From contig NZ_CP096115.1 in the NCBI RefSeq assembly GCF_024662215.1, positions 744,001 through 808,000 on the forward strand: 64,000 bases of DNA, written 5' to 3'. Below, in pieces: positions 1 through 64,000 of the stretch. The notes beneath the pieces were generated by a model. The model searched no databases. It worked only from the letters and a program-made list of their open reading frames with translations, and was not told the origin of the DNA. How positions within the stretch are numbered: position 1 is the stretch's first letter; each line of letters begins with the position of its first letter. The translations under genes were made by a program, and so were the position numbers. Source of the stretch: Methanoplanus endosymbiosus (GTDB taxonomy: Archaea; Halobacteriota; Methanomicrobia; Methanomicrobiales; Methanomicrobiaceae).

Positions 1-1
1 T

Positions 2-1894
2 ATCTGCCCGGCAGTAGCACTTAAAAATATGGCGGCAACTCTGCCAAAGACCAGAGATGAACTATACAGAATAGGCGGTTTCAGTAAAAACAGGGTGGAT
101 GAGTTTGGAGATCTGTACCTAAAAGAGATAGCGGAATATTGCAGAACAAAAGACAATTCTGCATCTTCCGGTGAGAATAATAGCGGGAATGACGATAAAA
201 TCAGTAATAATTTAGATTCTGAGATCATCAGTGATAATACAGGTTTCAAAACCACCGCCAATCCCGAAATTTCCGGCATAGATTCTCAGCCGGAAAATAT
301 CACATCTATATCCTCAGCAGATGCAGAAAGAGCAGCAGATTGTCCTCCAAAAAATTGCGGGGAAGTGATTTCCGGAAATTGCAGCATGAATACGCCGGAA
401 GGAAAGGACCGGAATTACTCTTTAAAAGACGATACTGATTCACCACAGAGGGATGATTCAGACAGAATAACATATGAATTTTCAGAAACAGGAGAACACT
501 GGATTAATGATTACCTCAGTAAGTATGAGCCAAAACTGCTAAAGATACATAAAAATGTATCAGATACGCTTGAACTTTTAAGAAAAGGTTATGACATCCC
601 GGCAATTATATTAATCACAGGTTTTGAAAAAGAAACCATACTGGCCCATATAATCCCGCTCATAATATCAGGCAACCATAACATTCCGGATAATCAGAGA
701 GATGAATTTAATTCGCCTTTCTTCCCGGAAATCTCAGAGATAATGATTGATGCCCTTTATTCAGGTACTGAACCTGAAGAACTGAATTATGAACTCTCAT
801 TATACACACTTCCGGATTATTATAGCACTATAATCACCATTGCCGGCAGGATCAATGGTGAAAATTTCCGGGTGAAGAATAATGATAATCACCAGACATT
901 CCGGAATATCAATTACAGATATAATATATCAAATCTCCGCTCAGCACTTTATCCTGGAGTGACAGGGGATTTTGATGTCAATTCATACCAGTCCCTCAAA
1001 TATAACGGTAAAAAGGCATTTATAAAGCAGCTTACAAAATCCGGGTCAGATAATACGATTGCAGTTCTCAGAGAAATTTTTCATGCCGAGGATAACATCC
1101 GGATAAAACTGATGATAATAAGAGGTCTTAACAATATGTACTCTCCGGAGAACAGAGAATTTCTTGAGAGGTGCATATCCGAAGAAAAAGATTCAAAGGT
1201 CATCAGTTATTCATTTTCAGCACTGGCAAATAATGATCCGGAGACGGTCAGAAGTAAAATAATGGAATATGCTGCAATTCCTGAGATTAAAAAGGATGTG
1301 ATCTATTTTATGGGGGGCTGTTCTGACACAGATACTTTAAGGTACCTCATAGAAAAACTCTCCTCATCAGACGAGACGGAGGTCAGTTCTGCCATAAAAG
1401 CACTTGGCAGAAGAAAGAACAGGTCTGCAATAAAAAGTCTTGTAAAAATTTCAGGCAGAGATGAACGAACAGATGGTGAAATAATATCTGCACTGGGAAA
1501 TATCGGCAGTGATACATCAGCTGAATTCATTGAAAGATATCTTGACAGTCAGGATGAAAATCTTAAAGGGAGAGCAATTGAAGCACTGATAAGTATTGAC
1601 AGAAGAAAAATTCATGAATATATTGAACGTTACAGTGAGAATGAATCCGAAATTATCAGAAAAGCAGTTGCATATGCCGCATACGGAATTTCATCCCCGG
1701 AATTATGCCCGTTATTTCTCCGGTACGCATATGACCCTTCTCCGGCAATCCGTGCCCTTGCTGCTGAATGGATGGGAAAGACCTGTTATATATTAATGGC
1801 AGATGCAGTCAGTGATCTGATGAAAGATGAATCAGTTCCTGTAAAAAGAAAGGCACTCAGTGCTTACATGGAATATTATTACAGGTACTGCTGA
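2..1894 (+). CDS. RecQ/HRDC-like protein C-terminus with HEAT-like repeats (5' end outside window)
   Basis: The frame is open from base 2, upstream of the first ATG at 29, so the start lies outside the window. The first ~45 residues (LPKTRDELYRIGGFS, then KNRVDEFGDLYLKEI) match the end of an HRDC domain as found at the C-terminus of RecQ-family DNA helicases. An acidic, Ser/Asn-rich linker of ~110 residues follows. Next comes a helical stretch (around LLRKGYDIPAIILITGF) like the helix-turn-helix found after HRDC in some RecQ proteins. The last ~270 residues are repeated helical pairs (for example EVSSAIKALGRRKNRSAIKS) typical of HEAT/PBS-lyase repeats. It was probably a DNA-repair helicase with a protein-interaction tail. 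The helicase motors are not visible, so RecQ itself is inferred from the HRDC end. Confidence 0.6.
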   Translation: MCPAVALKNMAATLPKTRDELYRIGGFSKNRVDEFGDLYLKEIAEYCRTKDNSASSGENNSGNDDKISNNLDSEIISDNTGFKTTANPEISGIDSQPENITSISSADAERAADCPPKNCGEVISGNCSMNTPEGKDRNYSLKDDTDSPQRDDSDRITYEFSETGEHWINDYLSKYEPKLLKIHKNVSDTLELLRKGYDIPAIILITGFEKETILAHIIPLIISGNHNIPDNQRDEFNSPFFPEISEIMIDALYSGTEPEELNYELSLYTLPDYYSTIITIAGRINGENFRVKNNDNHQTFRNINYRYNISNLRSALYPGVTGDFDVNSYQSLKYNGKKAFIKQLTKSGSDNTIAVLREIFHAEDNIRIKLMIIRGLNNMYSPENREFLERCISEEKDSKVISYSFSALANNDPETVRSKIMEYAAIPEIKKDVIYFMGGCSDTDTLRYLIEKLSSSDETEVSSAIKALGRRKNRSAIKSLVKISGRDERTDGEIISALGNIGSDTSAEFIERYLDSQDENLKGRAIEALISIDRRKIHEYIERYSENESEIIRKAVAYAAYGISSPELCPLFLRYAYDPSPAIRALAAEWMGKTCYILMADAVSDLMKDESVPVKRKALSAYMEYYYRYC

Positions 1895-1998
1895 AAAACT
1901 GAATTTAAAGCGTGTATGTAGTTTAAGGTGATCTCTTAGGATATCATTCACGGAATTTCTGAAACTGTCAGGGAGAATTTAGCCGTCATAAATAAAGA

Positions 1999-3141
1999 CT
2001 AAATCCACTTCTTTTTTCTGAAATAAACGAGCATAACAAGAGCAATTGCAAGCATTAAAATAACTGCCGACGGATAGCCAAATTCCCACACAAGTTCAGG
2101 CATATAAACAAAATTCATACCGTAAATTCCGGCAATGAAAGTCAAAGGAATAAATATTGTTGCAATTATAGTCAGAACCTTCATAACTTCATTCATCCGG
2201 TTGCTCAGAGTCGATAAATAGATCTCATAAAATCCGGTTGACATCTCCCTGTATGATTCAAGAATATCATTTAACTGATGGAGATGATCGGATACATCAC
2301 TGAGATATACCACAGTCTGTTCAGATACTAATTCCGGCTGATTCCTGACAAGTCCTGACAACATTTCCCTGATAGGCCAGATCTGCTTGCGGATATACAA
2401 AAGATTTCTTTTGAGTGTATAGATCTCTTCTATCTCCACATCGTCACTCCCTTCAATAATCCTTCCTTCAAGATCTTCAATATATTCACCCAGACTTTCA
2501 AACACAGCAAAATATCTGTCAACAACACAGTCTGTAAGTGCATACATGAGATAATCCGAACCGTACTTTCTGATACGGCTTTTCCTGTCAAAAAGTCTTT
2601 TTATAATACTATCTAAGAGATCACTGCCGGATTCTTCAAAAGAGCAGACAACCCCATCGCTAAGAATAATACTTATCTGCCTGGAGGAAATCCTGCTGTC
2701 CTGCTGAAACAGTTCCCTGGAAAAATAATTTGTGGCGGCAGTGTTCTTATCAATAACAGATTCAGTAAAATTACCGGGCATTCTGTCATTACGGATTATT
2801 TTCAGAACCAGAAAAATATAATCATCAAAATCCTCATATTTCGGGCGCTGTTCTGTATTAAGAAGATCTTCAAGAGTTAAAGGATGAAGTTTGAGCAGTT
2901 TACCTATTCTGTTAATTATATCAAGGTTAAAAAGACCGGATACATTAATCCAGATATTATTCTCCCCTGCCCGGAGCAGTTCCTCCAGACATTCAGGATT
3001 TTTTTCTTCTGCAAAATCCGGACCATATACAAATACACGGACACTGGTTGGTTCAGGGTCCCTCTCCCCCACATACTGCAATGTTCCCGGAGGAAGTCCT
3101 GCTTTTGAAGACTGTGAAACTGCAATCTTTCTCCTCAGCAT
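1999..3141 (-). CDS. corA: CorA-type magnesium/divalent cation transporter
   Basis: A 380-aa protein, close to the usual CorA length. The C-terminus has the family signature: a first membrane helix ending in GIYGMNF (GMN motif, the pore filter), a short loop rich in acidic residues (MPELVWEFGYP), then a second helix and a positively charged KKKW tail. The N-terminal two thirds form the soluble funnel, with the conserved HPLTLEDLLN segment and a long helix before the membrane part. It imports Mg2+ (possibly Co2+/Ni2+) through the cytoplasmic membrane. It stands alone on the minus strand, with ~240 bp separating it from the upstream kinase gene. Function is confident; ion specificity is not readable from sequence. 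Confidence 0.95.
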   Translation of the reverse strand: MLRRKIAVSQSSKAGLPPGTLQYVGERDPEPTSVRVFVYGPDFAEEKNPECLEELLRAGENNIWINVSGLFNLDIINRIGKLLKLHPLTLEDLLNTEQRPKYEDFDDYIFLVLKIIRNDRMPGNFTESVIDKNTAATNYFSRELFQQDSRISSRQISIILSDGVVCSFEESGSDLLDSIIKRLFDRKSRIRKYGSDYLMYALTDCVVDRYFAVFESLGEYIEDLEGRIIEGSDDVEIEEIYTLKRNLLYIRKQIWPIREMLSGLVRNQPELVSEQTVVYLSDVSDHLHQLNDILESYREMSTGFYEIYLSTLSNRMNEVMKVLTIIATIFIPLTFIAGIYGMNFVYMPELVWEFGYPSAVILMLAIALVMLVYFRKKKWI

Positions 3142-3298
3142 AACAAACCAGAATTACACTTAATAGATGAAAAACATAACCGCATAGAACAGTACACACA
3201 TTAATATAATACAATGCACAGAACAGTAATTTCCGGCAGGATGCCAGGTATTAAATACAGATATACTGACGAAGATGCCATAACCGGAAAATAACAAA

Positions 3299-3362
3299 AA
3301 AAGTCATACATGAACCTGCGGGTTCACATATGGTGGATGAAACAAATGTTTCATAGGAGATT
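3299..3362 (-). repeat. Dispersed two-hairpin element, copy A (possible terminator or small RNA)
   Basis: On the minus strand this reads as a hairpin ATGAAAC-ATTT-GTTTCAT, a spacer, a second hairpin GAACC-CGCA-GGTTC, and then a T-run (GACTTTTTTTG). A near-identical copy lies at 37459-37520. It sits 18 nt after the stop of the minus-strand kinase gene ending at 3380, a fitting place for a terminator. Conservation of the whole ~60 nt, not only the stems, suggests a mobile or RNA element. Confidence 0.5.
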
Positions 3363-3379
3363 TATTCAGAAACCGGCCA

Positions 3380-6223
3380 CTATATTTTCCACATTCCATC
3401 AGGCACTGTCATCTCAAATCTTGCACCTGAACCGGCCCTGCCATTCTCCTCAATTGTAATTCCGGTAATAGAGAGTATCTCCCTTGCAAGAAACAGGCCC
3501 ATGCCGGTATTTTCACCAAAACCGCGATTGAAGATCATACCTTTCTTCTTATCCGAAATTCCACCCCCGTCATCTTCATAAATTATTTTACAGCATTTAT
3601 CTTCCGGCTCAAAATGAACACTGACAGAAGACGGGTTTATTCCATGACGGACTGTATTTTCAAAGAGATTGTTAAAGACCATCTCAATCATGGGATCAGC
3701 ATAGATATAAAGTCCGCTGCAATTGTCTCTGCATGAGAGGCCATCTGTTATACTCGTCTTTATAATTTTAGAGACTTCATACCACTTTGGATTCTCAATT
3801 CCAAGTTTCTGATAATTTCTGGAAAATTCAATCTGATTTAATACAACATTAAGACTTTTTTCTATCTTCTTAAGGTATTCATTGAGTTTTGGATTTACAT
3901 CCTCATCCGAAACGATCTCCCTTGAAAACATTGTATAAACTTTAAGTGCTGTAATCTGATTTAAAATATCATGACGGGAGATCTCAGAGAGCATCTTTAA
4001 TTTATTATTGCTCAGCTTTAGTGCTTCTTCAGCATTTTTACGGGCAGTAATATCTATATGAGTGCCGTATATTATCTGAGGAATTCCATCAGCATCAGAT
4101 TTTTTTACCCTCCCTCTTGCATGCACCCAGATCCATCTGCCGGATTTATGCTTCATTCTGTACTCAGTATCATAATAGCCGGAATTACCATTGATGCAGT
4201 CATCTAACCTCTCCCGTACATAGCTGACATCATCCGGATGAATTAGATTCAGCCATAACTCAGAACTAATACCGGATTTTGTTATACCCGGAAAATCATC
4301 CGGAGAATACCCCAGTATTTCCTCCCAGGTATCAGTAAACTGAATTTTAATTATATTGTTTTGAGCATTATACTCCCACAGTCCTGCCCGGCTGCCGTTC
4401 AGGGCTTCATCAAGAATAAACCTGCTCCTGTCAAGTTCACGCTCAGACTCAACCCTGTCGGTAATATCAATTATTATTGCCGCAAAAACCTCTTTTTTAC
4501 CGGACTTTGTGATTTGAAGATGCACCTTAACAGGATAGCATGAACCGTCTTTTCTTCTGTGAGCTGTGATAAAATCCACATATTCAGCTTTACCTGATTT
4601 AAGCGGTGCAATAACTTCTTCAAACTTTTCAGCCGTAAATTCCGGTTTTAAATCAACAGGAGTCATATTCAGCAGTTCTTCTTCAGAATAGCCAATATTT
4701 ATCCTCGCACCACGGTTGGCATACTGAAATTTCAGTGTATCTGTATCAAATATATATATTTCATTTAAGGAATTTTCAAGTATGTGACCGAGCTGCTCCG
4801 CACTCTCCTCTGCCTCCTTTTTAGCAGTTATATCATTAAATATTGTCGCAAAATATCCGGGTTTGGGTGAATATGCCGATACTGAGAAATATTTGCTGAT
4901 TTCATTGCTGTATCTCTCAATCAGTAATGGTTCTCCGGTAAGTGCAACCTTTCCATAACTTTCAATCCAGTAATCTTCAGTGCCGGGAAGTACCTCAAGA
5001 ACTGTTTTTCCGGCAATATCACAGTTTTTCAGCCCGGTCAGTCTCTCAAAAGCCGGATTCACCTCTACAAAACGATAATCAGAAGGCTTTCCTTCCCCGT
5101 CTGTAATAATTTCATGCAGGGCAAACCCAAAATTTAAATTCCTGAATAACAGGCAGTACTTCTCCTCACTCTCAATTAACGTCCTCTGTGCCTCCAGAAG
5201 AATTTCAAGCTGCTGCTTTAATTCCTCTTCAGCCGCAGATAGGGTCTCATTGGATGCAATAAGTTCTTCATTCTTTTTAAGAAGTGAAGTATCCTTCCTC
5301 AGCCTTTCTATTGCACCGCTGAAAATGTCTGCCACGACTGTCAGAATTTCCATATTTCCGGTTGTACATCCGGGTGACACTTCAAAATTCTCAATAGAGA
5401 TAAATCCATCGAGTTTATTGTTTACAGTTATGGGGAGAAGAATCAGTGAGTTAATACCAATATCAGAGAGATATTCATAATCTCTTCTTCCTTCTTCAGG
5501 AACTCTGTCACATGACGTAAGATAAATAAATTTCCTCTCTTTAATTCCGGTTAAGAGCCAGGAAATTTTCCCTTCCGGAATTGTGACAATCTTCTCTCTT
5601 TTTGCCGTATTTTCCCGGACCCATGAGTTTGTCAGGTCATATATATTATTGACATTATCTAAAAGGAAGAGATTTACACGCTCTGCACAGGTAAAACCCC
5701 CCAAATCATATATTGATTTATCCACCACCTCTCTGAAATCTTTAAAATTAACAAAACGGGATGAAATTTTAGATATTGTTTTTTCAAACAGATATCTTCT
5801 CTGAAGTATTTTCTCGGTTATTCCCTTTGATGCGATATTGCGGATTCTTAATTCAAGCTCCTTAAACTGTGCCTCAGTATCGTTATTTTTATTGATATAA
5901 TAATCAACACAGTTATTTATTGCTTCTATAGCTACATCCTTATCTCCTTTGCCTGTAAAAAGTATGAAAGGTATATTCTCGTGGTTCATCCGGACATATT
6001 TTAAAAATTCTATACCATCCATTCCGGGCATCAGGTAATCTGAGACAATTACATCATATTTTTTACCTGACAGTAATTCAACTGCATCGTCTGCATCTGA
6101 AACTGCTGTGACATTTATTCCGCCGGAACTTTCAAGAAATTTTTTAATTATTTCAAGAAATAATGAGTCATCATCAATTAGTAATATCCGTATTTCAGAT
6201 TCTTCATATTTATACGGGTACAT
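3380..6223 (-). CDS. Hybrid sensor histidine kinase (REC-GAF-PAS-PAS-PAS-HATPase)
   Basis: I start the gene at the ATG at 6223 (MYPYKYEESE), just before the receiver domain. An in-frame start at 6361 adds 46 unusual hydrophobic residues. Domains in order: REC (RILLIDDDS, VIVSDYLMPGMDG phospho-acceptor Asp, FTGKGD) at ~10-125; GAF at ~150-300; a coiled coil; three PAS/PAC units at ~350-720; a kinase dimerisation module with RHDILNQ carrying the likely phospho-His; and an HATPase domain with NLFENTVRHG (N box), DDGGGIS (G1) and GENTGMGLFL (G2). There is no membrane segment in this version, so it is a cytoplasmic sensor. The RHDILNQ module is shared with the membrane kinase at 30957-32756. Signal and output partner are unknown; no separate regulator is adjacent. 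Confidence 0.88.
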   Translation of the reverse strand: MYPYKYEESEIRILLIDDDSLFLEIIKKFLESSGGINVTAVSDADDAVELLSGKKYDVIVSDYLMPGMDGIEFLKYVRMNHENIPFILFTGKGDKDVAIEAINNCVDYYINKNNDTEAQFKELELRIRNIASKGITEKILQRRYLFEKTISKISSRFVNFKDFREVVDKSIYDLGGFTCAERVNLFLLDNVNNIYDLTNSWVRENTAKREKIVTIPEGKISWLLTGIKERKFIYLTSCDRVPEEGRRDYEYLSDIGINSLILLPITVNNKLDGFISIENFEVSPGCTTGNMEILTVVADIFSGAIERLRKDTSLLKKNEELIASNETLSAAEEELKQQLEILLEAQRTLIESEEKYCLLFRNLNFGFALHEIITDGEGKPSDYRFVEVNPAFERLTGLKNCDIAGKTVLEVLPGTEDYWIESYGKVALTGEPLLIERYSNEISKYFSVSAYSPKPGYFATIFNDITAKKEAEESAEQLGHILENSLNEIYIFDTDTLKFQYANRGARINIGYSEEELLNMTPVDLKPEFTAEKFEEVIAPLKSGKAEYVDFITAHRRKDGSCYPVKVHLQITKSGKKEVFAAIIIDITDRVESERELDRSRFILDEALNGSRAGLWEYNAQNNIIKIQFTDTWEEILGYSPDDFPGITKSGISSELWLNLIHPDDVSYVRERLDDCINGNSGYYDTEYRMKHKSGRWIWVHARGRVKKSDADGIPQIIYGTHIDITARKNAEEALKLSNNKLKMLSEISRHDILNQITALKVYTMFSREIVSDEDVNPKLNEYLKKIEKSLNVVLNQIEFSRNYQKLGIENPKWYEVSKIIKTSITDGLSCRDNCSGLYIYADPMIEMVFNNLFENTVRHGINPSSVSVHFEPEDKCCKIIYEDDGGGISDKKKGMIFNRGFGENTGMGLFLAREILSITGITIEENGRAGSGARFEMTVPDGMWKI

Positions 6224-6657
6224 GTAATTTTTGATATGCACCAACCATAGATAAAACTGCCACATAATACAAATATTAAATGTGATATTCCGGGAACTTT
6301 TCAGACATAATATTTTATAATTTTGGATATTAAGAAATAATAGTTCATATTTCCGGAACATACCAAAAGAATATTATATAGTATCAGGTACAAATGCAGG
6401 CGCGTATTATTACAATAATAGATAATACATGACATATCTCATTTTACAGATTTCCACACGCAAATAAACAATAATCACATAAGGTATTGTACAGGCCCCT
6501 CGCTTTTTTAAGTGGGTAACATTTGATGGGTTGAATCACAAATTAAGTCAAATATTCCGTAAATCTGGTATTTGACTGAAAAAATGCGTCACAACCCTGC
6601 TGAAAATAGAAGTGATTTTATGGAATCTGTTATAACTACCCACATAACCATCACTTA
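6224..6657. other. Intergenic region between kinase gene and CRISPR trailer
   Basis: AT-rich non-coding DNA. The kinase promoter should lie here. I found no convincing further CRISPR repeat at the expected next phase (~6585) and no other gene. Confidence 0.5.
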
Positions 6658-6910
6658 CTTCAATGGAGCCACATCCTTTTGGATATGGAAACTATTCAGG
6701 CAAATTATAAAATTAATTCTTATAATCGTGCTTCAATGGAGCCATATCCTTTTAGACATGGTAACATGACTGCCTGAAGTAATATATATGGGGTATAAGA
6801 TTACTTCAAAGTATCATATCCTCCCGTATATGATAACCAGCTTGTGGATTTTTTCTGGCTACTGCATCCCTGGTGCCTAAATGGAGCCACAACTTTTCAG
6901 ATGTGGAAAA
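6658..6910 (-). repeat. Four decayed CRISPR repeats at the trailer end
   Basis: Degenerate repeats at 6658-6692, 6731-6765, 6804-6838 and 6876-6910 keep the array phase exactly (steps of 73, 73, 72 and then 72 to the first intact repeat). The first two keep the stem through paired changes or G-U wobbles on the minus-strand RNA: ATCC/GGAT replaces ATCT/AGAT in the first. The third keeps only the CTTCAA edge and a shifted 8-bp stem (TATCATAT/ATATGATA). They are the oldest units of the array. Confidence 0.85.
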
Positions 6911-9900
6911 AACTCCGGATGTTACACCTTTACGGGTGTGTGGATTGCTTCAATGGAGCCACATCTTTTCAGATGTGGAAAGTTGAGTCACAGCGATGAT
7001 TGAAACCCGATAAGGATCACTTCAATGGAGCCACATCTTTTCAGATGTGGAAAGTGGGAAGAAGAGACCCATCCACTAAAACAAGGATTCCTTCAATGGA
7101 GCCACATCTTTTCAGATGTGGAAAGAGCTTGGCAACCTGCTCCGGAGTCCAGCCAGCAGCCTGGCAGCTTCAATGGAGCCACATCTTTTCAGATGTGGAA
7201 AGGGCAGTAGAGCACTTCTGTATGTTGCAACAGTTAGAGCTTCAATGGAGCCACATCTTTTCAGATGTGGAAAGTTGCATTGCATCATAATGGAAATCGG
7301 GGTTATCAGCGCTTCAATGGAGCCACATCTTTTCAGATGTGGAAAGCACATGGCCGGAACATTATAGGATTTGGAGTTGTGATGCTTCAATGGAGCCACA
7401 TCTTTTCAGATGTGGAAAGCAGCAGCACCAACCCCCGACCACAGATCCACAGAGCAGGCTTCAATGGAGCCACATCTTTTCAGATGTGGAAAGGGCTTGT
7501 ATCAGCAGCACCAAAAAAGCCAGGTAATGCTTCAATGGAGCCACATCTTTTCAGATGTGGAAAGAAGATGCTGAAAAGGGAATTCTTCAGATGCCACTCA
7601 CGCTTCAATGGAGCCACATCTTTTCAGATGTGGAAAGAATTTCGTGCCGGTTTATGAAATGCTCCATTATTTCCAGCTTCAATGGAGCCACATCTTTTCA
7701 GATGTGGAAAGGTGTGTTGGCATCGGACAGCTCTTCATCGGGTGCACCTCCGCTTCAATGGAGCCACATCTTTTCAGATGTGGAAAGGAATTATTATTCA
7801 TCATGCCTGATGCCGCACCCGCCAGCTTCAATGGAGCCACATCTTTTCAGATGTGGAAAGTAGATGGTGTCGCATGGGATATGGCATTTACAATAGCTTC
7901 AATGGAGCCACATCTTTTCAGATGTGGAAAGAAAAAATACTGACAGGCCGGGCTTTCAGAAGATGTTGCTTCAATGGAGCCACATCTTTTCAGATGTGGA
8001 AAGAAAGATATGACAGAAAAAGCAACAAAAACCAGAGTGAGCTTCAATGGAGCCACATCTTTTCAGATGTGGAAAGCTGGTCTGTATTGCAGTATGCCAT
8101 ACAGAACTCTTCGCTTCAATGGAGCCACATCTTTTCAGATGTGGAAAGAAGGTAATAAGATCTGAGCTATATGAAGCGGATTGCATATCCTTCAATGGAG
8201 CCACATCTTTTCAGATGTGGAAAGTACGCCAATAGACTGTATGAATTCCTGGAGATGAAGCTTCAATGGAGCCACATCTTTTCAGATGTGGAAAGTATAT
8301 GCCAGAGTCAGCACTGATGATCAGAACTTGGGCTTCAATGGAGCCACATCTTTTCAGATGTGGAAAGAGTATGTAACAGGTGAGCAGAGAAATTGCGCCT
8401 GTAAGCCTTCAATGGAGCCACATCTTTTCAGATGTGGAAAGACCGACAACACGCCGGAGACTGTTTATACAGGCTGTAAGCTTCAATGGAGCCACATCTT
8501 TTCAGATGTGGAAAGGTCCCATCACCATCGCACCCAAAACCAACGTATATCGCTTCAATGGAGCCACATCTTTTCAGATGTGGAAAGAAGAGATAATCCG
8601 GTATGGTGTCAGCTGAAAGGTGGGGCTTCAATGGAGCCACATCTTTTCAGATGTGGAAAGTGTTGGAGACCCGCCTCGCTTTCCTGTTTCAGGATTTATG
8701 CTTCAATGGAGCCACATCTTTTCAGATGTGGAAAGTGAAGAAAGGATCGCCTTAATGGAAACGAATCTGTAGCTTCAATGGAGCCACATCTTTTCAGATG
8801 TGGAAAGGACTCACTGTCTTTTTTCGCCCGTTCAAGGCGCTTGCTTCAATGGAGCCACATCTTTTCAGATGTGGAAAGTCGTTGATGCAGCTGTCTCCGG
8901 AGACGGCTTTGCAGAGCTTCAATGGAGCCACATCTTTTCAGATGTGGAAAGTTACTATATGCTGAAGGCCCTTCAAGTCCGCCAAGGCTTCAATGGAGCC
9001 ACATCTTTTCAGATGTGGAAAGCTCGTGAATGGCCGAGCGGTACAAAGATCGCGGCAGTGCTTCAATGGAGCCACATCTTTTCAGATGTGGAAAGAGTAC
9101 GTGGCATTATTCTACCGAAAAACTGCAATTTTAGCTTCAATGGAGCCACATCTTTTCAGATGTGGAAAGAGTGCACTCTGTATTGTAGGAACTTCATCTG
9201 GCATATCGCTTCAATGGAGCCACATCTTTTCAGATGTGGAAAGTCTTAAGGCCAGATGTATCTGAAGTGATTGCAATTAGCTTCAATGGAGCCACATCTT
9301 TTCAGATGTGGAAAGTGTCCTGACAGCGAAGGCGCGTCCGGCCTATTGCAGTTCCTTCAATGGAGCCACATCTTTTCAGATGTGGAAAGATTGTCTGTGT
9401 ATATTTCATCACGGGCATCATATACCCTTCAATGGAGCCACATCTTTTCAGATGTGGAAAGTTCCGAAAAAGACGGCCATAGGTCAGAGAAAACCACCCT
9501 TCAATGGAGCCACATCTTTTCAGATGTGGAAAGATAAAAGGGGCAATTACAGAATATGCCTTAATTGGCCTTCAATGGAGCCACATCTTTTCAGATGTGG
9601 AAAGTACTTGATGTAATGTGCTGTGAGGTCAGCCCCTTAACTTCAATGGAGCCACATCTTTTCAGATGTGGAAAGGATGCGCTTAACGAAGCATGGGAAG
9701 AAGCAGAGTATTTACTTCAATGGAGCCACATCTTTTCAGATGTGGAAAGTGAATCCGTTGGAGCGATGATGTCGAGTGGATTATTACTTCAATGGAGCCA
9801 CATCTTTTCAGATGTGGAAAGCGTCACAGAGTTGTCGTGGCCTGACTGAGAGGCATACTTCAATGGAGCCACATCTTTTCAGATGTGGAAAGCTTTGGAT

Positions 9901-10766
9901 ATGGGATTTGATCTGAGGTTTTGAGAGATACTTCAATGGAGCCACATCTTTTCAGATGTGGAAAGTTTCTGATTGCCCGTACTACTGCGCCCCAATCCTC
10001 TAAACTTCAATGGAGCCACATCTTTTCAGATGTGGAAAGGTGGAATAAACTCAGGCGTGGGTGTGAGCTAAATTACACTTCAATGGAGCCACATCTTTTC
10101 AGATGTGGAAAGGAGACAAAAGCAGACCTGGACAATATAAAGGTGCCACTTCAATGGAGCCACATCTTTTCAGATGTGGAAAGGACAGTCAGAAACGATC
10201 AGGATATAAATATGCTTGCACTTCAATGGAGCCACATCTTTTCAGATGTGGAAAGTATATCCCGGTGCGTGCATTGTCATAATATGCGCTACTTCAATGG
10301 AGCCACATCTTTTCAGATGTGGAAAGGAGACATAAAGAAATTCAGTCTCTGGTTTTTTCCGGAACTTCAATGGAGCCACATCTTTTCAGATGTGGAAAGA
10401 TACGGTTCATCTTCACACTTCAGAGGATATATAAACGGACTTCAATGGAGCCACATCTTTTCAGATGTGGAAAGGTTACCTTGATTTTATCACTTCCTTT
10501 AATTCACCCTTACTTCAATGGAGCCACATCTTTTCAGATGTGGAAAGAAAAAATAGTCAGAGTGAAAATCCGGAATTACGCGAACTTCAATGGAGCCACA
10601 TCTTTTCAGATGTGGAAAGGGGTTGTGGGACGAATCCATTAAGATTTATTCCGGCACTTCAATGGAGCCACATCTTTTCAGATGTGGAAAGATCGGTGGT
10701 CTCAATTTCAACGCCCTTCCAGGTGCGCTCACTTCAATGGAGCCACATCTTTTCAGATGTGGAAAG
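6658..10766 (-). CRISPR. Type I-G CRISPR array: 53 conserved repeats plus 4 decayed repeats
   Basis: Fifty-three repeats start (35-nt core, plus-strand coordinates) at 6948, 7020, 7091 and so on to 10732, with period 71-77 nt, giving spacers of about 35-41 nt. All cores appear identical. Transcription is most likely on the minus strand: the array follows cas2 on that strand, the decayed repeats are at the left end, and in that orientation the repeat is CTTT, stem CCACATCT, loop GAAA (a GNRA tetraloop), stem AGATGTGG, then CTCCATTGAAG, a typical type I 3' handle. The base after this handle varies in blocks: T in the 16 leader-proximal repeats, G in the next 4, mostly C in the older ones. The spacer at 8296-8331 encodes the start of a serine recombinase (YARVSTDDQNL), so it probably targets a mobile element. 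Confidence 0.99.
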
Positions 10767-11057
10767 AGTCCCTGTTATATATAATGAAAAAATGAAAATA
10801 AATAGCTTTTGGAACTTCTGATTTTCAGTCAATTTCGGATCAATAGAATTTTTATCGTTCCATTTTTCAGACAAATTCATCATTAGCAACACAAGACAAT
10901 ATATTAGATAATTGAGCTCAATATTGGATAATACATCTAATTTAAGATTCATTCAGATCCATTTTTTTAAATATCTGAAACAATCCGTTTTTCGAGAGGG
11001 TATTAAAACACCAGCACACCACTCCGGCTCTCGAAATTTGACCAAAGTCATACATAA
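10767..11057 (-). promoter_or_regulatory. Probable CRISPR leader between cas2 and the first repeat
   Basis: A 291-nt, AT-rich, gene-free segment lies between the cas2 stop and the newest repeat (10732-10766). On the minus strand it contains TATA-like stretches (GATATTTAAAA near 10970; TTATATATAAC abutting the first repeat). Position and base composition fit a leader where new spacers are added and array transcription begins. The exact promoter is not resolved. Confidence 0.65.
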
Positions 11058-11354
11058 TTAGAATATTATTGCCTGATTGTTATTTTCCTCCGGATGAACC
11101 CCAATTAGATCTATACGATTATCAACATCCCCACAAGCAAATCCAAGATCAATAATCATAATCCTGTCTTCATCATGCTTAATAATCTCTGACAATATCG
11201 CGATTAATTCAATTTTATCTTTATCTGACAGATTACATCTGAATACAGAATAATGTATCGGGTCGCCAAACCCTTTCATCGTTTTATGCACTCTGTACAA
11301 TCTCTTAGGATCAGAAACATCATAACTGACAATAAACACCTTAAGCCGGCCCAT
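11058..11354 (-). CDS. cas2: Cas2, adaptation endoribonuclease/integration subunit
   Basis: A 98-aa protein, normal for Cas2. The N-terminus KVFIVSYDVSDPKRLYRVHK is the first beta strand and helix of the ferredoxin-like fold, with the conserved Asp at residue 12. The rest (IHYSVFRCNLS) gives the second strand with the usual Y/S motif. Cas2 dimers bridge two Cas1 dimers in the spacer-integration complex. It starts 4 nt after the cas4-cas1 stop, is last in the cas operon and faces the array across the leader. This is the compact Cas2 of I-G-type operons. Confidence 0.97.
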   Translation of the reverse strand: MGRLKVFIVSYDVSDPKRLYRVHKTMKGFGDPIHYSVFRCNLSDKDKIELIAILSEIIKHDEDRIMIIDLGFACGDVDNRIDLIGVHPEENNNQAIIF

Positions 11355-11358
11355 AATA

Positions 11359-13023
11359 TCACCTTGTCAGAAACGGAGGATATTCATCAATTTCCCCATC
11401 TAAAACCCTGGCAATTAACCTTGCCTGAACTTCAAAAATACGCCTGTAACTGACCTTATAGCCAAACAAAGGATGTTTCACTTCGGTATTAATCCGTCTT
11501 TCATATCCATTAAGTACTGTCTTTTTTCCCTCAGGAGTCATAGTTACTCCCAGACCTCTGCATATAAAATCCGACTCTGAAAGCTCCCCATTATTAAACA
11601 AAGTAAAAGTAACCGAATCAGCAATTATCGGCCGGAACTCTTCCATAAGATCAAGTGCAAGGGCAGGTCTTCCATAACGTGGCTGATGATAAAAACCAAG
11701 ATATGGATCAAACCCGGTTGCAAGAAGAGTAACAAAGAACTCCTTCACCATAACACCGTAAAGATACGAAAGAACTGCATTAACAGGATCTTTCGGTGGC
11801 CTCCGATTCCGGTTATTAAATAAAAACCACTCGTCCTGTGATTTTAACAGACTGTTAAACCTGGAAAAGTATATCTGAGCAGCACCACCCTCAATTCCCA
11901 GCAGTGTCCGGAAATTTTCTGAAGATTCAGCATCATTTGCAAGCTTTTTCAGAGAACTCAATACATCCGTAGATACACCCTGATCATTCCTCCGTAAAAT
12001 CGTCCTGCAATTAAGAATTTTCCCATTTACAAACTTCTGTGCCAGTTTCAGGGATTTTTCATTGTCACCGGCAACAGAAAACTGTTTAATCCGGAGTTCA
12101 ACATTCTTATGTGAATTCCCCTGGGAAAAACCATAAAACCAGCCACCATAAGAAAAGTAGCTTATGGGAATGTTCCTCTGCAAAAGTTCCGTAAATACCG
12201 GAGTTGTAGCAGAAACACCTCCATAAAGGGATACCTGCGATAATTCCCTTATTTTTGCATCTCCCAACTTCTCTTTCTTTGACCAGATCTCAATCCTTTC
12301 ACCTTTTTTCCTTAATAACTGGCCATATCCTGAAACATACAGAGGCACCTGATCATCTCTTGCCGGAAGAAATTTCCTGACCTGTAAAGTTCCTTCATCG
12401 GCCTTTTCAGATTCTCTTAAAGAGTTAATCTCATCAGGAAGACAGATTCCTGAAATTGAGCAGCGGATACACTTAGGACTATCTATAAGTGGTGGAGGGA
12501 TTTTGCCGGATGCAGCCATTTCTCTTAAACTATCTAAGAGTTCCTTTGTCCGGTTGATTAGATAATCATCAAATGGAACAGATACTTTCCGCTTTGATTT
12601 GACAAAGTAGATCATGCCCTCACTGCATTCATAACCATTTTCTTTAAGTGCAAGTCCCTGAGCACAGAGCTGAACTTTATCAGATTCATACGCTCCACCT
12701 TCAACATCGGGCACAGATCCACGTTTATACTCTACAGGTGTAACAGATTTACCATTACCCCCGACAAGATCAAGGCGGCATATAATCCCAGTCTCTGGTG
12801 CGGAAATATCAACAGATCTGGCATTAAATTCCTTAATTTCCTCAGAATCAGGCACCACCCCCCGACTCTGATCTACTCTTCTGTGCTGGAACCGCCCATC
12901 TACAGTATCAGCATTATCCTCAAATTCCCCCTGCACCCATTCAATGTAACACAACCTCGGACAGTATGTAAATTCATTAAGCATCCGGGCCGGAATTAAG
13001 TCAGGAACTTCTTCCCCATCCAT
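11359..13023 (-). CDS. cas4-cas1: Cas4-Cas1 fusion, spacer acquisition protein
   Basis: A 554-aa fusion. Residues ~10-200 are Cas4: cysteines C21, C185, C188 and C194 would hold the Fe-S cluster, and D85, E98 and K100 (PVEYKRG) form the RecB-like nuclease site. Residues ~225-554 are Cas1: VSGYGQLLRK opens the N-terminal domain, E378 (GIEGG), H446 (GFYHQPR) and D458/E461 (ALDLMEEFRP) are the metal-binding residues. In type I-G systems this fusion trims prespacers, checks the PAM and inserts new spacers with Cas2. A TTN-type PAM is known for the Geobacter relative. The gene is fourth after csb2 (32 nt gap) and is followed directly by cas2. All catalytic residues seem present, so adaptation is likely functional. 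Confidence 0.98.
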   Translation of the reverse strand: MDGEEVPDLIPARMLNEFTYCPRLCYIEWVQGEFEDNADTVDGRFQHRRVDQSRGVVPDSEEIKEFNARSVDISAPETGIICRLDLVGGNGKSVTPVEYKRGSVPDVEGGAYESDKVQLCAQGLALKENGYECSEGMIYFVKSKRKVSVPFDDYLINRTKELLDSLREMAASGKIPPPLIDSPKCIRCSISGICLPDEINSLRESEKADEGTLQVRKFLPARDDQVPLYVSGYGQLLRKKGERIEIWSKKEKLGDAKIRELSQVSLYGGVSATTPVFTELLQRNIPISYFSYGGWFYGFSQGNSHKNVELRIKQFSVAGDNEKSLKLAQKFVNGKILNCRTILRRNDQGVSTDVLSSLKKLANDAESSENFRTLLGIEGGAAQIYFSRFNSLLKSQDEWFLFNNRNRRPPKDPVNAVLSYLYGVMVKEFFVTLLATGFDPYLGFYHQPRYGRPALALDLMEEFRPIIADSVTFTLFNNGELSESDFICRGLGVTMTPEGKKTVLNGYERRINTEVKHPLFGYKVSYRRIFEVQARLIARVLDGEIDEYPPFLTR

Positions 13024-13055
13024 TTTTGATCAATCCCCATGATTAAATTTAATTT

Positions 13056-14531
13056 TTATTCCGGAACAAACTGGCCAAGGCCAAAATGTGCACCATAACC
13101 AAGAGCAACGGGACCGGAAACAGGCTCTGAAAATACAATTTCAAAACCATACCCAATCTGCCTGTTTTCCCCTTTTCTGCTACGCCTGAATTCAAGCCAC
13201 CGAAGAGATCTTCCATTATCCAGTAACAGTTTCTCAACCGGTTTTACTTCTACAGGCTCCGGCAGACCATGATAAACAGCCTCCTTCTTCACTTCACCTG
13301 CAAGCCATTCCATAAAGTCCCCCCGACCTTTTCGGTAATGTCTTGGCGGTACAAACGGTGTTGAACTGATGAATTTCGTTTTTGGAATTTCATCAGGAAT
13401 TTCTTTATAATTCCCCCATTTAAGCGGAACAAAATAAATATCCGGCTTACCCTTCGGCTGCCATACTTTATCCAGACGATCCAGTGCAGTTATTTCTTCA
13501 GAGCTAAAAGGTTTTTTTGAAACTACAACAAGATGATCCAGCCAGCCATCCTTATCCATGTCAACCGGCAGAATGTAGGCGTGCTTATGATCTTTAAGTG
13601 GGCTTCCATCAGCATCCCTTCCACTAAAAGCGGCAGACCTATTCTCAGGATCATTAACCACTCTCTTATAAATGCCCATAATCTTCCGGTGAAGACGTTC
13701 AGACACCTCAATAGTCTCCCTTACAGATGGAGTCACCTTTGACTCAAGTGCATAAATTACTCCGGTATATCCTGAACGATCAGACTCAGAAATTACTGGT
13801 TTTGTAGATTTAAAGCAGTTGGCCTGCCTGAGATATGTAACAAACTGAAATCCGGGCGGAACATTAAGACCTGAATCAAGCATATCTGAAGTTTTGAATG
13901 TAAAAGAATCCATCCAGTTGACTTCCCGATCCTTTTCCTTTTTTTTCTTTGCCTTTACAATATAAGGATTTTTTTCGTAATCTTCAGCAGCAACAGGACA
14001 GGCAACCTTTACAGGTTCTATATTCCTGTCTTCAACTTCACGATATTCAGGACCACAATTCCAGCCTGTACCATTAACCTCAGAGATTATTTTAGCATCA
14101 ACCCACGACTCAGATCTTCCAAAATAATTGAGCTTAGAGAGCATAGCGTTCAAATCCTTGATTTTATCCTCCGGAAGTTCTACATTACGCCACATCATCT
14201 TAACTACAGATTCACGTGGAATTATTACGAAAGCATCGAATATTAGAGCTTTATCTGTAATTTTTTCTTTATTCTGACTGAGATAAGATCGTGTATGTGA
14301 TGCATTGGCTTCAGGAAGTTCAAACACAGGACACTCACTGGCAAGTTCACAGAAGATTGATTCCACACGCCCTTCCGGCCAGGAAGGCAATTTACGTTTC
14401 CACACATCATAAAGAGCACGAATAAGACGGTATGGTGAAGGTGGCCACTCCGGAACACCCTCATTCACATTTCTCCCCCACGGAGTTGCATGGAAACGTC
14501 CGGTAAGAAACCTCATTTCAATAGCGAGCAT
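13056..14531 (-). CDS. csb2: Csb2 (GSU0054 family), Cas5/Cas6-like subunit of type I-G Cascade
   Basis: 491 aa. The N-terminus LTGRFHATPWGRNVNEG, then VPEWPPSPYRLIRAL, is the hallmark opening of the GSU0054/Csb2 family. The C-terminus ends in a glycine-rich loop (ALGYGAHFGLGQF) like that of Cas6 RNases. In I-G systems this RAMP protein is thought to combine the Cas5 role (holding the crRNA 5' handle) with crRNA processing. A clear Shine-Dalgarno (AGGAGGG) lies ~10 nt before the ATG at 14531. It is 17 nt from csb1. Catalytic residues for RNA cleavage cannot be assigned by eye. Confidence 0.95.
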   Translation of the reverse strand: MLAIEMRFLTGRFHATPWGRNVNEGVPEWPPSPYRLIRALYDVWKRKLPSWPEGRVESIFCELASECPVFELPEANASHTRSYLSQNKEKITDKALIFDAFVIIPRESVVKMMWRNVELPEDKIKDLNAMLSKLNYFGRSESWVDAKIISEVNGTGWNCGPEYREVEDRNIEPVKVACPVAAEDYEKNPYIVKAKKKKEKDREVNWMDSFTFKTSDMLDSGLNVPPGFQFVTYLRQANCFKSTKPVISESDRSGYTGVIYALESKVTPSVRETIEVSERLHRKIMGIYKRVVNDPENRSAAFSGRDADGSPLKDHKHAYILPVDMDKDGWLDHLVVVSKKPFSSEEITALDRLDKVWQPKGKPDIYFVPLKWGNYKEIPDEIPKTKFISSTPFVPPRHYRKGRGDFMEWLAGEVKKEAVYHGLPEPVEVKPVEKLLLDNGRSLRWLEFRRSRKGENRQIGYGFEIVFSEPVSGPVALGYGAHFGLGQFVPE

Positions 14532-14548
14532 GGCTTAAGGCCCTCCTG

Positions 14549-15580
14549 TTAGCTTGATTCACTTTTCTTATCCGAATCATTGACTTTCTTTATTACTTCG
14601 GTTGACAACTCAGTAACTGCCGGATCTGCAAAGAGACCTGATGATTTGCATACCTGAATTCTGTCCATTACAATCTTAAGAAGCTCAGATTCAGAAGGAA
14701 TAACAAAATCACCAGAGCTTACTACTTTGACATCATCCTTAACAACAAAATCACAGGATGTTCTAAGCCTCAGACCATTGTTGAGCAGTTTCCTGATCTT
14801 GTATAAACCCAGTGCAATAAGAAGTTCTTTTGCCTCTTTAGGAAGACCATATCCTTCAAACAATGAAATATCAAAGTTAAAATATGCAGTAATTCTCTCA
14901 GCAGTATATTCCATACGGTGATAAGGAACATTTCCATAGACATCCTTATCATAATTGTCTGCCCTGATTTTACCAGTTGGATCAAGAGGATTATTCTTAA
15001 CTCCACCTGAAGAAACCTCATTGATTCCCTCTGCTTCAATGAAACCCGTCAGTGCACGCTGAACTTTGACCCTTCCATCTTCAAGATTTGCCATAAAAGC
15101 ACCATGAAGAAGAGAGTTTGAATCATAATAGAGGAGTGCTGACGCAATCTTCTTCCAGTTCAGTGGTTTACCTTTATCATATTCTGCTTTTTTCTTAAAT
15201 TCTTCCTTAAATTCGTCATTGCTGATAATAAACGGAGAATTTATTCTGTGAGCTTCGATCAAAGATGTGGTACTTGCTGAATACTTATCATCATCTACCT
15301 CTCCGGAAAGCTTAGCTCTTATATATGGCAGTCCTTCAAACTCTTCTGCAATTTCTATTCCGGATTCATCAAGGATTGTAGCCTCAAGCCTGTTGGCAAT
15401 TGACTGAGCTGATTCAACAAGGATCATTCTTTTGCCATCCGGCTTTTCGTACACAGCTGCACCCAAATCCGGGAAACCCGTAGGCTGGAACCTGTCACCC
15501 TGGATAACTTTTAAATCAGCTTCGATTAATATTCTTGGAACGTTCTTAAATTTTTCAGAATCTATTGTTACTTTAGTCAT
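14549..15580 (-). CDS. csb1: Csb1 (GSU0053 family), Cas7-like backbone subunit
   Basis: 343 aa. The family is recognised from FQPTGFPDLGAAVY, then EKPDGKRMILVESAQSIANR near the N-terminus and from its fixed place between csx17 and csb2. Csb1 is the Cas7-type protein that coats the crRNA spacer in the type I-G effector complex, present in several copies per complex. A strong ribosome site (GAGGTG) lies 7 nt before the ATG at 15580. It is translated in the same operon 21 nt after csx17. Nothing looks broken. Confidence 0.95.
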   Translation of the reverse strand: MTKVTIDSEKFKNVPRILIEADLKVIQGDRFQPTGFPDLGAAVYEKPDGKRMILVESAQSIANRLEATILDESGIEIAEEFEGLPYIRAKLSGEVDDDKYSASTTSLIEAHRINSPFIISNDEFKEEFKKKAEYDKGKPLNWKKIASALLYYDSNSLLHGAFMANLEDGRVKVQRALTGFIEAEGINEVSSGGVKNNPLDPTGKIRADNYDKDVYGNVPYHRMEYTAERITAYFNFDISLFEGYGLPKEAKELLIALGLYKIRKLLNNGLRLRTSCDFVVKDDVKVVSSGDFVIPSESELLKIVMDRIQVCKSSGLFADPAVTELSTEVIKKVNDSDKKSESS

Positions 15581-15601
15581 TTTTTACACCTCAAATTAAA
15601 T

Positions 15602-18016
15602 TTAAATCTTTTTTTCCTCTTTCAGTACCAGCTTCTTAAGCCGACCCTCTTTTCCTAAAGGAATAAGAAGAGCTGCTGAGATACGAACACCATCCTTTCC
15701 ATCCGGAAAAGAGTTTGTAACCGGAATGAAATCTTTTGTTCTTAGTCTGCGATCAGCAATTTTGCAGGCATCATTTATCCGGTTTGCACAGAGAAGCGAA
15801 ATTACAGATGGCTCCGGCTTAACAGCAATTTTTGTATCACCTTTTTTAATGCCATCAGGCAAGAATAATAGCTTTAAAAGTGCATATGGCCGGGAGACAA
15901 AACCCTGTTTTACAGGTGTGTTCCATCCCCCATCTCCCTTAAACAGATACTTTCTTAATTCACCAATCTCATCTTTTTTATTCCAGTTTATCCAGCTAAA
16001 ACCAAATATAAGATTTTCAAGCAGGGATTCATCAATACGTCCTTCAATAAAGGCACTGATATCTTCCTCTGAAATTCTGATTGCTCCCCAAAGTGGATTA
16101 TACTTAACTCCCAGCCGGTTGGCATCCATCATCCTTCTGGCCAGAACTGAACTAAGTCTTGCATAAACTGAATTTCCTTCCCATGCAAACTGCCCTCTTC
16201 CCTTATCCCATTGATAAGGATTTTTAGGATCAACATGAGAAATATTTGCTCTGACTGAACCAACACTACCGGTTGGCCCTATAGAAGCAATTGCAGCCGC
16301 AATCCTGACTTCCAGGCTGCCATCATCAGCAAATTCAATCCAACGGGGAGATAATCCTGAAATTGGTTTTTTGATAACCGGATCATTTCCATTTCCGGAT
16401 TGAGAAACAAGTTTTTCAAACTCACCAATTGCTGATACAAGAGATTTTACATTTGTCTTACCCCCATAAATTAAAGCATCATATAATTTTTTATCAATCT
16501 TTCTCCTTGCAGATTTAAAGCTGCCAGGAACATTATCTCCTCTAAGTGCAGAATCGATCTGTGATAATGGCCTGTTAATCTCGCGTATCAGGTCACTTTC
16601 CTCTTTATAATGTACATTGATGATTCCTGCCGGAAGAGCCAGATAGCTTTTACCTCTTCTCTCAAGGAGATTATATCTGACAAAGTCTGAAATCCCCCTG
16701 TCAACACCCAGAGATGTAGCTGCTTCTGCGAACTCTATGCTGTTTGTTGCCGTATCTCTGCCAACATTTGTTCTCCCCTCGCTTAGGAATAATTTTAATT
16801 CTTTGTAATCTGTTGGATTTTTCCACAGTGGCATCCAGATCTCTGCACGTGATTTTTCCTGTTCTGAAGATGAGCTATATCCTACCTGAACAGATCTAAC
16901 GGTAAAAGGACTTCTTATTAGATGATTACCCCCCAATTTCATATTTTTACTTTTTACAACAGAACTTGCCCACGGAATTGACCCTTCAAAAGTCAGTATA
17001 AATACCCAGGGATTTGCTTTAAACTCATCTTTGTTTTCGATGCCATTGCCCTGATTAAATCCTCCGGTTCTGCTTGGGTCATATTGTCCTATTGAAATTT
17101 TCTGAAGATTTTCTGTCTTCTTATCAAGAACCGCATTTCTCAGGAGACTTTTTGAAAAGTTATCACTTTCAAGAAGCATACTTCTAAGACAGCCCATAAA
17201 ATTGTTTGAAAACTCAAATCTTCCATCATTCCCGCCGGTTCCAAGAATCGGAGGATATACGGCTTTACCATCCGGAGCAATTAATGTTGAGGCATCTATC
17301 CATTCAGCAACCTGATCACTCAGACGATCACGACAGGCTGATATAATATCTTCTTTACCTGTGCCTTTTTTCTTCTGAATCTGTTTAACCTGACTTCGTA
17401 TTTTTTTTGCTTCTTTCATCACAGATTTTATTGAAGCAGACCGCTTTTTTTCTTCTGCCGAAGCTTTTTTTGGAACTTTAGCCTTATTATCAAGTTCTTC
17501 GATAGTATAACTCAGAATATTTTCATTAGGGGATAAGGAAGGTACTTTCTGTGCTAATTTCTCTGTATTATCTAAAAGTTCAAGAAATTCTTCACCTTTC
17601 TTTCCTTTCATTTCAATAGCTTCTGCACGAAGGAAAGAAATTAATCCACTAACCGGAAAATCAGTGTTTGGTATTTCCGGGAATGAACGAATTCTCCTTA
17701 TAGTTTCACGATATACAGCAAAACGTTCAGAATCATCTTCCATTATGGCATTTATGCTGTCTGTATTGTCACCATCATTAAAACCAGAACCGCCGTTCCA
17801 CGGTGAAACAATCGGAGTAGGATGATATTCTTCAAGGAAGAAATTGACTAAGCCTTCTTCATCAAGGCATGAATCCAGATGAAACACACCAAGATCGTCC
17901 CACCAGCCTTTAGCATCAGGGTCTTTTTGTTCACTGACAAGCCTGAGTACTGCCAGTGCTGACAGATAAGAAGACATCGGCTCATAAGTACAGCCTTTCA
18001 GTGCCAGATCAGTCAT
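15602..18016 (-). CDS. csx17: Csx17 (Cas8-like), large subunit of type I-G Cascade
   Basis: About 804 aa. I take the ATG at 18016 (MTDLALKGCTYEPMSSYL) because a perfect Shine-Dalgarno, GGAGGTG, lies 7 nt upstream; an ATG at 18043 would add nine residues deep inside cas3. The start overlaps the cas3 stop by 8 nt, implying translational coupling. The N-terminal LKGCTYEPMSSYLSALAVLR and the fixed neighbourhood identify Csx17, the large subunit (Cas8u2) expected to read the PAM and recruit Cas3. A Lys-rich segment around residues 190-230 (KKASAEEKKRSAS) may bind nucleic acid or be a linker. No enzymatic motif is seen. Confidence 0.95.
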   Translation of the reverse strand: MTDLALKGCTYEPMSSYLSALAVLRLVSEQKDPDAKGWWDDLGVFHLDSCLDEEGLVNFFLEEYHPTPIVSPWNGGSGFNDGDNTDSINAIMEDDSERFAVYRETIRRIRSFPEIPNTDFPVSGLISFLRAEAIEMKGKKGEEFLELLDNTEKLAQKVPSLSPNENILSYTIEELDNKAKVPKKASAEEKKRSASIKSVMKEAKKIRSQVKQIQKKKGTGKEDIISACRDRLSDQVAEWIDASTLIAPDGKAVYPPILGTGGNDGRFEFSNNFMGCLRSMLLESDNFSKSLLRNAVLDKKTENLQKISIGQYDPSRTGGFNQGNGIENKDEFKANPWVFILTFEGSIPWASSVVKSKNMKLGGNHLIRSPFTVRSVQVGYSSSSEQEKSRAEIWMPLWKNPTDYKELKLFLSEGRTNVGRDTATNSIEFAEAATSLGVDRGISDFVRYNLLERRGKSYLALPAGIINVHYKEESDLIREINRPLSQIDSALRGDNVPGSFKSARRKIDKKLYDALIYGGKTNVKSLVSAIGEFEKLVSQSGNGNDPVIKKPISGLSPRWIEFADDGSLEVRIAAAIASIGPTGSVGSVRANISHVDPKNPYQWDKGRGQFAWEGNSVYARLSSVLARRMMDANRLGVKYNPLWGAIRISEEDISAFIEGRIDESLLENLIFGFSWINWNKKDEIGELRKYLFKGDGGWNTPVKQGFVSRPYALLKLLFLPDGIKKGDTKIAVKPEPSVISLLCANRINDACKIADRRLRTKDFIPVTNSFPDGKDGVRISAALLIPLGKEGRLKKLVLKEEKKI

Positions 18017-20411
18017 TCTTACCACCTCCGCTTGCCCTTTCATCTGAAGCTTTCATTAATGCTTCCAGATAAGCCAGTCTGAAAGGGCCAATCTCCGGAG
18101 AATCCCTGAGTTTAAGAACTCTTGCAGACCAGCTTGGTCCGTTCTCTCCCGCACCAAGATCCATATAAGAAAGATCAATCTCAGTTTCCGGCATAATTAT
18201 TCCCCCACCAAGATCAGTTTCATAAACAACATCCCCATCCCATACTCCACGGGCAAACCTCCGTTTCTTATCCGAAGGGATAAATTCATCCGGCATTGAC
18301 CTGATAGAACCACGAACCTTTCCATGATGTGCTGCTGCAAGGTATGCTGCCAGATCACTCCTGTTATTCTGAAGTGCTAAAATTCCGGATGCAAGTTCAT
18401 GACGGAAATATTTCCTTCTTTCATCATCACCCGGATTTTTCAGGCCGGAATAATTTTTCCACGCACCATTTGGAGCTTTTGCAGCAGGTGGAGCTGAAAA
18501 GTCCTTTAAAGATTCCTCTTTAATCATGGCCTGAAAAGAATTGTGTGCCTTTCCGGAATCATGCCAGCGTGCACCTTCAATTAGAGATTTGGAAAGATTA
18601 CTATCTAAACCAATTTCTCTTAAAATTGATTCCATCTCTCTGCACACTTCATCAGTATGCTCTGCAACAGATTCCCATTTGCCCTCAGAAATGGTATTAT
18701 CAGAATAAAATTTATTTCTGGATTTTTCTGAGCATGGAATTACATCAACCTTCTTTTTTGATTTAACATCCCAGCCTTTGGCATTAGTATATCCACCCTG
18801 CTTAGCATCAAGCATCAAAGTTACTCCGGGATATATCTCATTATAATTCCAGACAAGCTTCCATTCTCCATCAATATGGCCCCAGATCCAGACATCGTGT
18901 TTATCTTTCAGATTTTTTATATCACTTACAGGGACAGAACAAAGCTCCTCCCGATGTGGCAGACCTTCATCTTGAATTTTTGATTTTTCAATATCCCGCC
19001 AGAAAACTGAAAAATCCATATCATCACTGTCCCGAATGTATCTGGAGATGTCAATATCACTGCCGGTTAGATCAGGAGTTGTATCAAAAAGCTCAAATAT
19101 CTCTTTTTTCCGGATAATCTGCCTGTGAACAAAACCTTCAACCTTATCCGGAAGATTTGCAGGACCAACGCTCTTCCCTTCCAATTCAGTTAATGTTACA
19201 AGAGAATCTGAAAACTCTTTTTCATCATATGGTGCAGAATCTTTTTCCGGAACATCAATCCAGTAGATTTCTGCATTATCATATTCGCCATAACGATTGC
19301 ACCTTCCAAATCTCTGAACAAGAGAGGACCAGGGTGCAAGTTCGGTAAAGAGAACCTTAGCTGAAACATCAACACCAGCCTCAATTACCTGAGTAGAGAC
19401 AGTAATTGTCCCTGATTCGCCAGGTTCATCAAGAAGAGACTGAACAACCTTTTTCCGGTCAGATGGTCTGAATCTTGAATGTATCAGAACAAGTTCAGCA
19501 TCAGGCTTATTATTCTCAATATGTTTAAAGAGTTCAGTCGCTCTTTTTACTGTATTGACAACAACCAGTGTTCTGGTGCCTGCCTGGTGTCTGGAAATTA
19601 TCTCTTTTGCAAGGTCTTTTTGTTTTTTTGAATCATTATCTGCCCTTTTTAATGTCTTAACCGCATTTATGCGTTTATGGGCAGGTGGTACATTTAGATC
19701 ATCATCACCTAACTTCAGAACTGTATTAACCTCTTTTTGTGGATCAAAATCCACAGTCCTTAACCAATCCTGATTCAAAGTTGCACTCATCCACACTGAC
19801 TGTGCCGAAAGAGAATCAATTGTTCCAATCTTATTACGGAATGCCTGAAGCTGAATTGTTGTGGACAGACCTTTTCCCATAAGCTGAATTTCATCCATAA
19901 CCCAAAGGCAGTCATTATTTAAAAGACCAAAATGAGTCGGCCACCTGTATCTGCTCATACCATAACCGCGGTTAAGAGCACGGGAAAGAAACATATCCTG
20001 CGTACCGATGATAATTGCATCCCTTTCGGGGTAGAGATCCCAGTTTTGTTTGTCCTCTCCTCCCATCAATACAGTGACAGAAATCTTATTTCCATCAGTT
20101 TCCGAATTACTCCCGGAAAGATTTAGATTATCAAGCCAACCTTCAACTTTATCTTTTGTCTGCTCAACAAGAACCCTCATTGGAAGGCAAAAAAACAATC
20201 TTCTGGGAGTTAAAGCCCTGATATGATCTCCTGCAAACCGCCTTCTCCAGAGCCAGGCAAGTATTATTGCATCAGTCTTTCCAAGACCTGTAGGCACCTC
20301 AACTATTTCAGGAAAGTTCTCTGACATTGCCAGTCTTTCCTGATATGGATAAGGAGTATGACCTGTAGCAATACTAAAAAGGTCATGATAATTATTAATT
20401 TTCGATCCCAC
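18009..20411 (-). CDS. cas3: Cas3 helicase with C-terminal HD nuclease
   Basis: 800 aa with a GTG start; a Shine-Dalgarno (GGAGGG) precedes it by 7 nt. Helicase part: Walker A VPTGLGKTDA (residues 39-48), DEIQ box (173-176), MSATLN motif III, and a C-terminal RecA lobe with HSRFRPSDRKK, STQVIEAGVDVSA and QRFGRCNR. The HD nuclease domain is at the C-terminus: GARWHDSGKAH (H617, D618) and AAHHGKVRGS. This domain order, reversed from most Cas3 proteins, is characteristic of type I-G. Cas3 is recruited by the effector complex and unwinds and shreds target DNA. It is first gene of the operon, with the cas promoter expected just upstream. Confidence 0.98.
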   Translation of the reverse strand: MGSKINNYHDLFSIATGHTPYPYQERLAMSENFPEIVEVPTGLGKTDAIILAWLWRRRFAGDHIRALTPRRLFFCLPMRVLVEQTKDKVEGWLDNLNLSGSNSETDGNKISVTVLMGGEDKQNWDLYPERDAIIIGTQDMFLSRALNRGYGMSRYRWPTHFGLLNNDCLWVMDEIQLMGKGLSTTIQLQAFRNKIGTIDSLSAQSVWMSATLNQDWLRTVDFDPQKEVNTVLKLGDDDLNVPPAHKRINAVKTLKRADNDSKKQKDLAKEIISRHQAGTRTLVVVNTVKRATELFKHIENNKPDAELVLIHSRFRPSDRKKVVQSLLDEPGESGTITVSTQVIEAGVDVSAKVLFTELAPWSSLVQRFGRCNRYGEYDNAEIYWIDVPEKDSAPYDEKEFSDSLVTLTELEGKSVGPANLPDKVEGFVHRQIIRKKEIFELFDTTPDLTGSDIDISRYIRDSDDMDFSVFWRDIEKSKIQDEGLPHREELCSVPVSDIKNLKDKHDVWIWGHIDGEWKLVWNYNEIYPGVTLMLDAKQGGYTNAKGWDVKSKKKVDVIPCSEKSRNKFYSDNTISEGKWESVAEHTDEVCREMESILREIGLDSNLSKSLIEGARWHDSGKAHNSFQAMIKEESLKDFSAPPAAKAPNGAWKNYSGLKNPGDDERRKYFRHELASGILALQNNRSDLAAYLAAAHHGKVRGSIRSMPDEFIPSDKKRRFARGVWDGDVVYETDLGGGIIMPETEIDLSYMDLGAGENGPSWSARVLKLRDSPEIGPFRLAYLEALMKASDERASGGGKND

Positions 20412-20982
20412 TAACTAACCCTCCAATACGTATTTTTAATTTTTTGTTCACTAAAATCCTCCAAACATTTTACCAACACTAAAATCCATAATGAATTATC
20501 AACATTGGCTTAAATGATATAGGAACCCAAAGCATATAATACTTATTATCGTAAAATGAAAAATTAACAATAATTCCATAAATGTATTTTACATACCAAA
20601 ATATCCAAAAAAGCCGGAATTGTATATGACAGTTGACCGAATTTAAGGGTAAAATGGGAGTTTTATTTTTTGAATGTTCATGTCACATTAAATCTAAGCT
20701 CAAATTAAGGATATTTTGAGAGATTATTCTGCAAAAGTATGTAACTGTCAAATTCTTTTTTGCCACAAATGGGTGGAAATACATGAACTGTCAAACTTAG
20801 GTTACATTTAGAGCCGGGAATTTCTGCAACAGGCTGTTTCAGATCCATAAACTTTATATAATCACGTGCACACAATACCACATACCAGAGATATCCTGCT
20901 GAAAATCCCTTCATTTACGGATTCTGCCATTAATAATCATATTCATACCAATTTTACTTTCCCATCATTTCAGAATGAAAGA
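20412..20982. other. Intergenic region carrying the cas operon promoter
   Basis: About 570 nt of AT-rich DNA between two divergent transcription units. The cas3 Shine-Dalgarno is at 20417-20424. Short direct repeats of AACTGTCAAA occur near 20740 and 20790. No convincing gene is seen. Confidence 0.5.
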
Positions 20983-20995
20983 AAGTATATATCCA
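20983..20995 (+). promoter_or_regulatory. TATA-like promoter for the surface protein gene
   Basis: AAAGTATATATCC is centred ~27 nt before the ATG at 21016, the spacing expected for an archaeal leaderless transcript. This supports the upstream start codon of that gene. Confidence 0.55.
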
Positions 20996-21015
20996 AATGA
21001 TGTCATTAGAAACAT

Positions 21016-21699
21016 ATGAAAAATCAGGATATAAAAACGGATAGAAACCAGCACAGAAAACTGAAGACAATGACTAAAACTAAAAACAGAACAAAAACAA
21101 TCGCAGCAATTCTCCTTCTGATATTCCTCGCTGCCGGCAGTGCCTCTGCATACATCATAAACTTCGATATGCCTGCTACTGTGCAGTCCGGAGAAACGCT
21201 GATAATCTCCGGAACAGGCACACTTCCGGCAGGATTCTCTACCGGAATGGAATTCTACACAAAGATCCAGACAGGCAACAAAAAGGTTGCAACAGTGCCC
21301 TTCACAATACAGAACGATGGTCTGTGGTCTGCTGAAGTGGATACCACAGGATGGCTTCCAGGCATATATACAGTAACCATACTGAAAAACTCAGAGTATT
21401 CATATGGATCGTCATCAACACTCCAGAAGTCCTTCACAGTCACCAAAAGCACAACAGCAAACACAGAGAGCAAAACAGCCACAGCACCAACAGACATAAC
21501 ATCAGTTACTGAGAGCACAACAACAGCCCGGACAGAAACAGGAGCAGTTACTGAGAGCACAGCAGCACCTGAAAACATCCCCGCCGCCAGTACCGCAGAA
21601 GCCGGTGCAGCCACTCCAAAAGGCACACCCCTCCCACTCTGGATACCTGCCCTGGCACTATGTACAGCAGTATTCCGGATAAAAACAAAAAACGAATAA
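21016..21699 (+). CDS. Secreted or membrane-anchored surface protein with Thr/Ser-rich stalk
   Basis: 227 aa. An N-terminal basic stretch and hydrophobic segment (TIAAILLLIFLAAGSASA) look like a signal peptide cleaved after ASA. Residues ~47-145 form a beta-rich domain (for example SGETLIISGTGTLP, TVTKSTTANT at its end) like small Ig-like modules of methanogen surface proteins. Then comes a Thr/Ser/Ala/Glu-rich stalk of ~60 residues with tandem TESTT/TESTA units. The end (PLPLWIPALALCTAVF, then RIKTKNE) is a short hydrophobic anchor with a basic tail. It is probably exported and held at the cell surface; the stalk may be glycosylated. No neighbour gives a function. Confidence 0.7.
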   Translation: MKNQDIKTDRNQHRKLKTMTKTKNRTKTIAAILLLIFLAAGSASAYIINFDMPATVQSGETLIISGTGTLPAGFSTGMEFYTKIQTGNKKVATVPFTIQNDGLWSAEVDTTGWLPGIYTVTILKNSEYSYGSSSTLQKSFTVTKSTTANTESKTATAPTDITSVTESTTTARTETGAVTESTAAPENIPAASTAEAGAATPKGTPLPLWIPALALCTAVFRIKTKNE

Positions 21700-21756
21700 C
21701 CAACTATAACCAGAGTAAATACTCAAATATCATCTTTTGAAGAAATCAGTAAAACA

Positions 21757-21880
21757 GAACCTGACCGGCAGCCACATATAATCCTCAGACAGGGGAAAAG
21801 CCACACGGGGACTCAGGATTCCAAATCATAAGGAAACTGCAAAGGGAACAATGACCATCTTAACGGCACTATCTGAAAAA
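21757..21880 (+). pseudogene. Relic of a second hicA toxin gene
   Basis: The stretch GACCGGCAGCCACAT and the following ~90 nt match the middle of the hicA relic at 22340-22430 with many substitutions. No open frame remains and no start or end is recognisable. It shows an earlier duplication of the hicAB region. Confidence 0.55.
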
Positions 21881-21925
21881 GTAGTGATGGCCGCTCATTT
21901 TAAAGCATAGATTAGTTTTTCAGCT

Positions 21926-21992
21926 GATCTAAACTGACATTGTCTGTTTCAGACATCATATCACTGAAAAATACGACTGTGCCGGAGCACCT
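21926..21992 (+). repeat. Dispersed ~85-nt repeat family, diverged copy
   Basis: The end ATCACTGAAAAATACGACTG followed by TGCCG matches the copies at 22500-22583 (minus) and 55029-55115 (plus). The 5' part is diverged (GCTGATCTAAACTG). Nature unknown. Confidence 0.5.
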
Positions 21993-22043
21993 AAACCAAT
22001 ATATAATATTAAAAGAACCCAAATATTATATCACTGAAGTCAT

Positions 22044-22256
22044 ATGAAATTCAGAGTCATTATAGAACAGGATGAAGATGGAATATTTATTGCCGAATGT
22101 CCTTCGCTTCCGGGATGCATATCTCAGGGAAAAACCAGAAATGAAGCCCTTGAAAATATAAAAGATGCTGCCAAAGGATACTTAGAAAGCTTAAAAAAAC
22201 ATAATGAACCGATTCCACCTTCCATATTTGAAGAGACAGTGGAAATATATGCCTGA
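22044..22256 (+). CDS. hicB: HicB-family antitoxin
   Basis: 70 aa, covering the HicB partial-RNase-H fold: FRVIIEQDEDGIFIAECPSL, then PGCISQGKTRNEALENIKDA. HicB binds and neutralises HicA, an mRNA interferase. There is no C-terminal DNA-binding tail, as in the short HicB type. The gene ends 4 nt before the ATG of the hicA copy, which is frameshifted, so this antitoxin seems to have lost its partner. A second, older hicA relic lies upstream. It may persist to protect against other HicA toxins. Confidence 0.9.
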   Translation: MKFRVIIEQDEDGIFIAECPSLPGCISQGKTRNEALENIKDAAKGYLESLKKHNEPIPPSIFEETVEIYA

Positions 22257-22260
22257 CTCA

Positions 22261-22483
22261 TGTCAAAATTACCCGTAATATCATCATTTGAAGCAATAAA
22301 AGCGCTCAATAAACTGGGGTATGATATTGACATCAGACCGGCAGCCACATTATCCTCAGACAGGGGAAAGAACCACATCGGAGGCTCACGATTCCAAATC
22401 ATCAGGAAATTGCAAAGGGAACAATAATCAGCATTATCAAACAGGCAGGGCTTACAAGAGAAGAATTTCTGAAATTATTATAG
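22261..22483 (+). pseudogene. hicA: hicA toxin, frameshifted
   Basis: Starts MSKLPVISSFEAIKALNKLGYD in one frame. The HicA core then continues in another frame: TGSHIILRQGKEPHRRLTIP with the catalytic His in GSH, and ends AGLTREEFLKLL-stop at 22481. The join is at ~22336 (ATCAGACCGGC). An AGACAGACC original losing four bases would explain it. Normal length and motifs apart from this one lesion, so inactivation is recent. It follows hicB directly, order hicB-hicA. Confidence 0.8.
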
Positions 22484-22499
22484 CATAATAACATACAGT

Positions 22500-22583
22500 C
22501 AGGACAGTTCACTATTATCGACACAGTAGGATTTTACAGTGATGCGTAAGTAGGAAACTGATTCTCCTGGCCTAAATCAACTG
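22500..22583 (-). repeat. Dispersed ~85-nt repeat family, minus-strand copy
   Basis: Read on the minus strand it aligns over its length with 55029-55115: CAGTT...TTGATTT...CAGG, then AATCAGTTTCCTACT, then CATCACTG.AAAATCC.ACTG. A more diverged copy is at 21926-21992. Confidence 0.6.
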
Positions 22584-22594
22584 AAAAGGGAACT

Positions 22595-22755
22595 GGTCAT
22601 TATGAATGATCAGTCATCACCACTATTACAGATGTCGCCCATACCATTTAGTTACAGGCATATGCAAAGACCATTTAAGGATAATTACAGTTTACCACCC
22701 TGATGAGTTACACTGGATTAATCCAAAAGTAAGGAGAAAAAATAATGATTCCTGA
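22595..22755 (+). pseudogene. Relic of a DUF4258/BrnT-like toxin
   Basis: The frame ending at the TGA at 22753 reads VTGICKDHLRIITVYHPDEL then HWINPKVRRK, the typical C-terminus of small DUF4258 toxins. Upstream, HYE-stop-SVITTITDVAHTI-stop is readable in another frame, so it carries at least two stops and a frameshift. It overlaps the start of the YgiT-like antitoxin gene by 11 nt, the usual toxin-antitoxin arrangement. Confidence 0.6.
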
Positions 22756-22939
22756 CAGGTGCAGTTATTGTAAAGGAAAATTAAATACGAAAAAGACAGA
22801 ATTTATCGCTGAGTCAGGCGAAAAAATAATTGTAATCAGAGAGATCCCTGCATATATATGTAACCAGTGCAAAGAAGCATATTTCACACCGGAAATTTCC
22901 CGCAAAATTGATGAAATTATGAAAAGACTTCCACAATGA
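22745..22939 (+). CDS. YgiT/MqsA-type zinc-finger antitoxin
   Basis: 64 aa with two CxxC zinc pairs (CSYCKG at the N-terminus; CNQCKEAYFTPE in the middle) and the short helical tail EISRKIDEIMK. This is the zinc-binding half of MqsA/YgiT antitoxins without the HTH half. A ribosome site (AAGGAG) lies ~6 nt before the ATG. It normally pairs with the small DUF4258 toxin, whose decayed gene sits directly upstream. Orphan antitoxin in the present state. Confidence 0.8.
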   Translation: MIPDRCSYCKGKLNTKKTEFIAESGEKIIVIREIPAYICNQCKEAYFTPEISRKIDEIMKRLPQ

Positions 22940-23072
22940 CAAAATCTGCTGCCGTCTTTGTTGCAGCCGGAGAAATAGAGATCAGTGCATAAAAGATCTT
23001 ATCTTTTTTCCTCTTTTCAGCAAAAATCAAAGACCTCATGTCCTTTCCTGTGTCACCATAGGTCCCAAAAAG

Positions 23073-26000
23073 TCATCTCCCCCTGTACCACCCCTCACCC
23101 TTCATAATCTTCACCATACAGGAGTCACAGATATTTATCCGGAAATCCTCACACCTAAACCTCACCTTGCCCTTCCCGCAGATATGACATACCCCAAGAT
23201 CCTTATACACCCTTGAGAAATCTCCGGCCTTAAACAGACCAGGAAGAGGCATTACAGGGTTTTTTTCCTGCACAGAACTAATAAACCTGAACCTGTTATA
23301 CTCCTCATCCGGAGGAGAAGCCCTGCCGGAATCACCCCCGGAACTATGCCCCGTCAGAGAAGCAGAAACAAAACCATCACAGCATACAGCCCCGCCACCT
23401 CTGCCGGAGATATACCCCGGATCAGAAGAACAGCCGGCAATATTAACCGGCATAACGCAAGGACCAGCCCCATTATTAAATGAGAGATCAGCATACCCAT
23501 TTTGCAACATGACACCCTCATACACCCCCGGAGTGCAACTTAGATCTCCCCTTAAATTTCCCCTATAGTCAAACAAGCGTGAATAGATAGTACTATGATC
23601 AGTAGTTGCACTCATTTCAGAAATGCAGCAGCCATAACCGGAAATATCAGAGAGACAACCATGCTGTGCCCCAAAAGATGAGTGCAAAATGGTATTTTTG
23701 CCATCTGAAAGAGCACCAGCACCACTCCGATTCATAAAAAGCCCGCAATCATCAGGATTTGGATTTTGCACCCCGACCGTGTTTTCACCGTGCAGTGCTG
23801 CAACTTCACCACCCGCCGGACCACCCGCGTCATCATCTGACAGAGACCCAAAAACCTCACCGGCAGTACATCCCGGCAGATCACCGTCACCCGGCCCTGA
23901 ATCATCATCATCATCAAGAACAACCGAACAGGAATTAATCCACCCCCGGTACACCTCAGCATTAAAGAGAAACCTCTGCTCCTTCTTCCTCAGAGTCCCG
24001 GCCGGAGTATCCTCCGGAACAACAGTATCCACATACGAGACCGCCGGACACTTAAATAAAAGCCCCGGATACTTAACACCCCTCGCAGAATAACCATGAA
24101 ATACCCTCCTCACCTGATGATAGGAGAGATCAAGCGAATCCTGAAGCATCTTAATAGTGGCATAATCCCACTCCATAGTCTCAAAAAATGAGAGCATCCT
24201 GGCCTCATTTTTTGAAAGATTAGAGGTAAGAGCACCTGAATCACCCTCAATCTTCTTATACACCTCAAGAGCCGCATAAAAATCAGAGAGATCAGCCTCA
24301 ATCGTCTTAACACCCGGTACATCATCAACCTCCCTCCTCTGGAAACTAAAGAGCAGAGCATGACACTTAGTAAGGTCAAAGAGCACCGAAGGATTTCTCC
24401 GGTTAGAAAAACCTAAAAACCTGATCCTCTCAGAATACGGAATTGTCACATAAACAAGTCTCTCCTTTAAAATCCGCCAAATCTCACAGCAGACTGAAAT
24501 ATCACCCACATCAGAAACATCCTTCTTAAGCTTCCTCTCAGCAGTCCTCAGGTACTCAAGAACACGTCCGTCCTGTTCAGCCGAATCATCGATCCAGACC
24601 GTCAGCATACGGTTCATCACCTGATCATCCCCTGCATCATCAACCTTTGAAAGCCACCAGACACACCGCTCAGGAATACTGCACACCTTAAGCTTCCTCT
24701 CCGTAGTAAGCGTCATATGCTCAATACGCGATTCAAAATTCGAGGTAGAATTCTTTAAAACCTCCTGAAAATCCTCAGAAAGTGCAGTATCATCAAACCA
24801 GAACACCGTCCCTGCCCGCAAATCCGGATTATAAAAGAGGGCCTTATCACTCACACTCCCCGACAGCTTGAACTCATCCGGAATCAGCCTGAGCATACTC
24901 TTACAGACATGAGTCTTACCCTTCCCCGAATTACCCGACACAGAAACATGCAGGCCCATCGTATTATCAACCGACTGAGAAGCAACCGACATAATCATAC
25001 ACTCAGCAACAATTTTGTCACCAATATGACACTTAGAAAAAGTATCAAGCATAAACTTCAGCGGGTCACCATTGCTTAAAATATCAAAGGCACGGGCATG
25101 CAGATCAGGATCAGCCTTCACCGGTTCAGCAGCCACCTCCCTCTTCACAGGCTTAACCTTCTTCTCATACATGCCACGAAGCTCACTCCACCTCTGCTCA
25201 CCGGCCCCGCAGGAGTTGTGATGACAGCCGGCAAAAACCGCACCATTCCCAAACTGAACCGCAAAAGCACCATCACTGTGTGCAGACGAAAACGGACAGT
25301 CATCAAGAACAAAAAGTGTTCCACCCTGCCACGGCTTCTCAGACTTAACTAAAATACCATTGGAAGAGAGCCACTCACCCAGATCAAAACCCTTTTTCAT
25401 CCCGGCACCGGAAAGAGCAGGAATCTTTCGCTTATTCCTCCCCGGAATGAACTCCGAGAGCTTCACAAGCTTATTCTTTGAAACAACAGAGAAATCATCA
25501 GGCACAGAAATAATTCCTGACCTCCTGTGAGGCCGGTCAGCAGTATCATCCCCCTTACAGGCCTTAGTCCCGTACAGCTTCCAGATCCTCGAAGCATTAT
25601 AATTCCCCTTATCAACAGCCGCCCGGCTGTCAGAAAATAGGGCATCCAGAACCTCAAGGCAGTGCTTAACCAGAAGACCGGAATCACCGTCATTGGGCAG
25701 GGAAATCCTGTACAGCAGATGTGCACCATTACCGGAATCAGCAAACAGAGGCTTTCCAAAACCAAGACCACCCAAAAATTCAGCAACCCTGCCGGCCATT
25801 GAAAGAGCATACTCATGCTCATCATCAGAGGACGAAAGGCCCGAAGGTCTGAGAGGATCGATGTCCACCGGAAGAAAACATCTCCGTACAATATCAGCAT
25901 CCGAAGTGGTGGCATCCTTCTTAGAAAGTCTCTTAACCCTGTCAGCCCTCCTTGAAAAGAGGACAGGATTTACCCTGTTAAGAGTCACATAAATGCCGTT

Positions 26001-26180
26001 CACACCAGCTGACTCAAGGGCTAAAGCCTCCTCCGCCAGCCTGTCAGAATTCTTAAAATACCCGCTGTAAGTCTTAAAATCCGACAACGCCCTCACCTCA
26101 GCCACATCTCCGGGTGAGAAGAGCAGGGATGCCGCTCTCTTAATCTCCCGGCCGGCATCCAGAGCCTCATCGCAGTTCAA
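23073..26180 (-). CDS. AEP primase-helicase fusion (PrimPol-like) of a mobile element
   Basis: 1035 aa. The start is TTG at 26180, overlapping the previous stop in TTGA. Residues ~1-260 are an archaeo-eukaryotic primase domain: PVDIDP metal-binding DxD, then DSGNGAHLLYRI with the catalytic His and a later NASRIWKLYGT motif. A Cys/His region (CPFSSAHSDGA, then GCHHNSCG) resembles the PriCT/zinc segment after such primases. Next is a helicase: Walker A SGNSGKGKTH, Walker B VFWFDDT. The region of ~770-960 is low-complexity, Gly/Asp/Ser-rich. The end has a zinc ribbon (CHICGKGKVRF, CDSC). Such fusions initiate replication of plasmids and viruses. It forms an operon with the two small genes upstream; no integrase was found nearby, so the element is probably a remnant or its borders are unseen. 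Confidence 0.8.
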   Translation of the reverse strand: MNCDEALDAGREIKRAASLLFSPGDVAEVRALSDFKTYSGYFKNSDRLAEEALALESAGVNGIYVTLNRVNPVLFSRRADRVKRLSKKDATTSDADIVRRCFLPVDIDPLRPSGLSSSDDEHEYALSMAGRVAEFLGGLGFGKPLFADSGNGAHLLYRISLPNDGDSGLLVKHCLEVLDALFSDSRAAVDKGNYNASRIWKLYGTKACKGDDTADRPHRRSGIISVPDDFSVVSKNKLVKLSEFIPGRNKRKIPALSGAGMKKGFDLGEWLSSNGILVKSEKPWQGGTLFVLDDCPFSSAHSDGAFAVQFGNGAVFAGCHHNSCGAGEQRWSELRGMYEKKVKPVKREVAAEPVKADPDLHARAFDILSNGDPLKFMLDTFSKCHIGDKIVAECMIMSVASQSVDNTMGLHVSVSGNSGKGKTHVCKSMLRLIPDEFKLSGSVSDKALFYNPDLRAGTVFWFDDTALSEDFQEVLKNSTSNFESRIEHMTLTTERKLKVCSIPERCVWWLSKVDDAGDDQVMNRMLTVWIDDSAEQDGRVLEYLRTAERKLKKDVSDVGDISVCCEIWRILKERLVYVTIPYSERIRFLGFSNRRNPSVLFDLTKCHALLFSFQRREVDDVPGVKTIEADLSDFYAALEVYKKIEGDSGALTSNLSKNEARMLSFFETMEWDYATIKMLQDSLDLSYHQVRRVFHGYSARGVKYPGLLFKCPAVSYVDTVVPEDTPAGTLRKKEQRFLFNAEVYRGWINSCSVVLDDDDDSGPGDGDLPGCTAGEVFGSLSDDDAGGPAGGEVAALHGENTVGVQNPNPDDCGLFMNRSGAGALSDGKNTILHSSFGAQHGCLSDISGYGCCISEMSATTDHSTIYSRLFDYRGNLRGDLSCTPGVYEGVMLQNGYADLSFNNGAGPCVMPVNIAGCSSDPGYISGRGGGAVCCDGFVSASLTGHSSGGDSGRASPPDEEYNRFRFISSVQEKNPVMPLPGLFKAGDFSRVYKDLGVCHICGKGKVRFRCEDFRINICDSCMVKIMKGEGWYRGR

Positions 26181-26539
26181 AGTTTAACCCCCGAAACAGT
26201 CATAGCAGGCGAAATCACAGCCGAAACAACCTCACCCTTACAGACATCACAGAAAGTCTTAAGCGGCAGAATAAAAGCCGCATCATCTGCAAGAATTATA
26301 ACAGCCCTCCCCGAAGGATTGAGCTTCACAGTCCCGCAGGGCTGAACCTTCCCCAAAGGCAGAGAACTGCCGTCAAGAACACCAGGATGAATACACTCAA
26401 CCCTGAGATTATACAGAGAGCCGGCCCCCGAACTGAACATAATCCTCTTCGCATCCCGTCCGGTGATAAAATAGAGTGAATCTTTTAACGAGACCACCAC
26501 CTCACCATAAATTCCGGTATGGACTCTTTCCTCACTCAT
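26177..26539 (-). CDS. Small protein co-transcribed with primase-helicase, unknown
   Basis: About 120 aa from the ATG at 26539 (MSEERVHTGIYGEVVV), chosen because a strong Shine-Dalgarno (GGAGGAGAAGG) ends right before it. The protein is beta-rich (IYGEVVVSLKDSLYFITG, AAFILPLKTFCDVCKG) with one CxxC. I recognise no family. Its start overlaps the stop of the upstream 63-aa gene by 8 nt and its stop overlaps the TTG start of the primase gene, so the three are translated together. It may be an accessory DNA-binding or copy-control protein; this is a guess from context. Confidence 0.65.
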   Translation of the reverse strand: MSEERVHTGIYGEVVVSLKDSLYFITGRDAKRIMFSSGAGSLYNLRVECIHPGVLDGSSLPLGKVQPCGTVKLNPSGRAVIILADDAAFILPLKTFCDVCKGEVVSAVISPAMTVSGVKL

Positions 26540-26723
26540 CCTTCTCCTCCCCGTCTGAGACAACTGTCGTCATAACACGGAAACTGTGCCCCCCGGTCCT
26601 CTTTATATGCAGACTCCGGATCTTATCCTTATGCTTATCAATCTCATCCTTAACCACCTGAGGGATTAAAAAGAGCGGATACTTCCCCCTGTTCAACTCA
26701 ATATTACTGCCTTTCTCTGCCAT
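26532..26723 (-). CDS. Small basic protein, first gene of the primase operon, unknown
   Basis: 63 aa, MAEKGSNIELNRGKYPLFLI then a Lys/Arg-rich middle (KDEIDKHKDKIRSLHIKRTG). The shape suits a DNA-binding protein but no family is recognised. A GGGGTG ribosome site lies ~12 nt before the ATG. Its stop lies inside the start region of the next gene. Confidence 0.55.
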   Translation of the reverse strand: MAEKGSNIELNRGKYPLFLIPQVVKDEIDKHKDKIRSLHIKRTGGHSFRVMTTVVSDGEEKDE

Positions 26724-27486
26724 AAGCCATCACACCCCCCTGATATTTCCGGCATTGCCAGGGCATAAGAGATCCCCGGCAGTCCTTCCCGGATATATGC
26801 CGTATTCATCCACTGCACTGTAAATTATCTGGTATTTATCTGAATTCATATGATCAATTCCCACAGCAAAACGCTGTAATATTCAGAGACAGATAAGAAC
26901 TGCATAGCTAAAGCTAAACAGAACTGACCTTTACCCGGACAACTGCCCAAAAATGAGGGCAGACTCTGATTCAAAAAGCCCTGAAAATGTCCGGGATATA
27001 AATCCTGATCAAAAGGAAGTGTCACTTAATAGTGAACGGGCATATACTCTCTTCCGGCCTACAATGAAACAGATCTATTCTGTTCCGGTCATCTCTTCTA
27101 TATTGAGATTTAATCAGGCAGTATATGAACTTTGGCCGCGTGGGGTGAAAGTAAAAACCCGATATCTTCAAAAAATCTTAGCTGTATATATCCTTTACTT
27201 AACATAGACAGAAATTTTCAGGGTGATAAATTCCGGCACCAAAGAGAGTTTGGGGCAGGCGCGAAAAGTCAAATAATTCCTGCCCGTTATGACCTTATTT
27301 CCTGAGACAAGAATGACCTGCCACATCCATAAGTCAATCGCCGAATCAGAACAGAGCAACCATATGCCTGACAGATTTACATATCAAATACCACAATTAT
27401 TATTACATCAGACAATAGACTATAATTAACAAAAAAAAGGGATCATGATTATTCTCCGGTGAAAAATCAAACATCCGGGTGCAAAA
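26724..27486. other. 763-nt stretch without a convincing gene
   Basis: It should hold promoters for the minus-strand primase operon and for the kinase at 27487. An open frame of 84 codons on the plus strand (26953-27207) has no ribosome site or recognisable family, and I do not count it as a gene. Confidence 0.5.
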
Positions 27487-28539
27487 ATGGAAAATATCTC
27501 ACTATTACTGGTAGAAGACGAGGACGTAGTAGCCCTGCCCCTCGAAAAAACCCTTCAGTCAATGGGTTACGTCATAACCGGCAGGGTTAAATCAGGAGAG
27601 GATGCCTTAAAACATCTTGAGGACTCATATCCCGACCTGATAATGATGGACATACACCTCGAAGGGGAGATGGACGGTATAGAAGCTGCCGAAGAGATAA
27701 TATCACGGTATGAAATTCCGGTAATATACATAACAGCCGATTCAGACCATGACACTCTTGAACGGGTCAAAAGAACTGCACCGTTCGGCTATATACTAAA
27801 GCCGTTCTCACCCGAAAGCTTAAACCTCGGCATTGACATAGCAATTTACCGGCACAGAATGGAGAAGGAGCTTGAAGAGAAGAACCGGGAACTTGATGCC
27901 TTCACCTACTCCGTATCCCACGACTTAAGAGCACCTGTCAGAAACATATCACGCTATGCTGAACTCCTCCTCGAAGACTCCGGAAAACGCGAAGAGAAAG
28001 AGGATTATATAAAAAGAATACTCTTTTCAACCGGAAAGATGGATGAGATGATAGACGGATTTTTAACACTCTCCCGTGTCGGAAGATCAGAGCTTAATCC
28101 GGAAAGGATCTCACTGGATGAAATATCAGAGGGAATTGTTAAAAACTTAAAGGAGTCCAATCCGGACAGAAATGTCAGGGTAAGTGTTGAACCGGGCATA
28201 ACTTATTTCGGCGATAAAAAACTGATCTCAATTGCACTTGAAAATATGATAAACAATGCCTGGAAATATACCGGGAAAGTGGCAGACCCGGAGATTGATA
28301 TAGGCACAGTAAACCATGAAGGCAGAATACTCTACATAAAAGACAACGGTGACGGTTTTTCCCCGGAAAAATCAGAAGATATATTCAGGCCCTTTAAGCG
28401 GCTGCACAGTGAATCCGATTACCCCGGAACGGGGATTGGGCTTGCATCCACCAAGAAGATCATTGACCGGCACGGCGGGAAGATCTGGGCAGAAAGTGAA
28501 CCCAAAAAGGGCACAACCATTTATATGGCACTGCCATAA
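27487..28539 (+). CDS. Response regulator-histidine kinase fusion (REC-HisKA-HATPase)
   Basis: 350 aa. REC at ~1-120: LLLVEDEDVV acidic pocket, LIMMDIHLEGEMDG with the phospho-acceptor Asp, YITADSD, and GYILKPFSP Lys. A short coiled coil (EKELEEKNRELDAF) leads to HisKA with the H box SVSHDLRAPVRNIS, then HATPase with NMINNAWKYTG (N), DNGDGFSPE (G1) and GTGIGLAST (G2). It is cytoplasmic. A receiver in front of the kinase means it is itself switched by another kinase or passes phosphate onward. It lies 136 nt before the chemoreceptor-like gene on the same strand. A GGGTG site precedes the ATG. Confidence 0.92.
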   Translation: MENISLLLVEDEDVVALPLEKTLQSMGYVITGRVKSGEDALKHLEDSYPDLIMMDIHLEGEMDGIEAAEEIISRYEIPVIYITADSDHDTLERVKRTAPFGYILKPFSPESLNLGIDIAIYRHRMEKELEEKNRELDAFTYSVSHDLRAPVRNISRYAELLLEDSGKREEKEDYIKRILFSTGKMDEMIDGFLTLSRVGRSELNPERISLDEISEGIVKNLKESNPDRNVRVSVEPGITYFGDKKLISIALENMINNAWKYTGKVADPEIDIGTVNHEGRILYIKDNGDGFSPEKSEDIFRPFKRLHSESDYPGTGIGLASTKKIIDRHGGKIWAESEPKKGTTIYMALP

Positions 28540-28674
28540 CCCCTCTTTTTTATATCTTAACCTCTACATAAGTCCATAATCTGTAAAAATAAGCCTCCAG
28601 TAACATTTAATAATCTTCTTATATCTGCATATCATTGATCAGATATTATACACAGATTTTGAGGATTTATTACA

Positions 28675-30846
28675 ATGAGCGAAGTTATATCAGTTATAGT
28701 TCTGGAAGATTCAAAGGATGATGCTTTCTTTAACTTAAAAGAGCTTCAGAAGGGCGGATACGAGACCGACAGCATCTGCCTTGACAATGACAGAGACTTC
28801 AGAAAGGCACTCAGTGACAGAGAGTGGGACATAATCATAAGTGACTATGATATGGGCGCTTTTAACGGAAAAGATGCCTTAAAAATCCTTAAGGAGAGGC
28901 ATGACCTCGACATCCCGTTCATCCTTGTATCCGGTGCTGTCGGAGAGGATACAGCCGTTGAAATGATGAAATCCGGATGTACAGATTTCATAGCAAAGGA
29001 CTCACTCTCACGACTTTATCCGGCTGTGAAGCGTGAGATCAAAGACGCAAAAATAAGGAAGGAAAGGATAAAGGCCCAGGCTGATCTTGACAGAAATCTG
29101 ACTGAGATGAAGGAGCTGACATTCCGGCAGAATACCATGCTTGAGGAGAACCCCACTCCCCTGATACTGATGGACTTAAATCTCAATATCAAATTTGTTA
29201 ACCGGGCATATGTGAAGCTGAGCGGATATTCAAAGGATAAGCTGCTCACAATGACGGCCCGTGACTTTAAGGTGCTTGAGAAGAGCGGGCACGGGTTAAA
29301 AGAGGCACTTGCAACGAAGAGCGGCGTTACGGGTGATATAACAGTCGAATTCCCCACCGGAATCAAACTCATTGAACAGGACACGATACCGATTGCAGAC
29401 AGTGAGGGCAATATATCCGACATCCTCGCCGCCTATAAGGATATGACTGAGATCAGACGGGTCAATGAATATCTGCATAAGGAGGTCATAAAGGTCTCAG
29501 AAAACCTTGAAAATCTTGCTGAGGGAAACCTGGATATATCACTTGAGATTGAAAATCCGGATGAATATACAAAAGAGGCATATGAGAACTTCAACCGGAT
29601 AAACGAGAGCATGAAAGCTCTTAAAACTGCTGTCAACAGGATGGTTGAGGATGCCGGGATGCTTGCAGAAGGCGGCAAGAACGGGAAATTTAATGTCAGG
29701 GCAGATATTTCAGTTCATAAGGGCAGTTTCCGGCAGGTCATTGAAGGCTTCAATGAGACCCTTGAGGCATTTATAGTGCCGTTAAATGAGGCAAAGAAAA
29801 TAGCCCTTGAATATGCTGACAATAACTTCTCCGCCCGCTTTGATAAAAAGATACAGATCTCCGGCGAGTTTGTGGAGTTTGCAGAGGCGCTGAACAATAC
29901 CGGGATCTGCCTTGGTGAGACTATAGCCGGGGTTAAGGAGACGGTTGAGAAGACAAACTACAATGCAAAGGAGGTGAACAAAGGCACTGAGGATGTCGGA
30001 CGGGCAGCGGAGGATGTCGCATCAACGAGCCAGAAGACAGCAGATGTCGTTGAAAAACTGCTGGTTAAGATGGAGGACATCAACAACCAGATTGCCGACC
30101 TCTCGGCCTCAAATGAGGAGATTGCCAGCACTTCGCAGGAGGTATTAAAAGGTGCACTCAATGTCGTTGATATAGGAAAGAAGGCACAGGTTGCCGGCGA
30201 CGATGCCAAGCATAAGATGGCAAGCGTGGAGGAGATCGCCGGAAAGAGTGTCGGCGAGATCAATTCACTGAAAGATCAGATCTCAGAGGTTGGTACGGTT
30301 GTGAAACTCATCTATGAGATTACCGGACAGATCAACCTTCTTGCACTGAATGCGGCAATTGAGGCGGCCCGTGCAGGTGAGCACGGACGTGGTTTTGCAG
30401 TCGTTGCCGGAGAGGTGAAGAATCTTGCAGGTGAGGCACGGCAGGCAACGGACAGTATTGAGAAGGTCGTTGCCGCTGTTCAGGCCAACAGTGAGAGTGC
30501 GGCAGCATCGATCACCGGGGCCAATAAGGAGATAATAAACGGCGCTGAGAGTGTAAACAACGCCCTTGAGGCACTCAATAAAATTATCATAAGTGCAAAC
30601 CAGGTCCAGAAGGACATCGGTGACATCACTAATGCTATTGAGAATCAGGCAGATATTGCAAACAAGGTGGTAAGCGTCACACAGGAAGGTACGGTTATGA
30701 CACATGAGGTTCAGAACCAGACTGTTGAGCTTGCCTCACTTGCCGAGGAGGCCAGTGCATCAGTTGAGGAGATTGCCAGTGCGGTATATGAGGTTACTGA
30801 ACTTACAGCCGGTCTGAGAACAGATATGGATAAGTTCCGGCTGTGA
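28675..30846 (+). CDS. Soluble REC-PAS methyl-accepting chemotaxis-type protein
   Basis: 723 aa without membrane segments. REC at ~1-125 ([31 protein letters not shown]), PAS at ~150-265 ([20 protein letters not shown]), two HAMP-like repeats (~270-400), and a long coiled coil with the receptor signalling tip ([20 protein letters not shown]) near residues 560-580. It should control CheA, but it has a phospho-receiver as input instead of a transmembrane sensor. Ribosome site TTGAGG before the ATG. No che genes are in view, so it may feed a chemotaxis cluster elsewhere or act in another pathway with the kinase just upstream. Confidence 0.92.
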
Positions 30847-30956
30847 AATCCGGAAAAATACTTTTTTTAATCCGGAATTAATATCAGGGTAATTTACCGG
30901 ACTGATCTCAGAAAGGAAGCATTATTATTTTTGGATTAAATTTTTCCGGGTGATTA

Positions 30957-32756
30957 CTAATTCTTACCGGAATTTAAGCCGGCAGATTCAGACGTTTGCT
31001 CTCTGAAATATCTCCACCTATTCTCAGGTACGGTCATCTCAAACCTTGCACCTTCTCCGGGAACGCCACTCTCCGCTATTGAGATGTTTGTTATGTCAAG
31101 AATTTCTTTTGTCAGGAATAGTCCAAAGCCGGTATTCTGGCCATAACCTCTCTCAAAGATCTTCTCTTTTTTCTTCTCCGAAATTCCGCATCCGTCATCC
31201 TCAACTGTGATTATACCTTCACCGTCATCTCCGGATTTAAAGCTCACTGTAATCCTGACTGCCCCTTCTGCGTATTTGGAATTTTCAAAGAGGTTGTAGA
31301 ATACTTTATTGATCATCTGGTCGGAAAATATCTCTATACCTTCTGTCTGATCATTCACAGCAAGGCCGCCGGAGTATGCTATATGCTCTTCCTGCCTGAT
31401 TATATCATTTAAGTTCTGCCATGAAGGTGCATCTACTCCAAGGTTGTGGTACTCTTTTGTAAATGAGATCTGCTTCTGTATTGTGGTTGAGATGGAGTCC
31501 ATTTTGTCGATGTAATCCTTTGCCTCCTCATCTTCAGGCGGTAATTTATTTTCAAGGAGCCTGTTGTAGAGAACAAGTGCTGATACCTGATTGAGGATGT
31601 CATGCCGGGTTATACTTGAGAGCAGATTTAATTTTTTGTTTGCCTCCTCAACGCTCTCCTGATATTTTCTCATATCTGTTATATCCTGTGATATGCCAAT
31701 GAGTCTTTTTGGTTTGTATGTATCTGAAAATTCCACAATTTCACCTAATATGAGATACCATCTGAGATCTCCGCCGGGCAGCTGGACTCTCTGCACGCTG
31801 GAGAGATATTTCTGCTCTCTGTTGAGGGCTTTTCTCATCTCAGTCTGGAAAATCTCAAGGTCATCAGGGTATATATAATCGTAAAATTCAGATATTGATA
31901 ATGATTCAGGAAATGAAGAACTGAGATCATAGTTCTGCTTATGAATATTGATTATATCTTCTTTAAAATTATATTCAAAGAGATTGAGCCTTGCCGCCTT
32001 AAGTGCAAGTTTAAGCCGTTCTTCGCTCTCATTAAGCTCTTTTTCCTGTCTTTTTCTCTCAGTGATGTCATCAAAGACTACGATTATCTCTCCGGACGGG
32101 ATTTTATAGATGAAAAGTTCTGTCCAGCCTGTGCCGGTTCCGTTGCCGTCTCTTTCCCTGACAAAATGAAGTTCTTTTCCGGTCTCTGAAACTTCCTTTA
32201 GTTCGTTGTAGATATCAAAGCTGCCTGCACTGTGGGAATATTTATTTAAGTTTAGCACAAAGTCCTTATTCTCCGGAATATTCTTAATAATACGGCCCTT
32301 TCTGTTGAGATCAGTGAGGATGAAGTCGTCATTTTTCCGATCCTCTTTTACAATTGCGATGCCACTGCCTATATTGTTGAATAATTCCATGAATCGGTTT
32401 TTGTTAATCTCAGACTCCTCTTTTGCCTCTCTCTGAATTTCAGAGAGGTAGCAGACGACAGTTCCGACAAGTATGAAAATTACTCCACGAATCACTGCCG
32501 AAATTATGATTCCGGAGTTTATATCCGGAAGAAGCGCCATGCTTAACAGATAAACTATGCTGACAAATCCGGCAAACTTTGTGCCATATTTTGGGTAGTA
32601 GTACGATGCAAGAATTATCGGGATATAGAATATATGAGGGAAAACGGTTGTTATTCCTATTGATAAGCAGTAAGCGGAGACAGAGAAGCAGATAATTGTA
32701 ATCAATACAATCAGCTTGAGTGATATTGACCGGAAATATTCTTTTATTTTTTGCAT
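30957..32756 (-). CDS. Membrane histidine kinase with PAS domains
   Basis: 599 aa. The first ~125 residues hold about five membrane helices (for example LIVLITIICFSVSAYCLSIG, IFYIPIILASYYYP, AVIRGVIFILVGTVVCYLSE). Two PAS units follow (~130-230 and ~245-365). Then the dimerisation module TRHDILNQVSALVLY and HATPase: NLFENSKYAEG, EDDGCGISE, GQNTGFGLFL, ending ARFEMTVPENRW. The module and end closely resemble the kinase at 3380-6223, so the two share a common type of core. A TATA-like box sits ~24 nt upstream of the ATG. Signal unknown; no regulator is adjacent. Confidence 0.9.
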   Translation of the reverse strand: MQKIKEYFRSISLKLIVLITIICFSVSAYCLSIGITTVFPHIFYIPIILASYYYPKYGTKFAGFVSIVYLLSMALLPDINSGIIISAVIRGVIFILVGTVVCYLSEIQREAKEESEINKNRFMELFNNIGSGIAIVKEDRKNDDFILTDLNRKGRIIKNIPENKDFVLNLNKYSHSAGSFDIYNELKEVSETGKELHFVRERDGNGTGTGWTELFIYKIPSGEIIVVFDDITERKRQEKELNESEERLKLALKAARLNLFEYNFKEDIINIHKQNYDLSSSFPESLSISEFYDYIYPDDLEIFQTEMRKALNREQKYLSSVQRVQLPGGDLRWYLILGEIVEFSDTYKPKRLIGISQDITDMRKYQESVEEANKKLNLLSSITRHDILNQVSALVLYNRLLENKLPPEDEEAKDYIDKMDSISTTIQKQISFTKEYHNLGVDAPSWQNLNDIIRQEEHIAYSGGLAVNDQTEGIEIFSDQMINKVFYNLFENSKYAEGAVRITVSFKSGDDGEGIITVEDDGCGISEKKKEKIFERGYGQNTGFGLFLTKEILDITNISIAESGVPGEGARFEMTVPENRWRYFREQTSESAGLNSGKN

Positions 32757-32770
32757 CGCTGCTAAATAGT

Positions 32771-32785
32771 ATTTTTATATAACAT
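32771..32785 (-). promoter_or_regulatory. TATA-like promoter of the membrane kinase
   Basis: On the minus strand TTATATAAAAATAC lies ~20-30 nt upstream of the ATG at 32756, consistent with leaderless transcription. Confidence 0.5.
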
Positions 32786-32879
32786 ATATACTTTCTCATT
32801 TAAGCTCTCTTCCGGAATGGACAGCTGACAGGTTAAGTAAATGGTTCAGCTGTTTCACAAAGTATCTTTTTTTCGCTTA

Positions 32880-33065
32880 AGAGGTGTTGTACTTGGCCGT
32901 CCCAAAGGAAGTAAATCAAAGCGGGTGAAACTATCCGGACAGGAAGATGTCATCCGGGTTTTACTGGAAAGAAAGGTTTCCAAATGTGAAATTGCACGTA
33001 TTTTTGGTGTTCACCGGACAACCGTTGATAATTTCATCAAAGAGAGGATGTTGAGCAGGCTTTAA
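32880..33065 (+). pseudogene. C-terminal fragment of a serine recombinase
   Basis: The coded stretch VLGRPKGSKSKRVKLSGQ and the HTH part (EIARIFGVHRTTVDNF) are nearly identical to residues ~140-197 of the intact recombinase at 34700-35293. The catalytic domain is absent. It is a broken duplicate, about 1.6 kb from its parent, with toxin-antitoxin and TnpB relics between them. Confidence 0.8.
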
Positions 33066-33132
33066 CCCTCATAAGGGTGAACCAAAGCCAAAAGCACTCA
33101 ACAGCATAAACAGAAAATCTTTAAAAAGACTT

Positions 33133-33466
33133 TCAGCTGGTAAAAATACGAATAAGCGTATTTTCAACCTCTTTAATTTTGCTTTTACAGAGCTTCCCGG
33201 CAGAATATCTGACAAGTATTTTATCCATCGTAAATAATCTCTGTGGCCGGATGAAACTGTTCATATGAAAACCTCCTACCTCAAAGTCAGACTGGATAAT
33301 CTCTATGGAAGTACAGTCATTCCTATGCCGGCTTGTAATCTGGCAGACAATGATGTCTTCCCCTTCAGGAACTAAAAAGCACTAAAACAGGCCGTTTCTT
33401 AACATCTGAGAGATCAGAGAAAGGGAAAGGAACAACCAGCACTTCTCCTTTTACAAATTCTTCCAT
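33133..33466 (-). pseudogene. mazF: MazF/PemK-family toxin, frameshifted
   Basis: From the ATG at 33466 it reads MEEFVKGEVLVVPFPFSDLS then DVKKRPVLVL, the canonical MazF/PemK opening, and stops after FSS. The rest continues in another frame: PEGEDIIVCQITSRHRND then RPQRLFTMDKILVRY and ends at the TGA at 33133. A single-base change near 33370 separates the frames. The start overlaps the antitoxin stop by 16 nt, the normal order for these pairs. Confidence 0.85.
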
Positions 33467-33693
33467 GCTTCATCTTCTTCTTCTAAAAGCCATTCCTTTG
33501 CCAGCGTTTTTTCACTTGCATAAGCACATGAAAGGGCTGTATCAATTTCATCAAGAGGCCTTATCTCAATTCTGTCTTCGTATGCAAGAAATGCAACCTT
33601 GGTTCCGGTCTCAAACATATCCCGGATACCCTTAGGAATAACAATCTGGCCCTTTCTGGTTATTGTTCCGGTCTTAACATCTATCAGAGTCAT
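33451..33693 (-). CDS. mazE: AbrB/MazE-type antitoxin
   Basis: 80 aa. The N-terminal half is a SpoVT/AbrB swapped-hairpin DNA-binding domain (TGTITRKGQIVIPKGIRDMF). The acidic C-terminus (LLEEEDEAWKNL) would cover the toxin. It overlaps the downstream frameshifted mazF copy, so the antitoxin is intact while its toxin is dead. It likely still represses its own promoter; a TATA-like TTAAATAT lies upstream near 33725. Confidence 0.88.
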   Translation of the reverse strand: MTLIDVKTGTITRKGQIVIPKGIRDMFETGTKVAFLAYEDRIEIRPLDEIDTALSCAYASEKTLAKEWLLEEEDEAWKNL

Positions 33694-33970
33694 ATGACTT
33701 ACATATCTTATAAGTAAGATACATATTAAATAATATCTCTGTCAGCATCAGCCTTTTTCAGTGCCGCTTAAAATATTCAGTTGATACGACTAAAATCCGG
33801 CTCCTCGCTAAATCCTGTGGGCGATTATAAATTCTACTCTGATGAATATACTAATATATTTGGGATAAATCCCTCCTTATTCCGCTATTCTGATATTCCA
33901 CCATTCTGCAATTCTACGATCTCATTATTCCGTCATGATGAATTCATCTTAATCCGGCACACTTTGGACT

Positions 33971-34074
33971 AGTGAACTACCTCTGGGCTAAAGACCCAGA
34001 GGCTTCCTGCTTCATACCCCAAACCATTGTTCGTAAGTCCACAGGCCCTTCCCCTCGTTCCAAGGGTGCAAAGA
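33971..34074 (-). ncRNA. IS605-type right end with omegaRNA-like hairpins
   Basis: Directly after the TnpB relic stop (minus strand) comes the conserved tail found at right ends of IS200/IS605 elements: GAACAATGGTTTGGGGTATG, then GAAGCAGGAAGC, a hairpin CCTCTGGG-TCTTTAG-CCCAGAGG and the closing TAGTTCAC. In active elements this region is the guide RNA scaffold for TnpB, with the guide read from flanking DNA beyond 33971. Here the scaffold looks preserved although the protein is truncated. Confidence 0.65.
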
Positions 34075-34076
34075 TA

Positions 34077-34319
34077 TTATATTCCAATTAGATTCTGTCT
34101 ATCTAAAGCAAATTTCCTGATATTTATAGCGGCATTGATATCCCGGTCATGATGTATCCCACAATCCGGACAAATCCAGTCTCTATCAGATAAATTCAAA
34201 TCCCTGTTGTAATATCCACATTCACTACAGATTTTTGTAGATGGTTCTAATTGTCCAATCCGTAAGATAGTTTTACCTTGTTTTTGTGCTTTATATTCCA
34301 ATTGAGTAACAAACTCAGC
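34077..34319 (-). pseudogene. tnpB: TnpB (IS605 OrfB) C-terminal fragment
   Basis: The coded piece AEFVTQLEYKAQKQGKTILR followed by KICSECGYYN and CPDCGIHHDRDINAAINI is the end of TnpB: part of the RuvC domain with the zinc ribbon (two CxxC pairs) and the last catalytic Asp in HDRD. The N-terminal three quarters, including the first catalytic residues, are missing. It cannot cut DNA by itself. Confidence 0.85.
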
Positions 34320-34424
34320 GATGACAAATACAAAAATGAAAAATATGGCAGTTAAATTGAACACACCCAGGTGCATATTGATCAGCAAAAAACTTTATGC
34401 GCCGGTATATGTGTACAGATAAAT

Positions 34425-34631
34425 ATGCCGGAAAAAACTGTAAACCTCTCAGAAGAAGCATATGGATGCCTGAAAACGTGAAAGAACAGTGAAGATGAGA
34501 GTTTTTCAAGTCTGATACTAAGAATTCTTCCAAAACACCGGACAGTCAGAGAAGTCTTTAAAGAATTTCATAGTAAACATGAGGGCCTGACCAAAGAAGA
34601 AGCCGATAAAATGAAGAAGGTTATAGAGTAA
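34425..34631 (+). pseudogene. VapB-like antitoxin with an in-frame stop
   Basis: Reads MPEKTVNLSEEAYGCLKT, TGA at 34479, then KNSEDESFSSLILRILPKHR to a TAA at 34629. The KTVNLSEEAYGCL...SFSSLILR pattern is that of the short archaeal VapB-type (DUF217) antitoxins. No PIN-domain toxin follows. Only the stop codon breaks the frame. Confidence 0.6.
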
Positions 34632-34699
34632 ATGACCACTTACAACCACTAAACAAAAATTCGTTTGGAATATGAAATATCAATTTTGAAACATACGCC

Positions 34700-35293
34700 A
34701 TGAATTATGGCTATATAAGAGTCAGTACAGACAAACAGACTGTGGAAAACCAACGTTTCACAATAAACAATTTCTGTGAGCAGCAGGAGATAAAGATCGA
34801 CTGCTGGATTGAAGAGACAATCTCCGGCACAAAAGAATATAACAAACGTGCTCTTGGGGATCTGCTGAATAATATAAAAAAAGATGACATTCTCATATGT
34901 GCTGAACTTTCCAGACTTGGCCGTAACCTCTTTATGATTATGGAAATCCTAAACATCTGCATGAGGAGGGAGTGCAAAGTCTGGACGATAAAGGACAACT
35001 ACCGGCTTGGAGATGACATTCAGAGCAAGGTTTTAGCCTTTGCATTTGGCCTAAGTGCAGAGATTGAACGAAATCTTATAAGTCAGCGCACTAAAGAGGC
35101 TTTGGCAAAGAAACGGGCCGAAGGTGTTGTACCTGGCCGTCCCAAAGGGAGCAAATCAAAGCGGGTGAAACTATCCGGACAGGAAGAAGTTATCCGGGTT
35201 TTGCTGGAGAGAAAAGTATCCAAATGCGAAATTGCACGAATATTTGATGTTCACCGGACAACCGTTGATAATTTCATCAAAGAGAGGATGTAA
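34700..35293 (+). CDS. Serine recombinase (resolvase/invertase family)
   Basis: 197 aa. Catalytic domain: YGYIRVSTDKQTVENQ with the nucleophile Ser, CAELSRLGRNLF (Arg residues of the active site) and the long E-helix with AEIERNLISQRTKEAL. The C-terminus has the GRPKGSKSK linker and a helix-turn-helix (CEIARIFDVHRTTVDNFIK). This is the size of invertase/resolvase enzymes such as DNA invertases, smaller than large serine integrases. It should cut and rejoin DNA at short sites and may flip or resolve a local segment. A truncated copy of its tail lies at 32880. Confidence 0.92.
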   Translation: MNYGYIRVSTDKQTVENQRFTINNFCEQQEIKIDCWIEETISGTKEYNKRALGDLLNNIKKDDILICAELSRLGRNLFMIMEILNICMRRECKVWTIKDNYRLGDDIQSKVLAFAFGLSAEIERNLISQRTKEALAKKRAEGVVPGRPKGSKSKRVKLSGQEEVIRVLLERKVSKCEIARIFDVHRTTVDNFIKERM

Positions 35294-35476
35294 GAGAGAC
35301 TATAATTCAGGAAATGTATCTGATTATTAAACATCAGGCAGAGGTATTTCAGGATTGTCTTTATGAACGGTCTGAATACCTGACAGGGGTTGGGAAGGAA
35401 GGGAGGAATATTGCAGCGATTATTGAAAAGATGTAAAAAATATATTTCCGGAAGATGAAGGATTAATCTTTAGTTC

Positions 35477-36391
35477 TCATTCCGGTTTGATTTCAGACCT
35501 GAGCTGAGTTATCTTCTCCGGAGAAAGTCCTGTTGCCTTATTTATAATCTCATTGTCCATTCCAAGTAATATCAGGTTCTTCGCAGTATTAATGCGTTCT
35601 CTGATGGCTCCTTCTTCTCTTCCTTCCTCTCTTCCCTCTTCTCTTCCCTCCTTCTTAGCCGCTTCTATCTTGAGATCAACCTCAATTATCTGGGTTATCC
35701 TCTCCTCGTATAAGCGCCTGTTCTCCTCGTCATCGCTCATCTCAACTAAACGATCAAATGCCTTTGAAATCTTTGGTTCAGCTTTAGCGGCCATCTTTAA
35801 CTCCTCCTCTGTTCCTGCGTTCAGAAACATTAACCACGGTATTTCAGGATTATTCTTATGTTGACTTATTATATTATTAAGTTTTGGTAGTTCTACAATA
35901 TGCACTTCCAAAACATCTGTCAGTTCTATCTCATTCTTCCGGTCATAAAACCTGTACGTTGTGTGCATCGGTTCAACCTCAAAGAGAGTGTAATCAAGAA
36001 TCACGAGAGATATAGTCCTCTTAAGCACACGGTAATCTTCAGCGGATGATATCTGTGAGGTATATAATTTTGAAAGATAAAAGAGCACCCTCTCCTTAAT
36101 TGCCGGATGATCACTCAGCTGAATTTCCACATCAACCTGCACTCCGGAATCAAGAACAATTCTGATGTCGAGAATTCCCGTCTTATCTCCTGCTACCTGT
36201 TTCAGGAGAAATGGATCTTTAATAGTTATGTCTTTGACCGGAATTTTGAGCATGGCACGCAGGAAAGATATTGTTATTTCTTTGTTCTTCTCATCCCCAA
36301 ATAACAGCCTGAAGGCAAAGTCATTTTTCGGAGACATTATAAAAGATCCATCCGGCGTTGTTATTGTGGGTGGAAAATTACGTTTTGTCAT
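35477..36391 (-). CDS. Rpn/PD-(D/E)XK nuclease-family protein
   Basis: About 304 aa from the ATG at 36391 (MTKRNFPPTITTPDGSFI); an in-frame ATG at 36427 is also possible. MSPKNDFAFRLLFGDEKNKE is the family opening. The nuclease core shows DIRIVLDSGVQVDVEIQL (D...ExQ). The region near the end has an acidic-basic tandem repeat (REEGREEGREEG) made of 12-bp units, common in this family. Rpn proteins (PDDEXK_2, once called transposase_31) cut DNA and promote horizontal recombination; some act in phage defence. It stands alone between a resolvase and non-coding DNA. Confidence 0.85.
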   Translation of the reverse strand: MTKRNFPPTITTPDGSFIMSPKNDFAFRLLFGDEKNKEITISFLRAMLKIPVKDITIKDPFLLKQVAGDKTGILDIRIVLDSGVQVDVEIQLSDHPAIKERVLFYLSKLYTSQISSAEDYRVLKRTISLVILDYTLFEVEPMHTTYRFYDRKNEIELTDVLEVHIVELPKLNNIISQHKNNPEIPWLMFLNAGTEEELKMAAKAEPKISKAFDRLVEMSDDEENRRLYEERITQIIEVDLKIEAAKKEGREEGREEGREEGAIRERINTAKNLILLGMDNEIINKATGLSPEKITQLRSEIKPE

Positions 36392-36550
36392 AGAAATAAA
36401 CTTAATTATGACAATATCCGACCACATATATATTGATTCCTGTTTTATTTGGAAACCTGAATGAATTAAACTGGGGAAAATTAAACCTACATTGAAAAAA
36501 ATATAATAGTTTTTAAAGAATTATTACTAAATATAAATCGGAGGTGAATT

Positions 36551-36721
36551 TTGGGTAGTTACATTTTTATAGGAGGAGGCGTAGCAAGAGCCGTAGTAAA
36601 AGCTACGATGAAGGGATTTGAAAGTTTTTTTAATTGGTTTGACTGTCTTAATCCTTTTGCAAAATTTTGTGTAATCTGTGTGTTTGTATTTATGCTATGG
36701 TGGGTAATAGATAACTTATAA
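36551..36721 (+). CDS. Small hydrophobic protein (56 aa), unknown
   Basis: A TTG start with a good Shine-Dalgarno (GGAGGTG) 5 nt upstream, and open to the TAA at 36719. It begins GSYIFIGGGVARAVVKATMK and ends in a hydrophobic helix (FCVICVFVFMLWWVIDNL). It looks like a small membrane protein with a glycine-rich start and two cysteines near the membrane. No family is recognised. It stands alone in 600 nt of otherwise empty DNA. Confidence 0.5.
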   Translation: MGSYIFIGGGVARAVVKATMKGFESFFNWFDCLNPFAKFCVICVFVFMLWWVIDNL

Positions 36722-37041
36722 TCATTCATCCGCTTTTTGATTGATTAGTATATACCCATAATTTCCTGGAACAATACCCATAGAAATAGTATTTAGACAT
36801 TCTGATTTTTAATTATTATAACCCTAAAAAACATCTATAGTCTAACGAAAGTACCAAAACAAATTCCGATGATAAATATACTGCTTATCCCTTCTCAGAA
36901 TATAACCACCTTCTTACCATTTCAAAGAAGGAAGTCATAACACTTGATTTGAAATATCATAGATTATAACCTACAATAAATTATAAAATCATAGATTATA
37001 ACCGATGGTTTGGTGATTTATCAGAGACCGTAACCTGTTGT

Positions 37042-37317
37042 ATGAACCCAAGTACGCAGATGGCACTTGAAAGCCAGAACCCCTGGTGGTTTTCAAAGAG
37101 TTTCAATACAGGAATCAACCGCCTGCACATGTTTCCGGAGATAATGCAGTATTTAATAGCCAAAGAAGTCCTTATCCTGACCGGAGCAAGAAGAACCGGC
37201 AAATCAACCATTGTTTATCAGATAATTGACCATCTGTTACATTCAGGGACAGAGAAAGAGAATATTCTGTATTTTATAATCAGATTAGAGCTATTGAATA
37301 CCTTAACAATTCCCTGA
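37042..37317 (+). pseudogene. N-terminal fragment of an AAA_14/DUF4143-type ATPase
   Basis: 91 aa, NPWWFSKSFNTGINRLHMFP then VLILTGARRTGKSTIVYQII with the Walker A motif. This is the start of the common archaeal AAA_14 ATPases (~400 aa), cut off after ILYF. The break is followed within 25 nt by a dispersed palindromic repeat, which may have taken part in the loss. No Walker B or C-terminal domain remains. Confidence 0.75.
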
Positions 37318-37338
37318 ATTTTAGATACAAATACCAAA

Positions 37339-37410
37339 GCGTGCACTCTGACCGCACTACATAGTCTTGAGCAAACTTTCCGGAAAGTTTTGCATCAGAC
37401 TATACTATAC
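37339..37410. repeat. Dispersed palindromic element, short copy
   Basis: GCGTGCACTCTGACCGCACT, then nested inverted repeats: TAGTCT...AGACTA outside and AACTTTCCGGAAAGTT inside. The same order occurs in the longer copies at 51128-51270 and 54563-54703. Confidence 0.7.
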
Positions 37411-37458
37411 TAACCCTTTCTTTACCATGAATAGTTTTTCAGGCAGGGCAGTTAAAAA

Positions 37459-37520
37459 GAAGTCATACATGAGCCTGCGGTTCACAGATGGTGGATGAAA
37501 CAAAAGTTTCATAGGAGATA
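37459..37520 (-). repeat. Dispersed two-hairpin element, copy B
   Basis: Near-identical to 3299-3362: hairpins ATGAAAC-TTTT-GTTTCAT and GAACCGCAGGCTC, followed on the minus strand by GACTTCTTTTT. Confidence 0.55.
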
Positions 37521-37599
37521 ATGCGGACAAAAATGCAAAAGCTCCCGGACAGTCTTTTGTCCAGTCAGTTTTTTCTGTATTCTGCACTAAATTATCTGT

Positions 37600-38592
37600 A
37601 TGATACTTGAAGAGCGGATCACATTTCTCACAGAGGATGCGGCTGAGGAGTTTACAGAATGGCTGAGCGATAATGACTGCAAATCAGAAGTGAGGAAATA
37701 TTCAGACTTTTCTCTGAATATGCTTGCAAGAGGAACTGTAGATGACATAATCAACTGGTGCGATGATATGACTGAGGAGGATGAAGAGCAGTGGGAGGAC
37801 TTTTCTGTCCTGCACGAGTTTAATGAGGACTATAAAGAAGCATTATCTATCCTTATTGCCGGGAAAAAACCCGGAGATCTGCTATATACACATGAGGACT
37901 TTGAGATCTCAACCGTTAAACTTATCGCCAGTGTCTGCCCGGATTTGGAACTGCCGGATGATGTGGAGCTTCCCGGTTATTCATCAGAGACACTTGAAGA
38001 TGAGATATTCAGTGAGGTTCCGCTCTCAATAATCCATACTAACCTTGAAGAAGAGTGTTATGTTAAAGAGTCTGAGAGAGGCTTTATACTCTTTACAGAT
38101 AAAGAACCGGGTGAGATGATAACGGAGACTGACGTTACTTCCTTTGAACTGCCGGATCTAAAGAATTATCCCGGAATAAGCTATGTCTCCGCATTTATCG
38201 CAGATGAGAGCTTTGAGGTATCATTCCGGATGCCGGCGTACCTGGCCATAGAAGCCAATGAACTCGGCAAAATTCTGATTGAACTTGGACTTGATGAAGA
38301 GGATGTTATGGATATTGCAGACAACTTCCGCCTGAAAAGATCCATTCTGACATATGTACTGGGTACTGTTGAAAAATACGGTGAACTTGACGTTGATGAC
38401 CTGAGAAAAAATATCGAGAAGTTATGGAGAGAATCAGGTGTAAAAACCGACAGCAGCACAAAGATAGCCATCACAGCCGGACTTATGAAATCGCTGACCC
38501 AGGAGCTTAAACATGACGGTATTTTAACCGGGGAAGGGGATATGGTTACTTTCTCACCTTCATGGATGGAAAGGCTCAGTACAAAGCTGTAG
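37600..38592 (+). CDS. Unknown acidic protein, paralogue of the gene at 48595
   Basis: 330 aa, rich in Asp and Glu (for example CDDMTEEDEEQWEDFSVL). I recognise no domain. It resembles the 327-aa protein at 48595-49578 across its length: the start (MILEERITFLTEDAAEEF versus MIFDEKFVFYDRESAKDF), GDLLYTHEDF versus GDFLYSHDEL, PLSII in the middle, and a C-terminal helical region ending in TQELKHDGILTGEGD versus ITELKRAGILSGNLN. That last part may be a winged-helix-like fold. Soluble, no signal peptide. Its paralogue sits beside the RiPP maturase; this copy sits before a pilin gene. Function unknown. Confidence 0.75.
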   Translation: MILEERITFLTEDAAEEFTEWLSDNDCKSEVRKYSDFSLNMLARGTVDDIINWCDDMTEEDEEQWEDFSVLHEFNEDYKEALSILIAGKKPGDLLYTHEDFEISTVKLIASVCPDLELPDDVELPGYSSETLEDEIFSEVPLSIIHTNLEEECYVKESERGFILFTDKEPGEMITETDVTSFELPDLKNYPGISYVSAFIADESFEVSFRMPAYLAIEANELGKILIELGLDEEDVMDIADNFRLKRSILTYVLGTVEKYGELDVDDLRKNIEKLWRESGVKTDSSTKIAITAGLMKSLTQELKHDGILTGEGDMVTFSPSWMERLSTKL

Positions 38593-38712
38593 GGTATAAC
38601 AGTAACTGTTCCTCCGGATAAAGAGCATATCTGGAAATTATCGCCGGACTTCTGGATAATGCCAAAGTCAAGAAAGTTATTAAGCATATAAATTCAGAAA
38701 TATTATTCAGAT

Positions 38713-39663
38713 ATGACTCAGGGAGAACGCGATGCAGGGATTTCACCAGTAATTGCTGAAATCCTGATGATTTTTCTTGTAATTCTTGCAGCCGGAGTAG
38801 TCATTGTGATCTTCTCAGATGAAGCACCTGTCCCTGAAAAAGTGCCTGTTGTAGCAGCTAAAATAGAAAAGGACAGCACAAATATTATTATTCAGCATCT
38901 TGGCGGTGACGAACTTCCATCTGATGATTTTTATGTATCAGTTAACAGTGAGATAATCCAAAAGGACAACATCACCCTTCAGGGTGGTTCGTATCCATGG
39001 TCTCCGGGTGAGAACCTGTATATTAATTATTCTGATACCGGTTCTGTTCAGGATGTTGCTTTGGTATTTGACGGAGATAAAAATCCTGTTATTCTGGCAA
39101 GGAAGCATTATGACTATGTGAATACGAGTGACTCCAATACTACTCAGGATGATTACGTCCGTTATCCGGGATTTACCGCTGAAGCATGGATAAAGTGGAA
39201 TGTAAATCCAAATCCCGGCGGAGATTCGTCACGAAAGTGGGCGACAATTGTCATTGACGGAAATACCGACAATAACAGGAGATACCAGCTTCAGCATAAC
39301 AGTGACAATTCAAAATTTGAATTTGCGGTTGCAACAGAGAGCGGTGGCGGCAGTGGGGTGCCGCTCTTCTCATCCACATCTCCTGTGAAGGATGAATGGT
39401 ATTACCTTACCGGAATATATAATAAAACCGACGGGAAGGTCTTTTTGTATGTAAACGGAAACCTTGATTCTTCAAGGTCATATGACACTTCAGGACTTAG
39501 GGACTCTCCTGATATGTATCAGGTCGGCGGGCCTTTGGGCATACTCTGGCACACCAGCACCGGCCAGAGGAAATTTAACGGGGAAATTTCCGGACTTAAC
39601 ACATATGGGGAGGCATTCTCACCTGAGGAGATAAAAGCTCATTATGATGCCGGCCGGGGATGA
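38713..39663 (+). CDS. Archaeal type IV pilin-like protein with LamG/concanavalin-like domain
   Basis: 316 aa. The N-terminus GISPVIAEILMIFLVILAAG is the archaeal pilin signature: a short charged leader (MTQGERDAG) cut by the prepilin peptidase, then the hydrophobic assembly helix. Residues ~30-130 form the small beta domain of archaeal pilins. Residues ~150-316 look like a LamG/concanavalin fold (FTAEAWIKWNVNPNPGG, WYYLTGIYNKTDGKVFLYVN, GLNTYGEAFSPEEIKAHYDA), usual for carbohydrate or surface binding. It is probably a minor pilin that displays an adhesin domain. It starts 120 nt after the unknown 330-aa gene; no other pilus genes are in view. Confidence 0.85.
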   Translation: MTQGERDAGISPVIAEILMIFLVILAAGVVIVIFSDEAPVPEKVPVVAAKIEKDSTNIIIQHLGGDELPSDDFYVSVNSEIIQKDNITLQGGSYPWSPGENLYINYSDTGSVQDVALVFDGDKNPVILARKHYDYVNTSDSNTTQDDYVRYPGFTAEAWIKWNVNPNPGGDSSRKWATIVIDGNTDNNRRYQLQHNSDNSKFEFAVATESGGGSGVPLFSSTSPVKDEWYYLTGIYNKTDGKVFLYVNGNLDSSRSYDTSGLRDSPDMYQVGGPLGILWHTSTGQRKFNGEISGLNTYGEAFSPEEIKAHYDAGRG

Positions 39664-39667
39664 AACA

Positions 39668-40003
39668 TTATTTTTTCTCTTCTTCTTCCTGCCGGCAGCC
39701 GGGATATTCGTAGCCATGTGTCAGTAAAGAGCATGACCAACGGTTACGGGTAACTATCCCGGAAGCACCTGTATCAGTCATTTCCCACACTGTGTCAGTT
39801 ATCGTCATCTCCGGTATGGTAATCTCCGGATCATGCCTGATCATATCAGCAATTTCTTCCGAAGATTTTTTCCCTGCTTTAACCATGCGGATGAATGTCC
39901 TGAAACCATCAGTTACGGAATCAGGTTCCGGCAGACCGGCCTCACTGAAACGCCGGATCATATCACCCGTTCCTGTACCCATCCGCTCAATATAGTAAAA
40001 CAT
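39668..40003 (-). pseudogene. Relic of a second DUF4062-ATPase/hsdR gene pair
   Basis: The first ~50 codons (YIERMGTGTGDMIRR, AGLPEPDSVTDGFRTF) match the end of the ATPase part of the protein at 43688-45310. After a gap, MTDTGASGIVTRNRW and HGYEYPGC match the first residues of the HsdR remnant at 43216-43670 in degenerate form. The order equals that of the intact neighbours, so this is a compressed copy of the same gene pair. It follows the Fic gene stop by 4 nt. Confidence 0.75.
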
Positions 40004-40005
40004 TC

Positions 40006-41292
40006 TTATGCCTGATTCTTATTTATGCCATTGAAGATGAAATAATAGGTTTTACCTGATTTTTTGCCAATCAGATAACCCTTCTTCTCAAGGGTTAAGA
40101 GATCTTTTCTTGCCGTTGCATAGGCCACATTCCAGACTTCAGTTATCTCTTTTATTGTTACAGGCTCTTGCGGCTTTTTCATCACTGATTTTAGTATTTC
40201 AATCTGGCGAAGACTGAAGTCTTCTTCTTTTAAAATATCAATTGCCTCAGTATTTTCTTTCTGTTTTCTCTCTATGTATTTTATGATCTCTTCAACAGCT
40301 GCTGTTATTGCACCAAGATTGTATTTCAGGAAATATGTCAAATCCCCATCATCGCTTTCTGTGTACTGGTAAGCAAGTTTATACTTACCTCCGGAATTAT
40401 TTATTACTCTTGAAACTGCCATGTACTCAAAGAGCCAGTAATCATTTTTAAGCATAAACCAGTAGAATATACTCCTTGCACACCTTCCGTTTCCGTCATT
40501 GAACGGATGAATATAGCCCATAAGGAAGTGCAGGATTATTCCCTTTATTGCCGGATGAATAAATTCTTCATCTTTTCCGTTTGCAAATTCACAGAATTCA
40601 TCTATATATTGGTCTATCTTTTTGTAATCCGGAGGTGTATGCAGAACATTTCCCCTGTGGTCATAAATTCTGATCTCATTGTTGTCCCTGAAACACTCTT
40701 CATCGGCAGGATTTTCAAGGGTTTTTTCTGTAATCATCCTGTGAATCGTTAAGATCAGTTCCTTTGTCAGATCCCTGTTTTTTATCCGGAGAATATCCTT
40801 CATTGTGAGATAGTTATTGAGGATCATCCTTTCGTCTTTATTTCTGGGTTTTCTCCTCTTCTGAAGCATTTCCTTTGCAATTCTTCTTGTAACTGCTGCA
40901 CCTTCAATCTGGCTTGATGCAATGGCTTCCTCCATTAAGGAATTTATTATGAAGCGGTCTTTCTCCAGGTTCATGGACTCCAGACCCGATGATATACTTC
41001 CTGCGGCTGATTTGTCCAGGAAATGAAGTTTTTCGGAGAAATCATCCAATAAATTATATTTCAGGAGAATTTCATTAAATTTCAGGAACTTCTCATCTTT
41101 ACTCCTGAAAGCCTTCATCAGAATCCAGATGTATAAGGGATCTGCCGGAAGTTCTCTTCTCCTAAGTTCTTCCCAGTGCAGGTATTTCCTGTTGTATCTG
41201 AACACTGCATTAAGTACTTCAGGATCTTTTGCACATTCCCATGCAGATTTTAGATCTTCCTGGCTGAATTCAGGAGTTTGGGGGAGTAACAT
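40006..41292 (-). CDS. Fic-family protein with N-terminal self-inhibition motif and winged helix
   Basis: 428 aa. The Fic core has HPFNDGNGRCAR (262-273) with the catalytic His and the anion-binding loop; the inhibitory motif SSQIEG with E130 is in the N-terminal region (class II Fic). The end (VTIKEITEVWNVAYATARKD LLTLEKKGYL in two parts) is a winged helix. Fic enzymes transfer AMP, or other groups, from a nucleotide to a target hydroxyl and often act as toxins or regulators. It lies on the same strand after the YgjP-like peptidase of a broken type I restriction locus, where Fic genes are frequent cargo. A second Fic gene is at 45921. Confidence 0.93.
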   Translation of the reverse strand: MLLPQTPEFSQEDLKSAWECAKDPEVLNAVFRYNRKYLHWEELRRRELPADPLYIWILMKAFRSKDEKFLKFNEILLKYNLLDDFSEKLHFLDKSAAGSISSGLESMNLEKDRFIINSLMEEAIASSQIEGAAVTRRIAKEMLQKRRKPRNKDERMILNNYLTMKDILRIKNRDLTKELILTIHRMITEKTLENPADEECFRDNNEIRIYDHRGNVLHTPPDYKKIDQYIDEFCEFANGKDEEFIHPAIKGIILHFLMGYIHPFNDGNGRCARSIFYWFMLKNDYWLFEYMAVSRVINNSGGKYKLAYQYTESDDGDLTYFLKYNLGAITAAVEEIIKYIERKQKENTEAIDILKEEDFSLRQIEILKSVMKKPQEPVTIKEITEVWNVAYATARKDLLTLEKKGYLIGKKSGKTYYFIFNGINKNQA

Positions 41293-41394
41293 ATTATTAG
41301 CATATAATTATTTCTGATCTATATTATCATTATCTATCAGTTTATCACAAACTGATAGATATTGATAGATGTAATTATCAGAGATTATACTGTT

Positions 41395-42111
41395 TTAGTA
41401 TGCCCAGTTTTCATGTGCCAGGGGTGACTGATTCAGTTCATCACGGTATAACTGCCACTGTGGCATGAATTTATCCATAAGTTCCCTGAAGTGCCCGTTG
41501 TGATTACGCTCTAAAAGATGCACCATCTCATGCACAATAATATATTCCAGGCAGATTTCCGGTTTTTTGGCAAGTTCAAGATTTACCCAGATCCTTTTTG
41601 CCTCCGGATTGCAGCTCCCCCATTTTGTCTTCATCTTTTTAACGCCCCACTTTGAAACTTTTACACCAATTACCGGCTCCCACTTCTCAATCAGTGACGG
41701 GATTCGGGCTTTAAGCTCTTTTCTGTACCATCCGGAAAGAATCTGCTCAGGTTTCCGGCTGTCAGAACCTTGTGGCACATACATATCAATCACAGATTTA
41801 TTCCTGATTAAAACCTCAGATTTTCCCTTCTGTTCAGTAATATTCAGGAGATATCTTTGGCCGAAAAAATAGTGGCTTTCACGGGGCAGGTACTCTCTTG
41901 GTGACTGGCGTACCTGCTCTCTGTATTCCTTCTGGCAGCGGCGAATCCATCCGAGTTTTGATATTACTGCCAGTCTTACCGCTTCGTCATCAAAACCGGA
42001 AGGTGCAGAGATACGCACTTTCCCGTCAGGAGGATAGACTCCGAGGTGCAAGTGTTTTATCTTTTTCTGAATTACGTCAAACTCAAGTCCGGCAACTGTA
42101 ATCCGGTGCAT
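41395..42111 (-). CDS. YgjP/M48-like metallopeptidase of a type I restriction locus
   Basis: 238 aa of the DUF45/YgjP family. The zinc site is HEMVHLLERNHNGHF (HExxH plus a downstream His); KMKTKWGSCNPEAKRIWVNL is the conserved WGSC element. It is a soluble peptidase of unknown substrate, regularly encoded next to hsdR in type I restriction-modification operons. A strong ribosome site (AGGAGG) is 12 nt before its ATG. The upstream hsdR end has been lost to an IS1-like insertion and a deletion. Confidence 0.9.
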   Translation of the reverse strand: MHRITVAGLEFDVIQKKIKHLHLGVYPPDGKVRISAPSGFDDEAVRLAVISKLGWIRRCQKEYREQVRQSPREYLPRESHYFFGQRYLLNITEQKGKSEVLIRNKSVIDMYVPQGSDSRKPEQILSGWYRKELKARIPSLIEKWEPVIGVKVSKWGVKKMKTKWGSCNPEAKRIWVNLELAKKPEICLEYIIVHEMVHLLERNHNGHFRELMDKFMPQWQLYRDELNQSPLAHENWAY

Positions 42112-42155
42112 CTAAATGTATTCCTCCTGATTTTTCAGAAGTTCAAGCGTTTTAT
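42112..42155 (-). pseudogene. Possible last codons of hsdR
   Basis: Between the IS end and the peptidase ATG, one frame reads DKTLELLKNQEEYI-stop, with the peptidase ribosome site inside. Its place suggests the 3' end of hsdR, but 14 codons are too few to be certain. Confidence 0.35.
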
Positions 42156-43230
42156 CGGTAGTGTCCTAAGATGGCATACTATATTGTGTGATGAATGACA
42201 TATATTTATGTGATACATATGGCTCGCCCACGTGGAAAAATAGATGTTGTCTGCCAAAATCCTGAGTGTCAATATTATCTCAAAGAGGAAGGAAAGGATA
42301 TAATCAAACGAGGAAAAGATGCCAGAACTTCTCATCAACGATATTACTGCAAACACTGTACAAAATTTTTCATGGAAACTAAAGGTACTCCCCTATTCTA
42401 CAAACACCTATCTGAAAAAGAAATTATAACCATTTGCAAGCATTTTGTGGAGAAAAATGGAATAAGAAGCATCGAAAGATTAACGGGTCACCACCGCGAT
42501 ACAATTGGACGGTTGCTTACTGATGTAGCTGAGCATGCAGCAAAGATGAATGATATACTCATTGAAGAACTTGATCTAAGCCCTATAGAATGTGATGAGT
42601 TCTGGAGTTTCATTAAAAAAAACAAAAAAATGTTGTCAAAGAAAGCTCAGAACCAGATTTCGTTGGCAATGCATGGACATACACAGCAATAAAACGAAAA
42701 TCCTATTTTATAATTTCTTTTGCAGTTGGAAAACATAAACAAGCAACCTGTAATGTCATGATGAATGACCTTTATGAAAGAATTAAGCTCCCTGATCCAC
42801 AATCAAAACTTGAAATTTATACTGATGGGAATGACCAATATCTGACAAGTTTAAATGCTCTTTACGCTAATCCCTGCGTTAACTATGGTCAGTTAATAAA
42901 AGTCCGGAAAAAGGGGAGAGTTGAAGAAAAATACAAAATTGCAGTTATTGGTGAGCCGCCGTTATCCAAAATTGAAACTACTGATGTTGAAAATTCTAAT
43001 GGAATCCTTCGTGAAAGAGTTGGCCGTTTGGTGAGAAAAGCGAAGACATTCTCAAAGTTAAAACCAAAATTAGAATCAGCATTAGATATTTTTCAATTTT
43101 ATTGGAATTTTATGAATGAATTCAAGAAAAAACCTACACCAAGAATGATTGAAGGTATAATTGATAGAAAGATTACATGGCCAGTATTTTTACATTCAAT
43201 AATTAAGTATGTTAATTGATGTCACTACCG
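42156..43230 (+). mobile_element. IS1-like insertion sequence
   Basis: A 1075-bp element bounded by inverted ends CGGTAGTG (42156-42163) and CACTACCG (43223-43230). TTTAT flanks both sides (42151-42155 and 43231-43235) and may be a 5-bp target duplication. It interrupts the type I restriction locus: the hsdR start lies right of it and the peptidase gene left of it, with most of hsdR missing. Confidence 0.85.
42228..43219 (+). CDS. IS1-like transposase made by a -1 frameshift
   Basis: Frame 1 runs from MARPRGKIDVVCQNPECQYY (42228) to 42692 and has the zinc-finger/HTH part (CxxxxC, YYCKHC, GIRSIERLTGHHRDTIGRLL) and the first catalytic Asp (ECDEFWSF). Frame 2, shifted by -1, supplies EPDFVGNAWTYTAIKRKSYF, the second Asp (YTDGNDQYL) and the Glu near NSNGILRERVGRL. 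The frames meet at an A-rich run, ATTAAAAAAAACAAAAAAAT at 42616-42635, which has the form of the IS1 slippery site. Together they give a normal full-length transposase, so the split looks programmed, not a mutation. Confidence 0.85.
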
Positions 43231-43670
43231 TTTATGTACAGGACTATGTCGGGCCGTTTTGTGTTATTGCCTGTGACAGTTACTTCTTCTGCTATAGCAA
43301 AATGGTTATTTTCAGGTTTTTTCCAGTTGATTAAACGGACTGTCTTTGAATTTTCTCCGGCTTCTCCTTTTACGTTTACGCCGTAACGAAGAAGGGTATA
43401 GACATCTTTGTTTACGTCATAGAGATGTCTGCTCTGATCACCTGAGACGCGGTTTAGTTCAAAAAGGGCCTTGTTTATGATTTCGTCATCATATTTTCCG
43501 GATTTATATCTGTCTGTGCTTTCAAGGTAGCGGCGGAGGTATTCCTCTTCGATGTTTTTATTGTCCTCTCTGTCCTGCCAGTCTCCAAGGTATTCATAGC
43601 CCAGTTTTTCGGTAAAGAGCCTGATTACCCTCTTTTGGGTAACAATCTCAAGGGCACCTATGTCAGTCAT
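43216..43670 (-). pseudogene. hsdR: hsdR, type I restriction subunit, cut off by the IS
   Basis: From the ATG at 43670 it reads MTDIGALEIVTQKRVIRLF, EYLGDWQDREDNKNIEEEYL and KRPDIVLYING, the conserved first ~150 residues of HsdR with the start of its PD-(D/E)XK nuclease domain (RPDIVLYING). It then enters the IS and stops after GSDIN. The helicase and remaining ~800 residues are missing. It begins 17 nt after the DUF4062 gene. An open frame extends upstream to 43784 but overlaps that gene and is not the real start. Confidence 0.88.
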
Positions 43671-43687
43671 TTCCCGTAACACCCGTG

Positions 43688-45310
43688 TCAGTTGCTGCCA
43701 TCTCCGGCAATCTCCCAGTGGCCGCCTTTTTTTGGCCCGGACCGTTTTATCCGCCCGGAATTTTTCAACTGCTTTATCTGCCATTCTACTCCTTTGGATG
43801 ATATGCCGGTCTTTTGTGCCATTTCGTCCATGGTGACAAACGGGTTTTCTGAAATCAGAGTGATAATTTTTTCGCGGGTTTCTTCAGTTTTATCCCTGGT
43901 ACTTTCAGTTTTATCCCTGGTACTTTCAGTTTCTTCCCTAGTACTTTCAGTTTTTTCCCTAGTACTTTCGGTTTTTTCCCTGGTACTTTCAGTTTCTTCC
44001 CTAGTACTTTCAGTTTTTTCCCTAGTACTTTCGGTTTTTTCCCTAGTACTTTCGGTTTTCTCCGAAGGTTTTTCCTCTGCTTTGACCATATGGATAACTG
44101 TCCGGAAACCATCAGTTACAGTAAACTCCGGTTCAGGCAGACCGGCTTCAATGCAACGGCGTATCATATCACCTGTTCCTGTACCCATCCTTTCAATGTA
44201 CTTAGTAAGGTACATTGGTTCTGCAAGGAGTGGATTTTCCGGAACTGAGCCATGTGCAACCCGGAGCTTTTCAAGGGTAAGGGAGGGTGGAAGTGCACCA
44301 GGATTCCAGATTTCCAGACGATCTGAGAAGAGCATGACCTGAACACTGCCATTGCTGGCATAATCCCGGTGAGCAACAGCATTAACGATTGCCTCTGCAA
44401 CCACTTCTTTTGGAATTTCATACCGGACGGGAGCCTGAGAGCCGTTTTCACGGGTTCCGACATACAGGTCAATTTTGCTGAGGACAAAATCAACTGCCTG
44501 ATCCACAAGTTCAAAGACTGTACCCTTGTACACCTGATATGAGGGGATGGGTTTTCTGACCTCAGTCCCGTGGAAACGTGCACATTTGATTTCAGAAGAG
44601 ATGAGAAAACGCTGAGGTTTTTTCCCAAAGAGCAGGACTGCTGCATTTGTAAGGTAGTCGCCGTCCATAAGGTTAAGATGTTTGAGCAGTTCGCTGACAC
44701 TGACATCGCCGGAGAGGGGGAAATGTCTGCCGGATCTTGCTGTCCGGATGAACCACTCAATCCTCTCAGAATCAAGATCTGAGATGTCTGCTTTCATGCA
44801 GGGTGAGGCATCAAACGGCCCTGATCTGATGAGCTGTTTATCGGCAAGATAATCGACAAGAGCGGCATAAACTCCGGCTAACAGCTCAGAAGCTGTACTG
44901 AACCTCTTTCTTATAAGGTCTGACTCAACCCTGCTGATGAGTGCCTGCATTTTGGGATGACGGCCTGCATTGTCTCTTCCCCGGATATAAATAAGGCGGT
45001 ATTTTCCAAGTTCTGTGGCACGGTCAAACTCCTGTTCTGTCGGGGATTTTCCGGACGGTTTTAGGTTTAAATTGTCCTCATATACTGAACCGTACTGTGT
45101 GCCGAAGAGTCCTATGTAGATGTCACACTTCTCTACCTCGTCCAGATATAATCTGTCCGGGTGTCTGTCAGTAGCAGGCACATCCTCAAAGACAAATACC
45201 TCAAAGAAACGCCTCATCAGTGCATCTCCTCTCAGATAATCACGCAGCGTAACCCTTTCCTCTGCAAACTCAGTCTGCACACTACTGATAAAAATCCTGA
45301 CCGGTTTCAC
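43688..45310 (-). CDS. DUF4062 and AlbA/Schlafen-type ATPase protein with heptad-repeat linker and wHTH
   Basis: 540 aa, GTG start with GGAGG 8 nt upstream. N-terminal DUF4062 (VRIFISSVQTEFAEERVTLR, IYIGLFGTQYGS) at ~1-150. An AlbA_2/ATPase-like region (~180-410) has EAIVNAVAHRDYASNGSVQV and YIERMGTGTGDMIRR, as in Schlafen-related regulators. Then nine near-identical seven-residue units (EKTESTR, EETESTR, DKTESTR) form a charged helical linker. The C-terminus (FVTMDEMAQKTGISSKGVEW) is a winged helix. It lies between a relic of hsdS and a cut hsdR, so it was part of a type I restriction island. It may be a transcriptional switch or a defence sensor; that is inference. A decayed second copy lies at 39668. 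Confidence 0.8.
   Translation of the reverse strand: MKPVRIFISSVQTEFAEERVTLRDYLRGDALMRRFFEVFVFEDVPATDRHPDRLYLDEVEKCDIYIGLFGTQYGSVYEDNLNLKPSGKSPTEQEFDRATELGKYRLIYIRGRDNAGRHPKMQALISRVESDLIRKRFSTASELLAGVYAALVDYLADKQLIRSGPFDASPCMKADISDLDSERIEWFIRTARSGRHFPLSGDVSVSELLKHLNLMDGDYLTNAAVLLFGKKPQRFLISSEIKCARFHGTEVRKPIPSYQVYKGTVFELVDQAVDFVLSKIDLYVGTRENGSQAPVRYEIPKEVVAEAIVNAVAHRDYASNGSVQVMLFSDRLEIWNPGALPPSLTLEKLRVAHGSVPENPLLAEPMYLTKYIERMGTGTGDMIRRCIEAGLPEPEFTVTDGFRTVIHMVKAEEKPSEKTESTREKTESTREKTESTREETESTREKTESTREKTESTREETESTRDKTESTRDKTEETREKIITLISENPFVTMDEMAQKTGISSKGVEWQIKQLKNSGRIKRSGPKKGGHWEIAGDGSN
43870..44060. repeat. 21-bp tandem repeat, nine units, inside the DUF4062 gene
   Basis: Units like CTTTCAGTTTTTTCCCTAGT repeat every 21 bp and code the heptads of the linker. 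Units differ by only one to three bases (ATCCCTGGTA, TTCCCTAGTA), suggesting recent slippage. Length changes keep the frame. Confidence 0.9.
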
Positions 45311-45323
45311 ACATATGCCTCCA

Positions 45324-45520
45324 TTATCTGCTAATCTGCCTTTGTTGTAGGTGCGGTGCTTTTAATCCCTTTTTCTGGATCTCCCTTACTCTCCCCATTA
45401 AAAGCTCCTGTATTATTTCTTCTTTTATCTTCCGGACTTTATGCCTCTTTCGTTTAAGTTCCCGGATCTCAGCACCCGTCTCTGAAAGTGTCCCATCTAT
45501 TTCTCTCCCCTCAATGCCGG
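45324..45520 (-). pseudogene. hsdS: hsdS C-terminal relic
   Basis: In the frame ending at the TAA at 45324 the strand codes IDGTLSETGAEIRELKRKRH then KIKEEIIQELLMGRVREI, matching the last coiled coil of HsdS specificity subunits (…MMQELLTGRIRL type). The target-recognition domains are not recognisable upstream. It supports a type I order hsdS, DUF4062 gene, hsdR, peptidase. No hsdM was seen. Confidence 0.6.
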
Positions 45521-45920
45521 ATTAAGGCACCAAAATACACCACATTAGTATTGCTATGAAGTGCCTTAAGTATGAGGACATATGTCCCAAATGTAAATGA
45601 TTTAAGATTTATTGTGGATTAAAATGATTGTTTAGCTATTTATAAAACTGAATTGCATTAGTCTTACAGATATTTGGTATATCTGCAATTCCGGATATAT
45701 GCTGAATCAGGGAGTGATTTCTATTAATATTTGATCTTTTATAGAGATAATACAGTCCCAAAACGCCGGTTATAACTAATGCCAACCGGAAATTTTTGAT
45801 TACAAAACAAAAACTGAATATAAAGTAGGTCATCAAATACGCCTTCATTTCTCAGAATTTCATATTTTACCGTGAAAAAGATATTTAATTATTCCGGATG
45901 ATATATTACAGAGTACAGTT

Positions 45921-47063
45921 ATGGCTGAAACTTTTTATCCGGAAAAACTCCCTCTGAAAGATATCGACTGGGTAAGCCATATACCCCTTATCGGAAGATC
46001 AAATGCTGCTCTTGCAAAATATGAAGGTATTGTACAGGGCATTCTCAATCCGGAAATACTCCTCTCACCATTTATAACAGAAGAGGCCATTTTATCCTCA
46101 AGAATTGAGGGTACGGTTACAACACTTGAGGAGATACTTGCATCTGAGAGTTATTCCGGAAAAGAAATGTCTGATGCCAGAAAAGCAGACATTCAGGAAG
46201 TTAAAAACTATTTAAAAGCCATAAGAAGTGCTGAAACTGAACTAAAAGATAAACCGCTTTATATGCCGGCGATAAAATCCCTGCACAGGACACTGCCTGA
46301 AGGCGTAAGGGGCAGGAATAAAGAACCGGGAGTTGTCCGGTCGTGGCAGAACTGGATCGGCCCATATGGCTGTTCAATGAATGAAGCCGCATATGTACCA
46401 CCACCCCCTGCACTTGTATGGGAATATCTGAATAACTGGGAGGATTATATGGACAGTACAGAAAAAGACCCTATAGTCCAGATTGCAGTTTTAAAAGGTC
46501 AGTTTGAACTGATACACCCGTTTTCCGATGGAAACGGGCGTATCGGGAGAATGCTCATACCACTGCTGATGTACAGAAATAATCTGATTTCCCGCCCATT
46601 CTTCTACATAAGCGGTTATTTTGACAAAAACCGTGATGAGTATTACAGCTGTCTTCCCGGCCTCTCAAAAAACAATGACTGGGACAGATGGATTGAATTT
46701 TTTCTCCGTGCTGTGGAGTATCAGGCAAATCAATACTCCGGAAAGGCACAGAAGATTATAGCCCTTTATTCTGTGATGAAATCCGAAATTCCACAATTAC
46801 TGAATTCAAAATATTCAGTTCAGGCCATAGATGCTATATTTTCCCGGCCAATATTTACACCAAAGGATTTCTCTCAGGACACCAAAATCCCATATGATAG
46901 CGGGTTGAAGATAATCAGAAAATTAGAAGAAGAATCATTCATTAGTTTAAGAAAAGAAGGCAGGGGTCAGACACCTTCAGTATATGAATTTTCTGAACTC
47001 ATAGAGATTACTAAGTCTCACAATCAAATAAGGCAGGATGTCAATGACTTTAGCCGTGGGTAA
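45921..47063 (+). CDS. Fic-family protein (DUF4172/Fic_N type)
   Basis: 380 aa. N-terminal helical domain with YPEKLPLKDIDW and the inhibitory motif SSRIEG (59-64, E63). The Fic motif is HPFSDGNGRIGR (199-210), complete with catalytic His and Arg. The tail holds a winged helix (IFTPKDFSQDTKIPYDSGLK). Class II Fic enzymes modify proteins with AMP; the substrate is unknown. It differs from the Fic protein at 40006 in domain order and faces the other strand. TATA-like GATATTTAATTATT lies ~40 nt upstream of the ATG. Confidence 0.93.
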   Translation: MAETFYPEKLPLKDIDWVSHIPLIGRSNAALAKYEGIVQGILNPEILLSPFITEEAILSSRIEGTVTTLEEILASESYSGKEMSDARKADIQEVKNYLKAIRSAETELKDKPLYMPAIKSLHRTLPEGVRGRNKEPGVVRSWQNWIGPYGCSMNEAAYVPPPPALVWEYLNNWEDYMDSTEKDPIVQIAVLKGQFELIHPFSDGNGRIGRMLIPLLMYRNNLISRPFFYISGYFDKNRDEYYSCLPGLSKNNDWDRWIEFFLRAVEYQANQYSGKAQKIIALYSVMKSEIPQLLNSKYSVQAIDAIFSRPIFTPKDFSQDTKIPYDSGLKIIRKLEEESFISLRKEGRGQTPSVYEFSELIEITKSHNQIRQDVNDFSRG

Positions 47064-47088
47064 CTGACTGATCATTATAGATTTTTGT

Positions 47089-47302
47089 GACTGACAAAAC
47101 TATTTGTACGTAACAGATCGGGGTTTCATTACGGACAAATGAAGTTGTACGGATTCTATGACTGACAAAACTATTTGTACGTAACAGATCGGGGTTTCAT
47201 TACGGACAAATGAAGTTGTACGGATTCTATGACTGACAAAACTATTTGTACGTAACAGATCGGGGTTTCATTACGGACAAATCAGGCTGTATGGATTTTT
47301 GT
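47089..47302. repeat. Three tandem 71-bp units with imperfect palindromes
   Basis: Units start at 47089, 47160 and 47231 with GACTGACAAAACTATTTGTA. The first two are identical over 71 bp; the third differs only near its end. Each carries TTTGTACGTAA ... TTACGGACAAA, arms that can pair with one mismatch around a 15-nt loop (AGATCGGGG). A partial fourth start follows at 47302. No coding role seen. Confidence 0.9.
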
Positions 47303-47354
47303 GACTGAAAAAAATATTCATACAGAGCGTAAAACCTCTCCGGTTAAAAATTAT

Positions 47355-48200
47355 CTACTCAGCACCCTTTTCAGACTTAACTGCGGATTTCAAATCCGGA
47401 AGCACCCCGGCAAAGGGGCTTTTCTTCTCCGGAATTTCCTCTTCATCCTGGAATGCTCCCATGTTAAACCAGATATGCTTAAGTTCAGCACCGGATTTTC
47501 CTTTATGCTCCCTTTCACGGATAAATTTAGCCGGATTTCCGGATACGACCGACCAGGCATGGACATCTTCTGTCACAACCGAACCTTCCCCCACAATTGC
47601 ACCTTCACCAACGGTAACTCCAGGCAGGATGAGAGCACCCGCAAGTATCCGGGCATATGGTTCAACTGTTACCGGACTGTATGACCTTTCTGTATGATCT
47701 GATTCACTGTGTGAATGCGTCATAATCCTGACATATTCACCGATTTCAACAGAGCTGCCTATTTTTATACCGCCTTTTGTATCAAAGAATGCCCCCCTTG
47801 ATATGAAGACATCATCGCCTATGGACAACCTCCTCCCGAAGTTGAACCTGACATCTGATTCACAGATCAGATTTCTTCCGCATGACAAAAAAGCCCGTTT
47901 TGCAATGATACGGCGGTAAGGATAGGCGAAATTTACCGCAAGTGATATGGGATATCTGTCGATTGCTTCCCAGAGAAACTGGAGATTTCTCTCCTTCTCG
48001 GTAAAGCCAATATCTTCTGCCACAGGGAGATATTCACTGTATATTCTAAGCTCAGAGATCATATCCGAACAGCACGCTATGCCTGTAGTCTGCATAACCG
48101 CACGCACCGCCTCATGATTGGTGCTGTCGTCAAGAATGAATTCTATTTTAGCAAGAGTTTCATCAATTCTGCTGTTCTCATAGCTCATTATATTAATCAT
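47355..48200 (-). CDS. Acyltransferase with left-handed beta-helix (hexapeptide repeat)
   Basis: 281 aa. Hexapeptide repeats run from FNFGRRLSIGDDVFISRGAF to VTVGEGAIVGEGSVVTEDVH, with the catalytic His in THSHSESDHTERSY and the CoA-end motif VVSGNPAKFI, as in maltose/galactoside O-acetyltransferases. The first ~110 residues are helical and specific to this type. It probably acetylates a sugar or a polyol; substrate unknown. Stands alone, convergent with the Fic gene across the tandem repeats. Confidence 0.9.
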   Translation of the reverse strand: MINIMSYENSRIDETLAKIEFILDDSTNHEAVRAVMQTTGIACCSDMISELRIYSEYLPVAEDIGFTEKERNLQFLWEAIDRYPISLAVNFAYPYRRIIAKRAFLSCGRNLICESDVRFNFGRRLSIGDDVFISRGAFFDTKGGIKIGSSVEIGEYVRIMTHSHSESDHTERSYSPVTVEPYARILAGALILPGVTVGEGAIVGEGSVVTEDVHAWSVVSGNPAKFIREREHKGKSGAELKHIWFNMGAFQDEEEIPEKKSPFAGVLPDLKSAVKSEKGAE

Positions 48201-48561
48201 ATCCCAATTTTATTCCTTTACGCAGGCAGAGTATATTATAATGACTGCTGCTTTTTTTTCACCCGGAAGTATTAAATAAAAACCCAGCATATAATCTGAA
48301 TATATTCCATTTTACCAGCTTTTCCGGAAATAATCACTATATTCCCCCCAAATTATGCAGACATCCAATAACAGAGAGAGAATATCCGGACATCCAAATC
48401 TGACCGGGTAATTGACAGATTATTAAGGATTTTCTGGCTCACAATTCAATCTGTCCGGAAGATAACTCAGGCTTCCGGGTTTTAATTCCGGAAAACTTAC
48501 TCCATAGATAATGAAAACTGATATTTTACAATGCCTGCTGAAAAGTTGATTTTTTTAAGGA
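48201..48561. other. Intergenic region before the RiPP cluster
   Basis: About 360 nt, AT-rich, between divergent genes. No gene or repeat recognised. Confidence 0.5.
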
Positions 48562-48577
48562 CGATATATTTATATTC
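48562..48577 (+). promoter_or_regulatory. TATA-like promoter of the RiPP maturase operon
   Basis: GATATATTTATATTCC lies ~25 nt before the ATG at 48595, giving a nearly leaderless transcript for the unknown gene and the radical SAM gene. Confidence 0.6.
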
Positions 48578-48594
48578 CGGATCAATAATTATTA

Positions 48595-49578
48595 ATGATA
48601 TTTGATGAGAAATTTGTTTTTTATGACCGGGAATCTGCCAAAGATTTTATTCTGGTTATGAAAAAATTCGGTGCTAAATGTCGTATAAATGAAGTCCTCC
48701 ATAACGAACCGGAAGATATTATCACCGGAAAAATGGATGACATAAACAGGTGGATTCTTGCAATTGCAGATAACAACGATAGCGACATTAAAAATATTTT
48801 TCTCGCAATGCATGAGAAAAATGAGATAATAAAAGATACAATTGATCAGTATCTAAAAGATAAATCCAAAGGTGACTTCCTGTACTCCCATGATGAACTG
48901 GCAGAAGATGTAACGGAGGTAAGTGAAAGAATGGAGGAGCAGATGCACGGAAAAGACCGGGACAATCCTTATGATCTGATTGACTTACTATCCACATTTA
49001 TTGAGAGTTCGCCATTAAGTATAATTAACAGGGTTCTGGAAGATCAGGGCGTTCTTGAGGAGACTGAAGAGGGATTTTGGCTTAAGGAAAAAATAAGCGG
49101 AGGAGATATAATTTATCAGGTTCCGGAGATAGAAGACAAATATTGTACAGGTCCGGAATTTTCCGGATTAAAACATACAACAATATTTAAACCAATTATA
49201 AAATACGAGATCCCCGTCAATATTATGGATATTATTGACCTTGATATGGATGACATAGGTACTATTATGATGGGATGTGGAATGGATCCAGATGATACGG
49301 CCAATCTGATGTCAGATTATTTATTTAAGAAGACTATTATAGAGCTGATCTTAACGGGAGTTGATGAAAACAGAGGAATATCTACCGAAGAGTTGTCTGC
49401 CGATATTATGGATGAATGGAGCTCTGTATCATATATGGGGGATTTGGATTCCAGACTTTATTTAAATCCGGAAGTCATACCTGCTTTTATAACAGAACTT
49501 AAACGTGCAGGTATATTATCCGGAAATCTCAATAGTATTAAGCCTGCCTTAACTAAAAGCCGTAAAAAAAGAAGATAA
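48595..49578 (+). CDS. Unknown protein coupled to the radical SAM maturase
   Basis: 327 aa, soluble and acidic. No known domain recognised. It resembles the 330-aa protein at 37600-38592 throughout, including the MIFDEKFVFYDRES start, GDFLYSHDEL, SSPLSIINRVLEDQGVLEE and a C-terminal AFITELKRAGILSG segment. Its stop is only 41 nt before the maturase ATG and nothing separates them, so both are likely one transcript from the TATA box at 48562. Possible jobs are leader recognition, immunity or regulation of the peptide pathway; the existence of a paralogue elsewhere argues for a broader role. Function unknown. Confidence 0.75.
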   Translation: MIFDEKFVFYDRESAKDFILVMKKFGAKCRINEVLHNEPEDIITGKMDDINRWILAIADNNDSDIKNIFLAMHEKNEIIKDTIDQYLKDKSKGDFLYSHDELAEDVTEVSERMEEQMHGKDRDNPYDLIDLLSTFIESSPLSIINRVLEDQGVLEETEEGFWLKEKISGGDIIYQVPEIEDKYCTGPEFSGLKHTTIFKPIIKYEIPVNIMDIIDLDMDDIGTIMMGCGMDPDDTANLMSDYLFKKTIIELILTGVDENRGISTEELSADIMDEWSSVSYMGDLDSRLYLNPEVIPAFITELKRAGILSGNLNSIKPALTKSRKKRR

Positions 49579-49619
49579 AATTATTGCAGATAAATAATAA
49601 GATAAAACTGGAGATATTC

Positions 49620-51035
49620 ATGCAATGGTCACGATATAACCGATTATTCCGGTCAGAAAACAAAAGAGGCTACCTTTACAGCATCATGTCCAACACTCTT
49701 TTTGAAGTTGACGAAGTACATTATCAGATCCTTGAAGGGTTTTTGACCGGAAAAACAGATACTGCTCCCTGCAATGAAACTTTTTTAAATATTCTGCATG
49801 AAAAAAACGTCCTGGTAAAACCCGGAGAAGAGAAAAATCTGCTCCAAAACTGCCAGTACATGCGTCAGGCTGCCTGTTTTGACAACACTCATCTTGCCCT
49901 TACTATCTGCCCCACACTCAGCTGCAATTTCCGTTGTCCCTACTGCTTTGAGCAGAGCCAAAACGACAGATCAACCATGAACGGGGATACAACAGACAGG
50001 CTTATTACATTTATTCAGAGTCACCACGATGCCCAACACCTTGATGTGACCTGGTACGGCGGTGAACCTCTTCTTGCATTTGATATTATCTGTGAACTGA
50101 CAGAACGCTTCAAAGACCTTGATCTCCATTATGAAAAAGCAGGACTTGTTACAAACGGCTATCTTTTAGATGAAAATAAGATCTCCCGGTTAAATGAACT
50201 TATGATAAAGTCCATCCAGATAACACTGGACGGTCCGCGGGAGATCCATGATACACGCCGGGTACTTGCCGGCGGTGGTCCCACATATGACCGGATTCTT
50301 GCCAATATCACTGCACTGCTTGATTCAGATTATCAGGGGAGCTTTAAGATCAGGGTCAATATTGACCGTGAGAATATGGACCACTATATCCCGCTTAGGA
50401 ATAGTCTTATGGAAGAGTTCAGAGGAAAGAAGATAACAGTGCAGACCGGACATGTCCAGACGGAGATCACCAGCCCCTATTATAACCGGACCCTTAACAC
50501 AGACGAATTTGATAATTTCAACTTAGGCCTCTTCCGGCAGGAGGGCATACTTCCACCGGGCGGCTTTTATCCGGAAAGTTACCTTGGCAGTGTCTGTCTT
50601 GCCAACCGGCATATGGGATTTGTTGTCGGCCCAAAAGGAGAACTCTATAAGTGCTGGGAAGACCCCGGAAAACCGGAGATGGTTATCGGTTCGGTATATA
50701 ATGATGAACCGGTTACAAATCCCGTTCTTAGAGCACAATATACTGTCGGAACAGACCCATTCTGTGACCCTGAATGCACGGACTGTGAAATGCTTCCCAT
50801 ATGTGGCGGCGGATGTGCCAATAAAAGGCTAAGGGCAAAGGAGTTCGGCGAGGAAGGGCCTGAATACTGCACAGCCTGCAAAAACCACCTGAATGAACAT
50901 CTGGAGGCGTATATCAGGACATTTACGACAAAAGAACTCTGTAAGGACCTTTTTGACACAAAAAAAGAGAAAAAACCGGACCCCGGATACCGTATCATCT
51001 CACCACAGCCGGAAAAAAGAAGCAAAGATGTGTAA
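49620..51035 (+). CDS. Radical SAM/SPASM peptide maturase for Nif11-type precursors
   Basis: 471 aa from the ATG at 49620, which has a Shine-Dalgarno (CTGGAG) 7 nt upstream; a TTG at 49584 is in frame. Radical SAM motif CNFRCPYC (C102, C106, C109) binds the catalytic cluster; WYGGEPLL and QITLDGPREIHD are family motifs. The C-terminal SPASM part has CWEDPG, CDPECTDCEMLPICGGGC and YCTACK for auxiliary clusters. The first ~90 residues look like a winged-helix leader-binding domain. Enzymes of this type make thioether or carbon-carbon cross-links in ribosomal peptides. Five Nif11-leader precursors lie downstream on the other strand, the obvious substrates. The bond formed cannot be read from sequence. 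Confidence 0.92.
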   Translation: MQWSRYNRLFRSENKRGYLYSIMSNTLFEVDEVHYQILEGFLTGKTDTAPCNETFLNILHEKNVLVKPGEEKNLLQNCQYMRQAACFDNTHLALTICPTLSCNFRCPYCFEQSQNDRSTMNGDTTDRLITFIQSHHDAQHLDVTWYGGEPLLAFDIICELTERFKDLDLHYEKAGLVTNGYLLDENKISRLNELMIKSIQITLDGPREIHDTRRVLAGGGPTYDRILANITALLDSDYQGSFKIRVNIDRENMDHYIPLRNSLMEEFRGKKITVQTGHVQTEITSPYYNRTLNTDEFDNFNLGLFRQEGILPPGGFYPESYLGSVCLANRHMGFVVGPKGELYKCWEDPGKPEMVIGSVYNDEPVTNPVLRAQYTVGTDPFCDPECTDCEMLPICGGGCANKRLRAKEFGEEGPEYCTACKNHLNEHLEAYIRTFTTKELCKDLFDTKKEKKPDPGYRIISPQPEKRSKDV

Positions 51036-51127
51036 GGGTGTTAATCAAAACTTTGCCGGTTTACTCATACCTGATATGACATATCATCTAATCAAGACTA
51101 ATCTGTCCATATCACACCATTGCACCA

Positions 51128-51270
51128 TTTTATAGTGCAGAACCTTACGTTTAGGAATAATCTGAATGAAATGAAAATTATTTATAGGCGTGCATTCTAA
51201 TCGCACTACATAGTCTTTAAGCAAACTTTCCGGACTTTTCCGGAAAATTTTGTATTAGACTATAGTTCAA
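51128..51270. repeat. Dispersed palindromic element, long copy 1
   Basis: Begins TTTTATAGTGCAGAACCTTA, holds a small hairpin (GTGCATTCTAATCGCAC) and the nested inverted repeat TAGTCT...AAACTTTCCGGA...TCCGGAAAATTTT...AGACTA. It is ~95% like 54563-54703, and both lie 3' of a precursor gene. A short copy is at 37339. Confidence 0.8.
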
Positions 51271-51310
51271 CATGGGTGAGAATCAATATCAATAAGAATT
51301 CTAATGTATT

Positions 51311-51547
51311 TCACCAGTAATTATGACAAACTGTAATGCAGTCAGGAACGCTCCCACCCGTAACAGCCTTAAGTTCTTCGTCTGAGAGCTGTTCCATCAC
51401 CTGCTCCATCTCTTCTCTGGTGAAATCAAACCCGGCTTCTCTGAGGATTTTATGCCTGGTTTCTGAGTCTTCCTTCTGAATCTTCTCGCAGAAGTCCTTG
51501 TCGGTCTGCATCTTCTTTACAAATTTTTCTGCACTTTCAAGTGACAT
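51311..51547 (-). CDS. Nif11-type RiPP precursor 1
   Basis: 78 aa. The leader (MSLESAEKFVKKMQTDKDFC, then IQKEDSETRHKILREAGFDF) is a Nif11-like leader peptide, ending in LSDEELKAVTGG, the double-Gly cut site for a C39 peptidase. The core is 13 residues, SVPDCITVCHNYW: two Cys three apart, a His, and aromatic end. Its ATG is directly followed upstream by the IS701-like element; the original promoter is now 2 kb away at 53564 because of two insertions. It may therefore be silent or driven from the IS. Nearly identical to precursor 3. Confidence 0.92.
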   Translation of the reverse strand: MSLESAEKFVKKMQTDKDFCEKIQKEDSETRHKILREAGFDFTREEMEQVMEQLSDEELKAVTGGSVPDCITVCHNYW

Positions 51548-51551
51548 ATAT

Positions 51552-53270
51552 CTCTACAATGTCACTTTTAACAGAATAAAGTTGTCCCTTATTCGTTTTT
51601 AGGACTTTGACAACCATTTTTGTTCTAAAATGGATCTAATTTAAATTAAGAATAATTTTACATTAATTTGTGCACCCAAATATTACATTGGAAAGACACA
51701 TATCGTAAAAAAACAAAATGATATGTCGAAGCTGTTAGCTATCTAAATGCATATAGGGTGGTTTAGACTATAGCTTCAACTTACATTTTTTGGGCACTTT
51801 TTCTTTGATTTCGACAATTTTGTTCTCTCTTGGTTTATGCAATTCCGCACTATAATATGGGCAACTTTTTCACTCGTAATAGGATTCAAAGGATATTTAC
51901 ATCGTATTATGAGCTTCATATGATAAATTGTAAGTTCGAATTCTGTCTTACTTGCCAAATTTTTGAAATCAAGCCATAAATAGAACATAGCAAGAATTAC
52001 AAGTGCTATATGGTGATGCCATCCTCTCCATCCTCTAACCTGATAATCATCCATTTTTGCAAGATCCACAGCATCCTGGAAAGAGCGCTCAATCCAGTAC
52101 CTTGAAGCCTGCATCTCTGCTAATTTCTTCAGAGAATTGATAGTAATATCATTACAAAATGAATATTTGTGCACTATTTTGTTATTTTCATCCAACTCTC
52201 TACGAATAAGAAGCAGAACTGGAAGTGGTCTGTTTTCTTTACTATCTATCCTCCAAACTTTTCTGACAATAAATTCTGCTTCCAGTGGACCTTTCGTAGA
52301 GTCTCTGACCTTGATTTTTTCCCAATCATTGGCCAATTTCGCAATTTTTGAAATATAGACTGGTGTACCGTTTAGAACTCTTACTCTGGTTGGTATCCTT
52401 CCTCTTTTGCCTCTCCTTGGTGGAATTCCATATTTTGGCTCTTCCAGATAAACTCGATTTGCTGACTTAACTGAGGCCATATATGTTATTCCCATCTCTT
52501 CAAGTTTCGTCAGCAACTGTGGAATACCCCCGTAGAATCCATCCATACAAACATAACTAAATTTAATGCCCTCCTCTATTGCCCGAACTATCAATTCAAG
52601 GCACAATTCTCCTTTAGTTTTAAAGACTCTGTATTCCTGGGGAACTCCTGCTCTATCACATCTTTCAGAGTCATCGCACCATTCTTTAGGGAGATAAAGC
52701 CTAAAATCAAGAATTATTCTTTTTGCTGCCTTTACATAGCATGAATAGACTCCTACCTGACAGTTGTCAACTTTTCCCACATTTCCGGAATATTGCCTTT
52801 TCACCCCAACTGAATGTTTTCCTTTCTTTTTTGAACCTTTCTCATCAATGACTAATGCACCGTTTTTCCCAACAAAATCATTAACATTTGAATAAATCCA
52901 CTGTGTTATCTTAGAATGATCCCACGGCGAATTTGAGAGAAAATGAGAAAAGGCCTGATTATCTCTTTCGCTTGTACAATCAGAGATCTTTGTAAGGTTA
53001 GCTCTACTTTCAATTGTAAAAAGACCTTTAATACAGTCTATACCAATTGGAAATAGATTATTAGTCTTTGTTTTAAAAAAGTCAATAAAAACCTCTGATT
53101 TAGGTAACTGTCCCAAGTTTGATCGAAAAGTACGAATCCTTTTTGTCAAACTAATTTTATTGTACAGCCTTTCATTTGTACACAAATATAAAATATATAT
53201 TTTAAAGTATTTATATTTTTTTATTTACCTCAGTGCATGCTCGCCCATGTGCTAATTTGACATAGTAGAG
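51552..53270 (-). mobile_element. IS701-like insertion sequence with 4-bp target duplication
   Basis: 1719 bp with inverted ends CTCTACAATGTCA (51552-51564) and TGACATAGTAGAG (53258-53270; one mismatch). ATAT is duplicated on both sides (51548-51551 and 53271-53274). It sits immediately upstream of the start codon of precursor 1. Confidence 0.9.
51776..53185 (-). CDS. IS701-family DDE transposase
   Basis: 469 aa. ALVIDEKGSKKKGKHSVGVK and RQYSGNVGKVDNCQVGVYSC hold the first catalytic Asp and the family signature of IS701-type (DDE_5/SRSO17-like) transposases. FSYVCMDGFYGG gives the second Asp, and RYWIERSFQDAVDLAKMDDY the Glu (E in IERSFQ). It is full length with no break, so the element may still move. 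No other gene is in the element. Confidence 0.9.
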   Translation of the reverse strand: MCTNERLYNKISLTKRIRTFRSNLGQLPKSEVFIDFFKTKTNNLFPIGIDCIKGLFTIESRANLTKISDCTSERDNQAFSHFLSNSPWDHSKITQWIYSNVNDFVGKNGALVIDEKGSKKKGKHSVGVKRQYSGNVGKVDNCQVGVYSCYVKAAKRIILDFRLYLPKEWCDDSERCDRAGVPQEYRVFKTKGELCLELIVRAIEEGIKFSYVCMDGFYGGIPQLLTKLEEMGITYMASVKSANRVYLEEPKYGIPPRRGKRGRIPTRVRVLNGTPVYISKIAKLANDWEKIKVRDSTKGPLEAEFIVRKVWRIDSKENRPLPVLLLIRRELDENNKIVHKYSFCNDITINSLKKLAEMQASRYWIERSFQDAVDLAKMDDYQVRGWRGWHHHIALVILAMFYLWLDFKNLASKTEFELTIYHMKLIIRCKYPLNPITSEKVAHIIVRNCINQERTKLSKSKKKCPKNVS

Positions 53271-53284
53271 ATATGCCAATGGAC

Positions 53285-53545
53285 CTATGGTGTCATTATG
53301 CCGTTGGAAAATATGATTATTTACTCCAATAAATAAGTGGAATGGGAGGGATAAATCCTAAAAACACTATTTTTGTGACAGCAGGTAGTTTTTTGCATGT
53401 AACTCATACTGTGGTATGATATGTCACTACATCATATGATTGTCACCATACAATAATAATGGCATATTAGAAATGCATGAAGAAAATTGGCTACACTGAT
53501 AAGTATTTAGTGAGCCAAAAATCCAACCCTATTTTGACACCATAG
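53285..53545. mobile_element. 261-bp MITE with 11-bp inverted ends and 8-bp target duplication
   Basis: Perfect inverted ends CTATGGTGTCA (53285-53295) and TGACACCATAG (53535-53545), flanked by the direct repeat CAATGGAC (53277-53284 and 53546-53553). No open frame inside. It lies between the IS701-like element and the promoter of precursor 1. The mobilising transposase is not evident in this window. Confidence 0.88.
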
Positions 53546-53563
53546 CAATGGACATTACAACCA

Positions 53564-53575
53564 CCTAAATATTTA
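53564..53575 (-). promoter_or_regulatory. Displaced promoter of precursor 1
   Basis: CTAAATATTTAG and flanks equal the CTTAAATTTTT boxes of the sister precursors. After removing the MITE with one 8-bp repeat (269 bp) and the IS with one 4-bp repeat (1723 bp), the distance to the ATG at 51547 is 25 nt, the same as in copies 2, 3 and 4. Confidence 0.75.
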
Positions 53576-53675
53576 GGTTCAGAGCAGGACAGATCCACGC
53601 CCGTTTAGAACATTAAATGAAAATCTGACCTATCCTAAAGGCACCCATTGTTCAGGAACCTTTGATTCATTTAAC

Positions 53676-53915
53676 CTAAAAATGACAATGGACATAGCAG
53701 TCAGCAACGCCCGAATCGCTCCCGCCTGTAACTGCCTTAAGTTCTTCGTCTGAGAGCTGTTCCATTGCCTTATCCATCTCTTCTCTGGTGAAATCAAACC
53801 CGGCTTCCCTGAGAATTTTATGCCTGGTTTCTGAGTCTTCCTTCTGAATCTTCTCGCAGAAGTCCTTATCTGTCTGCATCTTCTTTACAAATTTTTCCGC
53901 ACTTTCAAGTGACAT
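53676..53915 (-). CDS. Nif11-type RiPP precursor 2
   Basis: 79 aa from the ATG at 53915 (MSLESAEKFVKK); three in-frame upstream codons with a TTG are unlikely because the promoter box lies only 25 nt before the ATG. The leader is the same as in copy 1 and ends ELKAVTGG. The 14-residue core is SDSGVADCYVHCHF: Cys pair three apart with His on both sides of the second Cys, and aromatic end. The core and its downstream DNA are identical to precursor 5 at 55982. Confidence 0.93.
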   Translation of the reverse strand: MSLESAEKFVKKMQTDKDFCEKIQKEDSETRHKILREAGFDFTREEMDKAMEQLSDEELKAVTGGSDSGVADCYVHCHF

Positions 53916-53939
53916 ATATGCCAATGGGCATTACGACCA

Positions 53940-53950
53940 CTTAAACTTTT
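53940..53950 (-). promoter_or_regulatory. TATA-like box of precursor 2
   Basis: Plus strand CTTAAACTTTT; on the minus strand AAAAGTTTAAG, 25 nt before the ATG at 53915, followed upstream by the shared CTCTGAACCT block. Confidence 0.6.
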
Positions 53951-54092
53951 AGGTTCAGAGCAGGACAGAACCGCGCCCGTTTAGAACGTTAAATGAAAAT
54001 CTGACCAGTCCTGCCATAAAAACACACGTCCGGCAGACACCTTTGATTTTCACACTCATAAAGCATTCACAGACATCATAATGTTTTACACA

Positions 54093-54367
54093 CTATCTAT
54101 GCGCTGACAGAACCTGCCGGCAGATGAGTGATTTTAATGGACAGCACAAAAACCACATTTGCCCAGACTCCTTTTCACCCGTAACTGCCTTAAGTTCTTC
54201 TTCTGAGAGCTGTTTCATTGCATTATCCATCTCCTCTCCGGGAAATCAAAATCGGCATCTAAGATGACATTACACCTGTTTTCCTCTATCTTTTTCTGAA
54301 ATTACCCGCAGAAGTCCTTATCAGTCTGCATTTTCGTTACAAATCCTTCTGCACTTTCAGGTGGCAT
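54093..54367 (-). pseudogene. Decayed Nif11-type precursor
   Basis: Starts MPPESAEGFVTKMQTDKDFCG and hits a TAA. Further on, a second frame reads MDNAMKQLSEEELKAVTGEK and goes on to a TAG at 54093. The Gly-Gly site has become Gly-Glu and no Cys-rich core of the usual form remains. Its promoter box (CTTAAATTTTC at 54393) is kept, 26 nt upstream. Confidence 0.8.
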
Positions 54368-54562
54368 ATATAGTTGTGAAGATTTTTGACTGCTTAAATT
54401 TTCTAATCATTTTTCTCTGCCTGAGATCCACCTCCTCTACGGTGAAATAAAATATAGATCAAACGGTTTGTCTTCTAAAATGGAGGTATTGTGGGGGAGA
54501 ATAGTTAAAAACCAGCACTGTAGCCCGGACTACGCGAAAAGCAGCCACGCATATTGCGGTTG

Positions 54563-54703
54563 TTTTATAGTGCAGAACCTTACGTTTAGGAATAATCTGA
54601 ATGAAATGAAGATTATTTATAGGCGTGCATTCTAATCGCACCACATAGTCTTAAGCAAACTTTCCGGACTATTCCGGAAAGTTTGTAATATACTATACTA
54701 ATG
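54563..54703. repeat. Dispersed palindromic element, long copy 2
   Basis: Same as 51128-51270: TTTTATAGTGCAGAACCTTA to AGTTTGTAATATACTATA. It ends 4 nt before the stop of precursor 3. As a possible 3' element it could form a strong hairpin (AAACTTTCCGGA/TCCGGAAAGTTT) after the precursor message. Confidence 0.8.
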
Positions 54704-54707
54704 TATT

Positions 54708-54944
54708 TCACCAGTAATTATGGCAATGTGCAAAGCAGTCAGGAACGCTCCCACCCGTAACAGCCTTAAGTTCTTCGTCTGAGAGCTGTTCCATTGCCTT
54801 ATCCATCTCTTCTCTGGTGAAATCAAACCCGGCTTCCCTGAGGATTTTATGCCTGGTCTCTGAGTCTTCCTTCTGAATTTTCTCACAGAAGTCCTTATCG
54901 GTCTGCATCTTCTTTACAAATTTTTCTGCACTTTCAAGTGACAT
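54708..54944 (-). CDS. Nif11-type RiPP precursor 3
   Basis: 78 aa from the ATG at 54944 (MSLESAEKFVKK). Leader as in the other copies, ending AVTGG. Core SVPDCFAHCHNYW, differing from precursor 1 at three positions (ITV to FAH). Both keep DCxxxCHNYW, so the Cys pair, His and aromatic end are under selection or recently copied. Promoter box 25 nt upstream. Confidence 0.93.
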   Translation of the reverse strand: MSLESAEKFVKKMQTDKDFCEKIQKEDSETRHKILREAGFDFTREEMDKAMEQLSDEELKAVTGGSVPDCFAHCHNYW

Positions 54945-54968
54945 AAACTTCAATTAGTATTATGACCA

Positions 54969-54979
54969 CTTAAATTTTT
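54969..54979 (-). promoter_or_regulatory. TATA-like box of precursor 3
   Basis: AAAAATTTAAG on the minus strand, 25 nt before the ATG at 54944, so the transcript should be leaderless. Confidence 0.65.
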
Positions 54980-55028
54980 AGGTTCAGAGGCACTGTCTAA
55001 AGGTCCAGTGATGAATGATTATTTATAA

Positions 55029-55115
55029 TAAACAGTTCATTTTCCGGTTGATTTGAGCAGGCAAAATCAGTTTCCTACTGATACATCACTGAAAAATCCG
55101 ACTGTGCCGATCCAT
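55029..55115 (+). repeat. Dispersed ~85-nt repeat family, plus-strand copy
   Basis: Matches 22500-22583 (minus strand) and part of 21926-21992. Key blocks: GGTTGATTTGAGCAGG, AATCAGTTTCCTACTGA, CATCACTGAAAAATCCGACT. Confidence 0.6.
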
Positions 55116-55130
55116 CTCCAGTGCCACAAT

Positions 55131-55170
55131 GGCTTTTCATCCGTAACAGCCCTTAGCTCTTTGTCTGTAT
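55131..55170 (-). pseudogene. Tail fragment of another Nif11-type precursor
   Basis: The minus strand codes TDKELRAVTDEKP, a decayed form of SDEELKAVTGG, with no leader start found. It marks a further lost copy. Confidence 0.5.
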
Positions 55171-55596
55171 GCTTGCTTTCAGACTTAGAATAGCATTGGA
55201 AATTATGATTAAATCTTCTGATTCTAAGGATATGAAACTAACAACCGGGGACTTCTTAAGGAAACTTAAGAGGGTGGAGAGAACGGACATTGATTTGGGA
55301 GATGAAATTGAAGTCTGCCACATGAATATGACTGGTGATGTTCGGAAGCAACCTGATGCACTAAACATGAAATCTTTGCTCGTAAATGGAAGGGTCAAAA
55401 AGGAATAGTGCATATTTTTTAGCTATTTGGGTTACTTCCTCTCTTAACTCGCCTGATCCAAGACATAGTGATTAATTAATCACCAGAATATTCAATGTCA
55501 TTTAATCTATTTGGGGACCTAAATCAAAAATATAATGCATAAAATTGGTTGTATTGGGGTTGGGGAAATAAACCTATTGATCATATAATGCTCTGT

Positions 55597-55845
55597 TCAC
55601 GCCCAAAATGCATGCTCGGGAAGGAATCTACGACAGTCTGAACCGGCTCCTCCACCCGTAACAGCCTTAAGTTCTTCATCTGAGAGCTGCTCCATTGCCT
55701 TATCCAGCTCTTCTCTGGTGAAATCAAACCCGGCTTCCCTGAGGATTTTATGCCTGGTCTCTGAGTCTTCCTTCTGAATTTTCTCACAGAAGTCCTTATC
55801 GGTCTGTATCTTCTTTACAAATTTTTCTGCACTTTCAAGTGACAT
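55597..55845 (-). CDS. Nif11-type RiPP precursor 4, variant core
   Basis: 82 aa from the ATG at 55845. Leader intact and the same as the others (one change, KKIQTDKD; ELDKAMEQ), ending AVTGG. The core is different: GAGSDCRRFLPEHAFWA, with only one Cys and a His and Trp near the end. It may be a real variant substrate, or the product of a frameshift after DC. The promoter (CTTAAATTTTT at 55870) is intact. Confidence 0.85.
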   Translation of the reverse strand: MSLESAEKFVKKIQTDKDFCEKIQKEDSETRHKILREAGFDFTREELDKAMEQLSDEELKAVTGGGAGSDCRRFLPEHAFWA

Positions 55846-55869
55846 AAACTTCAATTAGTATTACAACCA

Positions 55870-55880
55870 CTTAAATTTTT
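55870..55880 (-). promoter_or_regulatory. TATA-like box of precursor 4
   Basis: Same box and same 25-nt spacing as for precursor 3; identical flanks (GGTTCAGAG). Confidence 0.65.
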
Positions 55881-55981
55881 AGGTTCAGAGCAGGACAGAT
55901 CCACGCCCATTTAGAACATTAAATGAAAATCTGACCTATCCTAAAGGCACCCATTGTTCAGGAACCTTTGATTCATTCAAC

Positions 55982-56221
55982 CTAAAAATGACAATGGACA
56001 TAGCAGTCAGCAACGCCCGAATCGCTTCCACCCGTAACTGCCTTAAGTTCTTCGTCTGAAAGCTCTTCCATTGCCTTATCCGGCTCTTCTCTGGTGAAAT
56101 CAAACCCGGCTCCCCTGATGATTTTATGCCTGATTTCTGAGTCTTCCTTCTGAATTTTCTCACAGAACTCTTTATCAGTCTGCATCCTCTTTACAAATTC
56201 TTCTGCACTTTCAGGTGGCAT
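55982..56221 (-). CDS. Nif11-type RiPP precursor 5
   Basis: 79 aa, MPPESAEEFVKRMQTDKEFC then HKIIRGAGFDFTREEPDKAM, a leader diverged from the other four. The core SDSGVADCYVHCHF equals that of precursor 2, and the ~200 nt from the leader end to beyond the stop are nearly identical to 53585-53800, pointing to gene conversion or unequal crossing-over. A Pro in the last leader helix (EEPDKAM) is unusual. Its promoter region differs from the other copies. Confidence 0.9.
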   Translation of the reverse strand: MPPESAEEFVKRMQTDKEFCEKIQKEDSEIRHKIIRGAGFDFTREEPDKAMEELSDEELKAVTGGSDSGVADCYVHCHF

Positions 56222-56727
56222 ATATAGTTGTAGAGACTTTTTAGCTCCTTAATCTTTACGATCTCCATAGAACCCCTTTACAGCCATATTCAGGTAATTT
56301 CTGCCGGAATAACACAATAAATCTTAGTAGCATCCGGACAACAGCACCTCAGCCATAACAGTTTTTACGAAAGCGTAAAACCACATAATCTATCACCATA
56401 AGTTATATCCGGAAAATATAAGCATAAAAACCTACTACATATGGATATTACCGGTTCTTACAGTTTCATCACCCGGATGCCGGTTACAGAATGTAAGAAC
56501 ACAGGTGACACTAAGGAATTATTCATAACAATAAGGCAGACCCGGGTACCGGTTACAGTTCTGACATACTGTGTATTATGCCAGATCAGCTGCCATTCTG
56601 AAATAAAAATAAGAACAGTAAAATGTTCAGCCGTCATAAAATAATTTAAAGCCCCCATGGTAAAAATTCTGCTGAACAGCCCCATATCCGGATAATTCAT
56701 ACAGACCACCAAAGGACAGGAAAAAAC
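56222..56727. other. Intergenic region before the RiPP export operon
   Basis: About 500 nt. Contains TATA-like AAAATATAAGC near 56412 and short inverted copies of GGTTCTTACAG/TGTAAGAACA. It should hold divergent promoters for precursor 5 and the exporter genes. No gene recognised. Confidence 0.5.
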
Positions 56728-57348
56728 ATGAGAAAAGACCTGTTTAGAAAAGAACCATTAAAGAGGCTGGCCGCTCCCGACAATACTCAACAGCTCATCG
56801 TTCAGCCCAGGCTGTCCTTATGGATTCTGCTTGCTGCTCTGGCAGTCATACTTATTACAGTGTCATCAGCGTATCTGACCATGACCATATACAGCACAGT
56901 AAACGGCAACGGAATTTTCATAAGCAATTCATCGGACCATGCCCCTAAATCTCCGCTGGATTATGAAGTTCTGCTTTTCATCCCGATAGATGAAGGAAAC
57001 AAAGTATCCACCGGAATGAAAGCACAGATAACTCCGCAGAACATGGACATGGAAGAATATACATACATAAAAGGAACAGTCACCGGCATTTCATCATGGC
57101 CGGTAACAGAAGATGAGATAACAGAAAGACTCAATCATTCAGAACTTGGGGATTACTTCCTGAAAAAAGCCGGAGATCCGGTGTACATAGTAACAGTCTC
57201 TCCCATACAGGACAAAAAAGACCCGGAATCATTTGTTTATTCTGCACAGACAGGCGAAGAACCGGTAATAAAACCCTACTTCATGTGCCACGGACGGATA
57301 ATAACAGATGAAGAGACCGTTCTGGAAAAATTCTTCCCGCCACTATAA
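56728..57348 (+). CDS. NHLM-type bacteriocin secretion protein (HlyD-like), short
   Basis: 206 aa. MRKDLFRKEPLKRLAAPDNT is the typical start of the NHLM-system HlyD-like protein. One membrane helix (LWILLAALAVILITVSSAYL) is followed by a beta domain. The long coiled-coil and lipoyl part of bacterial relatives is missing: the sequence goes from GNGIFI straight to the beta-barrel-like region (DEGNKVSTGMKAQITPQ). That suits an archaeal cell without an outer membrane. It is 15 nt before the C39 ABC transporter gene and forms the export complex with it. Confidence 0.82.
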   Translation: MRKDLFRKEPLKRLAAPDNTQQLIVQPRLSLWILLAALAVILITVSSAYLTMTIYSTVNGNGIFISNSSDHAPKSPLDYEVLLFIPIDEGNKVSTGMKAQITPQNMDMEEYTYIKGTVTGISSWPVTEDEITERLNHSELGDYFLKKAGDPVYIVTVSPIQDKKDPESFVYSAQTGEEPVIKPYFMCHGRIITDEETVLEKFFPPL

Positions 57349-57363
57349 ACAGTAACATATCTT

Positions 57364-59577
57364 ATGAAGTTAATCGATACTAAGTTTATCAATTTTCATA
57401 ACATGATCCGCCCAGCAAAAAGGGTAAAAACTCCGGTAATACTACAGCTTGAGGCAGTAGAATGTGGAGCTGCGGCTCTGGCAATTATTCTTGGCTATCA
57501 TAAACTTTTCCTCCCGCTGGAGAAGGTCCGGGCAGATTGCGGAGTATCACGGGACGGAAGCCAGGCCATTAATATGGTAAAAGCCGCCCGGAAATATGGC
57601 ATGGTGGCAAAGGGGCTTAGAAAAGACGTTGACGGACTAAGAGACCTTGAAATGCCAGTTATACTCCACTGGAACTTCAACCATTTCATAGTCCTTGAAG
57701 GATTTACCGGAGATAAAGCGTACATCAACGACCCAGCCATTGGCAGACGGACAGTAAAGATGGAGGAGCTAAATCAGTCTTTTACAGGAATAGTCCTCAG
57801 CATCACCCCCGGAAACAACTTCAGACCTTCAGGTTCACGGACAAATATCAAAAGCCTGTTAATACCCAAAATAAAGCCTGAAATCATCCCGCTGATATAC
57901 CTAATCATTGCAGGAGTGGCAATGTTAATTCCGGGAATTGCCCTTCCGGTTGCAAACAGTATATTCTTTGATGATATTGTTCTGGCAAACCGCTCATCAC
58001 TGCTGTACCCGCTTCTTTTATACATGAGCTTTTTTGTGGTACTCCAGTTACTGATCAGCTGGGCAAGGGAGACATGCCTTGCACAATGGGAAAACGACCT
58101 GTCATTCAGACTATCAAGGACTTTTTTTCATAAAATATTATTCCTGCCGGTCAGTTTCTTTGATCAGAGGTACGCAGGGGAGATATCATCAAGAGTTGAA
58201 CTAAACAACCAGGTATCAGCGATCATATGCGGGAAAGGTGCAACAGCAGTCCTTGACATCTTCATATCAATAGTCTATCTTATACTGCTCTTCATACTAA
58301 GCACTGCACTCTCAGTTGTAGCCTGCTTCATTGCCATAGGAAACCTCGTATTTTTAAGCTGGATTTCATCAAAAAGAATAGACTTAAGCAGAAAACTCAT
58401 CCTTGAACAGGGAAAGATCAGTGGGGTTGCATACTCCGGAATCGGGATGATCGAGTCGCTTAAAGCCAGCGGAAAAGAATCAGAATTCTTTGAGAGATGG
58501 GCAGGACATCATGCACAGTACATTAATACCGAGCGTTCTGTCTCAAAAACCTCCTCAATGATGGCTATTGTTCCGGTAATGATAAACGGTCTTGGAACAA
58601 CTGCCATCCTTGCTGTAGGAAGCAATCTTATCTTTGCCGGCAGCATCACAATCGGTTTCTTCTTCGCATATCAGGCACTGCTTGCAAATTTCCTGATGCC
58701 AATCCAGAGGCTTATAAACGTAGGAGGGGACTTATCAGAGCTTGAAGGCACACTTCAGAGACTTGCCGATGTTGAGCGCAATATCCCGGACGACAAAAAA
58801 TTATCCATCCTTGATTCGGAGCCCCTGACAGGGAATAAGCAGAGAAAACTGGACGGTTATGTAGAGTTTAAGGATATAACATTTGGCTACAGTCCCCTTG
58901 AAGCTCCGCTGCTGGATAATTTCTCATTTTCACTAAAACCGGGAAGCCGTGTTGCACTGGTAGGGCCTTCAGGATGCGGCAAGAGTACTATTGCCCGTCT
59001 GATGGCCGGACTGTATGAACCATGGTCAGGAGAGATACTCATAGACGGCAAAAAAATCTCTGAAATTCCAAAGCAGCAGCTGTACCTCTCTCTTGCATTC
59101 GTGAATCAGGAGATCTTCATCTTTGAGGGAACAGTCCGGGACAATATTACTTTGTGGGATAAAACCCTTCCGGATGCCAAAATAATCCAGGCTGCAAAGG
59201 ATGCAGAGATACACGACCTGATCTCATCACTTTCAAAAGACTATGACCATCCGGTCTCAGAAGGTGGCCGGGATTTAAGCGGGGGTCAGAAGCAGCGGCT
59301 TGAGATAGCACGGGCAATTGCCAAAGACCCATCCATTCTTGTTCTTGATGAAGCCACCAGTGCCCTTGATGCACTCACTGAAAAACAGATTGAGCATAAT
59401 CTAAGGAAAAGAGGCTGTACATGTCTTATAATTGCTCACCGGCTGAGTACTATCCGGGACTGTGACAATATTATTGTCCTTGATAAAGGTAAGATCGTTG
59501 AAGAGGGAACACATCAGCAGCTTATGAAGAATAAAGGGCCATATTTCCGGCTCATAACAGCTGAAGAGGAGGCATGA
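57364..59577 (+). CDS. Peptidase-containing ABC transporter (C39, NHLM type 1)
   Basis: 737 aa. C39 peptidase at ~15-150: catalytic C34 (LEAVECGAAALA), H107 (HWNFNHFIVLEG) and D123 (YINDPAIG), all present. Six-helix membrane domain at ~170-470. ABC domain at ~500-735: Walker A VGPSGCGKST, Q-loop FVNQEIF, signature DLSGGQKQR, Walker B ILVLDEATSALD, H-loop IIAHRLST. It cuts precursors after the TGG and exports the modified cores. It overlaps the next transporter gene by 4 nt (ATGA). Confidence 0.95.
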   Translation: MKLIDTKFINFHNMIRPAKRVKTPVILQLEAVECGAAALAIILGYHKLFLPLEKVRADCGVSRDGSQAINMVKAARKYGMVAKGLRKDVDGLRDLEMPVILHWNFNHFIVLEGFTGDKAYINDPAIGRRTVKMEELNQSFTGIVLSITPGNNFRPSGSRTNIKSLLIPKIKPEIIPLIYLIIAGVAMLIPGIALPVANSIFFDDIVLANRSSLLYPLLLYMSFFVVLQLLISWARETCLAQWENDLSFRLSRTFFHKILFLPVSFFDQRYAGEISSRVELNNQVSAIICGKGATAVLDIFISIVYLILLFILSTALSVVACFIAIGNLVFLSWISSKRIDLSRKLILEQGKISGVAYSGIGMIESLKASGKESEFFERWAGHHAQYINTERSVSKTSSMMAIVPVMINGLGTTAILAVGSNLIFAGSITIGFFFAYQALLANFLMPIQRLINVGGDLSELEGTLQRLADVERNIPDDKKLSILDSEPLTGNKQRKLDGYVEFKDITFGYSPLEAPLLDNFSFSLKPGSRVALVGPSGCGKSTIARLMAGLYEPWSGEILIDGKKISEIPKQQLYLSLAFVNQEIFIFEGTVRDNITLWDKTLPDAKIIQAAKDAEIHDLISSLSKDYDHPVSEGGRDLSGGQKQRLEIARAIAKDPSILVLDEATSALDALTEKQIEHNLRKRGCTCLIIAHRLSTIRDCDNIIVLDKGKIVEEGTHQQLMKNKGPYFRLITAEEEA

Positions 59578-62426
59578 CCCGGATGAACTCAGAATCAGAT
59601 GCGGTAAATAAATACAAAACCGGCGAAGAGGTAGTTTTTTCCAATCCGTCAGTCTGCTACCGTGTTGTAAAAGGCAGCCTCATCGTCTATATCACACAAC
59701 ATTATAGCAATTCATGGGGAAGGCACCTGCCAGGTCTTTATCTTGAACCGGGAGAGTCGGTTTTTGGATTTATTCCCGGAAATGTGGGTCTGACAGCAGT
59801 TTTCCAGACATATTCAGAGATAGAAGAGACTGACATAGAGAATTTAGATGCTCCCAGTGAAGATACTCTCCGGAGATGGGCTGAATGGATCGGCCACCCC
59901 CTTCTGACAGATAATAAACAGTCATATCCGGGCCATATTTCTTTGAAATCCGGAATAAAAGAGATAACAGAAGGGCAGCAGATCAGATTTAACTTAATGG
60001 AAGAACCCTTCCTTTTATGCAGGGTTACTAAGGGAACACTCCGGGATACAATCTCGGATATGACATTCACAGATGAAACAGGTATATTTCCGGTTCTGAG
60101 CAACACGGTACTGTATGCAGCATCTGATGTTTCACTGGAGATACTGCTTCCTGAAACAGAGACGATAAATATTGACATCACGCTATTTAACAGCACCTGC
60201 AGGGAATGGATGCTCTCAAGGGTTACTGCCAGAAGCAAAAAATATCTGAATGACGAAGAGAAACGGATTAATGCCTGGATTACACAGGAGGAGGAGATCA
60301 ATGAGCGTATTATTCATAAGTCCTCTGAACCGGAGGGAAGCAATAATCCACTCTGGCCGGCTTTTTCACGGGTTTTAAGGGAAATTGGCATACCGGATGA
60401 GGATTGTTCCCCTCCTAAGCAGCATGCACCGGTCAAAGATGAAAAGGAGGTATTCACCGAGCTTATCCGGATGGCTGAACATTCCGGTGTCAGGATACGA
60501 AGGGTAGGACTCACATATAAGTGGTGGAAAGAAGATTGCGGACCACTTCTTGTGACTACAGAGGACGGGACCATGCTTGCGGCTATTGCAGACAGACCGG
60601 GACGCTATACTCTCTACTCCGGCAATGATCCGGTGGCGAAGAACCATGAGGCAGGAAATATAGCCCTTTCTCCAACCGCTTATATGCTGTACCCTACATT
60701 TCCGGACCGGAAGCTTTCTTTTACAGACATTTTTATGTTTCTGTACAGGGCTGTCTGGAAGCGGGATATTCTGTTTTTACTGGTCTTTGGAATGATTGCA
60801 GGAGTTTTAACCACTGCAATACCTCTTGCAACCGGACTTGTTTTTAATAATGCAATACCGCACCATGACTATCCTCTGTTTCAGGCGATAATTCTTGTAC
60901 TCTTTATGAGTGTGATCTCGTCTGCACTCTTTCAGCTGGCACGGGAGATCGCAACCATACGGATGGAAGGGCGGATCGGCAGTGTATTTGAAGGAGCGGT
61001 ATGGGACAGGCTGTTAAAACTGCCGCCGTCTTTTTTCCGGAACTATAACTCCGGAGATCTTGCTTTAAGAGCAGGAATTGTTGATGAGATAAGAGAACTC
61101 ATCTCCGGCGTTACAGTTACGGTGTTATTCGGGGCTGTATTCTCGGTCTTTAATATCATACTTATGTTTGCCATATACCCTGATGTTGCCCTGTATTCAG
61201 TTCTTCTCGTTGGTGGGTTCTTCCTTTTAACTGTGGCAATTGGTTATATCAGTGTCAGATACAGACAGAGAATGCTTGATCTGCGGGGGCATCTTGGAGG
61301 AGTATCATTTCAGATACTATCAGGAATTACAAAGATAACTGCTGCCGGAGCACAGAACCGGGCATATGTCTGGTGGGAGAAGGAATTTAAAAAGCAGATG
61401 GACTATAAACTAAAGGTCAGCACCTGCAATGCCTATATCCGGGTATTGACTGTTTTCTGGCCCGGTCTTCTGACGATACTGGTCTTTGCCCTTACCGGCA
61501 GTGCTCTTTCTGTTGTACATCCTGATCAGGATCACGGCTGGTTCCTTGCGTTTTATGCTGCGGTCGGGGCATTTTCCGTAGCATTTACCGGTCTTGCCGA
61601 GGCATCGGTTATGATGTGGAATGTCAGGCCAATGTGGGACTGGATAAAACCCATTATCACTTCAGAGACTGAGGTGAACAGCGGTCATATTTCACCGGGA
61701 GTACTCTCAGGTGCTGTGGAACTGAACCATGTCAGTTTCAGATATTCACAGAATAGTCCGCTTATTCTTGATGATGTCTCCATATCTGTCAATCCCGGTG
61801 AGTTCGTGGCAATAGTCGGTCAGTCCGGCAGTGGCAAATCCACCCTGCTCAGAATACTACTTGGGTTTGAAAGACCGTTTTTAGGGTCTGTAGTATATGA
61901 CCAAAAAAGGCTTGCCAATCTAAATGTACGTGAGGTCAGAAAACAGATTGGAGTCGTTATCCAGGATGAAAGCCTGATGTCAGACAGTATCCTGAATAAT
62001 ATTGCCGGATCGCGATCAATTTCAATGGAAGAGGCCTGGGAGGCTGCTGAAATGGCAGGTATAGATGAGGACATAAGGGAGATGCCTATGCAGATGCACA
62101 CCATTATCAGTGAGGGATCGGGAAATATTTCAGGAGGACAGAAGCAGCGGATCCTGATTGCACGTGCCATAGCTTTTAGGCCCGGAATTATGTTCCTGGA
62201 TGAAGCGACAAGTGCACTTGATAATACCACTCAGAAAAAGGTCATGGAGAGCTTAAAGCAGCTCAATCTGACACGGATTGTAATTGCCCACCGGTTGTCG
62301 AGTATAAAGGGTGCTGACCGGATTTATGTCCTTGATAAAGGGAAAATTGCCGAGGCGGGCACTTATGAGGAACTGATTCAGAAGGGTGGTATATTCTCGG
62401 ATCTTGCAAGGCATCAACTTATATGA
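59574..62426 (+). CDS. ABC transporter of the NHLM export system (type 2)
   Basis: 950 aa. The first ~380 residues are a soluble region found in NHLM-type partner transporters, including a cyclic-nucleotide-like beta barrel (NPSVCYRVVKGSLIVYITQH). It lacks the C39 Cys. A membrane domain (~390-680) and an ABC domain follow: Walker A VGQSGSGKST, signature ISGGQKQR, Walker B IMFLDEATSALD, H-loop VIAHRLSS. In bacterial clusters it pairs with the C39 transporter as a heterodimer. Translation is coupled to the upstream gene. Complete. Confidence 0.93.
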   Translation: MTRMNSESDAVNKYKTGEEVVFSNPSVCYRVVKGSLIVYITQHYSNSWGRHLPGLYLEPGESVFGFIPGNVGLTAVFQTYSEIEETDIENLDAPSEDTLRRWAEWIGHPLLTDNKQSYPGHISLKSGIKEITEGQQIRFNLMEEPFLLCRVTKGTLRDTISDMTFTDETGIFPVLSNTVLYAASDVSLEILLPETETINIDITLFNSTCREWMLSRVTARSKKYLNDEEKRINAWITQEEEINERIIHKSSEPEGSNNPLWPAFSRVLREIGIPDEDCSPPKQHAPVKDEKEVFTELIRMAEHSGVRIRRVGLTYKWWKEDCGPLLVTTEDGTMLAAIADRPGRYTLYSGNDPVAKNHEAGNIALSPTAYMLYPTFPDRKLSFTDIFMFLYRAVWKRDILFLLVFGMIAGVLTTAIPLATGLVFNNAIPHHDYPLFQAIILVLFMSVISSALFQLAREIATIRMEGRIGSVFEGAVWDRLLKLPPSFFRNYNSGDLALRAGIVDEIRELISGVTVTVLFGAVFSVFNIILMFAIYPDVALYSVLLVGGFFLLTVAIGYISVRYRQRMLDLRGHLGGVSFQILSGITKITAAGAQNRAYVWWEKEFKKQMDYKLKVSTCNAYIRVLTVFWPGLLTILVFALTGSALSVVHPDQDHGWFLAFYAAVGAFSVAFTGLAEASVMMWNVRPMWDWIKPIITSETEVNSGHISPGVLSGAVELNHVSFRYSQNSPLILDDVSISVNPGEFVAIVGQSGSGKSTLLRILLGFERPFLGSVVYDQKRLANLNVREVRKQIGVVIQDESLMSDSILNNIAGSRSISMEEAWEAAEMAGIDEDIREMPMQMHTIISEGSGNISGGQKQRILIARAIAFRPGIMFLDEATSALDNTTQKKVMESLKQLNLTRIVIAHRLSSIKGADRIYVLDKGKIAEAGTYEELIQKGGIFSDLARHQLI

Positions 62427-62587
62427 ATATCTGAAAATACCCGCAATATCCGGCATGTGATCTGTCAATATCTGCCGGATATATAAATCCCATGCTCTTC
62501 TACCGGATGCTTACGAAATGAGAACAGAAGATAATATGTACCGGAAGTTTACAGAAATATTACTTAAAGGAGAGGACATTGCATAAG

Positions 62588-63223
62588 ATGTTAATTAACA
62601 GTAGCCCGATAACGATCCGCCCGTTTGAAGAGAGTGACTCTCCGGCAGTGAACCGGATACTTGCACAGTCCTTCTTCAGCAAGGTCCATTCACTGACCGG
62701 GCTGTCTGAGGAGAAGGCTCTCCGGCTTGCAGAAGACGCAGAGATATTCCCGGACAGGCCAATTGACGGATATTTCATTGCCGAATACAAGGGAGAAATC
62801 GCCGGTGCAGTCCTGCTGAAGTTTACAGGACAGAACAGGCCGGCAGAGGATGTGAACTATTGGCAGGTCGCGAAAAAACACGGCATTATCAGGACCTTAA
62901 AACTGCTCTTCGGATTTTCAGTGCTGGTTGAGAGCGTAAGGCCGGAGGAATGCTATATAGAATTTATCGCCACCGGAAGTGAATTCAGGGGAAAGGGAAT
63001 TGCTACGGCACTCATCCGCCATGCCGGAAATTATGCAGAAAAAGGTGGCTTTGAGGAGTTTACGCTGTATGTGGCATCCGGAAATCCGGCACAAAAACTC
63101 TACGAGAGACTTGGGTTTAAGGTGCAGAGTTCATACAAGAGCAGGATTACAAAAATAATCTTCGGCATTGACACCTGGGTTTACATGACAATGCCAGCCT
63201 GGAAATCCGGAAGAGAAAAATGA
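62588..63223 (+). CDS. GNAT-family N-acetyltransferase
   Basis: 211 aa from the ATG at 62588, with a strong ribosome site (AAAGGAGAGG) 10 nt upstream; a TTG three codons earlier is too near it. Motif A, EFRGKGIATALIRHA, binds acetyl-CoA, and NPAQKLYERLGFKVQSSY is motif B. Substrate unknown. It follows the export operon by 160 nt on the same strand but has its own ribosome site and may be unrelated to the peptide pathway. A fragment like its middle lies at the end of the window. Confidence 0.92.
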   Translation: MLINSSPITIRPFEESDSPAVNRILAQSFFSKVHSLTGLSEEKALRLAEDAEIFPDRPIDGYFIAEYKGEIAGAVLLKFTGQNRPAEDVNYWQVAKKHGIIRTLKLLFGFSVLVESVRPEECYIEFIATGSEFRGKGIATALIRHAGNYAEKGGFEEFTLYVASGNPAQKLYERLGFKVQSSYKSRITKIIFGIDTWVYMTMPAWKSGREK

Positions 63224-63360
63224 GACATTAGGTTACCGGAAATAACCATTACAGAAAGCAAACAGATTTTGTTTATTTATGATAACTACATGATATTATT
63301 ATCCGGATGAATAGAATTAAGAAGTTTAAAATCAGATATAATCACATTGGGAGCTTTAAA

Positions 63361-63540
63361 ATGACATCCTGTTCAGAGCAGTATATTGTAGATGAAAATG
63401 GCAATAAAATATCTGTAATTCTTCCATTTTCAGAGTATCAAAAGATGCAGGAGGATTTACACGATCTTGCTGTTATTGCGGAAAGGAAAAATGAAGAAAC
63501 CATTGACATCAATGAACTGAAGAGAAGAATTGGAAAATAA
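63361..63540 (+). CDS. RelB/Phd-like antitoxin
   Basis: 59 aa from the ATG at 63361 (MTSCSEQYIVDENGNKISVI), which has GGGAG upstream; an ATG at 63307 is possible but lacks one. The N-terminus is a small beta-alpha DNA-binding part (ILPFSEYQKMQEDLHDLAVI) and the acidic tail binds the toxin. It stops 3 nt before the RelE-like gene. Confidence 0.85.
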   Translation: MTSCSEQYIVDENGNKISVILPFSEYQKMQEDLHDLAVIAERKNEETIDINELKRRIGK

Positions 63541-63543
63541 GAC

Positions 63544-63810
63544 ATGATTCCGTATTCTATTGGATATAAAGACGGAATTAAAAGAGATCTTAATAAAATC
63601 AGTAAAATATATTATGATTCCATCTTTTCACGAATAGGTAAATTATCTATAGAACCTATACCCTCAGATTCTGTGAAAATAGCCGGTTCTGACAATTATT
63701 ACCGTATTCGTTCAGGAGATTACCGAATAATATACACCGTAATACATGAACAAAACTCGGTTATAATATATTATATAAGGCACAGGAAGAATATATACCG
63801 GGATTTTTAA
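63544..63810 (+). CDS. RelE/ParE-superfamily toxin
   Basis: 88 aa, normal for RelE. GYKDGIKRDLNKISKIYYD, YYRIRSGDYRIIYTVIHEQN and VIIYYIRHRKNIYRD include the conserved Arg/Tyr/Arg residues used by mRNA interferases. It pairs with the antitoxin directly upstream. Unlike the other toxin genes in this window it is intact. Confidence 0.92.
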   Translation: MIPYSIGYKDGIKRDLNKISKIYYDSIFSRIGKLSIEPIPSDSVKIAGSDNYYRIRSGDYRIIYTVIHEQNSVIIYYIRHRKNIYRDF

Positions 63811-63951
63811 AGAGTACATCAACATATATTTTTTAGAACATATCTTCTGATCATCCAGGCATACAATACATATGTTTTATTCTAAGTTTAGAAGAGGACT
63901 TCCGGAACACAAAAGACCTCTTTTAATTTTATATTCCTGTCAGAAAAATAA

Positions 63952-64000
63952 GACCGGAGGAATGCTATATAGAATTCCTCGCCACCGGAAGTGAATTCAG
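63952..64000 (+). pseudogene. Fragment of a second GNAT gene, cut by the window end
   Basis: Codes RPEECYIEFLATGSEF, nearly identical to residues of the acetyltransferase at 62588 (bases 62941-62986). The upstream 100 nt has no matching GNAT start, so this is a fragment, unless the gene restarts beyond the window. Confidence 0.5.

Follow-up and report, generated by a model that had tools for sequence, protein, structure and literature searches.

A methanogenic archaeon, Methanoplanus endosymbiosus, carries a complete-looking set of genes for a ribosomal peptide (RiPP) in the 64,000-nucleotide stretch of its genome that we analyzed here (the window). The set consists of a radical SAM/SPASM maturase, five intact precursors with Nif11 leaders, and three NHLM export genes. 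We consider it probable that these form an acquired RiPP pathway, in which a leader-guided modification of the core, likely a cysteine thioether, is followed by double-glycine cleavage and export. Judging from the sequences, the product would most likely be an exported peptide of 13 to 17 residues bearing such a thioether. Because the precursors, ABC1, and ABC2 all exceed their curated cut-offs, the gene identities are far beyond chance, and these scores bear out the original prediction of an archaeal RiPP pathway with an NHLM exporter of its own. The features and their coordinates are collected in Table 1.

Table 1. Features of the cluster and its surroundings, numbered by position in the window
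Feature	Position	Strand	Support
Resident flanking gene	48595..49578	+	No Pfam/NCBIfam match; M. limicola orthologue 81% identical
Variable island holding the cluster	49579..62585		Homology to M. limicola stops at 49578, resumes at 62586
Radical SAM/SPASM maturase, 471 aa; RRE-like N terminus (residues 1-65) predicted	49620..51035	+	PF04055 6e-17
P1, Nif11 leader, core SVPDCITVCHNYW	51311..51547	-	TIGR03798 67.1 bits
DDE_5 transposase, inserted in array, outside pathway	51776..53185	-	PF13546 3e-47
P2, core SDSGVADCYVHCHF	53676..53915	-	TIGR03798 66.8 bits
Disrupted precursor (pseudogene), stop in leader	54093..54367	-	TIGR03798 19.5 bits, 1 TAA
P3, core SVPDCFAHCHNYW	54708..54944	-	TIGR03798 66.9 bits
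P4, core GAGSDCRRFLPEHAFWA, single Cys	55597..55845	-	TIGR03798 68.3 bits
P5, diverged leader, core same as P2	55982..56221	-	TIGR03798 62.5 bits
NHLM HlyD-like adaptor, 206 aa	56728..57348	+	TIGR03794 7e-27, C-terminal part = profile 294-418
NHLM ABC1: C39 double-glycine peptidase, permease, and ATPase, 737 aa	57364..59577	+	TIGR03796 961 bits; PF03412 4e-34
NHLM ABC2: permease/ATPase, 950 aa	59574..62426	+	TIGR03797 784 bits

Extent of the cluster and its insertion site

The cluster can be placed in a variable island of ~13 kb, because homology to the sister species M. limicola breaks at both edges and other genes lie between them. Outside the island, the two species share 85 to 87% DNA identity; the homology ends at the stop codon of the flanking gene and picks up again at an acetyltransferase. 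In M. limicola, the same site is occupied by a type I restriction-modification system, with HsdR/HsdS/HsdM-like genes in the gap (assigned by eye). The original prediction had begun the cluster at 48595. This start is wrong, as the cluster begins at ~49,579 and the preceding gene is a resident of the Methanoplanus genome. That gene was rejected as a cluster member, being multi-copy (5 copies in M. endosymbiosus, 6 matches in M. limicola) and having its orthologue in the cluster-less M. limicola.

Apart from the maturase, the precursors, the transposase, and the exporter, the island contains nothing else: there is no Lan synthetase, as a lanthipeptide would call for, and no metal-uptake gene. 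We saw no gene for cytochrome maturation within the cluster and recognized no immunity gene, and the region yielded no Rfam family. Nucleotide composition was rejected as a sign of transfer, as it showed no clear shift.

Precursor array

The maturase and the exporter genes are on the plus strand; the five precursors lie between them, all in the opposite orientation (minus strand). They had been described as carrying Nif11-like leaders that end in TGG, and this description holds throughout: every precursor scores well above the curated TIGR03798 cut-off of 32.3 bits (62.5 to 68.3 bits; E values of 3e-17 to 5e-19), and all five leaders, 65 residues long, end in VTGG. A whole-genome profile search of the 3.16-Mb genome returned no Nif11 matches beyond this array. 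The leaders appear to be under purifying selection, because synonymous changes dominate; P2 and P3 leader codons show 9 synonymous and 0 nonsynonymous differences, and changes among the leaders of P1 to P4 are mostly synonymous. A disrupted precursor and a transposase, both absent from the original prediction, are also found within the array.

The predicted cores following the GG are 13 to 17 residues long and comprise three of the type SxxxDC... and one of the type GAGSDC..., those of P2 and P5 being identical. A DCxxxCH core with an aromatic end, as originally proposed, is present in four of the five genes (three distinct cores) but not in P4, which has DCRRFLPEHAFWA and no second Cys. Common to all cores are the pair DC, such that an Asp immediately precedes the first Cys, a His further on, and an aromatic residue at or beside the C-terminal end (HNYW, HF, or FW). 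The cores of P2, P3, and P5 have an extra His.

Maturase

The maturase starts at an ATG that is backed by an upstream GGAG and by homologues beginning M-[QEK]-W-S; the open reading frame itself opens at TTG 49584. As had been claimed, the enzyme possesses all of the cluster cysteines, with a radical SAM CxxxCxxC motif (Cys102/106/109) and the SPASM cysteines in full (C326, C345, C386, C389, C395, C399, and C417). These, along with a GGE motif, are invariant across 13 homologues.

By profile scores, neither the maturase nor its closest relatives belong to a named NCBIfam family, and no family cut-off was met. The best match was to Clo7bot (TIGR04334; 237 bits versus a cut-off of 600), followed by TIGR04463 (231 versus 525), CefB (205 versus 600), and TIGR04064 (89 versus 519). 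The first three are the nearest named families, with Clo7bot and TIGR04463 aligning over the whole length, and they act on Cys-containing peptides; however, the enzyme here is linked to Nif11 precursors and falls far under their cut-offs, as do its four closest relatives (189 to 230 bits). TIGR04064, the nif11-like peptide maturase, is likewise a radical SAM enzyme for Nif11-type precursors, but its match is confined to the core domain and it represents a separate lineage. Weak similarity was also seen to the cyclophane-forming families YhhB, FxsB, and AmcB.

The AlphaFold2 model of the maturase (pLDDT 87, pTM 0.86) has an N-terminal domain with an RRE-like beta3-alpha3 arrangement (pLDDT ~90), and the enzyme aligns over its full length to CteB, which has an N-terminal RRE (PMC8326336). 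CteB is the best match in the PDB both by sequence (E value of 3e-30) and by fold (5why/5wgg, TM 0.6). With the RRE-like domain predicted here, the order of RRE, radical SAM, and SPASM parts would correspond to that of CteB/SCIFF and other ranthipeptide (radical non-alpha thioether) synthases. Identity is ~21%, and the SCIFF precursors differ in their leaders and contain six cysteines. Further fold matches were SuiB (C-C bond), EpeE (epimerase), anSME, and TigE; a literature search for the last returned nothing. Because SuiB and EpeE match too, the fold alone does not fix the reaction; the fold of this family also agrees with epimerization and C-C bond formation, and the cross-link of the original prediction is one candidate.

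Exporter and its short adaptor

ABC1 and ABC2 exceed the curated cut-offs of TIGR03796 (853 bits) and TIGR03797 (709 bits), and the C39 residues of ABC1 are all present (Q28, C34, H107, and D123), in keeping with the proposed three-gene NHLM exporter with an intact Cys/His/Asp triad. The adaptor falls below the TIGR03794 cut-off (94.4 versus 156.2 bits) and is best described as homologous but shortened, aligning to the profile via an N-terminal membrane anchor and positions 294 to 418 only, with positions ~60 to 290 missing. It consists of a cytoplasmic N terminus, one transmembrane helix (residues 29 to 47), and a C-terminal domain; the lipoyl domain and the coiled-coil hairpin are absent. 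Among plasmid records, only NHLP secretion proteins match, through the C-terminal part and at 25 to 44% identity, and a profile of the HlyD-like protein found no match among solved structures. An AlphaFold2 model of this protein from two sequences reached a pLDDT of 41 and was set aside.

Relatives and origin

Nif11 leaders were found in 3 of 394 Halobacteriota genomes, and NHLM ABC1 scored above its cut-off in the same three, namely, M. endosymbiosus, a lake-sediment Methanomicrobiales metagenome-assembled genome (MAG; G128), and G125. We used the Nif11 profile for this search, as it is more sensitive than the TGG...DCxxxCH pattern. By these counts, such a pathway is rare in archaea. A related maturase occurs in 6 of 232 genomes of the order.

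The closest maturases in GTDB are those of G128 (60% identity) and of two MAGs, one of Thermoleophilia and one of Fibrobacter (52 to 54%), with more distant ones in a deltaproteobacterial MAG (38%) and in Bacteroidales (34 to 38%). Nif11 precursors adjoin the maturase in all four of the G128, Thermoleophilia, Fibrobacter, and deltaproteobacterial loci, the last having 14 of them, whereas at least one Bacteroidales enzyme (L051) is preceded by a different kind of small peptide with a double glycine. The pairing of maturase and Nif11 precursors, on which the original prediction depended, is therefore kept in M. endosymbiosus and the four closest Nif11-linked loci. No core motif is conserved between M. 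endosymbiosus and its closest relatives; the archaeal MAG has TERGGGPRWPGCWFLV, and the cores of locus L050 have no Cys.

In the maturase tree, the two archaeal enzymes and those of the Thermoleophilia and Fibrobacter MAGs form a four-member clade (SH-aLRT of 99) within a bacterial family. The simplest reading of this placement would be that the pathway was horizontally acquired from bacteria, with the caution that the bacterial loci come from MAG bins. G140 shows another archaeal acquisition, independent of this one: its Clo7bot-like maturase groups with Peptococcaceae and adjoins a protein resembling an NHLP precursor.

Nif11/NHLP precursor families with NHLM export were described by Haft, Basu, and Mitchell in 2010 (PMC2887384). 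The cluster resembles those systems in its leader (TIGR03798), its exporter families (TIGR03794/03796/03797), and the presence of several precursors per genome. It differs in having an archaeal host, an adaptor without lipoyl domain and hairpin, and a radical SAM/SPASM enzyme as modifier in place of a lanthionine or TOMM synthase. A further parallel is found in Peptococcaceae BRH_c8a (L055), where an NHLM exporter and a related maturase (31%) accompany a double-glycine precursor with a short CxxxC core and aromatic end (SCKDFCVHDIF); however, that precursor has an NHLP leader, its HlyD protein is full length (465 aa, with lipoyl domain and hairpin), and its maturase belongs to another branch of the tree.

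Proposed pathway and alternative explanations

We propose that each precursor is made with its 65-residue Nif11 leader. The maturase would bind this leader through its RRE-like N-terminal domain and modify the core by means of its radical SAM cluster and a pair of auxiliary SPASM clusters, as family and fold suggest. The modification may be a thioether from a core Cys to a neighboring residue, each such bond lowering the mass by 2 Da, with the invariant Asp before the first Cys as candidate acceptor. A Cys-to-Asp or Cys-to-neighbor thioether is our leading guess, at roughly even chances, because CteB is the best match, because the Asp directly precedes the first Cys, and because there are precedents: PapB joins Cys to Asp by a thioether and tolerates wide spacing (PMC9413430), and in the NxxcA system Cys is linked to an upstream Asn (PMC8326336). 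ABC1, which has the required catalytic residues, would then cut after the GG, and ABC1, ABC2, and the short membrane-anchored adaptor would carry the core out of the cell through its single (cytoplasmic) membrane. With paralogous precursors of near-constant leader and differing core, one enzyme could yield several related peptides. After release, the peptide probably has an extracellular role, either against neighbors or as a signal to them.

Other explanations have to be weighed against this one. A different radical modification is an unlikely candidate: a C-C or aromatic (cyclophane-type) cross-link via the terminal aromatics, or an epimerization, would leave the cysteines as free thiols or a disulfide. 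The aromatic residues that end all cores, beside His or Cys, are consistent with this, as are the SuiB and EpeE fold matches and the weak similarity to the cyclophane-forming families. Yet the top match by both sequence and fold is a thioether enzyme, the closest NCBIfam families work on Cys-rich peptides, and a Cys is kept in every core, where besides it only the preceding Asp, the later His, and the aromatic are constant. It is very unlikely that the peptide leaves the cell to chelate a metal or cofactor. DCxxxCH in four of five precursors, which resembles noncanonical heme/metal motifs, and the extra His in three of them would suit such a role, but the heme idea stems from motif resemblance alone, P4 keeps its leader without a second Cys, the cores of relatives have no such motif, and genes for metal uptake (in the island) and cytochrome maturation (in the cluster) were not seen. 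The array's pseudogene and transposase suggest some degree of decay, and together with the absence of the cluster from M. limicola and the diverging P5 leader, which has a Pro within a helix, they might suggest a recently acquired cluster whose product is no longer made. We find this very improbable, as nothing is broken in the maturase, the C39 peptidase, or either ATPase, all of which retain every catalytic residue, and the five intact precursors have leaders with an excess of synonymous changes.

The adaptor raises a separate question. The hairpin had been reported as lacking and is truly absent, but the accompanying idea of an adaptation to the archaeal envelope does not follow. An exporter re-engineered specifically for that envelope would agree with the two archaeal adaptors that were readable over their full length, at 206 aa in M. 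endosymbiosus and 203 aa in G128, which are alike in lacking lipoyl domain and hairpin. However, a Coriobacteriaceae (Actinomycetota) MAG encodes, adjoining NHLM ABC1/ABC2, an even shorter adaptor of 170 aa from which those parts are likewise missing, and the 325-aa adaptor of a Selenomonas MAG is intermediate, having lost most of the hairpin. Because these forms exist, hairpin loss is not specific to archaea, and we regard such specific re-engineering as improbable. In this small sample, the missing hairpin fits cells with one membrane.

It is also doubtful, though conceivable, that the acquired thioether pathway we favor is instead a new radical SAM class, which would comprise a maturase clade of methanogens and a few bacterial phyla, an unseen link on short DC...H-aromatic cores, and a minimal NHLM exporter whose adaptor has no periplasmic part. 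The original remark that the cores match no known class does not by itself establish a new RiPP class.

Significance

The structurally solved archaeal RiPPs named in PMC12144867 and PMC10105419 are lanthipeptides, and the archaeal RiPP survey PMC12144867 gives radical SAM classes in archaea as predictions only. Our literature search turned up no report of a methanogen with a Nif11/NHLM radical SAM cluster. The machinery described here is of known kinds; what sets it apart is the archaeal host, a maturase clade without a characterized member, and the reduced adaptor.

The cluster is compact and complete from precursor to export, with bacterial and archaeal comparison loci to hand. The chemistry by which an archaeal radical SAM enzyme modifies peptides is thus directly testable, and the exporter, with its short adaptor, is a naturally minimal NHLM system. 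As M. endosymbiosus is an archaeon living inside a ciliate (PMC3413206), a secreted peptide in this organism would be of extra interest.

Further Nif11 and maturase loci in archaea

The lake-sediment Methanomicrobiales MAG (G128) carries a second archaeal NHLM operon, which comprises ABC2, ABC1, a 203-aa HlyD, a YcaO-domain protein, a 367-aa protein of no assigned kind, and a Nif11 precursor. This precursor has a different core (TWHPNCTKDGHCGQTC...). The operon hints that a methanogen may modify a Nif11 peptide by a YcaO enzyme. On another contig, six precursors with Cys-rich cores (TWHP...) neighbor a tandem pair of radical SAM proteins and a 731-aa protein that resembles FAD/amine oxidases.

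The maturase of genome G140 scores 442 bits to the Clo7bot profile TIGR04334 and is related to Peptococcaceae; this locus is an archaeal system separate from the window cluster. A small Cys-rich ORF (GSGHCDHTDPEGCSSSLLGCC...) lies ahead of the tandem maturase genes in G112.

Features of the loci and the window
Feature	Location	Remark
Second archaeal NHLM operon	L043:1061-10015	G128 contig C14
Six Nif11 precursors	L040:7885-17744	G128 contig C114
NHLP-like precursor, then Clo7bot-like maturase	L021:7839-9597	G140
Seven tandem radical SAM/SPASM maturase genes	L022:6988-16369	G112, Methanomicrobiaceae genome
Dispersed repeat, ~140 bp	window 54545-54705 and 51128-51265	downstream of two precursors
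Methanoplanus multi-copy protein family	window 48595-49578 and 37600-38592	function unassigned
Long CRISPR array and cas genes	window 7200-20411	repeat GCTTCAATGGAGCCACATCTTTTCAGATGTGGAAAG

Repeats and CRISPR-Cas in the window

The dispersed repeat has no Rfam match; a third strong copy lies elsewhere in the genome, and the sister species M. limicola has at least a dozen partial ones. The multi-copy protein family, without a Pfam match, numbers 5-6 copies per genome. In another member of the order, a radical SAM gene has a distant copy upstream of it (L023:6872-7798).

With its Cas4-Cas1 fusion, GSU0053 (Csb1), and Cas3, the CRISPR-Cas locus looks like an archaeal type I-G system; M. limicola has no CRISPR repeats according to its genome paper (PMC4149034).

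Follow-up and report, generated by a model that had tools for sequence, protein, structure and literature searches.

Two adjacent insertions separate a Nif11-leader precursor gene from its presumed promoter in an archaeal RiPP array

Two neighbouring elements, an IS701-family insertion sequence and a short MITE-like element, lie directly in front of the start codon of precursor 1 (P1) in an archaeal array of near-identical Nif11-leader precursor genes; each is flanked by its own target repeat, and a paralogous site in the same array is uninterrupted. Each element arrived by an ordinary transposition of its own into the same short spacer. Our full account, in which the two hits displaced the promoter of P1 and left the gene most likely near-silent, has in our estimate a probability of roughly 80%. 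As a natural case of promoter displacement in an archaeal RiPP array, the locus is well controlled.

The precursor array and its surroundings

The window, i.e., the whole stretch of 64,000 nucleotides that was analysed, corresponds to positions 744001-808000 of a genome that consists of one contig with 3,163,021 bases. The host genome is archaeal (SSU_rRNA_archaea match, 1494.8 bits). The array occupies 51311-56221 on the minus strand and consists of five intact Nif11-leader precursors and one broken copy (psi). All five intact precursors scored above the cut-off of 32.3 for the Nif11 leader profile TIGR03798, with 62.5-68.3 bits. The members of the array are (window positions):

51311..51547, minus strand: precursor 1 (P1), 78 aa; TIGR03798 67.1 bits (cut-off 32.3), PF07862
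53676..53915, minus strand: precursor 2 (P2), member of the same array as P1, upstream region without interruption
54163..54375, minus strand: broken precursor copy (psi), leader with a stop and a frameshift
54708..54944, minus strand: precursor 3 (P3), core nearest to that of P1, SVPDCFAHCHNYW
55597..55845, minus strand: precursor 4 (P4); the P4-P5 unit serves as empty-site control
55982..56221, minus strand: precursor 5 (P5), core identical to the P2 core

The reading frame of P1 is intact; its Nif11-type leader ends in TGG, and its core is SVPDCITVCHNYW. On one side the array is flanked by a radical SAM gene (49584-51035), which passed none of the maturase cut-offs among its best 25 models in the profile search. 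On the opposite side lie an HlyD-like gene (94.4 bits, below the cut-off of 156.2) and a C39-peptidase ABC exporter (57364-59577; TIGR03796, 961.2 bits, cut-off 853.3), so that an exporter containing a peptidase domain is found near the Nif11-type precursors. An Rfam search of 48500-57000 returned no matches up to an E value of 0.5. In another genome (G003:C1:2534984-2544353), about seven radical SAM genes that are relatives of the one flanking the array (49584-51035) are arranged in tandem. Elsewhere in the window, an IS1-like element (42179-43228) has the ends CGGTAGTG and CACTACCG, read by eye, and a transposase in two frames that matched IS1 with 51.8 bits, below the cut-off of 100.

The private changes in the leaders (synonymous/non-synonymous) were 3/3 in P1, 4/0 in P2, 0/0 in P3, 2/1 in P4 and 2/10 in P5. 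Since the P1 leader shows no surplus decay and the frame is intact, P1 was either silenced recently or is still used; it is P5 rather than P1 that looks relaxed, which fits both possibilities. The array loses members independently of the insertions, as the P5 leader is diverging and the sixth copy is broken; P1 is displaced in addition. The redundancy of the array presumably makes the loss of P1 tolerable. The upstream region of P5 has diverged as well. The stretch CTCTACAA found there was considered as an IS relic and rejected, because the broken copy has CTTCACAA at the same stretch, so that ordinary divergence accounts for it. A 90-nt duplication, 98% identical, connects 51128-51217 downstream of P1 with 54563-54652 downstream of P3. 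As the downstream flank of P1 thus resembles that of P3 but its upstream region resembles that of P4, the array is a mosaic of duplications.

Two insertions and an uninterrupted paralogous site

The following features lie in front of P1:

51548..51551, strand not applicable: ATAT, left target-duplication copy of the IS
51552..53270, minus strand: IS701-family insertion sequence, 1719 bp, transposase reading toward P1
51776..53185, minus strand: IS701 transposase, 469 aa from TTG
53271..53274, strand not applicable: ATAT, right target-duplication copy of the IS
53277..53284, strand not applicable: CAATGGAC, left target-duplication copy of the MITE-like element
53285..53545, strand not applicable: MITE-like element, 261 bp, perfect 11-bp inverted ends CTATGGTGTCA, single copy
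53546..53553, strand not applicable: CAATGGAC, right target-duplication copy of the MITE-like element
53566..53576, minus strand: stranded A/T box of P1, presumed core promoter, CTAAATATTTA; best model match, 5.43 bits

The initial annotation had recognized an IS701-like element with a duplicated ATAT at 51552-53270, and the ends, the repeats and the transposase profile all bear this out. The ends CTCTACAATGTCA and CTCTACTATGTCA are terminal inverted repeats that match in 12 of 13 bp. The transposase (51776-53185) scored 300 bits with NCBIfam NF033540 (IS701; cut-off 150), the match covering positions 25-361 of 363, and also matched Pfam DDE_5. The genome holds only one further copy (G000:C1:2225096-2226773), 91% identical, which has ATAA on either side, as read by eye, and thereby confirms the ends of the element. 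A 4-bp target duplication is the defining value for the IS701 family, and both copies have one (ATAT in the first, ATAA in the second). The transposase of the second copy starts with ATG and has 471 aa; the window copy lacks that ATG and would have to start at TTG, so its transposase may be impaired. A preference of the IS for start codons was considered and dropped, since the second copy adjoins no clear gene start.

The second element had been described as a MITE, and this holds in part. The element is short and non-coding (no ORF of at least 40 aa is listed in 53285-53545), its inverted ends were also recovered by a blind inverted-repeat search, and the 8-bp target repeat CAATGGAC is perfect and located exactly at these ends. 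It is present in one copy in its own genome, however, and is therefore not a MITE in the strict sense, for which several copies are expected. Elsewhere in the genome its end sequence appears at a single site, about the chance expectation for 11 bases in 3.16 Mb, and the exact end pattern had no matches in a search of genome contigs. A comparison that covered 232 genomes of the class, its own among them, gave one weak 54-nt match in another genome, G019, and no parent element was found among the 231 other genomes of the class. Because it is single-copy and has no known parent, we call the 261-bp element MITE-like. The lack of other copies in its own genome, and of relatives in the class beyond the 54-nt match, would also suit a stretch of native spacer that carries inverted ends by chance and was never transposed. 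We consider this very unlikely, given that the perfect 11-bp inverted ends coincide exactly with a perfect 8-bp direct repeat, and that a paralog without the interruption aligns gap-free.

The insertions had further been described as nested and the order of events as readable. Neither description could be maintained: the elements are adjacent, with just GC between their target repeats, and since both elements and their target repeats are free of interruption by the neighbouring element, either order of insertion yields the present sequence. The spacing of just 14 bp between the two elements, in a single intergenic site, could also point to their arrival as one composite unit, or to one being part of the other. 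The outer flanks are unlike (ATAT versus CAATGGAC), though, each element has a repeat of its own, nothing similar adjoins the second IS copy, and the genome contains the small element just once, which makes a common arrival extremely unlikely.

A control is provided by the array itself. We joined the flanks by removing both elements and one copy of each target repeat from 51311-53924. The joined sequence aligned with the P4-P5 unit over 574 nt with 92% identity and no gaps; when the uninterrupted P4-P5 unit was compared with the P1 region as it stands, the match broke at the insertion. The P4-P5 unit is thus a natural empty site, paralogous and in the same array. The alignment and the target repeats support the earlier proposal that both elements separate the P1 start codon from an upstream region once common with its sisters. 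In the joined P1 sequence the ATG is 25 nt away from the conserved box, the same distance as in P2 (53915), P3 (54944) and P4 (55845), as read by eye; the initial annotation, which had arrived at this spacing by subtraction, was right in its arithmetic.

The displaced box and the expression of precursor 1

An archaeal TATA-like box lies about 25 nt before the transcription start. A box that ends 25-26 nt before the ATG points to an mRNA that is leaderless or nearly so, and we take this box as the presumed promoter of P1. To score such boxes, we used an 11-nt model trained on 11 precursors of G131, a genome from another archaeal family of the same order. The twelfth precursor of G131 (L105 66362, which begins without ATG) and three precursors of G128 were left out of the training, and both exclusions were chosen after the upstream regions had been inspected. 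The model has the consensus AAAAGTATTTA and ends 24-29 nt before the ATG (25-26 nt in nine of the 11 training precursors). None of 200 shuffled sets reached its likelihood or its position concentration, a comparison that overstates the significance because the training precursors are paralogs. The model works only with a position limit of -50 to -15; without this limit, a different motif adjoining the ATG wins.

For the joined P1, the best match lay at a distance of 26 nt from the ATG (5.43 bits, the top score among the sequences of its own genome), as it did for P3 and P4 (3.44 bits each). In P2, whose upstream region is intact, the best box was at 24 nt and reached -0.15 bits, not far above the IS end and equalled by 27% of 161 other upstream regions within the same position range, and P5 scored below the IS end. 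Such a low score for P2, an intact sister, shows how weak the model is. A TATA motif of the genome itself did not emerge from expectation maximization (EM): 161 upstream regions (400 kb plus the window) gave a TTCCGGA repeat motif instead, and 30 tRNA upstream regions gave no stable motif. A sigma-70 promoter scan was set aside as inapplicable to an archaeon.

In our account, an IS701-family element entered at ATAT, immediately before the P1 start codon, and the site CAATGGAC, 2 bp farther upstream, received a non-autonomous element of 261 bp. Together, the insertions would have pushed the presumed core promoter of P1 about 2 kb away, and P1 would most likely give little or no product while its sisters continue. 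The initial annotation had called P1 probably off, which is reasonable in view of the displaced box and of an IS end with no better-than-chance box, although the box model is weak. The case for P1 being off rests mainly on the displacement of the upstream block by about 2 kb.

Continued expression of P1 is rather unlikely, whether driven by transcripts that run on from the transposase gene, by the stranded promoter or by weak outward promoter activity of the IS end. The transposase and P1 are on the same strand, 228 nt apart; the IS contains A/T boxes of 7.6 and 6.7 bits before the transposase, and ACAACTTTATT is found 27 nt before the P1 ATG. The intact frame of P1 also fits its expression, and insertion sequences can provide promoters for neighbouring genes, as is known from a large-scale report (PMC9208149). 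The boxes in the IS end, however, score no better than shuffled sequences: the IS end now upstream of P1 reached -1.8 bits at 27 nt, a score matched by 40% of 161 other upstream regions and, among 1000 shuffles, by 461, and the best box within the 228 nt between the transposase stop and P1 was equalled by 806 of 1000 shuffles. The stretch between the transposase and P1 includes, on the minus strand, a T7 run (51713-51707) at which transposase transcripts could terminate, and an upstream ORF of 26 codons, starting at 51617, overlaps the P1 start; both speak against efficient expression of P1. No Shine-Dalgarno sequence was seen by eye. We therefore favour the reading that P1 is probably silent. 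There is, in our view, a slim chance that the two elements together form a switch of the peptide repertoire, either reversible, as the 25-nt spacing would return if both were lost exactly, or rewired, with P1 carried along on the transposase transcript and made only when the IS is active.

Relation to known systems and distribution

The locus is a clean example of an ordinary process, with known kinds of element and gene, and the displacement of the P1 promoter leaves the general view unchanged. Its use lies in the sisters P2-P4, which serve as internal controls for the requirements of an archaeal promoter of the leaderless type. The larger element resembles other members of the IS701 family (NF033540) in its transposase profile, its short inverted ends and the 4-bp target duplication of both copies, and differs in sequence divergence only; there are two copies here, 91% identical. 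With MITEs, the small element shares the short, non-coding sequence, the perfect terminal inverted repeats and the target duplication, but it is single-copy and no parent element was found. The cluster is similar to Nif11-leader (NHLP-type) RiPP clusters in its leader profile and its C39-peptidase ABC exporter (TIGR03796), and differs in its archaeal host and in a radical SAM gene that stays below the maturase cut-offs among the best 25 models. Insertion of IS elements within proximal promoters, altering expression, is common in prokaryotes according to PMC9208149; the P1 locus resembles the gene-upstream insertions described there in its position in a proximal promoter, but here a single short spacer within a RiPP precursor array holds a stack of two unrelated elements. 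A literature search found nothing on this locus.

A close strain without the insertions was not found: among 40 relatives the precursor was present in its own genome only, a search of genome contigs gave 157 pattern matches, none of which was confirmed, and the same-genus genome G001 had no precursor, IS or small element at the thresholds used. Such precursors are rare: of 231 genomes of the class, counting its own, 3 have TIGR03798. In G131 (L104-L108), 12 Nif11 precursors were present, many with cores of the type WHPxCxxDGHCGxxCE.
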